Below, one piece after another: positions 1-64,000 of a DNA stretch of 64,000 bases. Where the stretch lies: contig NZ_JAQYWD010000002.1 of NCBI RefSeq assembly GCF_030145145.1, positions 62,001-126,000 of the forward strand, given 5' to 3'. This DNA comes from Desulfobacula sp. (GTDB taxonomy: Bacteria; Desulfobacterota; Desulfobacteria; Desulfobacterales; Desulfobacteraceae). Made by a program: the position numbers and the translations under genes. Within the stretch, counting starts at the first letter, position 1. Every line of letters begins with the position of its first letter. The notes under the pieces are model-generated. The model searched no databases and was not told the DNA's origin. It was given only the letters and a program-made list of their open reading frames with translations.

Positions 1-266
1 AAGGAAAGTTGAAACATCCATTTGCCATCGGTGGCATAACTGCTAAATCCGAAGGCAGAGTCGATCAGATCAGACATGTCACTGGCATCCTCATCAAGAT
101 TTAGATCAACCGGACCACCTGCAAGCGTCGAATCCAATCCTATATCTCCTTCAATGGCCATCAAGGTCGGCCCCGTGCCCAATCCAAAATTCCATCCAGC
201 ATAAGCTGATGTGCTGATGGCACAAATAACGATAATCGTGATAAACCATAGATGTTTTACCTTCAT
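1..266 (-). CDS. Outer-membrane-type protein, N-terminal part (cut by window edge)
   Basis: The reading frame opens at an ATG at 266 behind a strong AAGGAGAG ribosome site and stays open to the left edge (88 codons visible). The first ~23 residues form a signal peptide ending in SAYA; the mature part begins GWNFGLGTGPTL and is followed by a Gly/Asp-rich acidic stretch. Secretion is clear. A beta-barrel or surface role is inferred from this composition and from the neighbouring outer-membrane genes. It is the last visible gene of the operon that starts with the OmpA/VWA lipoprotein. No specific function can be given. Confidence 0.7.
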   Translation of the reverse strand, partial: MKVKHLWFITIIVICAISTSAYAGWNFGLGTGPTLMAIEGDIGLDSTLAGGPVDLNLDEDASDMSDLIDSAFGFSSYATDGKWMFQLS

Positions 267-289
267 TTTTCTCTCTCCTTTAAAATTTA

Positions 290-430
290 TTATCCCTTTT
301 GTTGTGAAATTCTATACCCCGCGATCAGGTCGAACCGGCTGAATCGGTAGCCGACATCGCTGTAAACATTTACCGGGATGAAGCCCAGCGATTTCGTGCT
401 GTTGAATATCTTTGGGCCAGTTACCCAGCC
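290..430 (-). pseudogene. C-terminal remnant of an outer-membrane protein
   Basis: Directly after the stop of the 279-aa outer-membrane gene, another frame encodes about 46 residues ending in alternating aromatic/hydrophobic segments (VYSDVGYRF, LIAGYRIS), typical of the last strands of a beta-barrel, then a stop. It has no start codon or ribosome site of its own. I read it as the tail of a lost or recombined barrel gene. A chance open frame is possible. Confidence 0.35.
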
Positions 431-437
431 CGTATGT

Positions 438-1277
438 TTACCAGATGATCTTGTAGCCTGCCTCCATAGATCCATCTGTCGGCCGGTCTGAGCCAATGCC
501 AATGGATGGACGCAGATAGACGCTGTGTCCTTTTGTGCCAAAGTAATTGTCAAGCATGGTTCCGACTTCGACATCGATCAGTATGAACTCAGTGTCGTTC
601 TCATAGTCAATGACTGCCTGGGGATCAATCAGCGCCCACCTCTGTTTATCCTTTGATGTTTTTAGAATGAAAATGTCCATCAAACCCTGGTGAATATTAC
701 TTCGGCCATCATCCTCATCTACACTGAACTTATGTTGGTATGCTGGTGCGACCAGGTCAAACATGCCGCCAAAAGGCTTGAAGAAAACAGCAAATACCTG
801 TGGGCCCAGTGAAGTTGCACCAAGGCCCAGGGCATCCTCGGATGCAGTATCAAAAAAGAATTCCATACCAAATGCTATGGCCATCTTATTGGCCATATTC
901 AAATATGGCACTGTTAAAAATCGGATATCTGAATCTCCAAAACCAGAATCATCCAGATCATCCACACCATCGTTATTAATATCCGCTTCAAGTGCTACGC
1001 CCCGAATTCTGGCTCTAAACTGCCATTTCCCATCCAAAATAGGTGCTCTAAACTCCATTGTGGTGATGTTTTGATACCCGTCACCATCCGTGTTTAACCA
1101 CTGATATTCATTGTAAATCCTTAAATCATAGGTAAAGTTAATGGGATTGGTCCCTGTCTTGTCTGATTTCATTGCATCTTGAGAGTTCTCTTCAGCATGG
1201 GCCTGAAAAGAAAAGATGATCAGACATGCCACCATTATCATTCCCAGTAAAAGCGGAAAATATTTGTTTGATTTCAT
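438..1277 (-). CDS. Predicted outer-membrane beta-barrel protein, 279 aa
   Basis: Begins with a clear signal peptide (hydrophobic residues ~8-25, AHA cleavage site), then a mature chain rich in alternating aromatic/polar segments with an acidic loop (INNDGVDDLDDSGFGDSD) like a Ca-binding loop. It ends in a short amphipathic strand with terminal Trp (AGYKIIW), as expected for a barrel. AAAAAAGGAAA precedes the ATG. It resembles uncharacterised porin/transporter-like barrels often annotated as phenol-degradation MetA-like, but I cannot assign a substrate. It lies downstream of the OmpA/VWA lipoprotein gene, separated by a strong hairpin. Confidence 0.7.
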   Translation of the reverse strand: MKSNKYFPLLLGMIMVACLIIFSFQAHAEENSQDAMKSDKTGTNPINFTYDLRIYNEYQWLNTDGDGYQNITTMEFRAPILDGKWQFRARIRGVALEADINNDGVDDLDDSGFGDSDIRFLTVPYLNMANKMAIAFGMEFFFDTASEDALGLGATSLGPQVFAVFFKPFGGMFDLVAPAYQHKFSVDEDDGRSNIHQGLMDIFILKTSKDKQRWALIDPQAVIDYENDTEFILIDVEVGTMLDNYFGTKGHSVYLRPSIGIGSDRPTDGSMEAGYKIIW

Positions 1278-1299
1278 GTGATGTTTCCTTTTTTAATTA

Positions 1300-1337
1300 G
1301 GGCAGGGAGCAAAGAAATTTTAAAATGCTCCCTGCCC
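1300..1337 (-). terminator. Intercistronic hairpin (12-bp perfect stem)
   Basis: Perfect inverted repeat GGGCAGGGAGCA / TGCTCCCTGCCC with a 14-nt A/T loop, 23 nt upstream of the start codon of the 279-aa gene. There is no long U-tract after it on the minus strand, so attenuation, mRNA stabilisation or processing is as likely as full termination. Confidence 0.6.
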
Positions 1338-1385
1338 TTAGGTTTTATCTGATTTAAGAAAAAGATTTCTTTTCCCAATCCCCTG

Positions 1386-2585
1386 TTATGGTTGAATTTC
1401 AACTCTTCTGTTTAAAGAGCGGCCCGATTCCGAATCATTGAGTGAAACAGGTCTTGTAAATCCAAACCCTTCAGTTGCAAGCCTGTCTGCGGCAATACCT
1501 TTTCCTACAAAGTAATCTTTAACCGCATTGGCCCTGTCAAGGGAAAGACCCATATTGTACTCGGAACTGCCGACATTGTCTGTATGGCCCTGGAGGGTAA
1601 TATTCATTGAAGGATTCTTTTCAAGGACTGTGACAGCTTCGTTAAGCATTGGATAGGCTGCGGATTTAATATCTGATTTATCAAAATCAAAAAGAGCCGT
1701 ATTACTGAATGCCCAGCAGCCGACAGTATTGACACTGGCACCTTCTGGTGTGTCTGGACATTGATCGCTCTTATCGTAAACACCGTCGTTATCACTGTCT
1801 TTTTCTGTAATTACCACCGGAGCAGCCTTAACCACAGGTGCTGGTTCGACAACCGGGGCAGGTTTTTCTGCAACAAAAACTTTTTCAACAAAAGCTGCCA
1901 TGCCGGCACTGGTTAACAATTCACCGGCAGTTGAGTCAAATCCGCATTCTCCGATTTTTGCAAGCTCTTTTGCCCCGGCTACTACACTCTCAGGAGCGTC
2001 ACCGACAAGAATGGGATAAAAACAGATAGAGGAACCATAGGCAGCGTTTAATACTTTTGCAGATGCCAATGGATCTCCTGGCAGATCAAGACCGTCACTG
2101 ATGATAATAACGGCAGTCTCACCGGAAAGGTCCTTTAAATCAGTTCCTGCTGCCCCAAATGCTCTATACAGAGGACTGGTTCCGCCCGGTCTGGAGATTT
2201 TTCCAAAATTATCTTTCAGATTGTCAGAATTATATTTTTCCATTCCGTAAAAAAGCTGGGTATTCTTTTTTGATACACCTGGGTCGTGACCAAAGGATCT
2301 TACCCCTGCGACCTGTCCCAATTCAGGAACAGTTTCATTCAGTCGCAGTACCAGTTCCTGTGCAATTTTAAATTTGGATATTCCATAATACTCTTCATCC
2401 ATGGAACTTGATGCATCAAAGATAATCAGGAAATTATCTACTTTTGATGAATACATGTCAGAATTATATTGTTTTGCTGAGAATGTAGGAATTGGTTTTA
2501 CCTGTTTCTCAAACAATGAACATCCGGCAAGAAAACTGAATGCGATTACCAAAACCAAACTTTTAACCCCAAAGTTCTTAATCAT
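1386..2585 (-). CDS. VWA-domain / OmpA-family lipoprotein, 399 aa
   Basis: Start at 2585 was chosen over an upstream in-frame start because AAGGAG sits just before it and a lipoprotein signal follows at once (FSFLAGC, lipidated Cys22). A von Willebrand A domain follows with an intact MIDAS motif DxSxS (Asp57, Ser59, Ser61), then a thrombospondin-3-like Ca-binding repeat (DSDNDGVYDKSDQCPDTP, ~258-275). The C-terminus is an OmpA domain with the peptidoglycan-binding motif LQGHTDNVGSSEYNMGLS. Expected role: an outer-membrane lipoprotein anchored to peptidoglycan and presenting a metal-dependent protein-binding domain in the periplasm. First intact gene behind promoter-element copy 1. Confidence 0.9.
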   Translation of the reverse strand: MIKNFGVKSLVLVIAFSFLAGCSLFEKQVKPIPTFSAKQYNSDMYSSKVDNFLIIFDASSSMDEEYYGISKFKIAQELVLRLNETVPELGQVAGVRSFGHDPGVSKKNTQLFYGMEKYNSDNLKDNFGKISRPGGTSPLYRAFGAAGTDLKDLSGETAVIIISDGLDLPGDPLASAKVLNAAYGSSICFYPILVGDAPESVVAGAKELAKIGECGFDSTAGELLTSAGMAAFVEKVFVAEKPAPVVEPAPVVKAAPVVITEKDSDNDGVYDKSDQCPDTPEGASVNTVGCWAFSNTALFDFDKSDIKSAAYPMLNEAVTVLEKNPSMNITLQGHTDNVGSSEYNMGLSLDRANAVKDYFVGKGIAADRLATEGFGFTRPVSLNDSESGRSLNRRVEIQP

Positions 2586-2603
2586 TTTTTCTCCTTTTTT
2601 TTC

Positions 2604-2631
2604 GGCGAGACGAGTTCTAACCCACCCCGCC
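2604..2631 (-). repeat. GC-rich hairpin repeat, copy 1 (GGCGRG...TTCTAACCC...CGCC)
   Basis: A 28-nt imperfect inverted repeat, 19 nt upstream of the OmpA/VWA start and directly before its ribosome site. On the transcribed strand the apparent mismatches become G-U pairs. Related copies precede other minus-strand genes at 8552, 10169 and 39664, and one lies at 5635. Confidence 0.6.
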
Positions 2632-2657
2632 AGTGTGGTTAAAATTTTTACTTTCAT
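2632..2657 (-). pseudogene. Start of a vanished DUF1254-type gene
   Basis: An ATG at 2657 with a plausible ribosome site starts MKVKILTTLAG, closely like the signal-peptide start of the DUF1254 gene behind promoter copy 2 (MKVTAFITLAMAG). The similarity ends where the GC-rich hairpin begins. The ~60 bp upstream also resembles that promoter region. I infer that a DUF1254 gene originally stood behind this promoter and was replaced. Confidence 0.35.
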
Positions 2658-2718
2658 AGCCGTTTCCTTTTTATTTGAGGTTAATGTGTTTGTTGTCTCC
2701 AAGTTATCGTTTCATTAT

Positions 2719-2789
2719 GTTGTAGAAGGTCTGGGGCAAAAATAAAATCCCCCGAACAGGGGGAAAAATCATCCCCCACAATGGGGGAT
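2719..2789 (-). promoter_or_regulatory. CCCCC/GGGGG promoter element, copy 1
   Basis: On the minus strand: palindrome ATCCCCCAnnnTGGGGGAT (2771-2789), then a 17-bp palindrome ending GGGGGAT (2747-2763), a T-rich stretch, and a TACAAC -10-like hexamer (2719-2724) 22 nt downstream of the last GGGGGAT. The two GGGGGAT boxes are 24 bp apart, about two helical turns. No -35 consensus is evident, so an activator is likely. It heads the OmpA/VWA operon. Confidence 0.65.
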
Positions 2790-2807
2790 ATTCATAATTA
2801 AAACAAT

Positions 2808-2984
2808 CTATATAGTCAGGACCATCACCTGTAAAAAGTTGATCTCCAGGCGGATGCCGAGCACCACGGCATCGTCGTCGCTGTCCACATCTTTGCCGCT
2901 ATATGTTTCTATCTGTGAGAGTACCGGATTCATGCGGACGTCATCCTGCTCACCTGAACGTGCCTCTGTAGACACTTGGTCCAA
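2808..2984 (-). pseudogene. C-terminal remnant of an OprB-type porin
   Basis: In frame directly after the AI-2E gene's TAG stop, about 58 codons end in DDDAVVLGIRLEINF and a short tail. This matches in pattern the C-terminus of the intact porin at 15.5-16.8 kb (DTATILGACLQIRF). No start codon or ribosome site. Read as a decayed porin tail. Confidence 0.4.
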
Positions 2985-4049
2985 CTATAGCCAATCGGCA
3001 AAGACGGTGCTGTAAATTGTCAGAACTGCCATAAATAATGCGGCCAGAATCGGTCCGAGCACCAATCCTGATGCGCCAAACAATGCTAACCCACCGAGCG
3101 TACTGAGCAGGATCAAAAGATCGGGCATTTGGGCATCTCGCCCAACAAGGACCGGCCTGAGAAAATTGTCTGCGGTACTGACAACCACTGCACACCAAAT
3201 AAACAGACCTATCCCGGCAATTGAATTACCGATAATAAAAAGGTATAAAACAGCAGGAATCCAGACCAGCATTGCACCAATTCCGGGCAAGACGGAAAGA
3301 ATTGCCATAACAGCACCCCAGAATACTGAGGCGCCAACACCCGCTACAGCGAAACCAATACTGCCAAGCATTCCCTGAATAATGCCAATAATGAGCGTAC
3401 CTTTGACTGTGGCACGACTTACTGACAGGCCGACTTCTATCATTTTTTGCTTGTCGAGTTTCGTCAGGGGAACGTAGCTCAGAATCTTGTTCATCAGTGT
3501 TGGTCCTTTGATAAGAAAAAAATACATGGCATATAACATGACGAATAAGTTCAGAAAAAATACAGCAGCGCCTTCCGAAACCCTTGCCAGGTTCGAAGCA
3601 AAAATCATCCCGGTTTTCCCCGCTATTTCAGCAACCTTAGCTGAAATTTCCTCCGTATAGGGCGCTAGTTTATCAACAAAGGGTAGCCAGTCCGGCAATG
3701 TGGGATTATTTATGGTGGCGCTATCAACGTGCTTTTCGATCCAGGGCCTTACCATTTCCGTCACCCCGGTAGCTTGCTCAGCAACGAGGCCAAGCAGAAA
3801 AAGTAATGGCACGATAATGACCATGAGTGAAACAAGCAGTGTCAATATCGACGCCAATGCATTACGTCCGCCAGAAACCCTTTGAAACCAAAGGTACAAA
3901 GGATAAAGAATGCCACTGAAAACTGCGGCAAGCAGCAATGCCTCAAGAAAGCCGCCAATTAGAGCGATGAACCCCAGGCCGTAAGTGATGACCATTACCA
4001 GCACAAAACTTTTTTGAAATCGTTCTTTGTATGTAATTTGATCTTTCAT
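2985..4049 (-). CDS. AI-2E family transporter (PerM/YdiK-type permease), 354 aa
   Basis: Polytopic membrane protein with a pair of N-terminal membrane segments, a large periplasmic-type loop (~65-150), then a block of membrane segments containing the conserved family pattern VLPGIGAMLVWIPAV and a C-terminal GPILAALFMAV segment. Length fits the family (about 340-370). These permeases export small molecules or ions; the substrate cannot be read from sequence. GGGGTGA precedes the ATG. A second, more divergent member lies at 43.3-44.4 kb, so the window has two. Confidence 0.85.
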   Translation of the reverse strand: MKDQITYKERFQKSFVLVMVITYGLGFIALIGGFLEALLLAAVFSGILYPLYLWFQRVSGGRNALASILTLLVSLMVIIVPLLFLLGLVAEQATGVTEMVRPWIEKHVDSATINNPTLPDWLPFVDKLAPYTEEISAKVAEIAGKTGMIFASNLARVSEGAAVFFLNLFVMLYAMYFFLIKGPTLMNKILSYVPLTKLDKQKMIEVGLSVSRATVKGTLIIGIIQGMLGSIGFAVAGVGASVFWGAVMAILSVLPGIGAMLVWIPAVLYLFIIGNSIAGIGLFIWCAVVVSTADNFLRPVLVGRDAQMPDLLILLSTLGGLALFGASGLVLGPILAALFMAVLTIYSTVFADWL

Positions 4050-4163
4050 CTATTTTCACCCCGGTATGAGACAATTATCTCAAATTATCGACAACGTCAG
4101 CAATAGCAAATACATCCTTTGCAACTGCTGACGTTGCAAATTTTCATAACAAAAACGTATGGT

Positions 4164-4472
4164 TTACTTTTTATCTTTGGTGAAATGTTTTTCCGCGCTC
4201 TCAAAGGCCATTTTCATGACGTCAATAGAGCTTTCCACCCCTGCTTTCACCTCTTCCCATGCGCCTTCAGAGCTTTGTTCAAACGCTTCTAATTTGACTT
4301 TTGCCTCATTTAATTCTTTGTCGAGTTTCTCGACATGGGGTTTTATTTTATCTTCTGTCTCTTTCATACCGAGGTGCATCTGCACCTTGGCCTCATCCAT
4401 TTTTGTCTGCCAGGTTGCCAGCTCTTTTTCCAACTGTTCTTTAATCGTCTGTTTTTTAGCTTGTTCGCTCAT
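4164..4472 (-). CDS. Small all-alpha coiled-coil protein, 102 aa
   Basis: Almost entirely charged and helical: Lys/Glu-rich heptad-like repeats, no Cys, no signal peptide, no membrane segment. A textbook AAAAAGGAG site stands 7 nt before the ATG. It resembles small cytoplasmic coiled-coil or apolipoprotein-like proteins of unknown role. It sits between the BrkB and AI-2E membrane-protein genes and could be co-transcribed with BrkB. Confidence 0.7.
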   Translation of the reverse strand: MSEQAKKQTIKEQLEKELATWQTKMDEAKVQMHLGMKETEDKIKPHVEKLDKELNEAKVKLEAFEQSSEGAWEEVKAGVESSIDVMKMAFESAEKHFTKDKK

Positions 4473-4537
4473 AATAGTCTCCTTTTTGTTTTAAAATTCT
4501 TATTTCCTCTAATCAGCAAAACGCCATTACTGCCCGC

Positions 4538-5419
4538 TCAGTTAATTGCCACCTCATCGCTCACCATTTTTGCACGGACAAATGTAAACGTTGCGCCAAA
4601 CAGAAAAATGGCTGATGCATAATATATCCAAAGCATCACCAGCAAGACATTGCCTGCAGCTTGATAAAGGTTGGCAACCGTGCGGCCGCCCAGGAAATAC
4701 CCGATCAGGTATTCACCTGCTGCTACCAAAATAGCTGTCACCAGGGCACCTAACCAAATATCCTGCCATTGCAGCTTCGTGTTGGGTAAATATCTGAAAA
4801 GCAATGCAAACAATAAGGTGGTGAGAGCCAATTCAACAAAAAATGAATTAAAAAAAACCATATATATTGATATTCCACCAAGCCATATCACCGAATAATT
4901 ACCGAACTTGGCGATCATCGTCTGCAGTCCCACCGAAACGAGCAAAAGAAATGAGAAGGCGATCATCAAACACAAACAGATACTTCGATCACGAAGCATC
5001 AGACCAATTCCGAAACCTTTCGCCTCAGCCGGCTGCACCTCAAAGATTCGATTCAGGCTGATTTCCACCGAGACCATTACCGTAGTGGCTGTGAATAGCA
5101 GCAACGCGATCCCCATTGCACTCGCCCACCAACTAGGCTCATGAATATTTATCTGTTCAGCCGTCGCTATCATTTGCTGTGCTCCCCCTCGGCCTACCAG
5201 GTCACCGATCTCAAGCGAGATCGCCTCACGCACCACAACTTCCTTATTAAAACGAGCCGCAATCCAAAGAATAATGAGTAACATCGATGGTAAAGAGAAA
5301 ATCATATAAAAAGCAAGCGCCGCCGCCTGTGTCAGGACATCTTCCTTGAAAAATTTTACAATCGTTTTTCCTAGAACCTGCTTATAAAAATATAACCTAT
5401 GGTGAATGCGCATCTTCAT
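4538..5419 (-). CDS. YihY/BrkB-family inner-membrane protein, 293 aa
   Basis: Six predicted membrane segments with the family's N-terminal signature (DVLTQAAALAFYMIFSLPSM) and C-terminal pattern (YQAAGNVLLVMLWIYYASAIFLFGA). Start taken at the ATG at 5419; a TTG lies one codon upstream. Family members are inner-membrane proteins historically misnamed ribonuclease BN or virulence factor BrkB; a transport or envelope role is suspected but not established. The strong-SD coiled-coil gene follows 65 nt downstream. Confidence 0.85.
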   Translation of the reverse strand: MKMRIHHRLYFYKQVLGKTIVKFFKEDVLTQAAALAFYMIFSLPSMLLIILWIAARFNKEVVVREAISLEIGDLVGRGGAQQMIATAEQINIHEPSWWASAMGIALLLFTATTVMVSVEISLNRIFEVQPAEAKGFGIGLMLRDRSICLCLMIAFSFLLLVSVGLQTMIAKFGNYSVIWLGGISIYMVFFNSFFVELALTTLLFALLFRYLPNTKLQWQDIWLGALVTAILVAAGEYLIGYFLGGRTVANLYQAAGNVLLVMLWIYYASAIFLFGATFTFVRAKMVSDEVAIN

Positions 5420-5482
5420 CAAATGGGACCTCTGACCATCACGGGTTTTAACCCGCCTCTTTATTTCTTTGTCGTGGGCAAT

Positions 5483-5632
5483 TTACTTGACCAACTCATC
5501 GTTGGCATACAATTTTGCATCTCCACCTTTAGAGAGACCGCCACCATCATAATCAAATACCAGTTTCAGCGTGACCGGCCCGGCAGGCAACTTGCTTTCT
5601 GCCTGAATTGTGTAGCGTTCAAGGCCAAGGAA
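5483..5632 (-). pseudogene. C-terminal domain remnant of an arylsulfatase
   Basis: About 50 codons read FLGLERYTIQAESKLPAGP then VTLKLVFDYDGGGLSKGGDA and end KLYANDELVK-stop. This is the pattern of the small C-terminal beta domain of large arylsulfatases (FxYDGGGxGKGG). It has no start, is not part of any of the four sulfatases in this window, and is cut exactly where a GC-rich hairpin repeat begins. Read as the last piece of a fifth, longer sulfatase. Confidence 0.5.
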
Positions 5633-5634
5633 AT

Positions 5635-5662
5635 GGCGGGGCGAGTTTTAACCGGCCCCGCC
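5635..5662 (-). repeat. GC-rich hairpin repeat, copy at the sulfatase remnant
   Basis: Inverted repeat GGCGGGGCGAG...CCGGCCCCGCC around TTTTAA, same design as the copies at 2604, 8552, 10169 and 39664. It lies 40 nt downstream of the small lipoprotein gene, so it may act as a terminator-like hairpin here, and abuts a truncated sulfatase fragment. Confidence 0.6.
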
Positions 5663-5702
5663 GATTTTATCAGAAAACTATTTTTCTCCATAGATCGCCT
5701 TT

Positions 5703-5984
5703 TTATCGGCGACGCCGGGACGGTCTCGGTCTCGGGCTCGGTCTCGGTCTGCTGGGAAGCTGTGACGGGCGGCCCATACTCGGCGGCCTGGGCTTAATGT
5801 GCCCGGGCTGAACAGGCCTGCGATCATAGTCGTGATGGACATGTACGTCTCTTCCCCAGTGAGGATAAGGGTCATGGTAACTCTGGTAATAGACATGACC
5901 GCCGCCCGAACTGGCACAACCACCTAAAAACAGCCCCGCGATGACAAACATAACTCCGGATATGACATTCATTGGTTTTCCCAT
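5703..5984 (-). CDS. Small Arg/Pro-rich lipoprotein, 93 aa
   Basis: Start at 5984 was chosen because GGAG is 9 nt upstream and a lipoprotein signal follows (AGLFLGGC, lipidated Cys23). After a Tyr/His-rich segment (HVYYQSYHDPYPHW) the last ~35 residues are nearly all Arg, Pro and Ser, encoded by a low-complexity hexamer-like repeat that may vary in length. Only 5 nt separate it from the stop of the VOC gene, so the two are probably coupled. Function unknown; the basic tail could bind polyanions in the periplasm. Confidence 0.6.
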   Translation of the reverse strand: MGKPMNVISGVMFVIAGLFLGGCASSGGGHVYYQSYHDPYPHWGRDVHVHHDYDRRPVQPGHIKPRPPSMGRPSQLPSRPRPSPRPRPSRRRR

Positions 5985-5989
5985 GATGA

Positions 5990-6934
5990 TTACTCCGCCG
6001 CCGTTGTTTTTGGCGACCATCGCTCGATAATTACTAACGCGCCTGACGGATCAGACAGCAATGACAGTCGATTGCCGTCGGCAGTTTGTCTGGGCTCAAC
6101 CAAGATCTTCCCCCCCAGATTTTTTGCCTTCACGGCAATCTCATCGGTATCGGCGACCCGTACCACCGGCACCCAGCGCATCTCAAGTTTATCGTTCGCC
6201 GAGTAACGGATACCTGCCCGCCATTGCCCATCTTTCATCAGGATCAGATAGTCGGTTTTTTCACCGACAAAATGGTAGCCGGCAAGTTTTTGGTAAAACG
6301 CAATTGAGGCATCGACGTCATTGGACCAAAGTTCGTGCCAAAGCCACGACCCGATGACCGGTTCTTTATCCTCCGGATCCCCGCCCGAGGCGTGCAGCAA
6401 CAGCAGCTGCGCACCCTGGGGATCTCTTACCAGAGCGGCCCGGCCGCGATTGCGCATGTCCATGGGTCCTTTAAGAACGATCCCCCCCTCTCTGTCGAAC
6501 AGGGAAACCGCTTTGTCCACATCGGCAACCGAAAGCGTACAAAGCCAACGAGCCGCGCTTTTTACCTCGGAAACATCTTTAATTTGAGCCATGCCGCCAA
6601 TGCTGAGGCCATTATTTTTGATCACCGTGTAGTCGCCAAGCTGCTCGAACGTCCAGCCGAAAAGGTGGCCATAGAAATCCTTAGCCACCGGAACATCATC
6701 GGTGAGCAGATCATTCCAGACGAATTTTCCCGAAAAATGTACCCCCGTGGGGGTATCGGTGACAGGGGTCAACGCTAACCCGGAAGTTTTGTTCATCCCC
6801 GCGCAACCCGTGAGCACAAATTGGATCAAAAAAAATATCACCGCAGCGTATAGCCCGTATCGAGGCAAATGGCTTCGCGGTCTGGGGGATGGTCGCGTCC
6901 TTATTCGTGCATTTAGATCCATCGTCGTCACCAT
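5990..6934 (-). CDS. Two-domain VOC (glyoxalase/bleomycin-resistance-like) lipoprotein, 314 aa
   Basis: Arg-rich N-terminus, one hydrophobic segment and a lipobox (VLTGC, Cys44) indicate an exported lipoprotein. Two consecutive VOC domains follow (~65-185 and ~190-305), each with the opening pattern F/W-x-D/E...FY (VWNDLLTDDVPVAKDFYGHL; LWSNDVDASIAFYQ). VOC proteins bind metals or small molecules; an exported lipid-anchored version is unusual. A start at 6922 is also possible. It follows the DUF1254 run in the same direction, 87 bp after the last gene. Confidence 0.8.
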   Translation of the reverse strand: MVTTMDLNARIRTRPSPRPRSHLPRYGLYAAVIFFLIQFVLTGCAGMNKTSGLALTPVTDTPTGVHFSGKFVWNDLLTDDVPVAKDFYGHLFGWTFEQLGDYTVIKNNGLSIGGMAQIKDVSEVKSAARWLCTLSVADVDKAVSLFDREGGIVLKGPMDMRNRGRAALVRDPQGAQLLLLHASGGDPEDKEPVIGSWLWHELWSNDVDASIAFYQKLAGYHFVGEKTDYLILMKDGQWRAGIRYSANDKLEMRWVPVVRVADTDEIAVKAKNLGGKILVEPRQTADGNRLSLLSDPSGALVIIERWSPKTTAAE

Positions 6935-6970
6935 TTCCTATGTTCTATTCTCCTTATTGAAATTCCCATA

Positions 6971-6999
6971 GGAGGCAGAACCTTTGGCGTTCCACCTCC
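6971..6999 (-). terminator. Intercistronic hairpin
   Basis: GGAGGcaGAAC / GTTCcaCCTCC around CTTTGGC, between the last DUF1254 gene and the VOC gene. No U-tract. Position upstream of the next start matches the other hairpins of this cluster. Confidence 0.45.
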
Positions 7000-7021
7000 T
7001 GCGGGAAAAAGATCCAGTCAA

Positions 7022-8530
7022 TTACTTCACCAGCTCAATCTCACTTATTTTCCATTTCTGATCGTACCAAACCTGAGTTGGGCCATAAATTCTCCAAAGC
7101 ACATGCCAGCTTCTTCCTGGTATGGTTTGTAACCAGTTCACCTTGCCTTCGGGTTTTTCAGGGCTGAAATAAATATCAAATGAACCGTCAGCATTTTGAA
7201 TGACGGCTTTGTCCTTACTGGTTACGCCCGGGAAAGCCTGGTCGGTCTGCAATAGCGAACGGGTCTGCATATCATAGATGGTTACATCCCAAAAATTAGC
7301 TGCAGGAACGTCTGGCAGGATGTGCAGTTTATAGGTTTTGCTGCCATCAAATCGTCGACCTTGGGAATCACGAAGTCCTTCCAGATATTGAGAACCCGCA
7401 CCTACCGGAGGTTTCACCATAGCTGGTGTAATTCCTGTGGCATAAAAATGGAACCGCTCACGCTCATTAATTAATCGAACACCATTACGCATAAATTCAT
7501 GGCTCCCACCGGCAAAACCAGGTTCCCATGTTTTACTTCCGGGATATGCGGCAAAACTTTTATCACGGGCATTCCACTGTATAACTCTCTGTGTGGCATT
7601 ACCCACATTTGCGGCATCATCAAGGATTTTTTTCATGCGTGCATCAGGCGCAAAAGGTTTTCCCTTTTCAATTCCAATTGAAGCAAGCATCCCTAATATT
7701 TCCGGACTAAAAGCCGAATTAGGCTCTTCCTGAACCACTTTATTAACTTCTGCAAAAAATTCACCGTTCGAAGCATGAAGGGTATTGATAAACTTGCCAT
7801 TCAGGTCCACCCAATTAACCTCTTTTGGAGCATCTCCCAAAGGATAGAGGCGAAAATGATCCTTCATGTTTTTAACAATCGGTTCAGCTTTGAAATCGGT
7901 CATAAAACCACGTATTGCCAGCCAATGGCCATAGGTTTTGGATTGTTTAACAATGTATCCCTCGGGGATATCACCCTTGTAATCCGGTGGTAAAAGAAGA
8001 TACTTACCGCCCTTACCTTTATCATCTCCTGCATTACCAAAATCACATAGATATCTGAACCAGAAATCATCAACAATTCCAAGCACATTGGGTGGTGTTT
8101 CCATCACCATGGGGCCATCTTTCAAATCGACCCACATAAAACCATAAATCACAGTCGTATTCCCTGTAAGAAGAAGCCCTCTTGGATCCAGGCGGCCATT
8201 CCAATAGATCATGGTTTCATTATCAGGACCAAAATCCCGAATACCTTTACGGAACCCTGACAGCGAAGCCGCAGGTGTCGTCATAATCATGACTTCAACG
8301 GCTCGGATAAAATCAAGATTGTCCCAAACCTTTTGGGCTGTTTCTTCCGTAGGAAAGCCGTCATTAAATTTCAGCGTGCCAATGCTTGTTTCCATCGTGT
8401 CCGGTGTAATGACATTCGCCGGAATCTTGGTGGTCATTTTGTATTTGGGTGGTGCAGCCCATGCCGCAGTTGTCAAGCTTGCCACCATCAGTCCTGTAAT
8501 GGCCATGATGGCTAATGATTTTATTATCAT
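7022..8530 (-). CDS. Secreted DUF1254/DUF1214 protein, 502 aa (type D)
   Basis: Signal peptide ending AAWA, then the two-domain architecture: DUF1254 (~35-200; GTLKFNDGFPTEETAQKVWD) and DUF1214 (~380-490; TYKLHILPDVPAANFWDVT and WHVLWRIYGP). The family core DKGKGGKYLLLPPDYKG is intact. Closest in the window is the product at 32.4-33.9 kb (both share TTKIPA near the N-terminus and FRxGIRxFGPDN). AAAAGGAG precedes the start. Biochemical function of the family is not known to me; export to periplasm or outside is clear. Fifth and last DUF1254 gene of the promoter-2 operon. Confidence 0.9.
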   Translation of the reverse strand: MIIKSLAIMAITGLMVASLTTAAWAAPPKYKMTTKIPANVITPDTMETSIGTLKFNDGFPTEETAQKVWDNLDFIRAVEVMIMTTPAASLSGFRKGIRDFGPDNETMIYWNGRLDPRGLLLTGNTTVIYGFMWVDLKDGPMVMETPPNVLGIVDDFWFRYLCDFGNAGDDKGKGGKYLLLPPDYKGDIPEGYIVKQSKTYGHWLAIRGFMTDFKAEPIVKNMKDHFRLYPLGDAPKEVNWVDLNGKFINTLHASNGEFFAEVNKVVQEEPNSAFSPEILGMLASIGIEKGKPFAPDARMKKILDDAANVGNATQRVIQWNARDKSFAAYPGSKTWEPGFAGGSHEFMRNGVRLINERERFHFYATGITPAMVKPPVGAGSQYLEGLRDSQGRRFDGSKTYKLHILPDVPAANFWDVTIYDMQTRSLLQTDQAFPGVTSKDKAVIQNADGSFDIYFSPEKPEGKVNWLQTIPGRSWHVLWRIYGPTQVWYDQKWKISEIELVK

Positions 8531-8551
8531 GATTTTTTCTCCTTTTGTTTT

Positions 8552-8579
8552 CAGCGAGAAGAGTTCTAACCCTTCCAGC
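8552..8579 (-). repeat. GC-rich hairpin repeat, diverged copy
   Basis: CAGCGAGAAGAGTTCTAACC... resembles the 28-nt hairpin family and keeps the central AGTTCTAACCC, but the stem is weakened. Located 22 nt upstream of the next start codon, the standard position for this repeat. Confidence 0.45.
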
Positions 8580-8600
8580 AGAGTATTTAACGCTTAAAAT

Positions 8601-10145
8601 TTATTTCAACAATTCAAGATCATTCAAGACCCAGGTTTTGTTGATATATCCTTCCGTTGGGCCATAGAAGCGGAACACCAGGAAGAAACCCTTTTCAGGA
8701 TTTGTAGGAACCCAGTTCTTTTCTTTTCCAGCAGGTGCTTTAGGACCGAAATAAACATCTACAGATCCATCAGCATTAACTACAGGCTTTTCACGACTGC
8801 CTATCGAAACGTTCTTGTTTTTCCCGGGATCCAGCAGGCTGCGGGTCGTGGGATTGTAAGCCGTTACCGCCCAGAAATTTTTAACTGGCGGTTTGGCTCC
8901 AACACGTAATTTATACGTTTTGCTACCATCAAGATACGCACCTTTATTATCACGAATGGAAGTAAGATATGCAGTACCCGCACCCGGCGTGGTAGAGATC
9001 AGGGCAGGAGAAACTACAATAGCGGCGTAATGCCACAAAGTGCGTGCATCAATATCTGCCACAGCATTACGTTCAAAAGTCGTATTGTGCAGGAACATTT
9101 TTTCCCAATGCCGTTTCGGCCAGTATCGGATCTCAGGATCGCGCGAGGCAAACACTATAGCGCGTGACATGGCTGCGCCCTGCTTAGCTCCCTGATCCAG
9201 AATACGCTTCATGCGCTCATCCGGATTAAATGGCTTTCCTTGAATAATGCCCAATGTCGCCAGGCGGCCCAACTGTTCAGCGCCAAATAATTCCTTGGGT
9301 TCGTATTGAATAATTTCATTCAGCATTTCAAACGCAGAACCATCTTCCGCAGCCAAGGAATTGAGACCGGTACCGGCAGTGTTATAGTAATTCGCCTGAC
9401 GGGGGCCGGTTGCAAGTGGGTAGACTTTCAAGTTTTCTTTAAACCATTGGGTTGCCTCATCGCCTACACCAACATCACCCCAGGCGCGGAACATTGACCA
9501 AATTCGGTAGCTCGGTGACTTGACCACAAAATAGCCATCAGGCGTTTTGCCATCAAAACCGGGAGGCAGAAACAGGAACTTGCCGCCTTTACCCTTATCG
9601 GGCCCGACCACACCAATATCGGTCAGGAATTTAAAGGCTGCATCATTCACAGTGCCTAGCATACCCGGCGGTGCTTCTACCACTGTGGGGCCGTCTACCT
9701 TCAGGTCGAGTGAAGCAACCGCGTATACCGTGCTGTTGTTACCCGTCAGGTAAAGCTCAGTGGGTGTCAGCCCGGGGCTTGGGTGCACGCCTATATCGGA
9801 TGAGGTTTTAAATCCGAAATCCCGGATCTGACCCTTGATGATGCCGTGCACAGACAGGGCGGGCATAAAGTCCATATAGGCTTGCGTGGCACGCTGCAAG
9901 TCCATCTCATGGTAAATCTTTTGAGTCGTTTCTTCGGTGGGATAGGCCTCGAGATCAAACTTCAAAGTGCCGAAATTCGTCTTGATCGTATCCGGCGCAG
10001 GTTTGAAATCTTTGTTGGTTTGTTTCTTGCCGGCATTGTTAAACAGGTTTTGCGTCTGCGCTGCCGTCTCAGCGTGAACCGGTACCGTAAGACTGGTTGC
10101 CATTAGTCCGGCAATGGCAAGCATCAATAATGATTTCATTTTCAT
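8601..10145 (-). CDS. Secreted DUF1254/DUF1214 protein, 514 aa (type A)
   Basis: Signal peptide (VPVHA), a linker with the repeated paralogue pattern LFNNAGKKQTNKDFKPAPD, then DUF1254 and DUF1214. Core motifs: DKGKGGKFLFLPPGFDG, GKPFNPDERMKRILDQ and NADGSVDVYFGPKAPAGKE. Its nearest relative in the window is the 513-aa product at 30.8-32.4 kb, with which it shares DLQRATQAYMDF and the C-terminal KTW-LNDFEL. Start context CTGGAGACG is a moderate ribosome site. Gene spacing and direction place it in the five-gene DUF1254 operon. Confidence 0.9.
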   Translation of the reverse strand: MKMKSLLMLAIAGLMATSLTVPVHAETAAQTQNLFNNAGKKQTNKDFKPAPDTIKTNFGTLKFDLEAYPTEETTQKIYHEMDLQRATQAYMDFMPALSVHGIIKGQIRDFGFKTSSDIGVHPSPGLTPTELYLTGNNSTVYAVASLDLKVDGPTVVEAPPGMLGTVNDAAFKFLTDIGVVGPDKGKGGKFLFLPPGFDGKTPDGYFVVKSPSYRIWSMFRAWGDVGVGDEATQWFKENLKVYPLATGPRQANYYNTAGTGLNSLAAEDGSAFEMLNEIIQYEPKELFGAEQLGRLATLGIIQGKPFNPDERMKRILDQGAKQGAAMSRAIVFASRDPEIRYWPKRHWEKMFLHNTTFERNAVADIDARTLWHYAAIVVSPALISTTPGAGTAYLTSIRDNKGAYLDGSKTYKLRVGAKPPVKNFWAVTAYNPTTRSLLDPGKNKNVSIGSREKPVVNADGSVDVYFGPKAPAGKEKNWVPTNPEKGFFLVFRFYGPTEGYINKTWVLNDLELLK

Positions 10146-10168
10146 GAATACGTCTCCAGTTTTGTTTT

Positions 10169-10196
10169 GGCGAGGCGAGTTCTAACCCGCCCCGCC
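10169..10196 (-). repeat. GC-rich hairpin repeat, best copy
   Basis: GGCGAGGCGAGTT / AACCCGCCCCGCC with a 2-nt centre; on the mRNA strand the 13-bp stem pairs fully if G-U pairs are allowed. 24 nt upstream of the start at 10145 and 21 nt after the preceding stop. Confidence 0.65.
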
Positions 10197-10216
10197 GCCT
10201 ATTTATCTTGAACGTA

Positions 10217-11776
10217 TTATTTCACTAACTCCAGCTCGCTGGGGCGCCAGGTCTTGTCCAGCCAGGGCTCTAGTGGGCCGTACATACGTAATAGAATGAA
10301 CCAACTCTTTCCTGGAATAGTCTGAATCCAGTTGCTCTCCTTGCCTGCCGGTGCTTTTGGAGCAAAGTAGATATCATAGGAACCATCTTTGTTGGCTTTG
10401 ACCTCTCCGCTTAAACTATTTAGCCCGGCAAAGGGTTGATCGCTCTGAAGCATGCTGCGCGTCTGGGGATCATAAATTGTCACTGACCAATTGTCTTTTA
10501 CCGGAACATTGGGCGGCAGGTTGAGTTTGTAGGTTTTTGCGCCATCCAAAGGCTGGTGTTTCGAATCTAACCCGGCAATACCGTAGTCCGAACCAACACC
10601 CGGTTTAATCCCTGCCATAGCCGGAGTGACGCAGACAGCGTTGTAATGCATCCAAAGTCGAGCATCTATGCGACGGATTCCATCTTTTAAGAAGAAGGCA
10701 TCTTTTTCGGGAAACGCCATGACCCACTCACTGTCTGTCTCTGGATAGAAATAATGTCCGGGATCACGGGGATACACGGTATTGGCGCGTGCGTAGGCAT
10801 TACCGATATCAACGGCTTCGGTGAGCAATTTTTCCATACGCGCATCCGGATTAAAGGGTTTGCCTTTAATGATTCCAAAAGTGGCAATCATTCCACGCAT
10901 CTCAGGGTCGATAAAATCAATGGGTTCTTTTTGGATGATTTCATTGAGCCGTTCAAAATAGGTAAAATCATTGGGCGGAATCGTATTGTAATATACACCC
11001 GACATGTTTTTGAACTGCATCTTCGGCGGATTGTCTTTTTTTGCCAGCGGATAGACTTTCAGGTTGTTCTTGACGTTATCGGCAGCCTTTTTGACATCAG
11101 CTGGGTCGGTCACATTCCTGACATAACCGCGCATGAAGTTCCACACCACATAGCTCGTGGATTTAACGACAAAATACCCATCTGGAACATCCCCTTCATA
11201 ACCAGGAGGCAGCACCAGGTATTTTCCGCCCTTGCCCTTATCGGGACCAGCTGCGCCCATATCGCTGAGATAGCGCATATTGCCATCATCAAGAATGCCC
11301 AGTTGATCCGGCGGAACTTCAATTACAGTTGGGCCGTCTTTTTCAAGGTCGAGAAAGCTCCAGTTATAGAGCGATGTGTTGTTATAGGTCAGCACCTGCG
11401 ACTTTGAATCTCCCATCTGCTCCCAAAGCACAACCTGATGAGCGTCCCCCATACCCACGTCTTTACTGCCCTGGCGCAGGCTGTAGGTGGACACCGCCGG
11501 CATCATAGATATATAGATTTGCACAGCCCGGGCACGATCTACATAATCGTACACGGCATCTCTTGTCTTAAGCGTTGGGATCCCATCAAAGAATTCCAGA
11601 GTCCCTATGGCCGATTCAACCGTTGCTGGTGTGGTGATGTTTTCCGGAAGCGGTGTCGTCATTTTCATTTCAGGCTGTTGGGTGATCATTTTCGGTGATG
11701 CGGCCCATGCTGCCGTTGTCAGGCTGGTTGCCATTACTCCGGCAAGAAGCAAGCTAGCGAATTGCTTTCTTTTCAT
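10217..11776 (-). CDS. Secreted DUF1254/DUF1214 protein, 519 aa (type B)
   Basis: Start placed at 11776 (second ATG) because AGGAG lies 6 nt before it; the first ATG directly abuts the ribosome site. Signal peptide ends AAWA. Family motifs: IGTLEFFDGIPT, DKGKGGKYLVLPPGYEG, GKPFNPDARMEKLL, TYKLNLPPNVPVKDNWSVT and a C-terminal TWRPSELELVK. Closest to the 519-aa product at 39.7-41.3 kb (same length, same LEFFDG and YPRDPG...DSEWVM patterns). Third gene of the DUF1254 run. Confidence 0.9.
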   Translation of the reverse strand: MKRKQFASLLLAGVMATSLTTAAWAASPKMITQQPEMKMTTPLPENITTPATVESAIGTLEFFDGIPTLKTRDAVYDYVDRARAVQIYISMMPAVSTYSLRQGSKDVGMGDAHQVVLWEQMGDSKSQVLTYNNTSLYNWSFLDLEKDGPTVIEVPPDQLGILDDGNMRYLSDMGAAGPDKGKGGKYLVLPPGYEGDVPDGYFVVKSTSYVVWNFMRGYVRNVTDPADVKKAADNVKNNLKVYPLAKKDNPPKMQFKNMSGVYYNTIPPNDFTYFERLNEIIQKEPIDFIDPEMRGMIATFGIIKGKPFNPDARMEKLLTEAVDIGNAYARANTVYPRDPGHYFYPETDSEWVMAFPEKDAFFLKDGIRRIDARLWMHYNAVCVTPAMAGIKPGVGSDYGIAGLDSKHQPLDGAKTYKLNLPPNVPVKDNWSVTIYDPQTRSMLQSDQPFAGLNSLSGEVKANKDGSYDIYFAPKAPAGKESNWIQTIPGKSWFILLRMYGPLEPWLDKTWRPSELELVK

Positions 11777-11809
11777 AATCATCTCCTATCAATTCTCTAT
11801 GTTGTTTTC

Positions 11810-11838
11810 GGGCAGACCGTCATGCAGACGGCCTGCCC
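11810..11838 (-). terminator. Intercistronic hairpin
   Basis: GGGCAGACCGTC / GACGGCCTGCCC with loop ATGCA, 34 nt upstream of the type B gene start. Sequence is unrelated to the GGCGRG repeat family but the position is equivalent. No U-tract. Confidence 0.55.
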
Positions 11839-11975
11839 CAAAAGATTAACTAAGGATCGGTTCCAAAATTAGGTGAACTTTTGTTTTCAGAAACCCCAGT
11901 CTTTTAAGGGGTTTTGAAAACAATTTAAATCACTTTATTTTGTAACGATTCCTAATAACTATTGAACCAACTCCA
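11832..11975 (-). repeat. 144-bp intergenic repeat, copy 1
   Basis: Nearly identical by eye to 13545-13688. It covers the spacer and the last codons of the upstream DUF1254 gene and contains an inverted repeat (GTTTTCAGAAACCCC / GGGGTTTTGAAAAC). Each copy follows a DUF1254 gene, so the spacer was duplicated together with a gene or homogenised by conversion. Confidence 0.75.
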
Positions 11976-13503
11976 ATTCACTAGGTCGCCAGGTTTGATC
12001 TAACCATGATTGCAATGGACCATACATTCGTAATGCAACGAACCAACTTTTACCCGGAATAGTTTGCAACCAATTACTTTCCAGTCCCTGCAGTGGCTTT
12101 GGAGAAAAATACACATCAATTGAACCATCAGCATTCTTTTTCATTCCTTTCTTATAACTATCCAAAGTCGGAAACTGCTGGTCGGTCTGCAATTGACAAC
12201 GGGTCTGGGTATCATACATGGTTAAAGCCCAGAAATCTTTCACCGGAATATTTGCAGGCATGTTCAGTTTATAGGTTTTGGAGCCATCTAGTGCCTGACC
12301 CTTGGAATCAACCATACCCATTGAATAGTCGGATCCTTTTCCAGCCGATTTGCTCGACATGGCAGGAGACACACATATATAGCCGAAATGATAAAACACG
12401 CGGCCATCGAGAACACGAGCACCCTCATCCATATAAACAGTGCTACCACCAATAATTGGTTGACACCAACCACTGTCTTTGCCATAGGTATAGAGACCTG
12501 GATTACGTGGCGAGAAACTTATGGCACGTGCTGCTGTATTACCTATGGCCGCTGCATCTACCAGAATATCAGTCATTCTTTCATCCGTAGGAAAGTCTTT
12601 GCCCTTAACAATACCAATGGAAGCCAATTGGCCAGTGATCTCAGCACCAAGAAAGCCTGCCGGTTCTTCCTGAAGAATAGCATGAACATTTTGGAAAAAA
12701 GAAAAATCATTCGGAAGAACGGTTTGGATCTCTTTACCCGTGCCATTGATAAATTCCATTTTTGCCGGATTATCCTTTTTAGCAAGTGGATACACTTTCA
12801 GATTGTCCCTGATATTCTTTGAAGCTGCTTCAATACCCTTATCAAGGTAACCCCGCATAAATAGCCAGGCTCCATAGGTCTTTGACTGAACAACATGAAA
12901 ACCCGGAGGTACAGTACCTTTATAATCTGGTGGCAATATCAGGAAGCGGCCTCCTCGCCCCTGGTCCGGACCTGCCATACCTAAATCCGTCATATAAAGG
13001 AAGGCCATGTCATCTAATATACCCAGCATACGAGGAGGTAGGTCAACTACCAATGGACCGTCCTTTAAGTCTAACCAACCCATAGCATACATGGTAGAAG
13101 TATTTGCTGTTAACCACAGCGCTTTTGAATCCAGTAAGTTATCATATATCACTATCTTATTGTATGCATCGATACCAAATTCTTTCATCCCTTCGCGTAT
13201 TGAATACATCGACATGGCCGGAATGCAGTTAAGGAAAGACTCCACAGCACGTGAACGATCGAGATAATCATAAACATTATTAACCGATGCTTCATCAGGA
13301 ACCCCATCAAAGAATTTCATAGTTCCAATGGTGGTCTCCAATTTATCCGGAGCCATGATGCTTGCCGGAATAGGACTTGTCATTTTCATGACAGGCTCTT
13401 GCGTGATCATTTTTATTTTTTCTGCTTGGGCTAGGTCAACAGATGTAAAAATAGCCATCACCATTAAACACAGCGCTGATGTTAATAATTTGTTCGTTTT
13501 CAT
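11959..13503 (-). CDS. Secreted DUF1254/DUF1214 protein, 514 aa (type B-like)
   Basis: Signal peptide ends DLAQA. Mature part has MITQEPVMKMTSPIPASI like the type B protein, IGTMKFFDGVPDEASV, a variant core DQGRGGRFLILPPDYKG (Gln and Arg replace the usual Lys residues), GKDFPTDERMTDIL instead of GKPFNPDARM, and a conserved C-terminus TWRPSELELVQ. The substitutions in otherwise conserved segments suggest functional divergence. AAGGAGAAG precedes the ATG. A/T-richer than its neighbours. Second gene of the run. Confidence 0.9.
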   Translation of the reverse strand: MKTNKLLTSALCLMVMAIFTSVDLAQAEKIKMITQEPVMKMTSPIPASIMAPDKLETTIGTMKFFDGVPDEASVNNVYDYLDRSRAVESFLNCIPAMSMYSIREGMKEFGIDAYNKIVIYDNLLDSKALWLTANTSTMYAMGWLDLKDGPLVVDLPPRMLGILDDMAFLYMTDLGMAGPDQGRGGRFLILPPDYKGTVPPGFHVVQSKTYGAWLFMRGYLDKGIEAASKNIRDNLKVYPLAKKDNPAKMEFINGTGKEIQTVLPNDFSFFQNVHAILQEEPAGFLGAEITGQLASIGIVKGKDFPTDERMTDILVDAAAIGNTAARAISFSPRNPGLYTYGKDSGWCQPIIGGSTVYMDEGARVLDGRVFYHFGYICVSPAMSSKSAGKGSDYSMGMVDSKGQALDGSKTYKLNMPANIPVKDFWALTMYDTQTRCQLQTDQQFPTLDSYKKGMKKNADGSIDVYFSPKPLQGLESNWLQTIPGKSWFVALRMYGPLQSWLDQTWRPSELELVQ

Positions 13504-13526
13504 TTTCTTCTCCTTTTTCTCTTAAA

Positions 13527-13551
13527 GGACAGGTGAAATATTCACCTGCCC
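13527..13551 (-). terminator. Intercistronic hairpin
   Basis: GGACAGGTGAA / TTCACCTGCCC with a 2-3 nt loop, 24 nt upstream of the start at 13503. Same position as the other cluster hairpins; no U-tract. Confidence 0.5.
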
Positions 13552-13688
13552 CAAAATATTAACTAAGGATCGGCTCCAAAATTAGGTGAACTTTTGTTTT
13601 CAGAAACCCCAGTCTTTTAAGGGGTTTTGAAAACAATTTAGATCACTTTATTTTGTAACGATTCCTAATAACTATTGAACCAACTCCA
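13545..13688 (-). repeat. 144-bp intergenic repeat, copy 2
   Basis: Second copy of the spacer described at 11832. It begins inside the upstream hairpin arm and ends in the last codons of the type C DUF1254 gene; only a few base changes separate the copies. Confidence 0.75.
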
Positions 13689-15225
13689 CATTATTTGGAA
13701 TCCACGTCTTGTCATTGAACGCGTTAAGTGGGCCGTAGTAGCGCATGTAGACAAAGAATCCCTGGTTTGGAACAACTTCTACCCAGTTTTGTTTTGCAAT
13801 ACCTTTTGGCTGCTTAACGGAAAAATAAATATCGATAGAACCATCTTTATTTACAACAGGAGCCGGTGTTTGCTGACTACTAATACTTGGATAAGGCTGA
13901 GTTTGAACTACAGCGCGAGTATATGTATCGTAAACGGTCACTGACCAGAAAAGCTTTACCGGAACCTTGGGGGGTACATTGAGTTTGTATGTTTTATTGC
14001 CGTCAAAGAAATTACCGTCTTTATCTTTGTATGTGGTTTGATACCTTGAGCCAAGACCTTCAGGCATCTGCGCTGCCATAGCCGGCGTAATCCCATCAGC
14101 GGTAAAATGAAACGTCGTACGCGCCTCAAGATTTATATAATCGTCCTGATAAAAAGTTGAGTTATTGGTGATATAGGGACTTTCCCATTCTCTACCGGGA
14201 TACACTTTCGCGTTTTCGACTCGCGAATTAAACGCAATTACGCGGGACATGGCCACGCCTTCTTTAGCAGCCTGGTCCAGAATCTTCTTCATGCGGGCGT
14301 CGGGGTTGAACGGTTTGCCTTTGATGATGCCAATGGACGCCAGACGACCCAGCTTCTCTTTGCCAAAGGCTTCGGCCGGCTCGTAGTTGATGATGTCATG
14401 CATCCATTCGAACGCGCTGGCATCTTCGGGAACCAAGGTATTGATCGGCAACCCTGACACATTGGTAAACTTGCCTTTGCTCGGTCCGGTTTTCAATGGA
14501 TAGACCTTGGCGTTCTTGCGAAAGAATTCCATGGCTTTTTCACCGGTTCCGACCACTGCCGCGTTGGCGCGAACAAAGGAAAAGAGACGATAGGTGGGCG
14601 ATTTAAAGACAAAATAGCCCTCCGGCACATCGCCTTTGTAACCCGGAGGAAGAATCAGGTATTTTCCTCCCTTACCTTTGTCCATGCCGGTGGGGCCGAT
14701 ATCGAAAGCAAACAGGAAGTTTGCGTCGTCTACAGGTCCCATCAATCCGGCGGGCGCCTCAAAAACCGTAGGGCCATCCACTTTAAGGTCAAACACGATC
14801 ATGGCATAGATACTCTCCGTATTACCGGTCAGCCACATTGCCTTGGAATCCAGGCGGTCGGCAGTCACCGAGATATCCGAGCTGTTCTTTGCCCCGTAAT
14901 CCCGTGCCGTTCCGATCATCATTCCGCGCATGGACAGGGCGGGATACATATCGAGGTACAACTGCGTTGCACGCTGCAGATCAAGCTCGCCGTAAACCTT
15001 TTGCACCGTTTTCTCAGTCGGGTAGCCACCGGGGAATTCCAGCTTCCCGAACCGGGTCTCCATCTTATCGGGTGCCGGTTTGAAATCCTTTGCAGATTGT
15101 GGGGCTTGAGCGCCCGCCTGCGCAAAAATGCTCTTTCCCTGCTCTGCTTGAACCGGAACAGCCAAAACTGCCGTCAGCAAACCTGCCATAGCCAGTGTAA
15201 TGAATGCTGTCACTTTCATCATCAT
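13672..15225 (-). CDS. Secreted DUF1254/DUF1214 protein, 517 aa (type C)
   Basis: A longer open frame exists upstream but runs through the promoter element; AGGAGG lies 4-10 nt before three consecutive ATGs (15225, 15222, 15219), which begin a normal signal peptide ending VPVQA. Family motifs: KDFKPAPDKMETRFGKLEF, DKGKGGKYLILPPGYKG, GKPFNPDARMKKILDQAA and a C-terminal TWIPNNVELVQ. Closest to the product at 18.7-20.2 kb. The gene is mosaic: the 5' two-thirds is G/C-rich, while the part after about 14245 is clearly A/T-richer. First gene behind promoter copy 2. Confidence 0.9.
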   Translation of the reverse strand: MMMKVTAFITLAMAGLLTAVLAVPVQAEQGKSIFAQAGAQAPQSAKDFKPAPDKMETRFGKLEFPGGYPTEKTVQKVYGELDLQRATQLYLDMYPALSMRGMMIGTARDYGAKNSSDISVTADRLDSKAMWLTGNTESIYAMIVFDLKVDGPTVFEAPAGLMGPVDDANFLFAFDIGPTGMDKGKGGKYLILPPGYKGDVPEGYFVFKSPTYRLFSFVRANAAVVGTGEKAMEFFRKNAKVYPLKTGPSKGKFTNVSGLPINTLVPEDASAFEWMHDIINYEPAEAFGKEKLGRLASIGIIKGKPFNPDARMKKILDQAAKEGVAMSRVIAFNSRVENAKVYPGREWESPYITNNSTFYQDDYINLEARTTFHFTADGITPAMAAQMPEGLGSRYQTTYKDKDGNFFDGNKTYKLNVPPKVPVKLFWSVTVYDTYTRAVVQTQPYPSISSQQTPAPVVNKDGSIDIYFSVKQPKGIAKQNWVEVVPNQGFFVYMRYYGPLNAFNDKTWIPNNVELVQ

Positions 15226-15289
15226 TTCTCCTCCTGTATTTTTATTTGAGTTTAATATGTTTATTGCCCCAAGTTTATTGTTTAATAAT

Positions 15290-15360
15290 GTTGTAGGAGA
15301 TCTGAAACAAAAAAAAAATCCCCCGAACAGGGGGAAAATTGATCCCCCACAGTGGGGGAT
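15290..15360 (-). promoter_or_regulatory. CCCCC/GGGGG promoter element, copy 2
   Basis: Same arrangement as copy 1: ATCCCCCACTGTGGGGGAT, 17 bp, second GGGGGAT, T-tract, TACAAC at 15290-15295, 22 nt downstream of the last box. Ends 65 nt before the type C DUF1254 start. Heads the five-gene DUF1254 operon. Confidence 0.7.
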
Positions 15361-15460
15361 ATTTTTTTTTGCCATCGGGTTTGACATCTTCTATGACAGT
15401 CTATAGGTGCTATCCGGCCCTTGACCCGGTCGCCACGGTTTGTTGACATGGGGGTTCGGT

Positions 15461-16816
15461 TTAGAAACGAATTTGCAGGCAAGCCCCCAGGATCGTCGCC
15501 GTGTCTATGTCCGGCAGGGCCGAGTCTGCCACTTGCGCGTCCAGATTCAAGTGCAGCGCCGGGGTGAGTTCGATGTTGTAGAAGAGTTCCACCACACTGG
15601 ACGTATCGTCAATTCCGAGGGCATTTAAAAAACGAGCAGATTGAAAACTATTGTAACTGAAACCGAGCCCCATGCTGTCATTGTCACGTCCGGGGATCAG
15701 CCCTTTGGCATTGACACCGGCGCTGATGATATAGTCGAATGGGTTGGTATCCTTGTCGGCAAACTGGACACGGAAAAAGACACCCACACCCTGCAAATCC
15801 TGGCGTCCATTGGTGCTGTCGACAGGTTGTGAGGCGTCCCCTTCCACCCACAGGTATTGCCAGAAATCGGCAGAAAAAAACCAGGTGGAATCCTTGGTGC
15901 TGGGTGTCAGCTGTCCTTGATCAATGTTGATACGACCGTTTATTTCATTGAAGTTACCATCCCAGCCATACCCGTACATGAGGCCGAAACCACCGGGCAG
16001 ACTGCTGATCTGGTATTGATTTGAGAGTGAAAGCAAGCCGAACATGGCGTCGTCGAAGTTGTCGAAGCCGGAGCTGTTCGAAGTATCTGTGCTCGTAGCA
16101 ACCATGCCGGTGATCGTCATATTCGGATTGGGCATATACAGTGCGACACCCCCAAGAATGCTGTAGGGAATGATGAGCGCTGGAGACACGGGCATGTTCA
16201 GATTCATGTTCCACCACTGGCTTCTGCCGCGACCACCGGCAAACTCGTTGGCGGAGTCATAGGTGTCATACTTACCGAAGCCCAGGGCAAACGTATCGCT
16301 GAGAAACTGGGTGTAATTGATCACGGGGAGCCAGAGGCCAACATCGTCATCCAAGGTCGAAGTCGTGGGATGTGTCGCATCCGTATTGACCGGGATAAGG
16401 GAACCGCTGATGCTGTTGACCGAGTCCCCGTAGCGCGACACGGCGCGGATCTGTAGCAGGCCGCCGGGAATAAGGCCCATGCGGTCAAAATCCACATTGA
16501 TGTTATAGTCTATCGTACCACCATATTCGGAGTCGGTGTCTATCCCTCCGTCCGTGACAGCCTGGAAATACTGATTGTAATCAAGATTAAAGGTAACGCC
16601 TTTTTTGGCCCATTCGGTCCGTTTGCCGCCGAAATCACCCAGCAGGTAAGACCGTTTGGCAAAATCACCGGAATAGTCAGGCAGCGGCAGGATGCCGCTG
16701 CTCTTTGCCTGGGCTTCGTCTGCCAGTGCAGACGGTACTGTGAAGAGCAGTGCGCTCACCACAAGGAACAGTACCACTACTGCGTTTTTTGCGAGTGTAA
16801 ATCTATTGGTTAACAT
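15461..16816 (-). CDS. OprB-family carbohydrate-selective-type porin, 451 aa
   Basis: Signal peptide ends SALA; then a short helical/linker region, GILPLPDYSGDFAKRSYLLG typical of the OprB N-terminus, and many amphipathic strands ending in Phe (LGACLQIRF), the usual outer-membrane insertion signal. OprB porins admit sugars; the actual solute here is unknown, and organosulfates released or captured by the nearby sulfatases are one possibility (inference). AAGGAGAGTC precedes the ATG. Fragments resembling this gene recur at 39101-39172 and near 43260, and a related tail at 2808. Confidence 0.85.
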   Translation of the reverse strand: MLTNRFTLAKNAVVVLFLVVSALLFTVPSALADEAQAKSSGILPLPDYSGDFAKRSYLLGDFGGKRTEWAKKGVTFNLDYNQYFQAVTDGGIDTDSEYGGTIDYNINVDFDRMGLIPGGLLQIRAVSRYGDSVNSISGSLIPVNTDATHPTTSTLDDDVGLWLPVINYTQFLSDTFALGFGKYDTYDSANEFAGGRGRSQWWNMNLNMPVSPALIIPYSILGGVALYMPNPNMTITGMVATSTDTSNSSGFDNFDDAMFGLLSLSNQYQISSLPGGFGLMYGYGWDGNFNEINGRINIDQGQLTPSTKDSTWFFSADFWQYLWVEGDASQPVDSTNGRQDLQGVGVFFRVQFADKDTNPFDYIISAGVNAKGLIPGRDNDSMGLGFSYNSFQSARFLNALGIDDTSSVVELFYNIELTPALHLNLDAQVADSALPDIDTATILGACLQIRF

Positions 16817-16863
16817 TGTTTAGACTCTCCTTTTTCATTACGCCCTCTGTCCTCAGCAAGTCT

Positions 16864-16912
16864 GCAAGCCGAGCCGAAGGAATCTCCGGCGCGGCTTGCA
16901 CGGCTCGGGTTG
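16864..16912 (-). other. GC-rich inverted repeats in the porin leader region
   Basis: GCAAGCCG / CGGCTTGC and CCGAGCC / GGCTCGG are interleaved, allowing alternative hairpins about 50-95 nt upstream of the porin start. Could be an attenuator-like structure. Confidence 0.35.
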
Positions 16913-16919
16913 CTATAAT

Positions 16920-16976
16920 GTTTATTTCCACTAAATACCCCAGTACGCTTTCGGCAAGGAACATCTCCTTCAATTG
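16920..16976 (-). pseudogene. Remnant of the trigger-factor-like gene 3' end (copy iii)
   Basis: Reads LKEMFLAESVLGYLVEIN on the minus strand, matching the C-terminus of the trigger-factor-like protein at 28 kb (LKEMLIAESALGYLMEIN) with several base changes. Lies in the spacer between the A/T-rich DUF1254 gene and the porin. Related remnants are at 21949 and 25130. Confidence 0.65.
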
Positions 16977-17045
16977 AATCGTTCTTGATCGAAAGATCCG
17001 ATCACGGAACAGGCATTTAGGTCAATTTTTTATCCCGAACCGGGG

Positions 17046-18581
17046 TTACTTAACTAGTTTAAAATCACCTGGTTTCCATATTTTGTCGAACCATTCTTGT
17101 TCTGGACCGTATAAGCGTAAAAGTACGTTAAAGCCTTTGTTAGGAACAGTTTGTACCCAGTTTTTTTCTTGTCCTTTAGGGGCTTCAGGTCCGAAGAAAA
17201 TAGTGACACTGCCATCTTCAGACTTTTTCATGCCTGCTAATTTAGAGTCTACGCCGCCTGTTTTCTGATCCGTTTCTAAAATAGAGCGTGTTTGGTTGTC
17301 GTAAACCATGAATGACCAAAAATCACGGGCAGGAACAGGCCCTGGTAATGTAACGCTATAATTCATACCACCATCAAGCATTTTACCGCTTTCATCCATT
17401 GAGCCAATTTCATAAACTGATCCTTTACCTACAGTAGGCTTGACCATAAAGGGGGTAACGCCGGTTGCAAAAAGGTGGAAGCCAACACGATCATCTATTA
17501 GTCTAGCGCCAGTTTTAGACAAAAATTGATAGCTGCCACTTGAAAGCGGTGAAAACCATTTACGATCAGGATAAAAATAAACATCTGGGTTACGAGGTTT
17601 AAACATTACCCCCTTGTAAGCTGCATTGCCTAAGCTTGCTGCTTCAGTCAATATTTTTTGCATACGTGCATCGGGTTTAAATTCTTTACCTTTTTCAATA
17701 CCAATTGCTTTTGCTAAACCTAATAGCTCTGGGTCACCCGAATTTGCAGGCTCATACTGAATCACTTCATTAAGTTCGTCATATATTGATGAGTCTGTTG
17801 AATGAAGCGTACTGTATTTTTTACCTGATATATTCATAAATTCAACTGGTTGTGGGTTATCAGCTTCTGCAAGTGGGTAAATTTTAATCCCCTTTTTAAA
17901 TTTAGATAAGGTTTCTTCAAGTGATTCATTAGGCAACTGGAATGGGCGTGTTAGCATCCACTGACGGTATGTATTGGTTTTTAATACAATATAACCTTTT
18001 GGAATTTTCCCTTTGTAATCTTTACCTGCAACAAGATATTTTCCGCCTTTACCACCGTCTTGGGCGTTACCTAAACCAATATCACCCACATACAAAAAAT
18101 AGGCATTGTCTAAAATTGAAATTACCGGTGAACCTACTTCAATCACAACAGGTCCATTTTTTACATTGATTTCTGCATGAGCATAAGGAGTAGTTGTATT
18201 AGGTGTTAACCACAATGACCTTGCGTCGATTAATTGCTCAGTAAGGGCAACAGTTTTATTGGGTATAACGCCTATATCACGATGACCTTTTAACATGGCA
18301 TGCATGGCTACTGTTGGTACAGCTGATCCAAATAACTCAAAAGCTCTAGCAGTATCCATAAAGTCATTCGCTTTAATGAACGTTTCATCCGTTGGAAAAC
18401 CGTCTTTATAAGTTAATTCACCTGCGTATTTTGTCATGACTGAATCTGGGGTTAACAAATTAGCGCTAATGTCCGCTTTGTATTTAGGGACATATTCATT
18501 GGCTTTAGCAGCAGTTGAGCTACAACTCATCAGTGCCAGAGTTAAACTCGCTGCAATAAGACTTTTACTTACGTTAATCAT
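17046..18581 (-). CDS. DUF1254/DUF1214 lipoprotein, 511 aa, A/T-rich outlier
   Basis: Differs from the other nine full-length paralogues: the signal is a lipoprotein type (LALMSCSS), the mature start is YVPKYKADISANLLTPDS, and the core reads QDGGKGGKYLVAGKDYKG instead of GPDKGKGGKYLxLPPGYKG. Base composition is clearly A/T-rich with many AAA, AAT and TTA codons. DUF1214 end motifs (NPDVYFYPDRKW, LYGPEQEWFDKIWKPGDFKLV) are normal. Likely acquired by transfer, perhaps from a marine gammaproteobacterium-like donor (guess). A scrap of a resident DUF1254 C-terminus lies just upstream (18612). Confidence 0.9.
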   Translation of the reverse strand: MINVSKSLIAASLTLALMSCSSTAAKANEYVPKYKADISANLLTPDSVMTKYAGELTYKDGFPTDETFIKANDFMDTARAFELFGSAVPTVAMHAMLKGHRDIGVIPNKTVALTEQLIDARSLWLTPNTTTPYAHAEINVKNGPVVIEVGSPVISILDNAYFLYVGDIGLGNAQDGGKGGKYLVAGKDYKGKIPKGYIVLKTNTYRQWMLTRPFQLPNESLEETLSKFKKGIKIYPLAEADNPQPVEFMNISGKKYSTLHSTDSSIYDELNEVIQYEPANSGDPELLGLAKAIGIEKGKEFKPDARMQKILTEAASLGNAAYKGVMFKPRNPDVYFYPDRKWFSPLSSGSYQFLSKTGARLIDDRVGFHLFATGVTPFMVKPTVGKGSVYEIGSMDESGKMLDGGMNYSVTLPGPVPARDFWSFMVYDNQTRSILETDQKTGGVDSKLAGMKKSEDGSVTIFFGPEAPKGQEKNWVQTVPNKGFNVLLRLYGPEQEWFDKIWKPGDFKLVK

Positions 18582-18611
18582 AATTAGATCCTTTTTAATT
18601 TTAATTTAATT

Positions 18612-18653
18612 GGGCGCCTGATCTTGTCAAACCAGGTCTGCTCAGGCCCCTAT
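18612..18653 (-). pseudogene. DUF1254/DUF1214 C-terminal scrap (~14 codons)
   Basis: On the minus strand this reads GPEQTWFDKIRRP, the signature end of several paralogues (compare GPEQAWFDKTWRP at 32.4 kb). It has no gene around it and lies between the A/T-rich outlier and its upstream neighbour. Suggests a resident gene was replaced. Confidence 0.5.
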
Positions 18654-18681
18654 GCTTATTAATTTGTAATACGTGGCGATC

Positions 18682-20208
18682 CTACTTGATCAGGACGACA
18701 TCATCCGGCTTCCAACTCTTGTCGTTGTAGGCCTTGAGCGGTCCATAGATCCTGAAAACCGGGAACCAGCCTTTGCCGGGGACGGTCTCGAGCCAGAACT
18801 TCTCTTTGCCTTTCGGTGGTTTCGGACCAAAGTAAATGTCGATGGACCCATCCGGGTTGGTCCCCGGCAGAGCCTGGCTGCCAATCGACGGGAACTCTTT
18901 ACTGGTCTGCAACTGCGAACGGGTTGCGGGCTCGTAAATGGTCACCGACCAGAAGTCTTTGACCGGCACATTGGGCGGTATGTGCAGCTTGTAGTTCTTG
19001 CTGCCATCGAGGTACTTGCCATCGGCGTCTTTATAGACGAAAAGATACTTCGAACCCACGCCTTCCGGCATCACTGCGGCCATGGCAGGGGTATTTACGA
19101 TGCACCCGTAGTGATAGAGCGAGCGTGCATCAAGGTTTCGGTACCCTCTCTTCACGAAGGCCGCGCTGCCGCCAATGAACACGGTTTCCCACCGCCGATC
19201 CGGGTAGACCTTGGCTTCAGGGTCGCGGGAGTCGAACGCATTTGTCCGCCCCATGGCTGCAGCGAGTTTGGCGGCCTGTTCAAGGATGCGCTGCATGCGC
19301 GCATCCGGATTGAAGGGTTTTCCTTTTTCGATGCCCAGTGCGGCCAGGCGTCCCAGTAGTTCCTTGTTGATGAAATCTACTGGTTCGTGCTCGATGATTT
19401 CGTGGAGCCATTGGAACGCTTCGATACCTTCCGGTGCCAGACTGTTGAGCGGCAGGCCGGTGACGTTGGTATAGCGCCCCTTCCGGCCGGGTTGGTCGAG
19501 AGGATAGACTTTAAGCTGCCTGTAGTAATTCATGGCCTTGTCGCCCTCACCAGGGTTGGCACGCATCAATCCCCACAGCCGGTAAGAGGTCGATCTCACC
19601 ACGAGATATCCTTCAGGGACGGTTCCGTCGTAGCCGGGAGGCAGTAGCAGGTACTTGCCGCCCTTCCCCTTGTCTGGGCCGGTCGCACCGAAATCGACGA
19701 CAAACCGGAAGTAGGCATCATCCAGAGGGCCCATCACCCCGGGCGGCACCTCGATCACCAATGGTCCGTCCTTTTTCAGGTCGATCGTGAGCATCGCGTA
19801 GATACTGTCAACGTTGCCCGTCAACCACAGCGGCTCGGAGTTCATCCGGTCAGCAAAGACCAACACTTCCGACGAACTGCGCGCGCCGTAGTCACGCACC
19901 TGAGCCTTCAGGATTCCGTGCATCGAAAGCGCCGGGATTAAGTCATAATAGGCCTGCGTGGCTCGCTGCAGATCCATTTGGTCCCAGACCCTCTGCGCAG
20001 TCTCCTTGGTGGGGTAACCACCGCCGGTAAATTTCAACGTGCCGAAATCGGTCTTGATCTGTGCCGGCGCCGGTTTGAAGTCCTTGGACGTTTGTTTCGC
20101 TTCAGCGGCGCCCAGCTCGAAGATGGTCTTATCCTTGGCCATGGCTGGATTTACAAGAGCCAGAACTGATCCGAGCAATACCACCATACTAAGTAATTTC
20201 TTCTTCAT
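18682..20208 (-). CDS. Secreted DUF1254/DUF1214 protein, 508 aa (type C, G/C-rich)
   Basis: Start at 20208 follows AAGGAG with good spacing and opens a signal peptide (ending NPAMA); 15 further in-frame upstream codons look non-coding. Motifs: KDFKPAPAQIKTDFGTLKF, DKGKGGKYLLLPPGYDG, GKPFNPDARMQRILEQAAK, NPDGSIDIYFGPKPPKGKE and a C-terminal SWKPDDVVLIK. Closest relative: the 13.7-15.2 kb product. Noticeably higher G+C than neighbours. It follows the fourth sulfatase gene in the same direction after a hairpin and a possible 34-aa ORF. Confidence 0.9.
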   Translation of the reverse strand: MKKKLLSMVVLLGSVLALVNPAMAKDKTIFELGAAEAKQTSKDFKPAPAQIKTDFGTLKFTGGGYPTKETAQRVWDQMDLQRATQAYYDLIPALSMHGILKAQVRDYGARSSSEVLVFADRMNSEPLWLTGNVDSIYAMLTIDLKKDGPLVIEVPPGVMGPLDDAYFRFVVDFGATGPDKGKGGKYLLLPPGYDGTVPEGYLVVRSTSYRLWGLMRANPGEGDKAMNYYRQLKVYPLDQPGRKGRYTNVTGLPLNSLAPEGIEAFQWLHEIIEHEPVDFINKELLGRLAALGIEKGKPFNPDARMQRILEQAAKLAAAMGRTNAFDSRDPEAKVYPDRRWETVFIGGSAAFVKRGYRNLDARSLYHYGCIVNTPAMAAVMPEGVGSKYLFVYKDADGKYLDGSKNYKLHIPPNVPVKDFWSVTIYEPATRSQLQTSKEFPSIGSQALPGTNPDGSIDIYFGPKPPKGKEKFWLETVPGKGWFPVFRIYGPLKAYNDKSWKPDDVVLIK

Positions 20209-20245
20209 ATCTTTTCTCCTTCTGTCCTCCTTGGTCGAACTCACA

Positions 20246-20350
20246 TTACGCATCCGGTGAATACCAGATCGGGCTCTTATAAGCCCGTTCCAGCCCCATC
20301 GCCTTGAGGATGTTTAACATTATCAAGACTCCAAAATCTTTTTTAGTCAT
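20246..20350 (-). CDS. Possible 34-aa protein
   Basis: ATG at 20350 starts MTKKDFGVLIMLNILKAMG and ends SPIWYSPDA-stop. There is no obvious ribosome site; a strong hairpin stands 3 nt before the ATG. A degenerate copy of its first half lies at 25234-25280 after another sulfatase gene. Might be the start of a lost gene or a real small membrane-associated peptide. Confidence 0.3.
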   Translation of the reverse strand: MTKKDFGVLIMLNILKAMGLERAYKSPIWYSPDA

Positions 20351-20353
20351 GGA

Positions 20354-20384
20354 TGCTGCGCCAAGGATAATCCCTGGCGCAGCA
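20354..20384 (-). terminator. Hairpin after sulfatase 4
   Basis: TGCTGCGCCA / TGGCGCAGCA, perfect 10-bp stem, about 20 nt after the sulfatase stop. Repeated with small changes at 25285 after the IS-split sulfatase. Confidence 0.6.
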
Positions 20385-20405
20385 TACAATGCTTTTTTGC
20401 CCCCG

Positions 20406-21929
20406 TTACTTCGCAAATTTTGTCATGCTGAAGGCCGGAGGATTAGGATACTTCTTCAGTGACTTCTGGTATTCGCCCACAATCTTCATATACGGTCCGA
20501 GCACAAAGGCAGAGACTGCAGTCTGGTTCCATTGTTCCCGTGGATCACGGGCAATGTTGTAGACAGAAGGATACCCCATCCCCTCGGCACGATAGCCGCC
20601 CACGCCCATCAGGGACGGGTTGCCAGCAGATGCAATGAATTGCTTTGGATAAATACGCCACTGCTTCCAGCGCACTGCAGCAACCTCGCCTTCCATGAAC
20701 GTGATCAGGCTTTCGCGCGCTGACTGCTTATTTTTACCTAGGAAGAAATCACCCTGATCGACGCCATCAATGGCACGGTCAGTGGGTACTTTGGCCCCGA
20801 TAATGTTGGCCAATGTAGGGTAGAAATCGTGGATAGCTACCATCTCGTTGCTCTTTGCCGGTTTGATCTTACCCGGCCATTTGATCATGCCCGGAACGCG
20901 CAGTGAACCCTCAAGTGCATCGCCAACCTCTCCACGGAACGGTCCGGCTGAACTGCCCAAGAAATCGTTGTTAGACCCCTGGGTTGTAGCTGGCCCATTG
21001 TCGGAAAGCCATATGACGATGGTGTTGTCTTCAATGCCGGCCTCCTTTATGGCGTCAAGCACCTGTCCTGTACGGTAGTCAAGTTCCATCACAGCATCAC
21101 CAAAAAGCCCGGCACTCGATTTCCCCTCAAAGTCGGGATGAGGCAAGGCCGGATAATGCACATGAGACCATCCCACATAAAGAAAGAATGGTTCCTTTTC
21201 TTTTGCCTGTTCTTTGATGTACTTCACGGAGGCTTGCGCTATGTCACCTTCGATATGACGCCTGTATTCAAGATCGTAGGGACGGACCTTTTTCAACACA
21301 TCCTTCCCGGGTTCTGATTCCCAGATAGCGGTTTGCGATTTGGCAATTGCTTCTTCCGAAAAACCGCTTCTACGCATACCATCCGGATACAATACACCGT
21401 CGGTGGTTTGTAAAATCCCAACATGCCATTCATCAAAGCCCTGGTGAATGGGCAGACTTTGCTTTTCTTCACCCAGATGCCATTTACCCGTCATGGCAGT
21501 GGCGTAGCCTTTTGATTTGAACAGTTCGGCAAGCGTCACCTCACTATCCTGAAGTGTGCTAGGTGTACCGGCAATAATAATACTTCCCAATCCTGCACGT
21601 TGAGAATATCTGCCTGTCAGCAAAGCAGCACGGGACGGTGTACAGCCCTGCTCCACGAAAAACTGAGTGAGCATCATCCCTTCGCTTGCCAGCTGGTCGA
21701 TGCGCGGCGTCGGCATGCCCCGAAGTTCACCACCGCTGCCGTAGCAGCCTAAGTCACCGTATCCCATGTTGTCTGACAGCATCAGCACGACGTTGGGCTT
21801 ATCGGCCTTTTTAGAAGCGGCCGCCGCGTCCTGTGGTGTTGCAGCAACGGCAATGGTTACCCCCGCAAGTACGCAGCCTAACGCTGCCCACTTACGCGCC
21901 TTTCTTGCAAGATTAGATTTCTGCTTCAT
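20406..21929 (-). CDS. Arylsulfatase, Cys-type (sulfatase 4), 507 aa
   Basis: Sec signal peptide (to ~AAAA at 38) and a type I sulfatase fold: metal site LMLSDNMGYGDLG (~50), modification motif CTPSRAALLTGR with the Cys96 that becomes formylglycine, TGKWHLG (~150) and metal-binding WLSDNGP (~300). It hydrolyses sulfate esters in the periplasm or outside after activation. Note Asp-Asn where many sulfatases have Asp-Asp in the first metal motif. It begins with nearly the same signal peptide as the other three sulfatases and is preceded by a trigger-factor-gene tail. Fourth sulfatase of the maturase operon. Confidence 0.93.
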   Translation of the reverse strand: MKQKSNLARKARKWAALGCVLAGVTIAVAATPQDAAAASKKADKPNVVLMLSDNMGYGDLGCYGSGGELRGMPTPRIDQLASEGMMLTQFFVEQGCTPSRAALLTGRYSQRAGLGSIIIAGTPSTLQDSEVTLAELFKSKGYATAMTGKWHLGEEKQSLPIHQGFDEWHVGILQTTDGVLYPDGMRRSGFSEEAIAKSQTAIWESEPGKDVLKKVRPYDLEYRRHIEGDIAQASVKYIKEQAKEKEPFFLYVGWSHVHYPALPHPDFEGKSSAGLFGDAVMELDYRTGQVLDAIKEAGIEDNTIVIWLSDNGPATTQGSNNDFLGSSAGPFRGEVGDALEGSLRVPGMIKWPGKIKPAKSNEMVAIHDFYPTLANIIGAKVPTDRAIDGVDQGDFFLGKNKQSARESLITFMEGEVAAVRWKQWRIYPKQFIASAGNPSLMGVGGYRAEGMGYPSVYNIARDPREQWNQTAVSAFVLGPYMKIVGEYQKSLKKYPNPPAFSMTKFAK

Positions 21930-21948
21930 ATTTACCTTCTTTTTAAAA

Positions 21949-22006
21949 TGTTTATTTCCGTTAAATACCCAAGTACACTCTCGGCAAGGAGCATATCCTT
22001 CAGGCG
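21949..22006 (-). pseudogene. Remnant of the trigger-factor-like gene 3' end (copy ii)
   Basis: Reads RLKDMLLAESVLGYLTEIN starting immediately after the stop of sulfatase 3 and running up to the ribosome site of sulfatase 4. Amino-acid pattern kept, nucleotides diverged from the 28-kb original. Confidence 0.7.
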
Positions 22007-23521
22007 CTATTTCTTTGCCGGCATATACGGATCAGGCGTTCCCGCCTTGATGGGTGGTTCTTCGGCGAGCGACTTCTTATGCTCTACCAGAATCGGCCCA
22101 AGCCCCCAACGTGACCAAAATCTACCTGCCAATTCTCCAGTCGTTGGATATAGTTCTTTAGGGTCATCATAGAGGTTGTAAAAGTGAGGGAACGGGAACA
22201 CGTTCAGTTTCCCATTACCCAGACCTCCTTCAAACTCCATGAACAGCATCTTATAGTTATTCCACTTCACGCCGTGAATAGCTTCACCGACATAGATCAC
22301 AAAGCCGTCTCGACCGGACTGTTCTTGTTTCCCCAGGAAGAAATCCGTCATGTCCTTACTGTCGATGACACGATCTGTCGGCACCTTACCGCCAGTAATG
22401 TTTGCCAATGTAGCGTACAAATCAAACTGGTGAACGATCTCGTTGGAGACCTTGCCTGCCGGAACTTTTCCAGGCCAGCGCACAATAAACGGCACCCGTA
22501 AGGACCCTTCCTTACCTGTGAAATAGGAACCACTCCATGGGCCACTCCATCCCTGGTGATCGGGGGTCATCTCACCGCCGTTATCCGAGGTAAAAATGAA
22601 AATAGTATTGTCGGCAATACCCAACTCATCCACCTTATCCAGTAATTCACCGGTATAGGCATCGATCTGCATGAGCACATCGCCCCATTTGCCATTGCCA
22701 CTCTTGCCTTTAAACTCCTTACTCGGCAACACCGGCATATGCGTCTGGGTGTAGGGCAGATACACGAAGAACGGTTTGCCGGCTTTGGCCTGGCGTGTCA
22801 TGAAGTCTTTGGCATGGTCGGTGGCTTCACGGTCGATCTCGAGTCTTGCCGGCACATCGTAGACCTTCACCACCTTTGCTGGTGAGCCTTTTCTGGCCGA
22901 ATAAACATGCTCTTGCTTGATCATCGGATTTTTGCCGGTCTCCTCCGCTAATTTCCGATACTTCTGGAACCCTTCATCCGCTACCCAAAGGCTCTCGTCG
23001 GTCGAATTGGGGATGCCATACCACTCATCGAAACCCTGATTGGTGGGATAGCGTCCTTCCGCCTGGCCGAGATGCCACTTGCCGAACATGGCGGTGGCAT
23101 AACCCACATCGCCCAACATCTCAGGCATGGTGTATTCCCACTGGGTCAAACCATAATCCGCGGTTTCGAGCGGTACAGAACCGTTCCCCGTGCGTATGGC
23201 ATAGCGGCCTGTCATCAGCGCCGCACGACTGGGCGTGCACTGCGCCTCGACATTGTAATTCAACAACCGCATCCCTTCACTGGCCAACTTGTCGATGCGC
23301 GGCGTGGCACCACCCCGGAGAATACCTCCGCCGTAAACACCCAGTTCGCCGTAGCCGAAGTTGTCCATGTTGATCAGTACGATGTTGGGTTTGTCGGCTG
23401 TTTTAGAAGCTGCCGCCGCGTCCTGTGGTGTTGCAGCAACGGCAAGGGTTACTCCCGCAAGTACGCAGCCCACAGCGGCCCACTTGCACGCCTTTTTTGC
23501 AAAATTTGATTTGTTCTTCAT
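22007..23521 (-). CDS. Arylsulfatase, Cys-type (sulfatase 3), 504 aa
   Basis: Start at 23521 is preferred because an upstream ATG overlaps the GGAG ribosome site. Same signal peptide as the others (MKNKSNFAKKACKWAAVGCV), but the mature enzyme is the most divergent: metal motif INMDNFGYGELGVYGG, modification motif CTPSRAALMTGRYA (Cys95), FGKWHLG and FTSDNGG. Likely a different sulfate-ester substrate from sulfatases 1, 2 and 4. The modification Cys requires the radical-SAM maturase encoded upstream. Confidence 0.93.
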   Translation of the reverse strand: MKNKSNFAKKACKWAAVGCVLAGVTLAVAATPQDAAAASKTADKPNIVLINMDNFGYGELGVYGGGILRGGATPRIDKLASEGMRLLNYNVEAQCTPSRAALMTGRYAIRTGNGSVPLETADYGLTQWEYTMPEMLGDVGYATAMFGKWHLGQAEGRYPTNQGFDEWYGIPNSTDESLWVADEGFQKYRKLAEETGKNPMIKQEHVYSARKGSPAKVVKVYDVPARLEIDREATDHAKDFMTRQAKAGKPFFVYLPYTQTHMPVLPSKEFKGKSGNGKWGDVLMQIDAYTGELLDKVDELGIADNTIFIFTSDNGGEMTPDHQGWSGPWSGSYFTGKEGSLRVPFIVRWPGKVPAGKVSNEIVHQFDLYATLANITGGKVPTDRVIDSKDMTDFFLGKQEQSGRDGFVIYVGEAIHGVKWNNYKMLFMEFEGGLGNGKLNVFPFPHFYNLYDDPKELYPTTGELAGRFWSRWGLGPILVEHKKSLAEEPPIKAGTPDPYMPAKK

Positions 23522-23565
23522 GATTTTCTCCATTGTTAAATGTTCAAATCTGTAAGCCGCACCAA

Positions 23566-23598
23566 CATCATGCCTTCGGCAAAGCCGGAGGCATGATG
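23566..23598 (-). terminator. Hairpin upstream of sulfatase 3
   Basis: CATCATGCCTTCGGC / GCCGGAGGCATGATG with an AAA loop, between sulfatases 2 and 3. The right arm and the next ~45 bp recur at 39182-39240. Confidence 0.55.
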
Positions 23599-23640
23599 TT
23601 ATCCAGGCGCCTGCTTTAACAATCTATATCCCGAGGTTCA

Positions 23641-25146
23641 TCAGGGATTCAGGCTCGCCGAGCCTGGATTTGGATATTTCTCCAGTGTTTTCTTGTATTC
23701 CCCGATTGCCTTCATGTAATGAGGGAAGATCCACCCACCCAATGCCAACATGTTATTTTCTTCGCGGGGATCTTGCTCAATGTTGAAGGTGGCAGGCAGG
23801 CTGTTTCCCTCTATCCTGCCGCCGCCAGTTCCTGGCATTGACGGATTTCCTGGGCCGCTCACAAACTGATTGGGATACAAGCGGAACTGACGCCAGCGGA
23901 CCGCAACAATCTCGTCCCCGATAAAGGTGAGAAAAGCCTCGCGATTGGAGTTATCCTGCTTGCCGAGGAGGAAGTCCGTCTGATCGATGCCATCGATGGG
24001 ACGATCTTTCGGAACCTCTGCACCAATGATATTTGCAAAGGTTGGAAAGAAGTCGTGAATCGCGAACATACCATTATTTTTCCCCACCGGGATTTTGCCC
24101 GGCCACTTGATCATGCCCGGTGTCCGTATCGAACCTTCTCGTCCATCACCCAACTCGCCGCTGTACATACCGTTGGAACCACCGCGGAACTCGGCCGGTC
24201 CGCCGAGAGGTGTTGCACCGTTGTCAGAGATATAGATCACGATGGTGTTGTCTTCGATGCCGGACTTCTGGATTGCATCCAGGATTTCGCCCACCGCGTG
24301 ATCGTGTTGCAGCAGCGCATCTGCGTAGGGTCCGTTTTCCGACTTACCAGAGAACTCTGGTGAGGTCACATTCGGATAGTGCGTCTGGGTCAAACCGACT
24401 AAAAGAAAAAAGGGCTCTTTGGTCGCGGCATGTGTATTGATAATTTTCACTGACGCCTTGGCAATATCATCCTCGACAATATGTTTGTATTCAACATCGT
24501 ATTCTCGGACTCTCTTCAATCCATCTTTTGTCGTGCCATCCCAGATTCCGGGTGCCTTTTTTTGGATGGTTTCCTCAGAGAAACCGAGGCGTTCCATTTG
24601 CGGTCGGTACAAGGTCGAATCGCTGGTTTCGATGACCCCCACCCGATACTCGTCAAAACCCTGTCGTACTGGCCAGCTTTGCTCCTCCGAGCCCAGATGC
24701 CATTTTCCAACGTATCCCGTCGCATAGCCCACGCTCTTGAAAATTTCGGCCATGGTAATTTCCTCAGCCTGCAGGGTATTGGGCGTACCTCCGATAATGA
24801 TCGTGCCCAAACCGCAACGTGGTGAATAGCGCCCGGTCAACAGACCCGCGCGTGACGGCGTGCAGCCCGGTTCCACCAGAAACTGGGTAAAGGTCATACC
24901 TTTGGCCCCAATGCTATCGATATTCGGTGTAGCAGCTCCCCGGATCGCTCCGCCCTGAAAGGCGCCGATATCCCCGTAGCCGACGTTGTCAGACAGCATC
25001 AACACGACGTTGGGTTTTTCGGCCTTTTTAGAAGCGGCCGCCGCGTCCTGTGGTGTTGCAGCAACGGCAAGGGTTACCCCCGCAAGCACGCAACCGACAG
25101 CGGCCCACTTGCACGCCTTTCTTGCAAAATTAGATTTGTTCTTCAT
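23641..25146 (-). CDS. Arylsulfatase, Cys-type (sulfatase 2), 501 aa
   Basis: Signal peptide nearly identical to the IS-split copy, then LMLSDNVGYGDIGAF, modification motif CTPSRAGLLTGRYS (Cys95), VGKWHLG and YISDNGATPLGG. Length is typical for the exported arylsulfatase family. AAAAGGAG precedes the ATG. The region in front is a copy of the last ~100 bp of the trigger-factor-like gene, so the ribosome-site and signal-peptide context of sulfatase 1 has been duplicated here. G/C-richer mature portion than sulfatase 1. Confidence 0.93.
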   Translation of the reverse strand: MKNKSNFARKACKWAAVGCVLAGVTLAVAATPQDAAAASKKAEKPNVVLMLSDNVGYGDIGAFQGGAIRGAATPNIDSIGAKGMTFTQFLVEPGCTPSRAGLLTGRYSPRCGLGTIIIGGTPNTLQAEEITMAEIFKSVGYATGYVGKWHLGSEEQSWPVRQGFDEYRVGVIETSDSTLYRPQMERLGFSEETIQKKAPGIWDGTTKDGLKRVREYDVEYKHIVEDDIAKASVKIINTHAATKEPFFLLVGLTQTHYPNVTSPEFSGKSENGPYADALLQHDHAVGEILDAIQKSGIEDNTIVIYISDNGATPLGGPAEFRGGSNGMYSGELGDGREGSIRTPGMIKWPGKIPVGKNNGMFAIHDFFPTFANIIGAEVPKDRPIDGIDQTDFLLGKQDNSNREAFLTFIGDEIVAVRWRQFRLYPNQFVSGPGNPSMPGTGGGRIEGNSLPATFNIEQDPREENNMLALGGWIFPHYMKAIGEYKKTLEKYPNPGSASLNP

Positions 25147-25233
25147 AATTTTCTCCTTTTGGGTTTATTTCCATTAAATACCCCAGTGCACTTTCGGCAA
25201 TGAGCATCTCCTTCAGGCGCTGCAGCCCATCGC
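25130..25233 (-). pseudogene. Remnant of the trigger-factor-like gene 3' end (copy i)
   Basis: Virtually identical to 27954-28057, including the stop that overlaps the sulfatase start by 17 bp. Its left-hand homology ends at GCGATGGG, a string also found in the 34-aa ORF, consistent with a duplication junction at microhomology. Confidence 0.8.
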
Positions 25234-25280
25234 TTTGAGGATGTTTGACATTATTAAGACTCCAATTTTTTTTTAGTCAT
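25234..25280 (-). pseudogene. Degenerate copy of the 34-aa ORF start
   Basis: Starts MTKKK and then loses frame; the nucleotides match the beginning of 20246-20350 up to the GCGATGGG junction. Confidence 0.5.
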
Positions 25281-25284
25281 GTAT

Positions 25285-25312
25285 ACTGCGCCAAGGATAA
25301 TTCCTGGCGCAG
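25285..25312 (-). terminator. Hairpin after sulfatase 1
   Basis: CTGCGCCA / TGGCGCAG around AGGATAATTCC, same element as at 20354, about 28 nt after the sulfatase stop. Confidence 0.55.
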
Positions 25313-25340
25313 CACGCAATGTTTTTTTGCCCCCGTTTGT

Positions 25341-25953
25341 TTATTCAAAGTTCGTTAGAGAAACTCCCTTTGGATTCGGGTATTTCTTCAATGATTTATA
25401 ATACTCCCCAATGGCTTTCATATAAAATCTAAATGTCCAAGCTTTGGTAGCAATTAAATTATCTTCTTCTCGTGGATCGTTCTCTATATTATAAATAGAA
25501 GGCATACTGTTCATCTCCATACGACCCCCTGCAACGCCAGGTCGGGCAGGATTTCCTCCAGACATTACAAAATCATTTGGGTAAATACGGAATTGTTTCC
25601 AACGAAATGCTGCTACTTCATTTTCAATAAAAGTGATGAAAGATTCGCGATTAGATTTTTCTTGTTTTCCCATAAAGAAATCGCTTTGATCAACACCATC
25701 ATAAGCACGGTCTGTAGGTAATTTTACACCAATTATACTTGCTATCGTAGGTAAAAAATCATGGATAGCCACCATACCATTGTTTTTCCCCGGAGCAATT
25801 TTTCCAGGCCATTTAATCATACCTGGTACACGGATAGAACCTTCTCTTCCATCTCCAAGTTCTCCACTGAAAGGTCCGTTATTTCCTCCACGATATTCCG
25901 GTGGCCCAGCTACTGGTGTAGAACCATTGTCAGAAATCCAGATCACAATGGTA
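25341..25953 (-). pseudogene. Arylsulfatase 1, C-terminal part (separated by IS)
   Basis: Continues exactly where the 27.1-28.0 kb part stops: TIVIWISDNGSTPVAG supplies the second metal-binding motif, followed by the C-terminal subdomain ending GVSLTNFE. An in-frame TTG inside the element might allow weak translation, but without signal peptide and active-site Cys the fragment cannot be a working sulfatase. Confidence 0.9.
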
Positions 25954-27069
25954 TTAACCCGGCAATAAAATACTCGCAATTTATTTCTTAATGTGATATA
26001 CTCTTCTTCATGGAAAAACGTGACGCAAGAAAACTAAGTACACAGGCCCAGCAGGAACTCCGGGAGATGGCAATCCGTCTCAAGGAATCAGGAAAAACAT
26101 ACAAAGTGATTGCTGAGATTGTTCATGTCCAGCCAACAACGATCTGCGCATGGTATAAAGCTTATCAAAGAGGCGGCAAAAAGGCCGTCAAAATTAAAAA
26201 ACGGGGCAGACCTTCCGGTACCTGTAGGACGTTAACCGCCGCCCAGGAACATGAAATCCAAAAGGCAATCGTTGACAAATGCCCTGATCAATTAAAATTT
26301 CCCTTTGCACTATGGACGCGTATTGCCGTTCAGCAACTCATAAAGGAACTTTTTTCAATTAAAATGCCCATCCGGACAGTGGGTGAATACTTAAAGCGAT
26401 GGAATTACACCCCGCAAAAACCCTTACGCAAAGCTTATAAACAAAATCCAAAGGCCGTATCAGCTTGGTTGAACGAAGAATATCCGGCCATTGCAATAAA
26501 ATCCAAAAAAGAAAAGGCTGAGATTCACTGGGGTGATGAGACAGGTCTTTGTAATGACAGCTATCATGGAAGAAGCTACGCCCCTCGAGGGGAAACGCCA
26601 GCTATTAAAATACATCCAAGATGTCAGCGTGTAAATTTAATCTCAACAGTGACCAACCAGGGCAAGGTTCGGTTTATGATCTACAAAGACAAAATGAATT
26701 CCCAAACATTGATTCGATTTATGAAGCGGCTTATCAAAGACTCTGAACGAAAGATACTGTTAATATTGGATAATCTGAGGGTTCATCACAGCCACATGGT
26801 TAAGGACTGGTTAGAAGATCATAAAACCGAAATAGAGATTTTCTTTTTGCCATCCTATTCCCCGGAACTGAACCCGGATGAGTATCTAAATTGTGATTTA
26901 AAAATCGGTGTTCATAGCAAAGTTCCTGCCAGGACAAAAGAACAATTAGCAAAGAAGACCTTGTCCCATTTGCGGAAGTTGCAAAAGATGCCCCGGAGGG
27001 TGAAAAATTACTTCAAGCATAAGAAAATTTCCTATGCCGCTTGATTATTGTATTTAATTGCCGGAGTAA
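25954..27069 (+). mobile_element. IS630-family insertion sequence, 1116 bp, intact
   Basis: Imperfect terminal inverted repeats (TTAACCCGGCAATAAAATAC at the left; reverse complement of the right end TTACTCCGGCAATTAAATAC; 17 of 20 match) are flanked by a TA dinucleotide on each side (25952-25953, 27070-27071), the target duplication of the IS630/Tc1 group. It carries one transposase gene filling most of its length. Removing the element and one TA restores an uninterrupted 503-aa arylsulfatase frame, so the insertion looks recent. Confidence 0.92.
26010..27044 (+). CDS. IS630-family transposase, 344 aa
   Basis: N-terminal helix-turn-helix region (KESGKTYKVIAEIVHVQPTT), a Lys/Arg-rich linker (KKRGRPSG), then a DDE catalytic domain: first Asp in IHWGDETGLC (~176), second in LLILDNLRVHH (~254) and Glu in SPELNPDEYLN (~290). 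Full length with no stops, so probably functional. It catalyses cut-and-paste transposition into TA. Plus-strand gene inside the minus-strand sulfatase. Confidence 0.93.
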   Translation: MEKRDARKLSTQAQQELREMAIRLKESGKTYKVIAEIVHVQPTTICAWYKAYQRGGKKAVKIKKRGRPSGTCRTLTAAQEHEIQKAIVDKCPDQLKFPFALWTRIAVQQLIKELFSIKMPIRTVGEYLKRWNYTPQKPLRKAYKQNPKAVSAWLNEEYPAIAIKSKKEKAEIHWGDETGLCNDSYHGRSYAPRGETPAIKIHPRCQRVNLISTVTNQGKVRFMIYKDKMNSQTLIRFMKRLIKDSERKILLILDNLRVHHSHMVKDWLEDHKTEIEIFFLPSYSPELNPDEYLNCDLKIGVHSKVPARTKEQLAKKTLSHLRKLQKMPRRVKNYFKHKKISYAA

Positions 27070-27071
27070 TA

Positions 27072-27970
27072 TTTTCCTCAATACCAGCATTTTTAATAGC
27101 ATTCAGCACCTGGCCTGTGCAATGGTCTAGTTCCATAATGGAATCACCATAAGCGCCAACTCTCGACTTCCCGGTAAATTCCGGTGCTGTCAGGTTTGGG
27201 TAATGCGAGTGTGTCCAACCTACCATCATAAAAAATGGCTTTTTGGCCTTTGCCTGACGCTTGATGAATTCGACAGAAGCATCGGCAATGTCTCCTTCCA
27301 CCTGATGACGGTATTCTACTGTATATTCTCTTACTGCTGTCAAGTTTCCAGTGGCATCTGATTCAAAAATACGAGGCACCACGCTTTCAATAAATTCTTC
27401 TGACATCCCCGTACGTTCCATGCTTTCTCTATAAAGCGTACCATCCGATGTTTCAATGACACCTACATGATATTCGTCAAATCCCTGACGGGTTGGCCAA
27501 CTTTGTTCTTCCATACCTAAATGCCATTTCCCGGTATAAGCAGTTGCATAATCTTTTTCTTTAAACAATTCGGCTATAGTAACCTCTTCTGCAGTAAGTG
27601 TATTAGGAGTACCACCGATAATAACTGTATTCAGACCAACACGTGTCGAATAGCGTCCTGTTAATAATCCTGCCCGTGATGGGGTACAAGCAGGCTCCAC
27701 GAAAAATTGGGTTAACTGCATGCCTTCGCTTGCAAGTTTGTCGATGTTGGGAGTAGGCATCCCACGTACTTCACCTCCGCCAAAAGCACCAATATCACCC
27801 CAACCTACATTGTCAGACAGCATCAGCACGACGTTGGGCTTGTCCGCTTTTTGCGTGGCTGCCGCCGCGTCCTGTGGTGTTGCAGCAACGGCAAGGGTTA
27901 CCCCCGCAAGTACGCAACCGACAGCAGCCCACTTGCACGCCTTTCTTGCAAAATTAGATTTGTTCTTCAT
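27072..27970 (-). pseudogene. Arylsulfatase 1, N-terminal part (split by IS630 element)
   Basis: Contains the signal peptide, metal motif LMLSDNVGWGDIG, modification motif CTPSRAGLLTGR (Cys95) and TGKWHLG, then runs into the element after GIEEN and stops within it (27032). The rejoined gene would encode 503 aa, like sulfatases 2-4. Its ATG lies inside the last codons of the trigger-factor-like gene (17-bp overlap) and its ribosome site GGAG is in that coding sequence, showing tight coupling. This position directly behind the chaperone gene looks like the ancestral sulfatase position. Confidence 0.92.
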
Positions 27971-28730
27971 AATTTTCTCCTTTTGGGTTTATTTCCATTA
28001 AATACCCCAGTGCACTTTCGGCAATGAGCATCTCCTTCAGGCGCTGCAGCCCATCGCCTTGGGCCAGCTCCGCCTCCAATTCTTTGATTGTGGCACCAAA
28101 TTCTTCAGCTTTTTCGGCAATACGGTTGTCCACATCCCTCTGGTCCACTTCGATGCCTTCCTGCTTCGCGATCTGCTTGAGGATCAGCATCAGCCGAATC
28201 CGGTCGTGTGCTGCATGCCAGGCAGTGCTTTCGAGGTCGACACCTTCTTCACCATCGACGGCAAGCTCATCCTTCACGAATCCGTCCGGTATATCAAAAC
28301 TTACCCGTTCCAGAAGTTTGAGGGAAATTTGATCACGGGGATCCTTATCCGACTCGCCGTTGAGAAGTGTATTCAAATCAGGCAGGTCAAACTCGGGCAT
28401 TGGGTAAAACCGAACCATGGCGCTGAAGTCCCTGCCTTTGTTGCACTCGATCTTTTCGACTTCGGCCTGACCCAGGACCTGAATCCCTGCCTCCTTCACA
28501 GCCTCTCGGCCAAACCGCTGGGCAACCTGCCGGGTCAGCTGCTCGCTGATCTCTTTTTCAAACCGTTTTTCAATCACACGCTGCGGCACCTTCCCCGGCC
28601 GAAAACCAGGAAGTTGTGCCCTTCGATAGCCCGCCAGAATATCTTTATAATCATCAGCCAGTTCCGACCAGTCGGCACTGATCGCAAGGCAATGAAGGCC
28701 GTCATCGCTTGTATGCTGCTGCCACTTCAT
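27954..28730 (-). CDS. Trigger-factor-like chaperone lacking the PPIase domain, 258 aa
   Basis: Residues 1-115 match the trigger factor ribosome-binding domain, including the signature GFRPGKVP at residues 42-49, the same position as the ribosome-docking loop of E. coli trigger factor (43-50). After PEFDLPDLNTLL the FKBP-like PPIase domain (about 100 residues in normal ~430-aa trigger factor) is absent, and the chain continues directly with a C-terminal chaperone-type helical region (RLMLILKQIAKQEGIEV, LQRLKEMLIAESALGYLMEI). Start at 28730 overlaps the maturase stop (ATGA); its stop lies inside sulfatase 1. Context suggests a specialised nascent-sulfatase chaperone (inference); ribosome binding is predicted, not shown. 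Confidence 0.85.
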   Translation of the reverse strand: MKWQQHTSDDGLHCLAISADWSELADDYKDILAGYRRAQLPGFRPGKVPQRVIEKRFEKEISEQLTRQVAQRFGREAVKEAGIQVLGQAEVEKIECNKGRDFSAMVRFYPMPEFDLPDLNTLLNGESDKDPRDQISLKLLERVSFDIPDGFVKDELAVDGEEGVDLESTAWHAAHDRIRLMLILKQIAKQEGIEVDQRDVDNRIAEKAEEFGATIKELEAELAQGDGLQRLKEMLIAESALGYLMEINPKGENYEEQI

Positions 28731-30052
28731 CGCTGTTTCTCCGGCTGCCAATGGTCCGCGGCCAGGGTATGGACATCCTTGGCCACTGTTTCCCCCAGAC
28801 CGCGCACAATCCGTTGCACGGGCTGGTCGATGTGAGAAAAAAAATGTTTCCAGCCGCTGCACAGATAATTCAAGCCGGGCTCGCCCCCGGGGGTTTTAAT
28901 GAAACGGTCCTTTGGGCACCCCCCGAAACAGGCAAACTCGTATTCACAGGTGCGGCAGTATTTCGGCAGCAACCCCTCTTTCATTTTTCCGAATCGCTCC
29001 TGCTGTTCGGAAAACGCCATCTGGGAAAGCGGTCTATCCTGAATGTTGCCGACCCGGTACTCCGGGTACACAAAATGGTCACAGGCATAAACCGAGCCGT
29101 CGCGCTCAAGGGCAAGCCCTTTGCCGCACATGGGGCTCTGGAAGCAGAGCGGCGAGGTGTGGCCCATCCAGGTCTCCACGGCCGCCTCAAAATAGTTCAC
29201 ATAGATGCTGCCAAGATCCTTCTTGAGCCATTCGTCAAAGACGCGACAGAGGAAATTACCCCAGTCATCCGGATCAACACACCACGCTTCCACGGCCGAT
29301 CCCTGGGAACCCGGTTTTGCCCGGGGCGAGCCCAGCATGGGCATGGAATCCAAGCCCCATCTTAACGGGGCTGTCTGCTGGAAACCGAGCGGCTCGACAA
29401 TGGGGATAAACTGCATTCTCTTTGAACCCACTTTGTCCCTCAGAAACCGGTACACGTCGACCGGAGATTTTGCAGTGACCCGATTGACGCAGCTCAAGGT
29501 TGCAAAATTGACCTTGTGCTTTTTCAGCAGTTTTACTGAACGCATGACGCGGTCAAAGCTGCCCTGGCCTGATTTATCCTTGCGGTAGCGGTCATGCAGA
29601 TGTTTGGGCCCGTCAATGGAAAGCCCGACCAGGAAGTTGTTCTCATGGAGAAACTCGCACCAGGCATCATCCAGGAGCATTCCGTTGGTCTGCAGATCGT
29701 TCTCACAGCGGACATGGGCCGGGCAGTATGTCTTCTCCAATGCCACAACTTTTTTGAAAAAATCGAGCCCGAGCAGGGTCGGCTCTCCTCCCTGCCAGGA
29801 AAAAACCACTTCCTTATAATTGTGGGATTCAAAATACTGCCGGATGAACGATTCAAGTATCTCATCGGTCATTTTCCAATTTTCAGGTTTTCCCAGCAGT
29901 TCCTGCTTGGAGAGATAATAACAATAGTCGCAATCCAGGTTGCAAAGCGCACCCGTTGGTTTCACCATCACGTGCATGCGCTGTACAGGCTGACCACGAA
30001 ACAAATGACTGACCTGCATTTTTGAGTTCTCTATCATATCAATAATTTCCAT
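28727..30052 (-). CDS. Anaerobic sulfatase-maturating enzyme (radical SAM/SPASM), 441 aa
   Basis: Radical SAM cluster motif CNLDCDYCYY (Cys37, 41, 44 from the 30052 ATG), GGEPTL, QTNG and SIDGP, then a SPASM region with the expected cysteines (CFQSPMCGKG, YACDHF, YCRTCEYEFACFGGCPKDRF, LCSG). This is the anSME pattern: it oxidises the Cys of CxPSR to formylglycine in cytoplasmic, unfolded sulfatases before export. Start uncertain: a TTG at 30067 and ATGs at 30037 and 30019 are alternatives, none with a strong ribosome site. It overlaps the trigger-factor-like gene by 4 bp. Confidence 0.93.
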   Translation of the reverse strand: MEIIDMIENSKMQVSHLFRGQPVQRMHVMVKPTGALCNLDCDYCYYLSKQELLGKPENWKMTDEILESFIRQYFESHNYKEVVFSWQGGEPTLLGLDFFKKVVALEKTYCPAHVRCENDLQTNGMLLDDAWCEFLHENNFLVGLSIDGPKHLHDRYRKDKSGQGSFDRVMRSVKLLKKHKVNFATLSCVNRVTAKSPVDVYRFLRDKVGSKRMQFIPIVEPLGFQQTAPLRWGLDSMPMLGSPRAKPGSQGSAVEAWCVDPDDWGNFLCRVFDEWLKKDLGSIYVNYFEAAVETWMGHTSPLCFQSPMCGKGLALERDGSVYACDHFVYPEYRVGNIQDRPLSQMAFSEQQERFGKMKEGLLPKYCRTCEYEFACFGGCPKDRFIKTPGGEPGLNYLCSGWKHFFSHIDQPVQRIVRGLGETVAKDVHTLAADHWQPEKQR

Positions 30053-30114
30053 TCGTTGAGACTGCAATTGGTTTATTTTTCACTCTTGAAATCTTGTTTT
30101 CTCCCATCGTTATG

Positions 30115-30570
30115 TTAATTCTGACCTTTGGGTATTCTTAAGAATCTGATGCTGTAGCGTTCCTTTGTCACAGCCAGAAAATAGGTTCCGTCCAATACAT
30201 CTTTTTGCTCTGCGTACACCAGGGTATATGTTGATCCCGGATAATTGGTATCACGCAGTTCGACAAAGAGCTGAAGACGATCCTCCTCAATGGTCCACTT
30301 TGCGACAGACACATTAATCTTTTTGGGATTATAATAGGATGCCTTTAAGCTCCCGTCGGGTTTGACATCTTTTATGACAAGTTTATATCCGCCATCCGAT
30401 CGAACCCAATTTCCTTCAAGATGCAGGGCTTGGGCAAATCCACTGTTCTGTTTGACATCCTGCGCTGATTCAGCAAAAACACTATCAACCCATCCGAATA
30501 AGGAAATAACACAAGCCAACACACTGAGAAATATAGATACAATAATTGATTTTCTTTTTAGATTTTTCAT
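30115..30570 (-). CDS. Small secreted protein, 151 aa, first gene of the maturase operon
   Basis: Signal peptide (hydrophobic ~9-28, ending VFA), then a compact domain rich in beta-strand pattern: LEGNWVRSDGGYKLVIKDV...LKASYYNP...VAKWTIEEDRLQLFVELRD, like a small lipocalin- or beta-sandwich-type ligand-binding fold. AAAGGAG precedes ATGATG (30573/30570). Lies 48-63 nt ahead of the maturase in the same direction and is the first gene after promoter copy 3. No family recognised with confidence; the link to sulfatases is by position only. Confidence 0.7.
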   Translation of the reverse strand: MKNLKRKSIIVSIFLSVLACVISLFGWVDSVFAESAQDVKQNSGFAQALHLEGNWVRSDGGYKLVIKDVKPDGSLKASYYNPKKINVSVAKWTIEEDRLQLFVELRDTNYPGSTYTLVYAEQKDVLDGTYFLAVTKERYSIRFLRIPKGQN

Positions 30571-30644
30571 CATTTCTCCTTTATGATCACCAGCGGACCG
30601 TTGAATAACTTCATGACACCAAAAGCTGGCAGCTCTATTTTTTG

Positions 30645-30716
30645 TTTATAGTATCGGTTTTTGCTGAAAAAAAAATCCCCCATGGAGAGGGAAAGTTATC
30701 CCCCGTTGTGGGGGAT
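30645..30716 (-). promoter_or_regulatory. CCCCC/GGGGG promoter element, copy 3
   Basis: ATCCCCCACAACGGGGGAT, 16 bp, GGGGGAT, T-tract and an A/T -10 region (GATACTATAAAC) 19-24 nt downstream. The left arm of the second palindrome is degenerate (CCCTC), but GGGGGAT is kept. Heads the secreted protein-maturase-chaperone-sulfatase operon. Confidence 0.7.
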
Positions 30717-30776
30717 GTTGTCGAATACGATAGGGTTTTTGATGTAAAGGCTTAATACTCTGACACGCAAGTGCTT

Positions 30777-30810
30777 CCGGAAACATCTGTAATTTAGCAG
30801 ATGTTTCCGG
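30777..30810 (-). terminator. Strong hairpin at operon end
   Basis: CCGGAAACATCTG / CAGATGTTTCCGG, perfect 13-bp stem, 10 nt after the stop of the type A DUF1254 gene and upstream of promoter copy 3. Most likely terminates the promoter-4 operon, although the U-tract is missing. Confidence 0.65.
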
Positions 30811-30820
30811 GCCATTTAAT

Positions 30821-32362
30821 TTATTTCATCAACTCAAAATCATTCAGTGTCCATGTCTTTTCTATGTATCCTTTGAGGGGACCATAAAAACGGAAGACCA
30901 CAAAGAAGCCTTTCTTGGGATCGGTTTTTATGAAATTTTTCTCCATCCCCTTGGGTGCTTTTTGGCCGAAGTAAATATCCACGGAACCATCCGGGTTGGT
31001 ATCCACCCCTCGGGTACTGCTGACGGTGATGTTGCCACCGGAATCCAGCAGACTGCGGCTCATGGGATCATAAGCAGTGACCGCCCAGAAGCGTTTGACC
31101 GGAGGATTGGCCGGCACGGTGAGTCGATAGGTATTGTCCCCGAGAAGGTAGTCGCCCTCCTTGTCACGGAAACTGGTCAGGTAGGCAGTGCCCACGCCGG
31201 CAGTTGTAGAAAGAAGGTTCGGCGATACACAAATGGCCTGGTAATGCCAGAGGGTACGGGCATCAATGTCGCTATGGCCGTTGTTAACAAATTCAGTATT
31301 GCGAACGAACATCTTTTCCCAGTGTCGGTTGGACCAGTAGTTGATCTCCTTATCACGGGAAGCATAAACAATGGCCCGGGACATGGCAACGCCCTGCTTG
31401 GCTGCCTGGTCGAGTATTCCGGTCATACGGGCATCTGGATTGAAAGGCTTGCCTTTTTCAAGGCCCAGGGATGCCAGACGACCCAGTTGCTCGGCGCTGA
31501 ACAACTCTGCTGGTTCATACTGAATGATCTCATTGAGCATGGTAAAGGCGGATGCATCTTCCGGAAAAAGTGTGTTAGCGCCCATACCGGAACCATTGAC
31601 GACCGTGGTGTCCCGGGGACCGCTTTCCAGCGGATAAACTTTTAGCCGTTCCTTGAACCAGTTCACTGCCTGGTCGCCGTTGCCGACTTCGCCGAAGCCA
31701 CGCATCATGGCCCAGATCCGGTAACCAGCGGAATGAATCACGAAGTAGCCCTGGGGGACCTTGCCTTTGTACCCTGGGGGCAGAAACAGGTACTTGCCGC
31801 CTTTACCCTTGTCAGGTCCGGTGGGACCGAAGTCGGTGAGGTATTTGAAAACAGCATCATTGGCATTTCCATACATGCCGGCTGGAATCTCCATGACGGT
31901 GGCCCCGTCAACCTTCAGGTCAAGGGTGGCAAAAGCGTAGACCGTCACGTCATTACCGGTCAGGTAATTTTCACTCGGCTTCATGAAGTCGGCCATCACT
32001 GCGAAATCGGAACTGGATTTGAACTTGAAGTCACGAACCTGGGATTTTACAATGCCATAGAGCGAGAGCGATGGCAGGAAATCCATGTAGGCCTGGGTGG
32101 CCCGCTGAAGATCCAGCTCATCGTAGATCCGCTGGGTTGAGGCCTCGTCGGGAAAAGCGCCGCCTTCAAACTTCAGTGTGCCAAAGTTTGTCTTAATCTT
32201 GTCAGGGGCCGGTTTAAAATCTTTGGCAGTTTGTTTCTGACCTGCGGCCTTGAACAGGTTTCTCGTTTCTGCTTCGGACTCAGCATACACGGGTGCTGCC
32301 ATGCTGACTGTCAAAAGTCCTGTCATGATCAGATTAATGAGTAATTTTGTTTTCATTTTCAT
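30821..32362 (-). CDS. Secreted DUF1254/DUF1214 protein, 513 aa (type A)
   Basis: Signal peptide ends APVYA. Shares with the 8.6-10.1 kb product the linker LFKAAGQKQTAKDFKPAPDK, DLQRATQAYMDFLP and the end KTWTLNDFELMK, so the two are a duplicated pair in different operons. Core DKGKGGKYLFLPPGYKG is normal. Last gene of the promoter-4 operon. A 28-nt piece of its 3' end, covering the TWTLND codons, reappears at 43222. Confidence 0.9.
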   Translation of the reverse strand: MKMKTKLLINLIMTGLLTVSMAAPVYAESEAETRNLFKAAGQKQTAKDFKPAPDKIKTNFGTLKFEGGAFPDEASTQRIYDELDLQRATQAYMDFLPSLSLYGIVKSQVRDFKFKSSSDFAVMADFMKPSENYLTGNDVTVYAFATLDLKVDGATVMEIPAGMYGNANDAVFKYLTDFGPTGPDKGKGGKYLFLPPGYKGKVPQGYFVIHSAGYRIWAMMRGFGEVGNGDQAVNWFKERLKVYPLESGPRDTTVVNGSGMGANTLFPEDASAFTMLNEIIQYEPAELFSAEQLGRLASLGLEKGKPFNPDARMTGILDQAAKQGVAMSRAIVYASRDKEINYWSNRHWEKMFVRNTEFVNNGHSDIDARTLWHYQAICVSPNLLSTTAGVGTAYLTSFRDKEGDYLLGDNTYRLTVPANPPVKRFWAVTAYDPMSRSLLDSGGNITVSSTRGVDTNPDGSVDIYFGQKAPKGMEKNFIKTDPKKGFFVVFRFYGPLKGYIEKTWTLNDFELMK

Positions 32363-32422
32363 ATTTTCCTTTTATCTATTCGATTTTCTCAAAGTCGTTC
32401 ATCTACACTTCTTGCTCAATAG

Positions 32423-33934
32423 CTACTCGACCAATTCAATCTCACTCGGTCGCCAGGTCTTGTCAAACCAGGCCTGTTCTGGGCCGTATAGGCGGAACAG
32501 CATGTGCCAGCCCATGCCGGGAACGGTCTGAACCCAGTTACTCTTTTTGCCCTTTGGTGCTTTGGGACCAAAGTAAACGTCGTATGAACCGTCGGCATTT
32601 TTCTGCACTTTCCCTTCAGCACTGGTGATTTCAGGGAAGCGCTGGTCGGTCTGCAACATGGAACGTGTCTGCACGTTGTAGAGCGTAAACGCCCAGAATT
32701 GGTTTGCCGGCACGTTGGGAGGCAGGTGCACCTTGTACGTCTTGCTTCCGTCAAGCCGACGCCCCTTTGAATCACGCATCCCTGCGATATACTGTGTTCC
32801 GCTGCCTACCTTTGGTGTGACCATGGCCGGGGTGATGCCGGTGGCATACATATGGAACCTGGTACGGGCATCCAGCAGGCGTGCGCCATTTCGGGTAAAC
32901 GTATGACTTCCTCCGATCCAGGGGTGTTCCCATCCACTGCCGGGATAGACCTTTGCTTCAGCATCACGGTTCCGATACAGCACAACCCGGGCCGCTGCCG
33001 AACCGACATCTGCCGCTTCTTTTAAAATTTTCTGCATTCGGGCATCGGGATTGAACGGCTTGCCTTTTTCGATGCCGATGGAGGCCAGCATGCCGAGAAT
33101 TTCAGGACTTTGGGATTCGCTCGGCTCTTCCTGAACCACCTTGTTAATTTCATCGAAGTAGCTGACATCCGAAGCATGGATGGTATTCAGGAATTTCATC
33201 GAAATGTCGTGATACTTCACCTTCGAAGCGCTGTCTGATTTGCCCAGCGGGTATAGCTTAAAGTGATCTTTAATGCTTTGTAATCCGGGAGCCGCGTCCC
33301 CATCTTGAAGGAACCCGCGAATCAGCAGCCAGTTTCCATACGTCTGGGATTGGGTTACATGATATCCGTCCGGAGCCTCGCCTTTATAGCCTGGAGGCAG
33401 AATCACGTATTTCCCGCCTTTGCCCTTGTCAGGGCCGGCCAGTCCGAAGTCCGTTACATAGCGGAACCAGAAATCATCAATCAGACCCAGCACATTCGGC
33501 GGCGCTTCCATGACCATCGGTCCTTCTTTCAAATCCAGCCAGAGAAACAGATAGATCACCGTGGTATTTGGTGTCAGCAACTGCACCTTGGAGTCCATAC
33601 GCGGCCAGATGATCGCAGTCTGGTTGTCCGGCCCATATTGTCTGATCCCGTTACGAAACCCGGTAAGTGAGCCTGCCGGTGTGGTCATCATGACACTTTC
33701 AACGGCACGCTGAAAATCAAGCTGATCGTAGATCTTCTGCGCAGTCTCTTCAGTTGGGAAACCATCCTCAAAGGTTAAGGTACCCAATCGGGTTTCCACC
33801 TTGTCCGCAATCGTGATCGATGCGGGGATTTTGGTGGTCATTTTCATTTTTGGTGGGGCCGCAGACAGGGATCCCGCAAGGATCAGGACCATGCATAGAA
33901 CAAGTGCACTTGATATAAACTGTTTAGGTTTCAT
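32423..33934 (-). CDS. Secreted DUF1254/DUF1214 protein, 503 aa (type D)
   Basis: Signal peptide ends GSLSA. Pair of the 7.0-8.5 kb protein (KMTTKIPASIT, GFRNGIRQYGPDNQTAIIW, VLGLIDDFWFRYVTDFG). Motifs: DKGKGGKYVILPPGYKG, GKPFNPDARMQKILKEAA and TWRPSEIELVE. The start codon lies 11 bp inside the small conserved-protein gene, which supplies its ribosome site, so the two are translationally coupled. First DUF1254 gene after the regulator/small-protein pair. Confidence 0.9.
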   Translation of the reverse strand: MKPKQFISSALVLCMVLILAGSLSAAPPKMKMTTKIPASITIADKVETRLGTLTFEDGFPTEETAQKIYDQLDFQRAVESVMMTTPAGSLTGFRNGIRQYGPDNQTAIIWPRMDSKVQLLTPNTTVIYLFLWLDLKEGPMVMEAPPNVLGLIDDFWFRYVTDFGLAGPDKGKGGKYVILPPGYKGEAPDGYHVTQSQTYGNWLLIRGFLQDGDAAPGLQSIKDHFKLYPLGKSDSASKVKYHDISMKFLNTIHASDVSYFDEINKVVQEEPSESQSPEILGMLASIGIEKGKPFNPDARMQKILKEAADVGSAAARVVLYRNRDAEAKVYPGSGWEHPWIGGSHTFTRNGARLLDARTRFHMYATGITPAMVTPKVGSGTQYIAGMRDSKGRRLDGSKTYKVHLPPNVPANQFWAFTLYNVQTRSMLQTDQRFPEITSAEGKVQKNADGSYDVYFGPKAPKGKKSNWVQTVPGMGWHMLFRLYGPEQAWFDKTWRPSEIELVE

Positions 33935-34256
33935 TTTTATCCTCCATTTTTTTAGGGTTTGCTCTTTGTGATTCTTTATGATTTAAATCTGCTTCACTCT
34001 TTTCAGAAATATTCTCAATCAGCAGAATCGGAAAGTGCATCTCAGCCAGGCCATTCAGCACTCCCATCAGTTCGGATTGATCCATGAGGCGCCCGGTCAG
34101 GCATGTGACCACAGATTGATCCGTTCTCCTCCGGTACGTTATCCGCATGCCGGCAAAGCAGTCGGACCAGCTTTCCTCCAGCAGTCCCTCGATTTCCATT
34201 CGATAGAATGCCTGGGACCACGGCCGTAAATATTGTCCGTCTTTTGTATCCGGCAT
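33924..34256 (-). CDS. Small conserved protein (DQSEL-GVL family), 110 aa, member A
   Basis: No signal peptide or membrane segment. The core (RPWSQAFYRMEIEGLLEE, then VTCLTGRLMDQSELMGVLNG and LAEMHFPILLIE) recurs in two other products here, at 41.3-41.6 and 59.7-60.0 kb. The last ~28 residues are charged and not shared. Located between the MalT-like regulator and a DUF1254 gene and overlapping the latter by 11 bp. Function unknown; being cytoplasmic and always next to the regulators or the same promoter type, a regulatory or adaptor role is plausible. Confidence 0.75.
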   Translation of the reverse strand: MPDTKDGQYLRPWSQAFYRMEIEGLLEESWSDCFAGMRITYRRRTDQSVVTCLTGRLMDQSELMGVLNGLAEMHFPILLIENISEKSEADLNHKESQRANPKKMEDKNET

Positions 34257-34427
34257 TGCTTAGTACCTTTTTTTATTTTGAGAGATAATTTCAGTCCGTA
34301 TTCGACTTTAGTATATTTACAATGGGGGCAATACGCATCCATCCAAATGGCGTAAAAATGGCGAATACAGATCTTTTTTTCGGAAATAATAAGGTCGGTG
34401 AAAGGTTTCCAGGGATGGGTGTCTACC

Positions 34428-34694
34428 TCATTTTAAAGGTAAAATCCCTAATTTGGTGGCCTTTAGCACGGCTTCCCTACGTTTGAAGACCTGGAGTTTC
34501 TGGTAGATGCTTCTCAGGTGGGATTTCACCGTTACCGAAGATATAGATAAATGTTCGGCAATTTCCTTGTTTTGCAGGCGTTGGGAGAGCAATTCCAGTA
34601 CATCGAGCTCACGATGGGTCAGTGGCTCCACCAGCGGTTGTGATGGCGGGGACTTCCAGCCACATAAACAGCCCGGCCGGTGCGGTATTTTCAT
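34428..34694 (-). pseudogene. MalT-like regulator A, detached LuxR-type HTH domain
   Basis: From about 34660 the frame reads [19 protein letters not shown] and [20 protein letters not shown], a complete LuxR/FixJ-type helix-turn-helix, then a short tail. It is out of frame with the 717-aa ATPase/TPR part upstream. The linker normally preceding this HTH (present in the second regulator, ~110-130 aa) is missing, so a deletion with frameshift separated the DNA-binding domain. Whether any translation reaches it is unclear. Confidence 0.85.
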
Positions 34695-36762
34695 CGGCGA
34701 TCCGTGCCCATTCGAGTGCCGCTGTCACATCCTTGCGCAACAATGCGACTCGCGCCCGGCAGGAATGGGCGATACCCATATATTGAGCATCGCCAAGATC
34801 CATGGCAAATGTTTCCAGCAGGGTCAGGGATAGGGATGCTGCATCATGCTGTTTAAGGAGTTGCTGTGTCAGTGCCAGCCCGGCAATGGAATCGACTGCT
34901 GCACGGGCATGCATAATATATCGCTGTTGCACTACCCAGGTGAAGGACTCCAACGCCGGCGCCAGCTCATTTGCCTGAAAGTGGGTGCAAGCCCTCATAT
35001 AAGCGCTCCAGGTATCGGTGTAAATGATATTGCTGTGGGCAGCGACCCTGTGCAGCCGCTTTGCCTCCACCCGGCCGCGAAGCAGATCACCTGAAAGATA
35101 GTATACAAAGTAGAGCCCAGCCACCAGGCGCGAAAGATAGATGCCTTCCAGGTTCCCTGTTTCACTAATGCGGGCATCCAGACCATTGATTGCCTTTTCA
35201 GTGTTTCCTTCCATACACAGGGCAAGGTGGTACTGCAGCTCCAGCAGCCCCCTCACCAGACCCTGCTGCTCTGGCAGGTGTATCCGCGCTCCCTCGAAAC
35301 ACTTGAGGCTCAAGGACCCTTCTCCCGACCAGTAGTGGAGTTCCCCCTGCAACAGGGACAATTCTCCCAACAGGGAAGGATCGGTACTTTCCGGGTTCAC
35401 AAGGGAGGTTACCTTTTCAACGATCAGGGCAAGCCGTTCAAACTGAAACCGCTCGTAGGCACTCCATGCATCTGCCAGCAGAAGAGCAGGTCTGGTCTCA
35501 CGAACCGCTTTTGGAATCATCCTAAACCCTTTTTCCAGGACATACCACTTGTCATCGTTCAGCAGATTTCCCCGGTATTTCTCCACGAGATCTGCGGCTT
35601 TCTCGTCATGTCCGCCCCGTATCGCATATACCAGCGCTTCCTCCAGAAGTCCCTGGGACTCGAACCAGTCGCCAGCCCGGCCATGGAGCTCAGCTATCTT
35701 CTCACTAATCCTATCTCCATGGAATTGCCGTTGCAGAAGTTGTTGAAACAGATGGTGGTACCTGAACCACTGATTTTCGGTATCCAGGGGAATAACAAAG
35801 AGGTTGTTTTTCTGCAGCCAGCCAATCACTTCTCTGCCATCCATGCCGACCTCGGCCAATAAATGATCTCCCTTGCACAGGGCATCGCACAAGGGAGCGC
35901 AGAATCGATCAAGAATTGAAATGGCCATTAAGAACCGTCCTAGACCGGCCGGCTGTTGATCCAGCACCTCACTGACAAGGTAATCAACCACGTAACGAGT
36001 GGTGCCCTTTAGGTCCAGCAGTTTTTGTCCGGGATTCTCCTGCCCTTGGATCGCCAGGACCGCCAGGTGCAGCCCGGTCACCCAGCCTTCGGTCTTTTTG
36101 GCCAGTGCCTTGGTAATCTCTTTTTCAATTTTATATTCTGTCGCAGCCTGTAAATATCGAACGATCTCATCCTCAGAGAATCGCAAATCCCGCATTCGCA
36201 GTTCGGTGAGCATTCCCCTGGCGCGCAGGGATGAAATGGGTAAAACCGGATCTCTTCGGCCGACCAGAACCAACTGCATTGATGGCGGTGGATGGTGTAT
36301 TAACAGACCGATAAACGCATTGACCGCTTTATTCGTTATATGATGGATATCATCCAGCACAACAATAAATTCCTGATCGATCTGCTCTATTTCATTGACC
36401 AGGGTCGTTGATAGAAGGGTCTCCGGAGGCAGATTCCGCACATTAATCAGGGCCATGGTTTCCTTGACAGCATGGGGAAACATCGTCTGTATTGCGGCGA
36501 GAAGATAGGCAAGGAACTGGTGCAGATCATCATCATTTTTGTCCAGGGACAACCATGCATTTTGTTTTCCGCACCCTTCGAGCCAGTAACTGACCACCGT
36601 ACTTTTTCCATACCCCGCCGGTGCTGAAACCAATACCAGGGGCCGGTCAGGGTGTTTACCCAGGCGCTCCAGCAGTTCAAGCCGGGGCACATGATTGACG
36701 GGTATCGGAGGCCGGTAAAGTTTAGTGCGTAGCAGTGGTATATTTGAAGATTCAGTTTCCAT
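34609..36762 (-). CDS. MalT-like (LuxR/STAND) regulator A, ATPase and TPR part, 717 aa, HTH lost by frameshift
   Basis: Starts [15 protein letters not shown], typical of MalT-type activators; Walker [11 protein letters not shown] (~50), Walker [13 protein letters not shown] (~135), sensor motifs, then a long TPR-like helical region to ~700. The protein ends abnormally ([15 protein letters not shown]) at a deletion: the next bases encode the LuxR HTH in another frame. Intact MalT-type proteins are ~850-900 aa. As it stands it can hydrolyse ATP and sense a ligand but not bind DNA. First gene behind promoter copy 4, apart from a remnant. Confidence 0.85.
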
Positions 36763-36775
36763 ATCTCAACACCAG

Positions 36776-36892
36776 GCTCACTGATTTGTGCCTGCTCTTG
36801 CCCAGTCGCTCCAACAACTTTGACCGATGCGCAATTGGGGGCCGATGCAGTTTGGTGCGAAGTAAAATTATGTTGCCTGATTCAGAAACCAT
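36776..36892 (-). pseudogene. N-terminal remnant of a second MalT-like regulator
   Basis: ATG at 36892 starts MVSESGNIILLRTKLHRPP, almost the start of regulator B (MDSESGSIILLRTKLHRPP at 43.2 kb), with frame loss after ~20 codons. It lies between promoter copy 4 and regulator A, showing that a regulator B-type gene originally stood behind this promoter. Confidence 0.7.
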
Positions 36893-36945
36893 GCTTTGAC
36901 TCTTAATTATTCTAAAAAAAGGTTAACCTTTTGGCTTTATTTTGT

Positions 36946-37018
36946 GTTTATATTATAGGTTTTTGGGTAAAAAAAAATCCCCCATGGAGAGGGAAAGTTA
37001 TCCCCCGTTGTGGGGGAT
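36946..37018 (-). promoter_or_regulatory. CCCCC/GGGGG promoter element, copy 4
   Basis: ATCCCCCACAACGGGGGAT, 16 bp, GGGGGAT, eight T, then TATAAT (36952-36957) exactly 19 nt after the last box. This is the clearest -10 of the six and has no -35, as expected for an activator-dependent promoter. Heads the regulator A operon. Confidence 0.75.
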
Positions 37019-37138
37019 AAAATGAATAGAATCAAAAACCCTCTCGAACACGGAAGGCCTGATTAAATGTTTTGGTCTTTAGCGTCGATGGTGTGAGAGA
37101 CGGTGTGGGAGCATAGAACGCTGCCAGATTAATTCTTT

Positions 37139-37177
37139 AAAAAGCCCTGATCATTATCATAATGGTCAGGGCTTTTT
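37139..37177. terminator. Bidirectional intrinsic terminator
   Basis: AAAAAGCCCTGA...TCAGGGCTTTTT: a G/C stem with A-tract before and T-tract after, the classic Rho-independent form readable from both strands. Confidence 0.8.
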
Positions 37178-37228
37178 GCGTTGGTGGGGACTTGTTCAGA
37201 CCCTTGTCAGATTTGGGTGCTTATTAAT

Positions 37229-37400
37229 ATACCCAGGAGGGGTCAGACTTGCGTTATTGACGCTTTTGCTGAATTTCTTTGCTATTACAGTCTGTTATCA
37301 AAAGCATGGCGCCTGATAAAAGATTCAGCCTCCAATAACACAAGCCTGACCCCGTCGAACCATCAATTACGACAAGTGGGCGAAATTAGGACCAAGCCCC
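37229..37400 (+). repeat. REP/MITE-like repeat, copy A
   Basis: Unit bounded by ATACCCAGG and GACCAAGCCC, containing terminal inverted repeats GGGGTCAGACTTGCGTTATTG / CAATAACACAAGCCTGACCCC and an internal hairpin region. Copies B (45666) and C (53742, reverse) match; A has ~26 extra bases near the centre. The GGGGTCAG ends resemble non-autonomous elements of REP-associated transposases; no transposase is in the window. Confidence 0.75.
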
Positions 37401-37401
37401 T

Positions 37402-37575
37402 TTTGAGGAAATAGGTATCCTTGTCAGCGTATCCCATGACCCATTCACTGTCTGTATCTTTGTATATGCGTGCGCCGGGATCACGCGGATAAACCTTCAG
37501 GTTATTCTTTATGTTTGCAGCGGCATCCTCGACATTGGTTCTTATGTAACCCCGCATGAAATTCCATACTGCGGT
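37402..37575 (-). pseudogene. DUF1254 fragment with internal deletion
   Basis: Encodes VWNFMRGYIRTNVEDAA and NNLKVYP fused directly to RDPGARIYKDTDSEWVMG and DKDTYFL. In intact type B genes these segments are ~150 codons apart; both flank a VYP-type codon run, so a deletion at short homology is likely. Most similar to the gene at 39.7-41.3 kb. Its 3' side abuts REP/MITE copy A. Confidence 0.8.
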
Positions 37576-37589
37576 GGTCCCCAAAAAAC

Positions 37590-37864
37590 GAACAATGTGC
37601 TAAGTGTAAATTTACAAGGTAAATATGCCATGGCTATGGTAGTTTTACAAGGGTGTTTTGTCCGTGTCGGTCACATAAATCTCATCCAGTAGCATTTGAG
37701 CAAGATTACAAAAAAAATGAAATGGAAATTAACCAACGTTTTTTAAAATTGGGAAAATACTAATTTTCATGATCAATAACTGTAGCTATAGACAGGGATT
37801 TATTCTTTAACAAGAATAAACCTTAACGTTGCATAAAAATTTTGATAATGGATTGTCTTGATGA
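37590..37864. other. A/T-rich spacer, nothing recognised
   Basis: Some 275 bp between the DUF1254 fragment and the Fic gene with no open frame of note, no strong hairpin and no repeat. Confidence 0.5.
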
Positions 37865-38446
37865 TTAGGATCTAACAAATTCAAGCAACAGAGAATAATC
37901 ATGCTCATCTGCCATTTTTAAAGCTGTAATATATTCTTCTCTGGTTTTATTGTGATTAGCAAGACTCTCTCCACCCCAGGAGAAAACTTCTGTGGCGAAT
38001 AATTTTTCAAGAATTAAATCTGCCATAAGTCGTGCATGTCTACCATTTCCGTTTGAAAATGGATGTATGAAGACTAACCTGTGATGAAATCTGGCTGCGA
38101 ATTCATCTGGAGGATAAGTATTATACTCTATCCACGCATGAGAATCATCACACAAGGTTTGTAATTCCACTTCAATTTGAATATGTGGGATTCCCAGATT
38201 TTTTTTGGATTTTCTAAATTTACCTGCCCATTTCCAGACATTAGAAAACATTTGTTTGTGAAGTTTACAAATAAATTTGATATTTAAAATGTCATTCGTT
38301 CTTAAATTGTCACTCCAAATGATCGCTTGGTTGATATTTTCCATTTCTAAAAAATCGAGTTCACCACGGGTTGTAATATGTGTCGGCAAAAGCCCTTTGA
38401 GTTCGTCATAATCGAGAGGGGTAGCACCGTCAGCATGGTCAATCAT
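37865..38446 (-). CDS. Fic-domain protein (mobile mystery protein B), 193 aa
   Basis: Contains the full Fic catalytic motif HPFSNGNGRHAR (catalytic His128), so AMP- or other NMP-transfer activity is expected; no obvious inhibitory (S/T)xxxE(G/N) helix is seen, and control probably comes from its partner. N-terminal ATPLDYDELKGLLPTHITT is characteristic of mobile mystery protein B. Its ATG shares one base with the stop of the mobile mystery A gene (TAATG). Acts in the cytoplasm; a toxin-like or epigenetic role is suspected for such pairs. Confidence 0.88.
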   Translation of the reverse strand: MIDHADGATPLDYDELKGLLPTHITTRGELDFLEMENINQAIIWSDNLRTNDILNIKFICKLHKQMFSNVWKWAGKFRKSKKNLGIPHIQIEVELQTLCDDSHAWIEYNTYPPDEFAARFHHRLVFIHPFSNGNGRHARLMADLILEKLFATEVFSWGGESLANHNKTREEYITALKMADEHDYSLLLEFVRS

Positions 38447-38922
38447 TATTTATCCTTCTCCCACAACAGAGAAGGGGAATCAATTATTTCTTCCACCATA
38501 TTATTAAACGCTTTTTTAGCATTTTTAGATGAAAGTCCTTGAGCTTCTAAATTCATAGTGTGCATAAGCCTGTTCATACGTTTTTGAGAAATAATTGAGG
38601 CTTGTTTTCTGACAGTATCGTCTAAGCTTGTTCGAGGTACAAACCCATAAACAAAAACACAATCAAGCTTATCTGCAACTCGATTCATAGTTTTAAGGGT
38701 AAGGCTTCCAGTAATCTCATCCTGTTCTATTCGAGGGATTCTAGATTTGCTGACTCCAAGCCGGTCAGCAAATTGTCGCATATTCATTCCCAAAGCATCA
38801 CGGATGGCACGAATCCATCCATTCATCGGCCTGTTTACCGAGGCGATAGTTGAAAACCGATTCAAGGTGTCATCCAATTGTTCTCGAATTATTTTTTTTT
38901 GTTTTTTTCTCATTTCGTTCAT
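38446..38922 (-). CDS. Mobile mystery protein A (HTH regulator), 158 aa
   Basis: Central Xre-type helix-turn-helix (MNMRQFADRLGVSKSRIPRI), with the family motif SLTLKTMNRVADKLDCVFVY after it. Pairs with the Fic-domain mobile mystery B gene directly downstream. Probably represses its own operon through the A/T palindromes upstream. Start uncertain (38922 or an upstream codon at 38943); there is no clear ribosome site, so leaderless-like initiation is possible. The A/T-rich composition of the pair and its promoter marks it as a mobile module. Confidence 0.85.
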   Translation of the reverse strand: MNEMRKKQKKIIREQLDDTLNRFSTIASVNRPMNGWIRAIRDALGMNMRQFADRLGVSKSRIPRIEQDEITGSLTLKTMNRVADKLDCVFVYGFVPRTSLDDTVRKQASIISQKRMNRLMHTMNLEAQGLSSKNAKKAFNNMVEEIIDSPSLLWEKDK

Positions 38923-38953
38923 AATTATATATGCATTTAGCAAACCTTAGTAC

Positions 38954-39030
38954 ACATATATATAATCAAAATGAAGTTGTCAAGCTATATATATATGTAC
39001 GGAATATTTTGATTATTATACATATATATG
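38954..39030 (-). promoter_or_regulatory. Promoter and operator of the mobile mystery pair
   Basis: TTGACA (38978-38983, minus strand) is 17 bp from TATATG (38955-38960). Around it lie an inverted repeat, ACATATATATAATCAAAAT and ATTTTGATTATTATACATA, and a third ACATATATATA run between. The repeats overlap the -10, suiting autorepression by the HTH protein. Confidence 0.65.
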
Positions 39031-39100
39031 CATGCTATATAATTTCTTTGGTTTTCTGATACCACGGAATTAATAGCAGTGTTTCGCCAGGGATGAGTCT

Positions 39101-39172
39101 ACCGCCGAAATCACCCAGCAGGTAGGAACGTTTGGCAAAATCACCGGAATAGTCAGGCAGCGGCAGGATGCC
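39101..39172 (-). pseudogene. OprB porin gene fragment
   Basis: Seventy-odd bases match 16620-16690, the codons for GILPLPDYSGDFAKRSYLLG and the following DFGG, with few changes. No flanking gene. Confidence 0.7.
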
Positions 39173-39192
39173 TCCGGCAAAGCCGGAGGCAT
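39168..39192. repeat. Hairpin shared with the sulfatase spacer
   Basis: ATGCCTCCGGC / GCCGGAGGCAT, perfect 11-bp stem. It and the next ~45 bp match the spacer between sulfatases 2 and 3 (23582-23640). Confidence 0.6.
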
Positions 39193-39265
39193 GATGTTAT
39201 CCAGGCGCCTGTTTTAAAAATCTATAACCCGATGTTCGTCACATCTCCTTTATTAATTGTAAGAA

Positions 39266-39643
39266 TTATTTTGCTTTTTCAACATCAGGTATTACCCAAC
39301 TTCTATCCATAAATGCTTTTTTTGGAGAATACAAACGTAGCATAGCAAAGAATGCTCTTCCCGGTTCTGTAGGTATCCAGTTTTTCTTCTTGTATGCATA
39401 TTGCCATTGTGCAAAAGACATCAATGGAATAGACCAGATGTAAGCCTGACAAGCTCGTTGGAAATCCATTTCGTTAAATAATTTGGCGATGGTTCTATCC
39501 GTAGGATATCCATTTTCAAAAGAGTGAGTGAATTCAAGATCACCAATGCGTGTGTTCACTTGCTCTTGGGCTTGCATTGGAATAGCAATTCCACTAATAA
39601 ACAAGCCTGTAAATAAAATAATCAGTAATTTTTGCAGTTTCAT
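39266..39643 (-). CDS. Truncated DUF1254/DUF1214 protein with in-frame internal deletion, 125 aa
   Basis: Intact signal peptide (ending PMQA), the first ~65 residues of a DUF1254 domain (NTRIGDLEFTHSFENGYPTD, NEMDFQRACQAYIWSIPLMS), then a direct join after FAQWQYA to the last ~50 residues of a DUF1214 domain (KKKNWIPTEPGRAFFAMLRL, SWVIPDVEK). About 390 residues are missing but the frame is kept and a ribosome site (GGAG) is present, so a small secreted protein could be made. Could be decay or a reduced functional form. Confidence 0.75.
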   Translation of the reverse strand: MKLQKLLIILFTGLFISGIAIPMQAQEQVNTRIGDLEFTHSFENGYPTDRTIAKLFNEMDFQRACQAYIWSIPLMSFAQWQYAYKKKNWIPTEPGRAFFAMLRLYSPKKAFMDRSWVIPDVEKAK

Positions 39644-39663
39644 TCTTCTTCTCCATTTTTTTT

Positions 39664-39691
39664 GACGAGGCCAATTCTGACCGGCCTCTCC
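39664..39691 (-). repeat. GC-rich hairpin repeat copy
   Basis: GACGAGGCCAATTCTGACCGGCCTCTCC, same design and position (21 nt before a start) as the copies at 2604, 8552 and 10169. Confidence 0.5.
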
Positions 39692-39711
39692 GTATATTTG
39701 TTTTTATCTAA

Positions 39712-41271
39712 TTACTTCACCAACTCCAGTTCACTCGGACGCCAGGTCTGGTCCAGCCAGGGCTCAAGCGGGCCGTAGAGGCGCAAGATGATGAACCAGC
39801 TTTTTCCGGGGATCGTCTGAATCCAGTTCTTTTCCCATCCTTTTGGCGCTTCCGCAGCGAAGTAGATGTCAATGGATCCGTCTTTATTTTTCTTAGGGCC
39901 TTCGCCATAGCTGTCAATGCTGGCAAACTGCTGGTCGGTCTGTAGCATGGAACGGGTTTGTGTGTCATAAATAGTAACTGACCAGTTATCTTTTACCGGA
40001 ACATTTGGAGGCAAATGTAATTTGTAAGTTTTTGAACCATCCAAAGGATTGTGATCGCCATCCATATCGGCAATACCATAATCAGAACCCAAACCTGGTT
40101 TGGTAACTGCCATAGAAGGCGTTACACAAATGGCATTGTAATGCAACCATAAACGGGCATCGTAACGACGTGCTCCATCTTTATTAAAGTAAGTATCCTT
40201 ATCGGCATAGCCCATCACCCATTCGCTGTCGGTGTCTTTGTAAATGTAAGCCCCTGGGTCGCGAGGCCAAGTTGTGTTCGCACGTGAATATGCATTCCCA
40301 AGTTTTACGGCCTCGGTAAGAATACGACGCATACGTTGATCTGGGTTAAACACTTTCCCTTTTACAATACCTAGAGAAGCAATTAAACCCCTTGTTTCCG
40401 GATTAAGAAAATCCAAAGGCTCTTCCTGGATAATTTCATCAAGACTTTCATAGAAACTAAAATCGTTTGGCGGTATGGTGTTGTAGCCTTCCACACCTGA
40501 CATGTTTCTGAATTCCATTTTTGGTGGATTGTCTTTCATTGCCAAAGGATATACCTTTAGACTATTCTTTATATTTTCAGCAGCATCTTTTACACTTGTT
40601 CTTACATAACCTCGCATAAAATTCCACACTGTATAGGTTTTTGAATGATATACATGATAACCTTCAGGAATATCTCCTTTATAACCTGGAGGTAGTAAAA
40701 GGTACTTTCCACCTTTCCCTTTATCCGGACCAGCCATACCGATATCACCAACCCAACGCATATACATATCATCCCACATGCCCAGTACGTCGGCCGGCAC
40801 CTCGATCACAGTCGGGCCGTCCTTCTTCAGGTCGAAGAAGCCAAGCGTATAAAGCGCAGTGCCATTAGGCGTTAACCAACGGGTTTTCGAGTCCATTAAT
40901 TCTTCCCATATGAGAATTTGATTCGATGTTTCTGCTCCAAATTCGTGTTGCGCCCTACGTAAGCTAAACATCGAAACAGCTGGAATCATATTCACATAAA
41001 CCTGCACTGCACGGGCCTGATCCATATAGTCGAATATTTTTTCTTTGGTGTCGCCCACAGGAACACCGTCAAAAAATTCCAGCGTGCCGATCGTCGTCTC
41101 CACTTTATCCGGCGTGGCGATCTGATTCGGAGTGTCGGTGGTCATTTTATAGGTCGGAAGTTTTACCTCCGCATGTGCGGTCAATACTCCGGTACCGGCC
41201 AGCATCGCGACTGCGAGGCATGTGGTCAAGAGACCGGCCACGGACAGGGATTTCAATGTTTTTTGCTTCAT
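39712..41271 (-). CDS. Secreted DUF1254/DUF1214 protein, 519 aa (type B), compositionally mosaic
   Basis: Signal peptide (ending LTAHA) and all family motifs: IGTLEFFDGVPV, DKGKGGKYLLLPPGYKG, GKVFNPDQRMRRILTEA, TYKLHLPPNVPVKDNWSVT and TWRPSELELVK. Closest to the 10.2-11.8 kb product. Nucleotide composition alternates within the gene: G/C-rich at 39712-39960, A/T-rich to ~40785, a short G/C-rich block 40785-40850, A/T-rich to ~41080, then G/C-rich, as if patched by gene conversion. ATG follows AAAGGAG. Third gene of the triad regulator B, small protein, DUF1254. Confidence 0.9.
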   Translation of the reverse strand: MKQKTLKSLSVAGLLTTCLAVAMLAGTGVLTAHAEVKLPTYKMTTDTPNQIATPDKVETTIGTLEFFDGVPVGDTKEKIFDYMDQARAVQVYVNMIPAVSMFSLRRAQHEFGAETSNQILIWEELMDSKTRWLTPNGTALYTLGFFDLKKDGPTVIEVPADVLGMWDDMYMRWVGDIGMAGPDKGKGGKYLLLPPGYKGDIPEGYHVYHSKTYTVWNFMRGYVRTSVKDAAENIKNSLKVYPLAMKDNPPKMEFRNMSGVEGYNTIPPNDFSFYESLDEIIQEEPLDFLNPETRGLIASLGIVKGKVFNPDQRMRRILTEAVKLGNAYSRANTTWPRDPGAYIYKDTDSEWVMGYADKDTYFNKDGARRYDARLWLHYNAICVTPSMAVTKPGLGSDYGIADMDGDHNPLDGSKTYKLHLPPNVPVKDNWSVTIYDTQTRSMLQTDQQFASIDSYGEGPKKNKDGSIDIYFAAEAPKGWEKNWIQTIPGKSWFIILRLYGPLEPWLDQTWRPSELELVK

Positions 41272-41304
41272 GATATGACTCCTTTCTATAATAAAAATTA
41301 ATTT

Positions 41305-41559
41305 TCAGTCGATACACTCAACTGATAAAATCGACAGCTGCATTTCTGACAAACTGTTCAACACACCCATCAGTTCAGATTGGTCCGCGATACGACCTGA
41401 CAGGCATGTGACGGTTGACAGATCTTTCTTCCCTTTGGACGTAATCTGCATGCCATAAAAAATTTCAGCACACCCCTCTGGCACCAAACCCTGGATGTGG
41501 ATCCGATAATGGGCAGGTGACCAGGGACGAAGGGATTTTCTTTTTGTTGTTCTTTGCAT
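41305..41559 (-). CDS. Small conserved protein (DQSEL-GVL family), 84 aa, member B
   Basis: Core SLRPWSPAHYRIHIQGLVPE and VTCLSGRIADQSELMGVLNS with LSEMQLSILSVE matches members A and C. Start set at 41559 by comparison with member A; no strong ribosome site is seen, and an ATG at 41580 and a TTG at 41676 are alternatives. No export signal. Lies between the HTH part of regulator B and a DUF1254 gene, the same order as member A. Function unknown. Confidence 0.65.
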   Translation of the reverse strand: MQRTTKRKSLRPWSPAHYRIHIQGLVPEGCAEIFYGMQITSKGKKDLSTVTCLSGRIADQSELMGVLNSLSEMQLSILSVECID

Positions 41560-41689
41560 GGTTGTTTTAAAACTATCCATAATAATAAATGTTGATAATT
41601 CTAATTGTTGATCAAGGATATCGCTTTGTGACAGAAAAGGCATCATCCCAAAAGGATGATAAATGGACGATGGCAAATAAGCGGTTGCT

Positions 41690-42313
41690 TTATCGTTTGA
41701 CCAGCAGGCCTGACTGTTCAGCCCTTAAGACTGCTTGACGGCGATTGCGGACAACCAGTTTTTCATATATGTGCCGCAGATGCGTTTTGACCGTGGCCAT
41801 TGAAACACAGAGATTTTCGGCAATTTCCTTGTTCTGCAGGCGTTCAGCCAAAAGTTCTAACACATCAAGTTCACGGTTGGTAAGCGATTCAAAGGAAATC
41901 GTGTTGAGTTTGGATACTGGAGAATGGATCGGGTTTTTGGGGTCAATGTTAAGATTCTGGAAGACTTCAAGAAGGGTGTTGACATAGTCTATCTGGACGT
42001 TTTGCTGCTTTAAGCGGATTAAAAGATCGCCCATAACAGGAACCAGTTCAATAAATGGACGTACCCACCCGCCGGGAGCGGCAAGATCCAATGCTTTTTT
42101 CAAGGATTTGTCTGCATCATTGAGCCGATTGTGTCTGTAAAAAATAACCGCCTGCAACACAAACAAGTCGATCAGGTGGAATGTGTTATGGATATCCTTC
42201 GTCAATTTCACAAAACTTTCGATCTTTTGGATCGCTTCCTCGGATCCTTGTGCCACAAGCAGACGGCAATGCGTAATCTGTGGGGCCTCTAAAAAAAGAA
42301 AAGCGGTGGCCAT
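41690..42313 (-). pseudogene. MalT-like regulator B, C-terminal part with LuxR HTH, 207 aa
   Basis: Has the C-terminal TPR/linker region missing from regulator A (FLFLEAPQITHCRLLVAQGS through IDYVNTLLEVFQNL), then a complete LuxR HTH ([35 protein letters not shown]). The first ATG lies within what was the middle of the gene; the ~400 residues between this and the ATPase part are gone. It might still bind DNA if translated. Confidence 0.85.
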
Positions 42314-42342
42314 GGTGGCTTGGTACGATGGCGATCTGCTTT

Positions 42343-43203
42343 TTACCTGCTATGTGATGTGCCAGTCCGAAATATATCGCGGATGTCAACGGGTTGATGA
42401 TCCAGCACTTCGTTGATCAGGTATTCCACCAAGTAGTGCGTGGTCCCTTCCAGTTTTAACAACTTTCGGGCCGGATTTTTCTGCCCTTGCATAGCCAGGG
42501 CCACCAGATGTAATCCGGTTACCCAGCCTTCCGTTTTTTTTGCAAGGGCTGCAATGGTTGTTGGTTCAATTTCGTGAGCTGTGGCTGCCTGTAAAAATAT
42601 TATGGACTCATCCATGGAAAAGCGTAGATCCCTCATGCGCAGTTCAGCCAATTTTCCTCTGGCACGCAGCGTTGCCACCGCTATGAGTGGATCCCGTCGC
42701 CCCACCAGAATCAAGTGCATGTATCGGGGCGGATATCTCAACACCCGGTTCAAAAAATCATGGACAATTTTGTCGTGGATGTGGTGGATATCATCCAGAA
42801 CAATATTAAAATCAGTGTCGATCAAATCAAGTTCATTGACCAGTGTTGTTACCAAAACATCTTGTGGTGGAAGGAGTGTTGAATCAATCAGGGTTTGTGT
42901 TTTACAGGCGGCATGGGGGTGGATTGTCTGTATGGCTGCAATAAAATAAGACAAAAACCGTCGAAGGTCGTTGTCATCCTGGTCTATGGACAACCAGGCA
43001 CCAGGGATTTTACACACTTCAAGCCAGCGGCTGACCAGCATGCTTTTTCCGTATCCTGCTGGAGCAGAAATCAGGTTCACTGATTTATGCCTGCTCTTGT
43101 CCAGTCTCTCCAGCAACTTTGACCGATGCACATGATTATGGGTTACTGGGGGCCGATGCAGTTTGGTGCGAAGTAAAATTATGCTGCCTGATTCAGAATC
43201 CAT
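42343..43203 (-). pseudogene. MalT-like regulator B, N-terminal ATPase part, 286 aa
   Basis: MDSESGSIILLRTKLHRPPV, Walker [11 protein letters not shown] and Walker [13 protein letters not shown] are intact; the frame ends abruptly (DIFRTGTSHSR) shortly after LINEVLDHQPVDI, where regulator A continues with the TPR region. The internal deletion removes most of the sensor domain. AAGGGTC stands before the ATG, but the promoter region seen before the matching remnant at 36.9 kb is missing here; upstream lies a patchwork of gene scraps. Confidence 0.85.
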
Positions 43204-43221
43204 GCGTTGACCCTTAATTAT

Positions 43222-43268
43222 TAAGTGTCCATGTCTTTTCTATGTATCCTTGTCATCCAAGGTCGAAA
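43222..43268 (-). other. Patchwork of short gene scraps
   Basis: A 28-nt match to the 3' end of the type A DUF1254 gene (30847-30874) is joined to a 16-nt match to the porin gene (16345-16360). The homology of regulator B's 5' flank with 36.9 kb ends right here. Confidence 0.5.
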
Positions 43269-43302
43269 TTGATTAACATTATTTTAATTTTCCTTATTCT
43301 TG

Positions 43303-44418
43303 TCATTCCTTAAAGGTGTTGACAGATATTTCCGAATGCTGATTTTCAGTATTACCGACCCAGTCCATAAAAATCCGGTAGCCCACCGCCAGCACGACTG
43401 CACCGATAAACATGCCGATGATACCGCCGGATACCATGCCACCCATGGCGCCAATAAGAATAACCGGCATGGGGGCTTCTACCCCGCGACCCAACAGGAG
43501 TGGCTTGAGCACATTGTCGGCAAGGCCGGCAATTAGCAGATAAATGGTGAAAAGGATATTGCTCGCGGTAGAAGCGTCACCCGACCACCACAGATAGGCA
43601 ATGGCGGGCAGTGAAATGATGGCGGCAGGCAGCTGCAGAATCCCAAAGATCAGAGAAATCAGCGCCAACACACCGGGTACTGGAATGCCCGCCATGATAA
43701 AGCCTATACCCAGCAATAATGCCTGTATGAATGCCACACCGATAACGCCGCCGGCCACCGAACGAACCGTTGCAGTGGAGAGCGTTTGTAATCGCGGGCC
43801 TGTCCCGGGACCGGTCAGGCGAAGGAAAATGCGCTGAATGGCCTGGCTGCCGGATTCCCCATAGGCCATCATAATCCCGGCAATGATCAGGGCGCCGGCG
43901 AATAAAAATATGGCACCGGTTGTATTGGCTGCCGCTGATAAAACACGTTTGGATATTTTCTTGAGCGGTTCCTGATAATCCTTTAAAAAGGCCGGCAGGT
44001 TAACCGCCGCCAGATCCCAGGCGCGATAGACCCGTTTGCCCACCAGCGGCCAGTCCGCCACTTTAGGATCAGGTCGTTCAATGGTGATGGTGTTATTCTC
44101 GAATGCAGTATATGCCTGATGCACATGCTTTACTAATGAACCGCCAAGCATGATTGTGGGACCACCGATCAACAGGAAAACGGCAAGCACCAGAAGTACG
44201 GAAGACCGGCCCTGTTTCCCGTTGAACCATTTTGCCATGCGCTGATGCAACGGATAAAGGGCAATGGCCAAAATCAATGCCCACACCACTATATTTGCAA
44301 AAGGGGCAAAAATGCGCATGCACATGATCAATAGAAAGGCGATCAGGCCAATGCGGATTGCGGCGTCCGTGAAATCCTTTGACAGCAGTTTTTGAATGGG
44401 CGACTCATCTGTTTGCAT
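43303..44418 (-). CDS. AI-2E family transporter, 371 aa
   Basis: About eight membrane segments; N-terminal pair separated by a short loop, a periplasmic-type region (~85-160), and the conserved C-terminal block ILQLPAAIISLPAIAYLW and NVLKPLLLGRGVEAPMPVIL, a family signature. Distinct from the permease at 3.0-4.0 kb. Substrate unknown. It is the first gene behind promoter copy 5 and precedes regulator B, so in this operon an exporter and regulator may once have been coupled. Confidence 0.85.
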   Translation of the reverse strand: MQTDESPIQKLLSKDFTDAAIRIGLIAFLLIMCMRIFAPFANIVVWALILAIALYPLHQRMAKWFNGKQGRSSVLLVLAVFLLIGGPTIMLGGSLVKHVHQAYTAFENNTITIERPDPKVADWPLVGKRVYRAWDLAAVNLPAFLKDYQEPLKKISKRVLSAAANTTGAIFLFAGALIIAGIMMAYGESGSQAIQRIFLRLTGPGTGPRLQTLSTATVRSVAGGVIGVAFIQALLLGIGFIMAGIPVPGVLALISLIFGILQLPAAIISLPAIAYLWWSGDASTASNILFTIYLLIAGLADNVLKPLLLGRGVEAPMPVILIGAMGGMVSGGIIGMFIGAVVLAVGYRIFMDWVGNTENQHSEISVNTFKE

Positions 44419-44581
44419 GGGGGATAACTCCTATTGTTTTTTGACCGGTTTTCAGGTGTCAGTGACGGTTGAACACTGACTCCTGATAAAATGATGAACT
44501 ATTTGACCATTTCAGGATCACCCGGCATACATCCTTGTCCGGGGTTAATATGTTTGTTGTCCAGAGCTTATTTTCAATTAT

Positions 44582-44652
44582 GTTGTAAACTGCCTGGGGC
44601 AAAAAAAAAATCCCCCGAACAGGGGGAAATTTGATCCCCCGCTATGGGGGAT
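44582..44652 (-). promoter_or_regulatory. CCCCC/GGGGG promoter element, copy 5
   Basis: ATCCCCCATAGCGGGGGAT, 17 bp, GGGGGAT, T9, then TACAAC (44582-44587) 22 nt downstream. Upstream and downstream flanks resemble copies 1 and 2 most closely. Heads the AI-2E permease operon. Confidence 0.7.
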
Positions 44653-44654
44653 AT

Positions 44655-44914
44655 TCTTTTAAACTTTTGAATGTTACGACAAAACAGTGAGGCTATAAAT
44701 TATCCTTTATTAAAAACAAATAAGCGTTTATATTTTCCTTTATCAAGGTATAATACCTGCGTAAAACAAATTTAAAAAACAATTATCAAAGATTTCCATT
44801 CAGGTATTTCTGTATACTGTGGTGGGATATAAACCGCATCGGTTTTCCGTTAATGTTCTTATGCGGAAATATAATCTATTTATTTTCCTTATGTAATTTG
44901 TTTCAGAAAATTAT
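44655..44914. other. A/T-rich intergenic region
   Basis: No convincing gene, repeat or terminator seen in these ~260 bp, which separate the divergent minus-strand permease operon and the plus-strand toxin-antitoxin region. Confidence 0.4.
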
Positions 44915-45010
44915 TTAAAAAATTTTCCGCAATGGAGGGTATTCTTTATTTAGCACCAGAGTGACCCAATAATCTTTTTCAATATAGATTTCTGGAATGC
45001 CCCCTGGCAT
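44915..45010 (-). pseudogene. AbiEii-like nucleotidyltransferase N-terminal remnant
   Basis: Thirty-one codons starting MPGGIPEIYIEKDYWVTLVL. IEKDYWVT is the recognisable start of AbiEii/AbiGii-type nucleotidyltransferase toxins. The frame stops after 31 residues. It lies next to the yefM-yoeB module, fitting a former toxin-antitoxin site. Short match, so moderate confidence. Confidence 0.35.
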
Positions 45011-45082
45011 ACTTGTACGATTTAATTACCGGCCCGGCTTTTGGGGTCCGGTGGATTTTCATGTTGGAGCAGAAAAATCTGC

Positions 45083-45120
45083 TTGACAATCCACCTTCCA
45101 TATGTACAATATGTTGTACA
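45083..45120 (+). promoter_or_regulatory. yefM-yoeB promoter and operator
   Basis: TTGACA (45083) and TACAAT (45105) at 16-bp spacing, with the inverted repeat TGTACAATATGTTGTACA (45103-45120) covering the -10. TGTACA is the known core of YefM operators in E. coli, so autorepression is expected. Confidence 0.75.
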
Positions 45121-45133
45121 GGAGGTACAAAAA

Positions 45134-45385
45134 ATGGAAGCTATTACATATACAGCAGCAAGGCAAAACCTTGCGAAAACAATGGAAAAAGTTTGTAGAG
45201 ACCACGCCCCGATGATTGTAACACGAAAATCATCGGGTTCTGTAGTCATCATGTCACTTGAGGACTTTGAAGCCCTTGAAGAGACAGCCTACCTATTACG
45301 CTCCCCGAAAAACACAAGACGTCTGATTGAGTCGATTGTTCAACTTGAAAATGGCAAAGGAAATGAAAAGGAGCTTTTAGAGTGA
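45134..45385 (+). CDS. yefM: YefM/Phd-family antitoxin, 83 aa
   Basis: Start at 45134 follows a strong GGAGG site; upstream in-frame codons contain the promoter. N-terminal DNA-binding fold with ITYTAARQNLAKTMEKV and VVIMSLEDFEAL, the Phd/YefM hallmark; the acidic C-terminal tail (LENGKGNEKELLE) should wrap and neutralise the toxin. Overlaps the toxin start (GTGA). The neighbouring YoeB-type gene and TGTACA operator support yefM over other Phd types. Confidence 0.93.
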   Translation: MEAITYTAARQNLAKTMEKVCRDHAPMIVTRKSSGSVVIMSLEDFEALEETAYLLRSPKNTRRLIESIVQLENGKGNEKELLE

Positions 45386-45636
45386 AGCTCATTTTCTCAG
45401 ACCATGCCTGGGACGATTACCTCTATTGGCAAAAAACTGATAAAAAAATTCTTCGCCGTATCAACACCCTCATTAAGGAAACAAAACGTAATCCTTTTGA
45501 GGGTGTCGGAAAACCTGAACCATTGAAACATGCCCTATCAGGATACTGGTCCAGGCGGATAAATGACGAACATAGATTCGTTTATAAAGTTTCAGAAGAT
45601 GCGATTCTTATTGCACAACTGAGATATCACTACTGA
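45382..45636 (+). CDS. yoeB: YoeB-family mRNA interferase toxin, 84 aa
   Basis: Length is exactly that of E. coli YoeB, and the catalytic residues fall at the same positions: Glu46 (GKPE), Arg65 (DEHR), His83 and Tyr84 (C-terminal RYHY). It is expected to cleave mRNA at the ribosomal A site. GTG start overlaps the antitoxin stop. No truncation; the module looks functional. Confidence 0.95.
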   Translation: MKLIFSDHAWDDYLYWQKTDKKILRRINTLIKETKRNPFEGVGKPEPLKHALSGYWSRRINDEHRFVYKVSEDAILIAQLRYHY

Positions 45637-45665
45637 CCCTTCTTTCTGCCCCAACGCCCACAACA

Positions 45666-45826
45666 ATACCCAGGAGGGGTCAGGCTTGCGTTATTGACGC
45701 TTTTACTGAATTTCTTTGCTATTACAGTATGTTATCAAAAGCACAATAACACAAGCCTGACCCCATCGAACCATGACCCCATCGAACCATCAATTACGAC
45801 AAGTGGGCGAAGTTAGGACCAAGCCC
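45666..45826 (+). repeat. REP/MITE-like repeat, copy B
   Basis: Same unit as copy A without the central extra bases, with a small tandem duplication (GACCCCATCGAACCAT twice) on the right side. Lies between yoeB and the histidine kinase. Confidence 0.75.
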
Positions 45827-45839
45827 AAATTATCTTTTC

Positions 45840-45870
45840 TTGACAAAAAGCGGTTCACTGTCTTACAGAT
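45840..45870 (+). promoter_or_regulatory. Candidate promoter of the histidine kinase
   Basis: TTGACA at 45840 followed after 17-18 bp by TTACAGAT, about 100 nt upstream of the kinase start. The -10 is weak. Confidence 0.35.
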
Positions 45871-45969
45871 ATCAGACAGGTTGCTAAGATATGGACCCTT
45901 TTGAATTTGAATCCATTTTTTATGAAAAAATAACGGAGAGACAGGCCAATTAAAGCCGCGACTCAAAAC

Positions 45970-48900
45970 ATGGTGAAAACCGGTTTTTATAAATGGGGTT
46001 GGCTGCCATTTACAGCCGTTTGTTTGTTGTTTTTATTTCTCTCTATGGCCAAGGCTCAGGATTCCGGGCAGAAATCCATTCAGGGTCAAGGCCCTGTCTC
46101 AGTGTCCCTTACCGATGCAGAGAAAGAATGGCTGGAAGGGCATTCTGATGAAAAATTTGTTTTTACCAGGAACAACCCCCCGGCCCTTCTTGTTGATGAA
46201 GACGGGTCAATGTCCGGAATTTTAAACGATATTCTGGATGTTCTGAATGTGAAGCTGGGAACTAATTTTGGCATCATCATAATCAACGACCATGCCAAAG
46301 TCACAGAAATGCTTCAGACCCATCAAGTGGCCGGTGCACTTGCCATTGCCCAGGGCATGGGAGGCTATTACAAGGTCCTGGAATCTCAACCCGTTTATAC
46401 GACCTACCCGGTTGTCTTTGCCCGTGCCGAAACATCTGTAAAACCGGACAGTCTGGAAGAGATTGAAGGAAAAACCATTTCTGTATCTCAAAGCTCGGGC
46501 TGGGCAAAAAAATTACTGGAGCTGTTCAAAGATCGTGTTGACATTATCGAGACCGTTACGCCATTGGAAGCCTTGCAATTGCTGTACAAAGGCAAGGTGG
46601 ATTATATGATCGGCACGTCCACGCATACCTATTTTATTTCGGCCCATCAGCTTATCGGGCTGCACCCGGCACACATCCTGACGGATCAGCCGGTTCGTGC
46701 GGTGATGGGTGTCCGGGATGACTGGCCCATATTGGCCGGGATTATCGACAAGGGGCTGGCATCTATTTCGAAAAAAGAGATGACTGCCATCTATAATCAA
46801 TGGGCTCAGCTTCCCAAACAACAAAAAACAATAGAATTGACGAAAGAAGAACAGTCCTGGCTTTCAACAAAACACAAGGTGAGAGTTTCTTCCGGGAACT
46901 TCCCTCCTTTTGTTATCAATCAAGGAAAAAAGGTTTCCGGAATTGTAATTGATTATCTCAACCTGGTTGCACAAAGAACCGGCATTATCTTTGATTATAT
47001 CGATCCAGGGATACCCTTTGCAGAACGACTTGAGGAAATAAAGTCACTCAACGGTCCGGTGGACCTGATCCCCTGCATGATGAAGACCCCGGAGCGGGAA
47101 ACGTATATGTCCTTCTCCAAAGCATATTTTGATACCCCCAGGATGATTTTTACCCAAAAAGAAATGGGTGTGGCCAGCGGGTTAGCTGACTTTGCCGAAA
47201 AAAAAATAGCGGTGGTCAGGCAAACGGTTGTGCAGCAGGAAATTGAAGGCAAGTATCCGGGGATTCAACTGCTGCTGTATAATTCGGACCTGGATGCCAT
47301 GAAGGCTGTTTCAAAAGGAAAAGTAGACGGGTATGTGGGCAACATGGTGTTGGCATCCTACCTGATCCTTCAGCACGGCCTGGTCAACCTGGCCATTGCC
47401 GCACCCACTGATCTTGAAAATCACATTTTTTCCTTTGGCAGCCGCAGAGACTGGCCGCAGCTCAGCCGTATCCTGGACAAGGGCATGGACAGCATCACGC
47501 CCGAGGAAAAAATGGCCATACGGGGCAAATATCTTTCTGTGCGGTATGAACACGGCATCCGGTCCGCTGATGTGGTCCGGTGGATTCTGATGTTTACAGG
47601 CGCTGGAATTGCCATTGTGCTGATGTTTTTTGTGTGGAACAGGACCCTGAAAAAACAGGTGCGGGAACGGACTACCAAATTAAGCTACCATGCCACGCTC
47701 CTGGAAAATGTTTCAGATGCAGTGATTTCCACTGATTTGGATTTCAGAATCATCAGCTGGAATAGTGCCGCTTATCAAATTTACGGGTGGAAAGCCCAAG
47801 AGGTTATTGGAAAGACATTACAAGAAGTGTTTCAGATGGAACACGCCCACATCAAAAAACAAGAAATGCTCGCCACTGTCCGTGACACCGGCAAATGGCA
47901 GGGTGAACTCAGACAGACGATAAAAAATGGCGCAACAATAGATATTCATGCAACCGTCTCCAGGGTCTTTGACGATAAGGGCAAGACCATGGGTTTTGTC
48001 GGTGTCAATCGTGACATCACAGGACAAAAAAGGTCGCAGAGACGGCTTGTGGAAAGTGAAACACGGTTTCGCGCCACCTTTGAGCAGGCGGCTGTCGGCA
48101 TTGCCCATGTGGGGGCTGAAGGTGTTTTTTTGCGTGTTAATCAGAAATTTTGTGACATCATCGGGTATTCCCACGAGGAAACACTGGCATTGACATTCCA
48201 GGAGATCACGCATCCTGACGATCTTGACACAGATCTTGCTCACGTGGATCAGCTGTTAAAAGGAGAGGAGGATGTCTATTCCATGGAAAAAAGATACCTC
48301 CGCAAGCAGGGTGAAGTCTTCTGGGTGTACCTGACCGTTTCTCTGGTGCGGGATGATGCGGGAGCCCCCCTGTTTTTTGTTTCCGTTATAAAAGATATTT
48401 CTGCCCGGAAAAATCTTCAGGAAGAACTAACCATTTATCAGACAAGACTCAAGGCCCTGGCCTCAAAATTGACCCTTCTTGAAGAAAAGGAAAGAAAACG
48501 AATTTCCATGGAACTGCACGATCATATTGGTCAGACCCTTGCTTTTTGCCGCATCCAGGTTGCAAAAGCAACGAAATACGCCCCCCGGCAGGGTGAGCAG
48601 GCAGCCATACTGGCTGAATTGTCACAATCCCTGCTTGACACCATACGGGATACAAAAGATCTGGTTTTTGACTTAAGTTCTCCTTTGCTCAATGAACTGG
48701 GTCTTGCTGAGGCAATTGCCCATTTTCTCAAAAATCAGGTCCACAAAAAACATGGCATAAAAACAGAGTTTATCGATGATAAAAAAACCGCCTTGATGAA
48801 TAGTGATTTAAGCGCCATCCTGTTTCGAAATGTCCGTGAACTGATCACCAACACGATCAAACATGCCCGGGCAACAACCGTAATCGTTTCCATGGGATAT

Positions 48901-49113
48901 CATGGAAACGAACTGAAACTGTCCGTGAGTGACGATGGTATCGGGTTTGATCCTGATGAAAAATTTATTCCTGCCAACGCCGATTCCAGATTTGGATTGT
49001 TCAGCATCAAGGAACGGATTGAGGATTTTGGCGGATCTTTTAAGATAATTTCTTCCCCGGGCAAGGGATGTCAATCAATAATGATGGTACCGTTCATAAA
49101 CCAGTCTAATTAG
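45970..49113 (+). CDS. Sensor histidine kinase with two periplasmic binding domains and two PAS domains, 1047 aa
   Basis: Signal segment (to ~30), two successive SBP_bac_3-type domains (~40-285: MSGILNDILDVLNVKLG; ~290-535: KVSGIVIDYLNLVAQRTGI), a membrane helix (~537-557), two PAS domains (~575-690 and ~695-815), then a HisKA_3 dimerisation domain (KERKRISMELHDHIGQTLAF, His ~850) and HATPase (NVRELITNTIKHA, DDGIGFD, GLFSIKERIEDFGG). NarL/DesK-type kinases normally pair with a LuxR-type response regulator, but none is encoded here. It probably senses amino acids or similar small ligands. Weak ribosome site. Confidence 0.92.
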   Translation: MVKTGFYKWGWLPFTAVCLLFLFLSMAKAQDSGQKSIQGQGPVSVSLTDAEKEWLEGHSDEKFVFTRNNPPALLVDEDGSMSGILNDILDVLNVKLGTNFGIIIINDHAKVTEMLQTHQVAGALAIAQGMGGYYKVLESQPVYTTYPVVFARAETSVKPDSLEEIEGKTISVSQSSGWAKKLLELFKDRVDIIETVTPLEALQLLYKGKVDYMIGTSTHTYFISAHQLIGLHPAHILTDQPVRAVMGVRDDWPILAGIIDKGLASISKKEMTAIYNQWAQLPKQQKTIELTKEEQSWLSTKHKVRVSSGNFPPFVINQGKKVSGIVIDYLNLVAQRTGIIFDYIDPGIPFAERLEEIKSLNGPVDLIPCMMKTPERETYMSFSKAYFDTPRMIFTQKEMGVASGLADFAEKKIAVVRQTVVQQEIEGKYPGIQLLLYNSDLDAMKAVSKGKVDGYVGNMVLASYLILQHGLVNLAIAAPTDLENHIFSFGSRRDWPQLSRILDKGMDSITPEEKMAIRGKYLSVRYEHGIRSADVVRWILMFTGAGIAIVLMFFVWNRTLKKQVRERTTKLSYHATLLENVSDAVISTDLDFRIISWNSAAYQIYGWKAQEVIGKTLQEVFQMEHAHIKKQEMLATVRDTGKWQGELRQTIKNGATIDIHATVSRVFDDKGKTMGFVGVNRDITGQKRSQRRLVESETRFRATFEQAAVGIAHVGAEGVFLRVNQKFCDIIGYSHEETLALTFQEITHPDDLDTDLAHVDQLLKGEEDVYSMEKRYLRKQGEVFWVYLTVSLVRDDAGAPLFFVSVIKDISARKNLQEELTIYQTRLKALASKLTLLEEKERKRISMELHDHIGQTLAFCRIQVAKATKYAPRQGEQAAILAELSQSLLDTIRDTKDLVFDLSSPLLNELGLAEAIAHFLKNQVHKKHGIKTEFIDDKKTALMNSDLSAILFRNVRELITNTIKHARATTVIVSMGYHGNELKLSVSDDGIGFDPDEKFIPANADSRFGLFSIKERIEDFGGSFKIISSPGKGCQSIMMVPFINQSN

Positions 49114-51412
49114 TGGCTTTTTCTGCTTTTTGAGCTTCTTCTTCCGCCATGACAGCGGCTGCTGCCGCACCAGCCTCAATTATTTTTTGATTTTCCGGCC
49201 CAGACACTTGTGACGCCTCCGGTGGGATGTATACCGTGACATTTTTGTGGGCAAACTCAATGCCTTCGCTCTTAAATGCTTCCTGGAGAAGGCGATACAC
49301 CTCTTTTCGAATGGCAAACTGGTTACCGGGTATGGTTTTATATTTTACCCGCATGACCATGGCAGAATCATCCATCTGGCGGACACCCTGGGATTTTATT
49401 TTACCCAACAGTTTGGGGCCCAGGTCCTCATTTTCAGAAATGGGCAGATACACCTTTTTTTTAATTATCTTGCGAACTTTTTCCACATCAGTGTCATAGC
49501 GAACCCGGAAGTCAAGTTTGGTGATGATATAATCCCGGCTGTAATTTTTAATCGTGCTGACATCCCCAAAGGGAAGCGTAAATACCATTCCCCTTGGATG
49601 ACGAAGCTTCAAGGATCTCAGGGAGATATGTTCCACCATGCCCTTGCTGTCACCGATTTCAATATAATCGCCTAGACGGAAGGCATCGTCTAATAAAAAG
49701 AAAATGCCGGAGATAATGTCCTTCACCAATGTCTGGGCGCCAAAACCGATGGCCAGTCCCAGAACACCGGCACCGGCAATCAGCGGGCCGATGTTCACAC
49801 CCAGTTCGGCAAGAATAATCATTACAACGATAACCAGCAGGAACACCAGTAAAAATTTTCGCGACAGCATCAATAAGGTACCGATACGTGATCCGCCGGC
49901 ACCGCCTTCCTCATGTTCTTCTTCGTCGTCATCGGGCATTTCAAGGCGGAGCCTGCGTTGTATGGCTGCATTAATAAATTCCCAGAGAACAAAACCGAGC
50001 AGCACTACGATCAGGATATCGAATACAGCATTTGCAACCGCTTTACCAATGGGAAGTTCAATGCCCCAGATATTTAATGCCCATATAATGAAAATAAACG
50101 CCAGGGCGACTCGAAGGCTAGAAACGATGCTGTCCCTCAGCCGGTTGAATTCAACCGGTGGAAATATCTGTTTTTCCAGGGGTGCATCTGATGCTTCGCT
50201 ATTAACGGTATCATGGGTTTCTTCTTCACTACCAGTGGGGTCTGCCGTTTTGGAAATAACACCCAATAGAATGCTTAAAATTTGGTTTAAAAACCAGTCA
50301 AAAAGAAAATATAATGGAATCAGCAGCAGTATCTTGATCCCCGAATACCCAACGGAATTACCCAAAACCTGGTTGCCCATAGATAGCAGGAGAAATAAAA
50401 CAACAAAAAAAACAGCAAAATGATGCCATTTACCCATGAGTTTTGCCCATAAGGACTCGGCCGGGAATTTGGCCGACAACGCATCCGCCACTTCCCGTCG
50501 CTTTTGAAGTATCATGACAATCAACATGACCGTCAATAAAACCGAAACCATAGCGACTGATTTAATGTGGTCCAGTTCGCTTGCCCCGGCTAATCGGATG
50601 ATGCCACAGGTCAATAATCCGAAACTGGCCACCATGGATATGGCAGCAATCCATCGGTAAAGATATTGGGCCGTAGGGGTTGTCATTGGCAAAAATCGTG
50701 AACCAGGGTTTTTCGGCGCCAGAAAAAACTGGCCCAGGATCAAAATGATTCGTACAGCGACAATGGCAGACAAGTATGCGGCAACCAGTATACGATGCCC
50801 AGGGGTGGGCTCGGCAAAAAAATAAAAGCACAGTATCACAGCCGCAATAAAGATAAGGATGGATATCCCATCAATGATGGTCCGGAGAAGCAGCCTGCCG
50901 ATTTTACCCCGCAATGCAACAGGCGCGACCAATGCCAAGCGGCCCCTGAAGGAAGCGCTATACCATCTAAATAACATCTCAATACCGAATGCAGCCAAGA
51001 ATATCGCCGCCATCACTAATATCATGCGCACGGGTCCTGAATCGGATTTACCGTTTCCCAGGTAGGTAAGAAACGCCTGTCTTTGCCGGGATTCTAATTT
51101 TTCACCCGATCTTAAAAAGTCCATCCTTTCCTGAACCAAACTCACCTTATTTTTAACGGTTTCAATAAATCCGGCAAGCCTTCCCATATCCTCTGATGCC
51201 GGCAATGAGGCTGCATCATGAACCGCTTCTTTTTTCAGGGTCACGATGAGCAAATGCCGCGCTTGCTCATCACTCATCTCGGCCACAATGGCTTCTGCTG
51301 ACCGACTGGTGGCCATGGGTGTTTTTTCCGGCTGGGCCGGGGATGCCGAAATATTTTTTGTGGTAAGGCTGACCGCCAGGATAACCATGACTACTCGGAT
51401 AAAATATTTCAA
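49106..51412 (-). CDS. MscS-family mechanosensitive channel, 768 aa
   Basis: Signal peptide, an N-terminal periplasmic/helical region, about ten membrane segments, an acidic cytoplasmic insert (EMPDDDEEEHEEGGAGG) and the MscS core with the pore helix pattern GPLIAGAGVLGLAIGFGAQT and beta domain GDYIEIGDSKGMVEHISLRS. A TTG start at 51412 is supported by GGAGG 8 nt upstream. The C-terminus is Ala/Glu-rich. It opens under membrane tension to release osmolytes. It overlaps the histidine kinase tail to tail by 8 bp and follows the patatin gene by 20 bp. Confidence 0.9.
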   Translation of the reverse strand: MKYFIRVVMVILAVSLTTKNISASPAQPEKTPMATSRSAEAIVAEMSDEQARHLLIVTLKKEAVHDAASLPASEDMGRLAGFIETVKNKVSLVQERMDFLRSGEKLESRQRQAFLTYLGNGKSDSGPVRMILVMAAIFLAAFGIEMLFRWYSASFRGRLALVAPVALRGKIGRLLLRTIIDGISILIFIAAVILCFYFFAEPTPGHRILVAAYLSAIVAVRIILILGQFFLAPKNPGSRFLPMTTPTAQYLYRWIAAISMVASFGLLTCGIIRLAGASELDHIKSVAMVSVLLTVMLIVMILQKRREVADALSAKFPAESLWAKLMGKWHHFAVFFVVLFLLLSMGNQVLGNSVGYSGIKILLLIPLYFLFDWFLNQILSILLGVISKTADPTGSEEETHDTVNSEASDAPLEKQIFPPVEFNRLRDSIVSSLRVALAFIFIIWALNIWGIELPIGKAVANAVFDILIVVLLGFVLWEFINAAIQRRLRLEMPDDDEEEHEEGGAGGSRIGTLLMLSRKFLLVFLLVIVVMIILAELGVNIGPLIAGAGVLGLAIGFGAQTLVKDIISGIFFLLDDAFRLGDYIEIGDSKGMVEHISLRSLKLRHPRGMVFTLPFGDVSTIKNYSRDYIITKLDFRVRYDTDVEKVRKIIKKKVYLPISENEDLGPKLLGKIKSQGVRQMDDSAMVMRVKYKTIPGNQFAIRKEVYRLLQEAFKSEGIEFAHKNVTVYIPPEASQVSGPENQKIIEAGAAAAAVMAEEEAQKAEKATN

Positions 51413-51432
51413 ATCAGTTTCCTCCTTCCATC

Positions 51433-53697
51433 CTAAAATAATTTACCCAGATAAAAGTAAAAGCTGTCGTGGTTGCTTTCTGCCTTGCCATAGCCGATGT
51501 ATACAGGTCCTAAAAAGGTATCAACTCCCAAAAATATACTGCCGGCAAAAATAAGATCATCAAATGCCATATCCGATTTTTTTTCCCAGACGTTTCCGGA
51601 TTCCACGGACATGCCGATGTAGGTTGGCAAGAGATTAAAATCACTGATCTGCCGCATATAGATCAACCGCAACAAGCCCATTTGCTGACCACTCAACTCA
51701 TCATCATTAAATCCTGACAGATTAAAAAGCCCTCCCAATTCAAATCTGTTCTGAAGCGGTGCATCATCATCCATTGTGGCATGTATCTTTGTTCCCACCA
51801 GCACTGTATTCTTTTCCCAGCTCATTGCCACATTTGCTTCCATGCCCATTTGATCAAATTCACTGTCCGCGCCTAAACTTTCTTCAGACTTGACATACTC
51901 CACAAAACCGTAATACCCCTCCCGGGGGAAATTAAAGTTATCCAGTTTATCCGCAGAGAGTTTTGCGTATACCTCCCCCCGGTCAAAATCATAGTCCGGC
52001 CACGCCGGCTGACCCACATTAATTTCAGCATCACCTGTCAGCCGCCGGATGCCGATACGGGCCTCACCCCAGGTACCGAATTCTCTGCCAAGGGCAAGAT
52101 CCCCCCCATACTGGGTCACCCGATACTCAGCCAGTTTATCGCCGTCACCGGAGTACAGGTTTACGGTTTTTTTATGATAGGCCAGTCGCGGATGAATAAA
52201 ATAGCGGGAATTATAACTCAGCGGCTGGTATATCTCGGTGGCCACGCCCGGCGACCGGCCCAGTTGAATGGCACTTCGCCACTCACCATTAAGCCGGTTG
52301 ATCGCCGTACGGGTATAGGCAAACTCAGAATTATAAAAGTTGTCGCCATCCTGATTCCCGGCCAGGGAGAGTCCGGCCTGGATGTAGTTGGGACCCCAGG
52401 AACGCTCTTTGACATGGATTAAAAGGCCGGTTTGTCCATTTTCTTCGACAATTTCATAATAAATATTTTCAAACAACTCCAAACCATAAATATTGCCGAT
52501 ATCTTTATCTAATTGTGCCACATCCAAAGGCGCATCCTTTTTGACCTGCAGGCGGGCAAAGATCACTTCATCACTGAGCCTTGACTGATTGTCAAGCCGG
52601 ATAAAGCCAATCACAGGGGAGTCAGATTTTCTTTTTGACAACCTGCCCTGCTGGGATGAACGGTAATCTGCATATACAGTTTCTGATACCGATAATCTTG
52701 ACAGCGTCTGTTTGTGTTTTTCTGCAGCTGCCAGGCCGATGGGAATGGCTTCATCTGCCCGATCAAATGATGAATTGGTAATATCGCCAAGATCCGGCAC
52801 AATCAATATATCCTTATCTGTCAGTGTGGCAATTTGTTCTTCTGTATTGCTTCTTGTCAGGATCCCGGTTAATTGTCCGGTAATGGCAATGGTTGAATTT
52901 AACTGGTCTCTGTTTTTCAAAGGGGTACTGATATCTATGGCAATGACAATATCGGCACCCATAGCTCGAACAACATCCACCGGAAGGTTGTTGCTCACCC
53001 CACCATCAACAAGGAGTCGACCATCTATTTCCGCAGCGGAAAAGATAGCCGGGATCGACATGCTGGCCCGCATGGACTGGGCCAGATTTCCGGCGGACAT
53101 TACCACCGGTTTCCCTGTGGCAATGTCTGTTGCCACTGCCCGAAAGGGGATCCTGAAATCATCAAAATCCTTCACCTGCGCGATCGGCATCACCAGTTTT
53201 TCCAGAAGAAGGTCCACTCGCTGTCCCTGGCGAAGCCCTAAAGGCAGTTTTATCTCCAAATCGTCACTAAGCCCGGGTTTACTCTGTACCAGATAATTTT
53301 TGTCATCGGTTTTGCGACGAAAGGATCTGTTTTCTCTGGGGATGTTGTCCTTTAGCGCATCGGCCCAATCCACCCGGGTGACCACTGCTTCAATTTCAGC
53401 GGGCGTCATCCCGGAAGCATAGAGCCCGCCGACAATGGATCCCATACTGGTCCCGGCCAGGCAGTCAATGGGGATCCGCATCTGTTCAAGCACCTTGAGC
53501 ACCCCGATGTGGGCTGCGCCCCTAGCACCGCCGCCGCTGAGCACAAGACCGATCTTCGGGCGATGGCTTTTTACCGTATCCGATGCGTGGACAAGACCGG
53601 CTGAGCCTACCAGATAAACAAAGACCAAACAACTGATAAGCCCTATACTGCGCAGCCCCCAAAGACGATTTGTTTTTATAGGATCATCAACAATCAT
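51433..53697 (-). CDS. Patatin-like phospholipase with outer-membrane barrel (PlpD/RssA type), 754 aa
   Basis: Signal segment, then a patatin domain: oxyanion motif SGGGARGAAH (~54-63), nucleophile GTSMG (Ser84) and catalytic LLVDGGVSNN. A POTRA-like section follows (~330-420), and a 16-strand-type surface-antigen/Omp85 barrel to the end. This is a type Vd autotransporter-like layout that secretes or displays a lipase. Likely acts on phospholipids at the cell surface. Same direction and spacing as the envelope operon; REP/MITE copy C separates it from the upstream hydrolase. Confidence 0.92.
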   Translation of the reverse strand: MIVDDPIKTNRLWGLRSIGLISCLVFVYLVGSAGLVHASDTVKSHRPKIGLVLSGGGARGAAHIGVLKVLEQMRIPIDCLAGTSMGSIVGGLYASGMTPAEIEAVVTRVDWADALKDNIPRENRSFRRKTDDKNYLVQSKPGLSDDLEIKLPLGLRQGQRVDLLLEKLVMPIAQVKDFDDFRIPFRAVATDIATGKPVVMSAGNLAQSMRASMSIPAIFSAAEIDGRLLVDGGVSNNLPVDVVRAMGADIVIAIDISTPLKNRDQLNSTIAITGQLTGILTRSNTEEQIATLTDKDILIVPDLGDITNSSFDRADEAIPIGLAAAEKHKQTLSRLSVSETVYADYRSSQQGRLSKRKSDSPVIGFIRLDNQSRLSDEVIFARLQVKKDAPLDVAQLDKDIGNIYGLELFENIYYEIVEENGQTGLLIHVKERSWGPNYIQAGLSLAGNQDGDNFYNSEFAYTRTAINRLNGEWRSAIQLGRSPGVATEIYQPLSYNSRYFIHPRLAYHKKTVNLYSGDGDKLAEYRVTQYGGDLALGREFGTWGEARIGIRRLTGDAEINVGQPAWPDYDFDRGEVYAKLSADKLDNFNFPREGYYGFVEYVKSEESLGADSEFDQMGMEANVAMSWEKNTVLVGTKIHATMDDDAPLQNRFELGGLFNLSGFNDDELSGQQMGLLRLIYMRQISDFNLLPTYIGMSVESGNVWEKKSDMAFDDLIFAGSIFLGVDTFLGPVYIGYGKAESNHDSFYFYLGKLF

Positions 53698-53741
53698 AGC
53701 TCAGTTTTCCCCTTTATCTGTGGTCCATTTAATACAGAAGC

Positions 53742-53887
53742 GGGGCTTGGTCCTAACTTCGCCCACTTGTCGTAATTGATGGTTCGACGGGGTCAGGCTT
53801 GTGTTATTGTGCTTTTGATAACAGACTGTAATAGCAAAGAAATTCAGCAAAAGCGTCAATAACGCAAGCCTGACCCCTCCTGGGTAT
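53742..53887 (-). repeat. REP/MITE-like repeat, copy C (reverse orientation)
   Basis: Same unit as copies A and B, inverted and without their insertions, filling the spacer between the hydrolase and patatin genes. An open frame running through it is not a gene. Confidence 0.75.
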
Positions 53888-53926
53888 TGGCCGAAACGAT
53901 GATCAAGCCCCAGAAGCGATTTTGTA

Positions 53927-55387
53927 TTATTCATCAGCAGCTGCCCCTATAAATTGTAATATGCGATTCTCCATATGGGCATAAAAAGGATTGTGCCTCA
54001 GGCGTATCATATTTTGTTCCGGAATAACAAACACTTTTTTTTCCCCCCTCACATGGATATTCCCAAGCCTGACGGGACCGGTCTCACCCATGGGGGAATC
54101 CCCGTATATCGGATCATCCGGGGAGAAAGGCAGGGCCACATGGGCCAGGGAATAAATCCCGGCCGGCCAGGAAAAGGGAAGTTGTTTCCATGTTGTTGCG
54201 GTCTTCCCGGCTTGTCGAAGCACCCGTCGGAGATCATTCTGGGTCTGTGTCATATTGGTCAGCAGCTCGACCTTGAATGGAAGGGTCTGTTGTTCAAGGA
54301 GACTCGCTTTGAAACGTTTCCCGGCATCCTTCTTTATCACCCCCTGGGCCATGGTCTGTTGATTGACATCAAATACAACAAGGGTATTTTTTTCCGATGG
54401 CAGATAGATCAAAAATTTATCCGCCACCGCATCGGCCTGGATGGTTGCGTCTACAATGGATTGAAAAGCGATAACCCTTGGAAATGATGCAAGCCTGTTG
54501 GCTGACGCCATTTTTTTGATCCGCTCCTGAACATGCATCGCCAGTCGATAGACCTGCTCACCGGCATTCACCGGGAATGAGTTGTATTTATAGGGATCAT
54601 ACTCCGGAGAGACCGATTCCCAGGCCATTTTCCCCAGCCCGGGTAATCGAGAAAGCCCCAGCTGAAATTTTGCCAGCCGGGCAATCGGCTGCAATCCCAT
54701 TGCCGGAGAAAGCAGAATCAACCCATTGGTTCCGGGAATGTTCTCACCATCAATGGCACTCAAGGCATATTCCACTGCCAGGGGTGCCCCGGTGGAATAG
54801 CCCATCAGGTAAAACGGCAGCTTGCTCCCGATACGATCCGCAACATGCCGGGCACCCATACGGACGGCGGCGGCCCAGTCCTCCCAGTGGATATCCAGTA
54901 ACTCGGCTGGAATGGTCCCATGTCCGGGAAGGCGAAGTCCCACAACCCAGAACCCCTGGGCCTGGAATTTTTGGGCAAGGGATCGAACACTGTAGGGTGA
55001 ATCTGTCAGCCCATGCAGCATGAGAACACCGCCTCGGGGAGAATCAACGGGCAGTTCAAAGGTCCTGTTCCAATTGACGGAAAACCCCAAGGGATCTGAA
55101 CGGCTTCCGGTTCTGTACCGGTCAAAATCAGATCCCTTTGCGGCTGAAGGCTTGTAAACTTTCTCACGAAGCACCTTGAACAGGCGGTCCTCCAGTTTAA
55201 GGTAGTCATCAAAATCAGAAATCTCCCCCATTCGAGAGGCGCGAAACTCCTGGCCAAGATCAATAACATGCCAGGGTTCGCTGACATACCGGGTGCCCAA
55301 AAAAACATAGGTCCCCACCCCGCCTAAAAATAAACACACAAGGCCGGAAATAATAAATAAAACAAGGTGTTTGATAACTCTTTTCAT
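53927..55387 (-). CDS. Exported or membrane-anchored alpha/beta hydrolase, 486 aa
   Basis: One N-terminal membrane segment, then a serine hydrolase fold: HGLTDSPYSVRSLA (oxyanion region), LPGHGTIP and nucleophile elbow GYSTG, of the lysophospholipase/S33 type. The C-terminal His region is present (GIYSLAHVALPF). Probably a periplasm-facing lipase or esterase. Its ATG shares a base with the stop of the preceding small secreted gene (TGATG). With MlaA, patatin and the second hydrolase it forms a lipid-handling operon. Confidence 0.85.
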   Translation of the reverse strand: MKRVIKHLVLFIISGLVCLFLGGVGTYVFLGTRYVSEPWHVIDLGQEFRASRMGEISDFDDYLKLEDRLFKVLREKVYKPSAAKGSDFDRYRTGSRSDPLGFSVNWNRTFELPVDSPRGGVLMLHGLTDSPYSVRSLAQKFQAQGFWVVGLRLPGHGTIPAELLDIHWEDWAAAVRMGARHVADRIGSKLPFYLMGYSTGAPLAVEYALSAIDGENIPGTNGLILLSPAMGLQPIARLAKFQLGLSRLPGLGKMAWESVSPEYDPYKYNSFPVNAGEQVYRLAMHVQERIKKMASANRLASFPRVIAFQSIVDATIQADAVADKFLIYLPSEKNTLVVFDVNQQTMAQGVIKKDAGKRFKASLLEQQTLPFKVELLTNMTQTQNDLRRVLRQAGKTATTWKQLPFSWPAGIYSLAHVALPFSPDDPIYGDSPMGETGPVRLGNIHVRGEKKVFVIPEQNMIRLRHNPFYAHMENRILQFIGAAADE

Positions 55388-55797
55388 CAGGGCAGAACCG
55401 TACAGGCGCCGAACAGCAGGAAGCCATAATCTTCTCCGGAAACAGAAGCCGACATTTTGCCCGTTTCACTGGTTACCATCATACTCCATACCCTTTGATT
55501 TTCAGCACCCTGTAAAATCAATTGGCTGTCCGCCATTTCAACCCTCTTGATGGCGCTTGTTTTTGAATCCGGGGTATTGAATTCTCTCAGGACTTTCTCC
55601 TTAACATCAACTTCAATAAAGGTGGGTAGATTGACTGCTTCAGGTAAAATTTCCTGGCAGTCACCTTGTGAGTCGCACTCAATGATTTTCGTTATGGCGC
55701 ATAAACAAGGGGAGGAACCGTCAATGGCACCTGCACAGGCAACACAGGGAAACACAAAAGCCGCCGCCAGAAATACTATAATCAAATAGTTACGCAT
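55387..55797 (-). CDS. Small secreted Cys-containing protein, 136 aa
   Basis: Signal peptide (to CVACAG), then four cysteines in a short region (CLC, CDSQGDC) and one near the C-terminus, suggesting disulfides. No family recognised. Ribosome site AAAAGGAG. Located between the glycine-zipper protein and hydrolase genes and overlapping the latter, so probably functionally linked to it (accessory or chaperone-like partner is a guess). Confidence 0.65.
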   Translation of the reverse strand: MRNYLIIVFLAAAFVFPCVACAGAIDGSSPCLCAITKIIECDSQGDCQEILPEAVNLPTFIEVDVKEKVLREFNTPDSKTSAIKRVEMADSQLILQGAENQRVWSMMVTSETGKMSASVSGEDYGFLLFGACTVLP

Positions 55798-55849
55798 GAT
55801 TTTCTCCTTTTTTTGTCGTTAAATGAGCGAACCTATTCATTTGACCCTG

Positions 55850-56323
55850 CTATTTCACAGAGTAGCCGCGGCCTTCAAGACACCCCTGGTAGGCACGATT
55901 AAAATCGCTGCGATGCTGGTTATAATTCGCTGACTGATTCTGTTGAACCGCTTGCTGCTGGGCAGCCTCATCCCGCTGCCGCATCCCCCCCAGCAAGCCG
56001 CCGGATACCGCGCCAATGGCCGCCCCTTTTCCGGCATCGCCGGCAATGGCCCCAACAGCAACCCCCAGCAATGCGCCCCGTCCTGCGCCCCGGACGGCGC
56101 CACCAGATTGAGCCTGGGCCTGCTGGGGAGGCGCTGCCATCGCAGGGTCAAAACCGGTCTGCTGTTTGGCCCACAACAGGCAATCGCTCTTATCTTTATC
56201 TGTCTGCTGCTGGCTCTGTCCTTTTGCCGGATACACGAATAATTCAGCGCAGAAAGCAGTGCCTGTCATCAAGATCAACGCCATACAAATACCCGTGCTG
56301 ATTAATGTCCATTTTTTTTTCAT
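55850..56323 (-). CDS. Glycine-zipper (YMGG-like) envelope protein, 157 aa
   Basis: Signal peptide, a Gln-rich region, then a glycine zipper GRGALLGVAVGAIAG and KGAAIGAVSGGLLGG (~80-112), which packs in membranes, followed by a Gln/Asn-rich C-terminus ending YQGCLEGRGYSVK. Such proteins localise to the outer membrane or periplasm; the exact role is unknown. GGAGG-type ribosome site. Part of the MlaA operon. Confidence 0.8.
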   Translation of the reverse strand: MKKKWTLISTGICMALILMTGTAFCAELFVYPAKGQSQQQTDKDKSDCLLWAKQQTGFDPAMAAPPQQAQAQSGGAVRGAGRGALLGVAVGAIAGDAGKGAAIGAVSGGLLGGMRQRDEAAQQQAVQQNQSANYNQHRSDFNRAYQGCLEGRGYSVK

Positions 56324-56383
56324 ATCCCCTCCTCTTTTAAAATAAACTCAGCGGTTATACCTTTGTTTGTTTTTTGCGCATGG

Positions 56384-57196
56384 CTAGTCTGCCGGTTTTC
56401 CGAATACATTGCCGACATCAAGCTTTCGCTTTGACAGGTAGAGGAACCGGATGAGTTCATACTCAAATGGAGACCCTGCCTCATAGTAGCGAAAACTTTG
56501 GAGGTGCCTTGCGTCAATGGCTTCTAAAGCAGAGATACCCAATAAAATCGAGTCTTCGTCATCGACATTCTCCATGGGGTCGATCCAGTCATACACGGCC
56601 GCACGAGCTGCCGAATCCCCGATAAGCCCGATGGTATCCCGCAGACTCGAAGGCCCGAAGATGGGCAGCACCAGATAAGGACCGGCTCCTAAACCATAAA
56701 CCCCCAGTGTCTGGCCGAAATCCTCGTTCTGGCGGGGAAGACCCATCTTTGTGGCCGGGTCAAAAAGCCCGCCAATGCCGATGGTGGTATTCACAATAAA
56801 TCTTCCCAGGGTTTTGACGGATGCCCCCCCCTTAAACTGCAGGATGGAATTTGTCAGATTTTTAAATTCTCCAACGTTCTTAAAAAAGTTTGAAACGCAG
56901 TCTTCTAAAAAGTTTGGCATGATAAATTCATAGCCACTGACAACCGGCAGGAAGACATACTTGTCAAATCCGTAATTAAAGTTGTACATGCTCCGATTAA
57001 ACCCCTCCCAGGGGTCATAGGCATCTGCTATGGCATACTCGATATCGGGATTCATATCACTGAGCTGGTGTTTTGCCGGTGTGACAGGCAATTGCGGGTC
57101 TATTTTTTTTGGTGCACTGGCACAGCTTGTGAAAATAAAAACGACCGCCACCATCATGACTATTTTACCGAAACTTTTAAGTAATTTTTTTAACAT
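56384..57196 (-). CDS. mlaA: MlaA (VacJ)-family outer-membrane lipoprotein, 270 aa
   Basis: Lipobox FTSCAS (Cys25), then the family pattern DPWEGFNRSMYNFNYGFDKY, NFLEDCVSNFFKNVGEF, FIVNTTIGIGGLFDPA, NEDFGQTLGVYGLGAGPYLV and FGPSSLRDTIG. MlaA extracts mislocalised phospholipids from the outer leaflet of the outer membrane for retrograde transport. The other Mla genes are not in the window. Neighbouring lipases could degrade the same lipids. Confidence 0.95.
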   Translation of the reverse strand: MLKKLLKSFGKIVMMVAVVFIFTSCASAPKKIDPQLPVTPAKHQLSDMNPDIEYAIADAYDPWEGFNRSMYNFNYGFDKYVFLPVVSGYEFIMPNFLEDCVSNFFKNVGEFKNLTNSILQFKGGASVKTLGRFIVNTTIGIGGLFDPATKMGLPRQNEDFGQTLGVYGLGAGPYLVLPIFGPSSLRDTIGLIGDSAARAAVYDWIDPMENVDDEDSILLGISALEAIDARHLQSFRYYEAGSPFEYELIRFLYLSKRKLDVGNVFGKPAD

Positions 57197-57214
57197 GATC
57201 TATATCCTTTAAAA

Positions 57215-58495
57215 TTAATTGCTGAAAAAATTGATCATATAGGCGACGTTGTCTTTGTGGTCTATGTTGCCGCAATGTCCCCCCCGGGGATAAATCTTCG
57301 CCCTGGCCTGAAAAATTTGTTTTAAATAATCCACCTCTCCCGGTGCCAAAATCAGATCATCTGAATTGGTGAGCAACCCGATTTTCCCGGCAGATTTCAG
57401 GTAGTCTTCAATGGCCACAAGGCTTGTTCCACTGATCAACTCCGCCTTTGTCAGGCCCGGGTCAGCAGCGCTGAAATAGGGGAAAAACAGGTTGTCAACA
57501 TAATCAACAAAACTTTGTCGACCCGTGACCTTACTATAAGCGGTCAGGGAATCCGTGCTGGATAATTTAAGATTTTTCGGCACGATATACCCTGCATGAT
57601 TCAGGACATCGGAACTGAACAGCATATTGGAAGAAGAAATTCGGAAAGACAGGCCGATGATGGCAGCCATCCCCGTCTCAGACGGATTGTTTTCATTGTA
57701 TATGGCGTAGAGGAAATCATCTTGAAAGTCCAGGGCCGCATGGGCCTCATAAAATTCAGTAAAGCGGGTCATGGCTTTTCCAAAATACTCAGCAAAATTA
57801 TCAATTCCACCGGGGATATTGTTCTCCAGCATGCCGTCGAGGATAACCACGGAGTTGAAAAGGCTGACAGGCGGGTTGATCATCAACACTTTTTTAAAAT
57901 TAAACAGTCCTTTTTCTTCATCCAGTTTCGAGACATAAGCGGACTCGGCTGCTCCCAGGCTATATCCGGTGAGATAAAACTCCGAGACCTTGATTTTTTT
58001 ACGGGCCTGCTGCCAGGCCAAATCCATGACGCGGTATAAATCAATGGCATCCTCCACGGAGTTCCCCGGCATTTGACTGGTTGACGCATTCACCATAAAA
58101 TTGGGATGGGTGGGAGATGGCAGGCAGATGACATGAAGCCCGGCTCCCCAGAAAGCACTTTGAAGCATTTTCATTTTTGACGAATTGTAACCGGCTCCGG
58201 TGCCGGCAATGATAAAGATCAGCGGTGCTTCTTTTTTCTGATAGGCCAGAGAATAACGCAATTTATCCTGATACCAGAACACATCGGGAGTTTTTCGATC
58301 CGGAAATACCGTCATTTTTAACTGTTTGACCTTGATGTTTTCCGGAAGCGATGCCTTGAAAGCATTTGGTGTGCCAATAATCGTAGCCGCATAGGCGTCT
58401 TCCAGGGGGTAGTCATAACTTTTTTCTGCACCTGCACTACCGGCAAAGACCAGTAAGCTGCAGAAACCTGCAAGAAATAATTTCAGGGTGTTCAT
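57215..58495 (-). CDS. Exported alpha/beta hydrolase next to mlaA, 426 aa
   Basis: Signal peptide (AGA), then an alpha/beta hydrolase fold with an FIIAGTGAGYN oxyanion-type segment, nucleophile GYSLG (Ser ~190) and C-terminal His in GGHCGN. Such exported hydrolases next to mlaA are known in other proteobacteria, sometimes misannotated as kinases. Likely a phospholipase or esterase. Only 18 nt separate it from mlaA. Confidence 0.8.
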   Translation of the reverse strand: MNTLKLFLAGFCSLLVFAGSAGAEKSYDYPLEDAYAATIIGTPNAFKASLPENIKVKQLKMTVFPDRKTPDVFWYQDKLRYSLAYQKKEAPLIFIIAGTGAGYNSSKMKMLQSAFWGAGLHVICLPSPTHPNFMVNASTSQMPGNSVEDAIDLYRVMDLAWQQARKKIKVSEFYLTGYSLGAAESAYVSKLDEEKGLFNFKKVLMINPPVSLFNSVVILDGMLENNIPGGIDNFAEYFGKAMTRFTEFYEAHAALDFQDDFLYAIYNENNPSETGMAAIIGLSFRISSSNMLFSSDVLNHAGYIVPKNLKLSSTDSLTAYSKVTGRQSFVDYVDNLFFPYFSAADPGLTKAELISGTSLVAIEDYLKSAGKIGLLTNSDDLILAPGEVDYLKQIFQARAKIYPRGGHCGNIDHKDNVAYMINFFSN

Positions 58496-58552
58496 CTATT
58501 GTCTCCTTTTCTGTGCATTATTAAACTATTTGTTTTTCAAACCGCTCACTTT

Positions 58553-58714
58553 TCAATTAATATTCACGATCACGAATTGGTTTCCTTCTGGTTGATAATA
58601 GGTTCCGCCACACTGATGCAGTGCCACTCCGTTAATCATAACCGTTCGGCATCCTCCCGGTAAGGCAGCAACATAAACGGCAGTCCTACGAATGGTCACT
58701 AGGGTTGTTATCAT
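58553..58714 (-). CDS. Small DUF6515-like protein, 53 aa
   Basis: Start at 58714 follows AGGG 9 nt upstream and lies 10 nt after the previous stop. The sequence contains VMINGVALHQCGGTYYQP, the CGG-YY pattern seen at the C-terminus of DUF6515 surface proteins (VNGxxYYxCGGxYYxP). Much shorter than those proteins and without a signal peptide, so it may be a remnant or a small peptide. Confidence 0.45.
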   Translation of the reverse strand: MITTLVTIRRTAVYVAALPGGCRTVMINGVALHQCGGTYYQPEGNQFVIVNIN

Positions 58715-58724
58715 TGGCAATTCC

Positions 58725-59675
58725 CTACTCATCTGTTTCAAGGGAGATTATGGGCTGTAACCGCTCGTTCTCATAGGGCAGGCATACTTTTTTTTCAACC
58801 GATGGTATCGTGGTCATGGGCTCATTCACCCCCCGGTCTTTATATCCGGCCACAATGACACCATGGACAATTGTAAGGTCATTGGGAAAAATACGATCGC
58901 CAAGCAACACGGTATTTGTGCTCCGGTATTGCCCGCCTGTATTAATGGCAGCCGTGACATAATAAAACGTTCCGCTCCCGCCCGGGTTATGAACAAGGAT
59001 GAGCCCAGCATCTTCATCACCATCCCCGTCAAGATCTCCTTTCACAGGCGGGTTAAATATCCTTGTCACCATCTTGACGGCCGAACCGGGAACGACAGAT
59101 GATTCGGAATAGCCATTGTGCAAAGACACTTTCCGGCCTTCTATGATGTAAGTTGCATTCAAAGGATCTGCCGACAGATCAACGCCAGGCTCAATAATAG
59201 GAATTTTCTCGTTACCCATCAAAAGATTGCGGACCCCGGCAGCAGGAATGACAGCCAGGGCCATGGCCACCCGGTCTTCAATCGGCAGTGCTGACATTGT
59301 TTCCCTGACCAGCACCTGTGCGTCGCCATCCTTGAGCAAAACCGCTGCAATACCGATGCGGTTAAAGAACACGACATTCCGTGCAAAGAGAACCAGATGA
59401 TGCTTAAAATCAATTTCCGGCGGTTTATCCCCGGGCTTAAATACCTGCCAGACAGCAGTGAGGTCTGTTGCATGATTGATGTATCCGATTCGCCATGATT
59501 GCATACCCACGGGCAGCCGATGGATTTCGGAAACCGGGTAATCTCCCTGCCAATCCTGGAGAATGGCAATATTCTGTGGTTCATGACCGGCCGCAAAAGG
59601 CTCAGTTATTCCCCCAAAGGCAAAAAACACGATAAACCCAACGACAAAATATTTAAGTTTTCCTGTGGATATCAT
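58725..59675 (-). CDS. Exported protein with Ca-binding FG-GAP-like segment, 316 aa
   Basis: Signal peptide (PFAAG). N-terminal half contains a protease-complex-inhibitor-like segment (HHLVLFARN, GIAAVLLKDG); the C-terminal half has GDLDGDGDEDAGLILVHNPG and GTFYYVTAAI, a pattern common in exported proteins with a Ca-binding DxDxDG loop, often linked to META-type lipoproteins. No enzymatic residues recognised. Follows member C of the small conserved family by 61 nt. Confidence 0.7.
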   Translation of the reverse strand: MISTGKLKYFVVGFIVFFAFGGITEPFAAGHEPQNIAILQDWQGDYPVSEIHRLPVGMQSWRIGYINHATDLTAVWQVFKPGDKPPEIDFKHHLVLFARNVVFFNRIGIAAVLLKDGDAQVLVRETMSALPIEDRVAMALAVIPAAGVRNLLMGNEKIPIIEPGVDLSADPLNATYIIEGRKVSLHNGYSESSVVPGSAVKMVTRIFNPPVKGDLDGDGDEDAGLILVHNPGGSGTFYYVTAAINTGGQYRSTNTVLLGDRIFPNDLTIVHGVIVAGYKDRGVNEPMTTIPSVEKKVCLPYENERLQPIISLETDE

Positions 59676-59736
59676 TTTACAATTATCTCATCCTCCTTGA
59701 TGGTTGTGATGCGCTGCAAGGCATCCCTTATGCGCA

Positions 59737-60000
59737 TTATTCTTCTTCCAGCACAAGTTCCAATGACAATATCGGCATGCGAAGTTCGTAAAGACCATTC
59801 AGCACCCCGATTAACTCGGACTGATCTTTCACCTGTCCCACAAGCGTGGTTACCGGATCTTGATACACCTGGATATTCATTGTGATCTGCATGCCGGCCA
59901 GGCGGTCAGACCAGATTTCCTCCAGGCACCCCTGGATCTTGATGCGATAGGTGACCGCTGAATCAATGGTGAGGCGCTTTCGCTGCAGTTTATCTGTCAT
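59737..60000 (-). CDS. Small conserved protein (DQSEL-GVL family), 87 aa, member C
   Basis: YRIKIQGCLEEIWSDRLAGM and VTTLVGQVKDQSELIGVLNG with LYELRMPILSLE match members A and B closely. ATG at 60000 is 9 nt after AAAGGAG. No export signal. Here it is not next to a regulator or DUF1254 gene but is the first gene behind promoter copy 6. So the family tracks the promoter element, not the DUF1254 genes alone. Confidence 0.75.
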   Translation of the reverse strand: MTDKLQRKRLTIDSAVTYRIKIQGCLEEIWSDRLAGMQITMNIQVYQDPVTTLVGQVKDQSELIGVLNGLYELRMPILSLELVLEEE

Positions 60001-60104
60001 AACTGTCAACTCCTTTCAAGATCGTAAATATCTTAGACATAGCATCACTCTTTCAATTTAATTGTGAAAACTATAGAATATAAAAATCCTTTTTTATTAA
60101 GACC

Positions 60105-60175
60105 TTTGTAGCCTGTTTTAATGGGAAAAAAAATCCCCCGGGAAGAGTGAAAATTCATCCCCCATTATGGGGGAT
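60105..60175 (-). promoter_or_regulatory. CCCCC/GGGGG promoter element, copy 6
   Basis: ATCCCCCATAATGGGGGAT, 17 bp, GGGGGAT, T-tract, TACAAA (60105-60110) 22 nt downstream. Left arm of the second palindrome is degenerate, as in copies 3 and 4. Heads the envelope/phospholipid operon starting with member C. Confidence 0.7.
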
Positions 60176-60258
60176 AGGGAAACCGTTCAATACGTGAGTA
60201 ATATCTTCAAATATTATATTGCTTATCGGTTTATTTTTGATAGGAGAGACAAACCGCT

Positions 60259-63087
60259 TTACTCTTTAAAGGGTTGATTTTCTGCTGCCGGCTTCATCTC
60301 CTGTTCATGTTTTTTTTCATATTCAGAACAGGGTGAGGTTGTGCTTCCTCTGCTAATAGTGCTCTTTAAAAAATCAAAGGCAACCCAGCCCGCAAACACA
60401 TAGGGGCCAAAAAACAAACTACCATAGGTCGCTGCGGCTGATTTCCAGGGCAGCACCTTTACGGATGGATTGGTTAAAGGACCGGTCACTTTCACCGGCT
60501 CTGCCTTCAGGATCAGGCTCGACTTTTTTTTGGGTAAAAAAACATAGTCAATCTGTTCTTGAGATAGATCAATGGTCCCTTCTCCGGCAACGGTAATGTC
60601 CCGGGCATCAATGATAAAGGCATTCGTGGTGATAACACCCCTGGTGATGCTATAATCGGCTACCCCACAATCAATGTCGACATATTTCTGGCCTGTTGCC
60701 TTACCGATGGTCCAGCCAATAAGGTCGGTAAAAAGCATATCAAGCGGTTCTTTTCTCATCTTGCCATTCTTGAGGATCACGTAGATATCGCCTTCCATGT
60801 TGGCGACCAGGTCATACTCGCTTTTCCCAAATGAGGTGATCTCCATATCAATGTCCAGTTCCGCATCAAAGTCGTTTTTGATATTTGGCTGCTGAATCGA
60901 AAGTGTGAGCCAGGGATTGATATCTTTACCCGAAGCCTTGACACTTATCCTCAGATCCTTTTCCAGTTCAAGACGCATATCAAGTGTAATTTCCCCTTTC
61001 GGGTACGCCAGTCTGGCCGATTCAATGGACAGTCGGCCGGATTCCAGCGCAACCCTGAACTGGGCGGATTCAAGGGTCATTTGCTGTTTGTCAAAGGACG
61101 CGATATCGACAAAAAGATCCACATCCGCTTTTTTCAGCCAGTCAACCGTCAGGGGTTCCCGGGAAAAGAACGAACCTGTTTTTGCCGGCCCATCTTTGCC
61201 GGCCTTGTTTTCCTTTTCAATCAGATCGGGAATGAATACATTGTGTGCCTTTATTTTACCGCTGATAAAGGGTGTTCCCCGGCGGGAAACAATGCTGGTG
61301 ACCGCATTCATCCGGGTTTCACCCGCGGTCATTTGTGTATCGCATTGGATTCCTTTCCCTTTTTTCGAAATCGCGCTGTCCAGTTTAACCGGACCCAGTT
61401 CAGGCAATTCTTTACCAAGGGCCTTCCCCAATGTCAGAGTATTCCGGCTCTCCAATCGGACAGCGAGGTCAATGCGTTCTATGGGATCGGCCTGATCCCA
61501 TTTGCCAAACAACACCCGGCCGGTTGCGCCGATTTGCACTCCATTTTTTTTCCCGGCAGACAGATCAATTTTATTCAATTGCAATGCCTGGGTATCCCCT
61601 TCAATTCTGTACCTTATATCCAATGGCCCATCCATGGATGAATCAATGGGCAGGTCAATGCCAAGTCTTTCCCCCATGACCGATGTTTTTACGGATGTCA
61701 TGATCACTTCCAGATCATAGCCGGTATTGGAAATATCCGGATCAAAGGGGAAACCGGCAATGCGACCATTCAGGTCAACGGTTATCCCCTTGGCATCTTT
61801 TGTCTGGACAACAATGTTTTCAAGGGAAGGTATTCCTCGCTTGGACCGGATGTCTGCCTGTCCCTGAACCCTGCCGAACTCCGGGATTGTATCAAAAAAA
61901 AGTGCCCGGGCCGATCGCGTGCTGGGAGCGGTAAACTCTAACTTGAGGGCCATATTTTCAGTCTGCAGACCAGTGGTATCATATGCCAGATCCAATTGGC
62001 CGGTCACATTCAGATCAAGATCATTCACTGTTTTCCCATTCAGGCGGCACTCCCGGATGCCCAGATGGGGGTATGCGCCGGATATTCGTGTGGAAAGGGT
62101 CATGCGCTTCAGCGGATCCAGGGTTTCCGGTAAGGCAGCAGTCAGCCAGGTTGGATTTTCAAGCCGGCCGTTCACCGTCAGGTCAAACCCGGTAAGTGCA
62201 GGGAGGTTTTCAATTCGGCCCTTCAGGTCAACTTGGATCCCCTTGGCGTCCTTTGTCCGGACGACAATGTTTTCAAGAGAAGGAACGCCTTTCTCTGACC
62301 GAATGTCTGCTCGGCCTTGAATACTGACGGATTTCGGGAGGGCCAAGATTTGTTTCAGGTCAGGTATTTTTCCCTGCACGTCGGCCTCTATGGTTGGCGG
62401 CGATGATCGAAAATCCATCAGCCCCTCCGAGGACAGGTGAAAAAAAGGCGCTGCTACTGCCAGGAAAAACGGGAGGCGCTGCTGCTCCAGCAGGGTCTGT
62501 ATCCGGGGAAGGGTCGCAACGACATCAAGCAGGTTGTCCCCAAACCGGGTTTTCAGATTGCAGATTAATTTGTCGGTATCCGGGTCAACCGTGACCGTCA
62601 ATTGTTCGATGTCCATTGCCGGAAGGTTGATTCGTTCATTGGCACGAACAATGGTTATCTGTGAAATCCGGATGTCGTGCAATACAGGTCTGAGAGGGAA
62701 GGATCGGGGCAAATTAAATGTACCGGCACCATCCGTCGCTTTTATTTCCACCCGGGTATCCCCTAACACCAGTTTAGGGATTTCCAATCTCCCCTTCAGT
62801 ATCCCCGGCAGGCTGATCTGAAGTTGAAACAAACTGCTGTCAATCTGCAGATGGGTACTGGTATCCTCTATCTTCAGATCGTGAATCGTGATCATCGGAG
62901 ACAGGGTTCGGGTCATGGCGGCATTTTTACCATAGGAAATCCGGGTTCCGGTGGCGGATTCAATCTGCTGGGTGATCAATGCCATCACGGTTGTATTATC
63001 AAGCAGCAGAAAGGTCCCGGTCACTCCCAAAGCCAGGCAAACAAAAATCAACAATATGCCGGCGAGCATTCGTTTTATCATTTTCAT
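60259..63087 (-). CDS. AsmA-like protein, 942 aa
   Basis: N-terminal membrane anchor followed by a long periplasmic beta-rich chain with AsmA patterns (ITIHDLKIEDTS, IDLAVRLESRNTL, C-terminal GEGTIDLSQEQIDY and VTGPLTNPSVKVLP). AsmA-family proteins are bridge-like carriers implicated in phospholipid transport to the outer membrane. A near-repeat inside the protein (GxADIRSxxGxPSLENIVV) occurs twice (~265 and ~415). Its ATG overlaps the stop of the upstream MscS gene (ATGA). Fits the lipid theme of this operon. Confidence 0.88.
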   Translation of the reverse strand: MKMIKRMLAGILLIFVCLALGVTGTFLLLDNTTVMALITQQIESATGTRISYGKNAAMTRTLSPMITIHDLKIEDTSTHLQIDSSLFQLQISLPGILKGRLEIPKLVLGDTRVEIKATDGAGTFNLPRSFPLRPVLHDIRISQITIVRANERINLPAMDIEQLTVTVDPDTDKLICNLKTRFGDNLLDVVATLPRIQTLLEQQRLPFFLAVAAPFFHLSSEGLMDFRSSPPTIEADVQGKIPDLKQILALPKSVSIQGRADIRSEKGVPSLENIVVRTKDAKGIQVDLKGRIENLPALTGFDLTVNGRLENPTWLTAALPETLDPLKRMTLSTRISGAYPHLGIRECRLNGKTVNDLDLNVTGQLDLAYDTTGLQTENMALKLEFTAPSTRSARALFFDTIPEFGRVQGQADIRSKRGIPSLENIVVQTKDAKGITVDLNGRIAGFPFDPDISNTGYDLEVIMTSVKTSVMGERLGIDLPIDSSMDGPLDIRYRIEGDTQALQLNKIDLSAGKKNGVQIGATGRVLFGKWDQADPIERIDLAVRLESRNTLTLGKALGKELPELGPVKLDSAISKKGKGIQCDTQMTAGETRMNAVTSIVSRRGTPFISGKIKAHNVFIPDLIEKENKAGKDGPAKTGSFFSREPLTVDWLKKADVDLFVDIASFDKQQMTLESAQFRVALESGRLSIESARLAYPKGEITLDMRLELEKDLRISVKASGKDINPWLTLSIQQPNIKNDFDAELDIDMEITSFGKSEYDLVANMEGDIYVILKNGKMRKEPLDMLFTDLIGWTIGKATGQKYVDIDCGVADYSITRGVITTNAFIIDARDITVAGEGTIDLSQEQIDYVFLPKKKSSLILKAEPVKVTGPLTNPSVKVLPWKSAAATYGSLFFGPYVFAGWVAFDFLKSTISRGSTTSPCSEYEKKHEQEMKPAAENQPFKE

Positions 63088-64000
63088 TCACCCTCTTTTG
63101 TCTCATACAAATGAACGTCTCTCTGGGGAAAGGGGATTTCAATTCCAGCCAGCTTAAACTCGCTGTTAATATCCTGGTTGAGTTCGCTGAGAACGGTTAG
63201 TCTCTCATTGAATTCAGGAATCCAGACCCGAAGTTCAAAATCCAGTGAACTTTCTCCAAAAGAAAGGAATAGAGCCCTTGGGGAAGGCTTTGATAAAACC
63301 ATGGGACTCTCATCCGCACAACTCATTAATATTTCCAATACTTTTGTTATGTCGGTTCCATAGGCAACCCCCACAGGAATTTTTACCCGGGTAAGCCGTT
63401 CTGCAAGGGTCCAATTGGTCACCTGGCCCGTCACCAGGTCGGAATTTGGAATCACGATCTCAGCGTTATCAAAGGTTTGTACCACCGTAGCCCGCAGCCC
63501 CAGTTTTTTTATCTCGCCGGCTTCATTGTTCACCTGGATGATGTCCCCGACCTTTATGGGACGTTCAAACAATAAAATCAGACCGCTGGCCAAATTATTA
63601 ACAATGGCCTGGAGTCCGAAACCAACACCAATCCCCAGGGCACCGCCTAGAATGGTCAAGTTTGTCAACTGAACCCCCAATACATGGAGCACCAGAATCA
63701 ACCCAATGGCAAGCATCGCATAATTCACCAGGCGCACAATGGAAAACTGAACCCCCATCGCTGCATTATACCGGGGAAGCACCTCCTGAAGCAAAAGGCC
63801 TTGAATTGCTTTTGAAAACAGGGAAACCAAATAGATGGTTATGGCTGCATCAACAATCATACCCGGTGAAACCGCCCAGAAGCCGGCAGCAAGTTGAAAT
63901 GACTGAAAGCCCTTCATTGCAGCCTCTTTGGTGGGATAAACCCCCAAGGTCTGCAGAGCAAGGATAAAGAGTATAAACGAATAGAATAGCATGATGACAG
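63084..64000 (-). CDS. MscS-family channel, C-terminal part (cut by window edge)
   Basis: Frame is open to the right edge. Contains two or three membrane segments, the pore helix GGALGIGVGFGLQAIVNN, the beta domain RPIKVGDIIQVNNEAGEI and VIPNSDLVTGQVTNW, and a C-terminal alpha/beta part ending LYETKEGE. Related to but distinct from the channel at 49.1-51.4 kb. Overlaps the AsmA-like gene by 4 bp, so the two are coupled. Confidence 0.9.
   Translation of the reverse strand, partial: VIMLFYSFILFILALQTLGVYPTKEAAMKGFQSFQLAAGFWAVSPGMIVDAAITIYLVSLFSKAIQGLLLQEVLPRYNAAMGVQFSIVRLVNYAMLAIGLILVLHVLGVQLTNLTILGGALGIGVGFGLQAIVNNLASGLILLFERPIKVGDIIQVNNEAGEIKKLGLRATVVQTFDNAEIVIPNSDLVTGQVTNWTLAERLTRVKIPVGVAYGTDITKVLEILMSCADESPMVLSKPSPRALFLSFGESSLDFELRVWIPEFNERLTVLSELNQDINSEFKLAGIEIPFPQRDVHLYETKEGE

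Follow-up and report, generated by a model that had tools for sequence, protein, structure and literature searches.

The window, by which we mean the whole 64,000-nucleotide stretch of Desulfobacula sp. DNA that was analyzed, carries a locus, putatively on one transcript, that encodes an anaerobic sulfatase maturase (anSME), a short protein derived from trigger factor (TF), and a series of sulfatases. The anSME (28727–30067, minus strand) has Radical_SAM and SPASM domains without a SEC-C tail and scores 492.6 bits on TIGR03942, above the cut-off of 349.45. Its TGA stop sits in an ATGA that is also the start, at 28730, of the 258-residue PPIase-less TF-derived protein (short TF; 27954–28730, minus strand), and the end of this ORF at 27954 overlaps the start of the first sulfatase at 27970 by 17 bases. 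Both overlaps had been reported in a first-pass annotation of this DNA and were confirmed on the sequence. By eye, the last codons of the anSME gene carry the probable Shine-Dalgarno sequence of the TF gene. A 152-residue ORF at 30115–30573 gave no convincing family match in profile searches and is left out of the system.

The marks of type I sulfatases, the CTPSR motif and a PF00884 match, are present in four sulfatase genes of the window, one of which is interrupted. The 5' part of this first sulfatase (27032–27970, minus strand) carries the leader KWAAVGCVLAGVT and CTPSR at residue 95 but matches PF00884 (4.5e-34) over profile positions 1–233 only; the 3' remainder (25341–25979, minus strand) matches positions 232–301. 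Inside the broken gene lies a gene for an IS630-like DDE transposase (26010–27044, plus strand; DDE_3 and HTH_33). Downstream on the same strand as the broken gene are three intact sulfatases, all with CTPSR, at 23641–25146 (PF00884 2.6e-44, leader KWAAVGCVLAGVT), 22007–23533 (1.4e-48, leader KWAAVGCVLAGVT), and 20406–21929 (1.6e-50, leader KWAALGCVLAGVT), all minus strand. The last part of the TF gene is present a second time, as a 36-codon copy with 94% identity, 5' of the next sulfatase after the broken one (25133–25240, minus strand). The first-pass annotation had missed both the interruption and the leader common to these sulfatases.

The short TF shares with trigger factor (Tig; TIGR00115, PF05697/PF00254/PF05698) a ribosome-docking N-domain with the GFRxGKxP motif as well as a chaperone domain, of which the C-terminal part is kept. 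It differs in that the FKBP domain is missing, the C-domain is shortened, the gene is linked to an anSME, and the protein is a second copy beside a full tig. In Pfam searches, Trigger_N (PF05697) covers residues 4–121 (9.1e-22), with the docking motif GFRPGKVP at residues 42–49, and Trigger_C matches in two stretches (1.1e-13), the best of which aligns profile positions 75–161 of 162 with residues 159–245. Scanned alone, the stretch before this best part gives a weak match to profile positions 18–50 (E 0.03, below the cut-off), so Trigger_C is shortened at its start and middle. FKBP_C (PF00254) is absent from the window short TF at E up to 1 and was not found by profile search in the short TFs of the other carriers either; in an alignment of TFs, the gap in the short TFs spans the whole FKBP domain. 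The TIGR00115 score, 122.5 bits, is below the curated cut-off of 180.2. The position of the docking motif, the C-terminal chaperone-like region, and the missing FKBP domain are thus as the first-pass annotation had described them. The genome also encodes, elsewhere, a separate full-length tig (L001) with Trigger_N, FKBP_C, and Trigger_C covered over 1–162.

An AF2 model of the 258-residue protein (pLDDT 87.4, pTM 0.77) predicts a TF N-domain followed by a TF/SurA-type C-domain without FKBP, in keeping with the PPIase-less TF-like chaperone first proposed. Its N-domain matches trigger factor itself (1t11_B; Z 14.5, rmsd 2.0, 112 aligned). The modeled C-terminal part resembles holdases of the SurA/MPN555 type, with VIA-align matches to 1m5y_B (SurA; Z 8.1, rmsd 4.1, 118 aligned) and 1zxj_C (MPN555; Z 9.0, rmsd 4.8, 143 aligned). 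SurA is periplasmic, however, whereas no leader was seen by eye on the short TF. Shortening of the C-domain may have reduced the holding capacity of the protein.

Short TFs are found in five genomes of four families, the window genome and four more in three further families, and this evidence base of five loci comes from draft assemblies of a single phylum. A sulfatase gene follows the short TF in all five loci, and an anSME directly precedes it in four, so the neighborhood on which the first-pass annotation had built recurs elsewhere. One contig (G787) holds just the last 49 residues of the anSME; in G330 the TF gene is cut by a contig break, and a fragment of an anSME lies at the end of another contig. 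The ATGA overlap of anSME and TF is present in every locus with a readable junction (4/4). The spacing between TF and sulfatase is a gap of 11–27 bases in G093, G533, and G330 and of 788 bases in G787, where two small opposite-strand ORFs intervene; the 17-base overlap is therefore not a conserved feature. Another 20 anSME genes from the phylum showed no TF-like ORF in the fetched flanks, 0.6–1.5 kb downstream. A scan of 84,980 genomes, made with two peptide patterns that derive from two sequences and that G533 does not match, gave 34 loci: one is G093 (L056), and no further short TF was read among the other 33, in which TF frames are at least 436 residues long in 31 and cut by contig ends in two (L073 and L080). 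We read these 33 as probable ordinary tig genes. A plasmid search gave a single weak TF match.

In a tree from which the G330 fragment was left out, the four complete short TFs group as a single clade (support 100) apart from the tigs of their carriers, and this separation rules out that the short TF is a piece of the tig of its own genome. Comparison of the short TFs of G533 and G330 gives a dN/dS of ~0.32 over 145 codons; the E-values, the presence in five genomes, and this ratio rule out a chance ORF. TF duplicates are known in some bacteria, according to a survey (PMC11559001), and the short TF could likewise be a second, general TF or a hitchhiker with no specific link to sulfatases. We regard this as very improbable, as the short TF was found only at sulfatase loci, in 5/5 genomes, and the single pair compared shows purifying selection. 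The same survey reports that the ribosome-binding domain is usually lost from second copies, a loss attributed there to dosage constraint, and that in 367 of 390 multi-TF genomes the docking motif is kept in only one TF (PMC11559001). The short TF runs contrary to this reported pattern: its ribosome-binding domain is kept, with GFRxGKxP retained in all four short TFs that have an intact N-domain, and it is the PPIase domain that is lost.

The anSME systems AtsB, ChuR, and anSMEcpe resemble the window locus in having a TIGR03942 maturase beside Cys-type sulfatases; known anSMEs, to our knowledge, act without a TF-like partner gene. The anSMEs linked to short TFs form one clade of four (support 100/100) in a tree from which the G787 fragment was left out, and the 20 other anSMEs, from a search in which no more than four first-look candidates were scored in each genome, are 39–49% identical to them by blastp. 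All four linked anSMEs with a readable end terminate in W.P.K, an ending present in 0/20 of the others. The overlap of the two genes, the clade that short TFs and linked anSMEs each form, and this shared tail are what would be expected if the short TF were a chaperone of the anSME itself, aiding the folding of the radical SAM enzyme or its receipt of Fe-S clusters. That role seems quite improbable to us, because the 20 other anSMEs have no TF neighbor in the fetched flanks and the common sulfatase leader is left unexplained; moreover, part of the W.P.K tail may be only the Shine-Dalgarno sequence of the TF gene.

The leader WA(A/V)(V/L)GxVL is present in all nine linked sulfatase genes, a count that is circular, the pattern having been derived from the same nine leaders; its absence elsewhere and the identity of leader versus body are the informative points. 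It occurs in 0/18 control sulfatases and nowhere else in the fetched loci (six-frame search of every locus), and the leaders are more alike across genomes than the catalytic bodies of the sulfatases. Cross-genome pairs of representative linked leaders (n = 9, from five of the nine leaders, with a same-genome pair at 16 of 16 excluded) match at 9–12 of 16 positions, compared with 5–8 for Sec-like controls. The controls derive from 59 sulfatase matches in 18 TF-less genomes, from which 30 loci were fetched and 18 control sulfatases recognized by script. Leaders of 12 were compared (6 Sec-like and 6 Tat-like, sorted by eye), leaving out three without a leader and three others, mostly near-repeats. 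The script placed five of the nine linked leaders correctly and mis-sited that of G787; the remaining leaders were read directly from the loci. In the window, the CTPSR cysteine site falls at residues 95–99, ~80 residues after the leader tryptophan. All PF00884 matches of the five carrier genomes are at short-TF loci, in searches at E up to 0.001 and at E up to 1e-10. The common leader suggests that these sulfatases in particular are recognized as clients; alternatively, its conservation could serve a different export or sorting factor and not the TF. Sulfatases with export leaders are present in TF-less anSME genomes of the phylum too; the short TF is therefore not a general need of anSMEs, and a tie between the TF and export in general is ruled out.

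The chaperones of reductive dehalogenases, PceT and RdhT, offer a comparison for a leader-directed role. PceT retains its PPIase domain, which the short TF lacks; the presumed client here is a sulfatase whose leader is Sec-like, and the partner is a radical SAM maturase. What the systems have in common is that a TF-type chaperone is encoded together with a single exported enzyme: PceT is the dedicated chaperone of PceA, binds its Tat leader, and accompanies PceA at ~1:1 in the soluble fraction (PMC8905343). A PceT-like short TF would bind the leader of the finished sulfatase precursor off the ribosome, protect it, and pass it to Sec, linked to the anSME only via their common client, and the unusual conservation of the linked leader fits such a role. 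We nonetheless consider it unlikely: the docking motif is retained (4/4) though most second TFs lose it (PMC11559001), and the TF start overlaps the anSME stop instead of following the client gene. The first-pass annotation had known of no described system of this kind. Our literature search indeed found no paper joining TF with anaerobic sulfatase and chaperone, or with sulfatase and formylglycine, but PceT is a precedent for a dedicated TF-type chaperone (PMC8905343).

The linkage of the short TF with an anSME and leader-tagged sulfatases suggests a special helper that holds sulfatases open until they are activated. We think it somewhat probable, on sequence grounds, that the short TF arose from TF when the PPIase domain was lost and serves as a dedicated holdase which, together with the anSME encoded next to it, acts on the exported sulfatases of the locus, the sulfatase encoded beside it being its presumed client. 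The short TF would dock at the ribosome exit through GFRxGKxP and grip emerging sulfatases, probably by the WA(A/V)(V/L)GxVL leader, delaying folding and Sec export; the anSME would be made by coupled translation and turn the CTPSR cysteine into formylglycine, and the activated precursor would then be let go for export. We infer all four steps: docking, grip, conversion, and release. Overall, the interpretation put forward in the first-pass annotation is partly supported. For formylglycine sulfatases, the locus presents a candidate timing factor that would let the maturase get to its site while the exported enzyme is still unfolded and in the cytoplasm, and its presumed clients bear a recognizable tag. 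If this model holds, the combination of TF, anSME, and leader could serve, anaerobically, to make activated sulfatases or aldehyde-tagged exported proteins.

A truncated TF that keeps the ribosome-binding domain is also known from plant plastids, where Tig2 consists of this domain only and has a proposed role in ribosome assembly (PMC11731035); the short TF differs in keeping part of the chaperone domain and in sitting at a sulfatase locus. More tentatively, and with some doubt on our part, the dedicated holdase could form a cotranslational modification station, in which the PPIase-less TF at the ribosome exit reads the sulfatase leader and, before the chain folds and is exported by Sec, presents the nascent formylglycine site to the radical SAM maturase. 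The one-chain counterpart of such a station would be an anSME ending in SEC-C. A literature search for SEC-C with sulfatase or radical SAM gave no paper naming SEC-C among the matches listed. In SecA, SEC-C is found in the tail, which contacts the ribosome and SecB, and a SEC-C-like motif ends 10 of the 20 TF-less anSME genes sampled in the phylum.

The gene for the anaerobic sulfatase-maturating enzyme (anSME; 28727..30067, minus strand; TIGR03942 at 492.6 bits vs a cut-off of 349.45) overlaps by ATGA the gene for a 258-aa trigger factor (TF)–derived protein (short TF; 27954..28730, minus strand; Trigger_N plus a shortened Trigger_C), whose end shares 17 bases with a sulfatase start. The first-pass annotation's description of this arrangement, including GFRPGKVP at residues 42–49 and the missing FKBP domain, is confirmed. 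The first sulfatase is split by a transposase gene (26010..27044), which we take to be IS630-like, and three intact sulfatase genes come after it. The five PF00884 matches in the genome represent four genes, all at this locus. A copy of the TF tail (25133..25240; 36 codons, 94% identity) precedes the second sulfatase (23641..25146), suggesting that tandem duplication probably gave rise to the sulfatase copies, carrying along the TF gene end and leaving the tail copy as a scar.

Pfam detects Trigger_N in the 258-aa protein at 9.1e-22 but no FKBP domain; the best Trigger_C stretch covers profile positions 75–161 of 162, with a weak match to 18–50 as well (E 0.03). The separate full-length TF gene (tig) that the first-pass annotation proposed to look for is present in the genome, with Trigger_N, FKBP, and Trigger_C domains. 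An alignment of the 258-aa protein with another short TF and 20 full-length TFs, drawn from 31 whose frames are whole, shows a single gap that takes in the entire PPIase domain and the beginning of the C-domain, plus a second, smaller gap. The structure prediction, also proposed earlier, is confident (pLDDT 87.4, pTM 0.77). Its structural matches are to the N-domains of TF (1t11_B, Z 14.5, rmsd 2.0, 112 aligned), to TF as a whole (3gty_X, Z 13.5, rmsd 6.9, 251 aligned), and, for the C-part, to SurA (1m5y_B, Z 8.1, rmsd 4.1, 118 aligned). The protein is homologous to TF. Because it failed the tests for PPIase, full C-domain, and TIGR00115, we do not class it as TF proper; plausibly, it is a TF-derived dedicated chaperone, of the same kind as PceT but a new variant.

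The short TF is the reverse of the common second-TF pattern. In PMC11559001, several TFs are reported in 390 of 15,575 genomes, with the docking motif kept by one TF only in 367 of the 390 and by several in 23; extra copies are mostly without the N-domain, whereas the short TF keeps it. Tig2, as portrayed in PMC11731035, retains the docking domain alone. Within the literature collection searched, TF together with sulfatase maturation gave no report.

Short TF genes beside anSME or sulfatase genes, for which the first-pass annotation proposed a neighborhood search, recur elsewhere. Among 145 related genomes, 126 had TF matches, nearly all ordinary tig genes with open frames >400 aa, and the only second short TF (43% identity) was that of G093, the sole genome in its family. 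G330 came from an overlapping phylum-level sample of 395 genomes, and further overlapping searches of the family (22 genomes) and class (29 genomes) of G330 added G533 and G787, respectively; an order-level search (370 genomes, likewise overlapping) found no short TF beyond the window genome and G093. The order anSME, ATGA, short TF is seen in G093 (locus L033), G533 (L092), and G787 (L125, where the contig begins inside the anSME gene and the last 49 residues are present), with a sulfatase gene downstream in all three. In G787, 788 bases separate the short TF from the sulfatase, with two small ORFs on the opposite strand between them; these ORFs (L125 932..1587) look toxin–antitoxin-like by eye and gave no match in a Pfam scan. 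In G330, one contig end carries a TF fragment followed by a sulfatase, while an anSME fragment lies at the end of a different contig. At E up to 1e-10, all PF00884 matches in these genomes (two in G533, one in each of the others) sit at short-TF loci. Full-length tig is present in four of the five carriers and was not found in G533 (72% complete). Carriers are scattered over four families, making up 2 of the 370 genomes searched in the order and 3 of the 29 from the other class, which suggests that the anSME/short-TF unit may spread by transfer.

Four linked anSMEs form a single clade (support 100/100), as do the four complete short TFs (support 100, quick tree), separate from four carrier tigs. 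Short-TF dN/dS is ~0.32 between G533 and G330 (145 codons). Searching 390 genomes of the phylum for anSME (E up to 1e-60) yielded 20 positive genomes, including two carriers (the window genome and G330); the other 18 hold 20 anSME genes, none with a TF-like ORF in flanks reaching 0.6–1.5 kb downstream. The proposal of a dedicated chaperone for sulfatase maturation is strengthened and, on genomic grounds, plausible.

In each of the nine linked sulfatase genes, the start encodes basic residues and WA(A/V)(V/L)GxVL, a pattern found nowhere else in a six-frame translation of 1.12 Mb (167 overlapping loci) and absent from other exported proteins listed in the window cluster. In best register, five representative linked leaders match across genomes at 9–12 of 16 positions (nine pairs), compared with 5–8 for Sec-like (13 pairs) and 5–10 for Tat-like (14 pairs) control leaders. 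In fixed register, all nine give 8–12 of 16 across genomes, and 15–16 for the closely related G533 and G330. Catalytic bodies share 29–52% identity across genomes (local alignment), except for one close pair (G533b/G330, 98%); the two G533 sulfatases have bodies only 35% identical (local), yet 15 of 16 leader residues alike. We read the leader as a putative recognition tag. The short TF would be a natural candidate reader, because PceT reportedly binds the leader of PceA, its client (PMC8905343). According to PMC3920027, anSME accepts Cys-type sulfatases, which are described as typically cytosolic; the linked sulfatases carry Cys at this site together with export leaders.

Among the 20 TF-less anSME genes, 10 have a SEC-C-like CPCG motif at their end, resembling that of SecA, whose SEC-C contacts the ribosome and SecB. 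Pfam SEC-C was detected in 4/4 scanned proteins with the motif, in 0/2 TF-less anSMEs without it, and in 0/3 TF-linked anSMEs. Some sulfatases adjoining SEC-C anSMEs are without a leader (L100, L120). A parallel between SEC-C and TF-linked anSMEs is suggestive only; sulfatases bearing Sec-like or Tat-like leaders also occur in TF-less genomes, which speaks against a strict rule.

Around the window sulfatases lie ten DUF1254/DUF1214 proteins and an OprB-type porin (7022..20253, 30821..33934, 39712..41271); L092 has a protein of similar appearance at 9460..11001. The region 34428..36762 encodes a LuxR/MalT-like regulator with an AAA domain within a long ORF; because what looks by eye like a LuxR-type HTH is encoded in a second ORF that overlaps it (34428..34694), the gene may be frameshifted. 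At 37865..38943, a Fic-domain protein adjoins an HTH protein.
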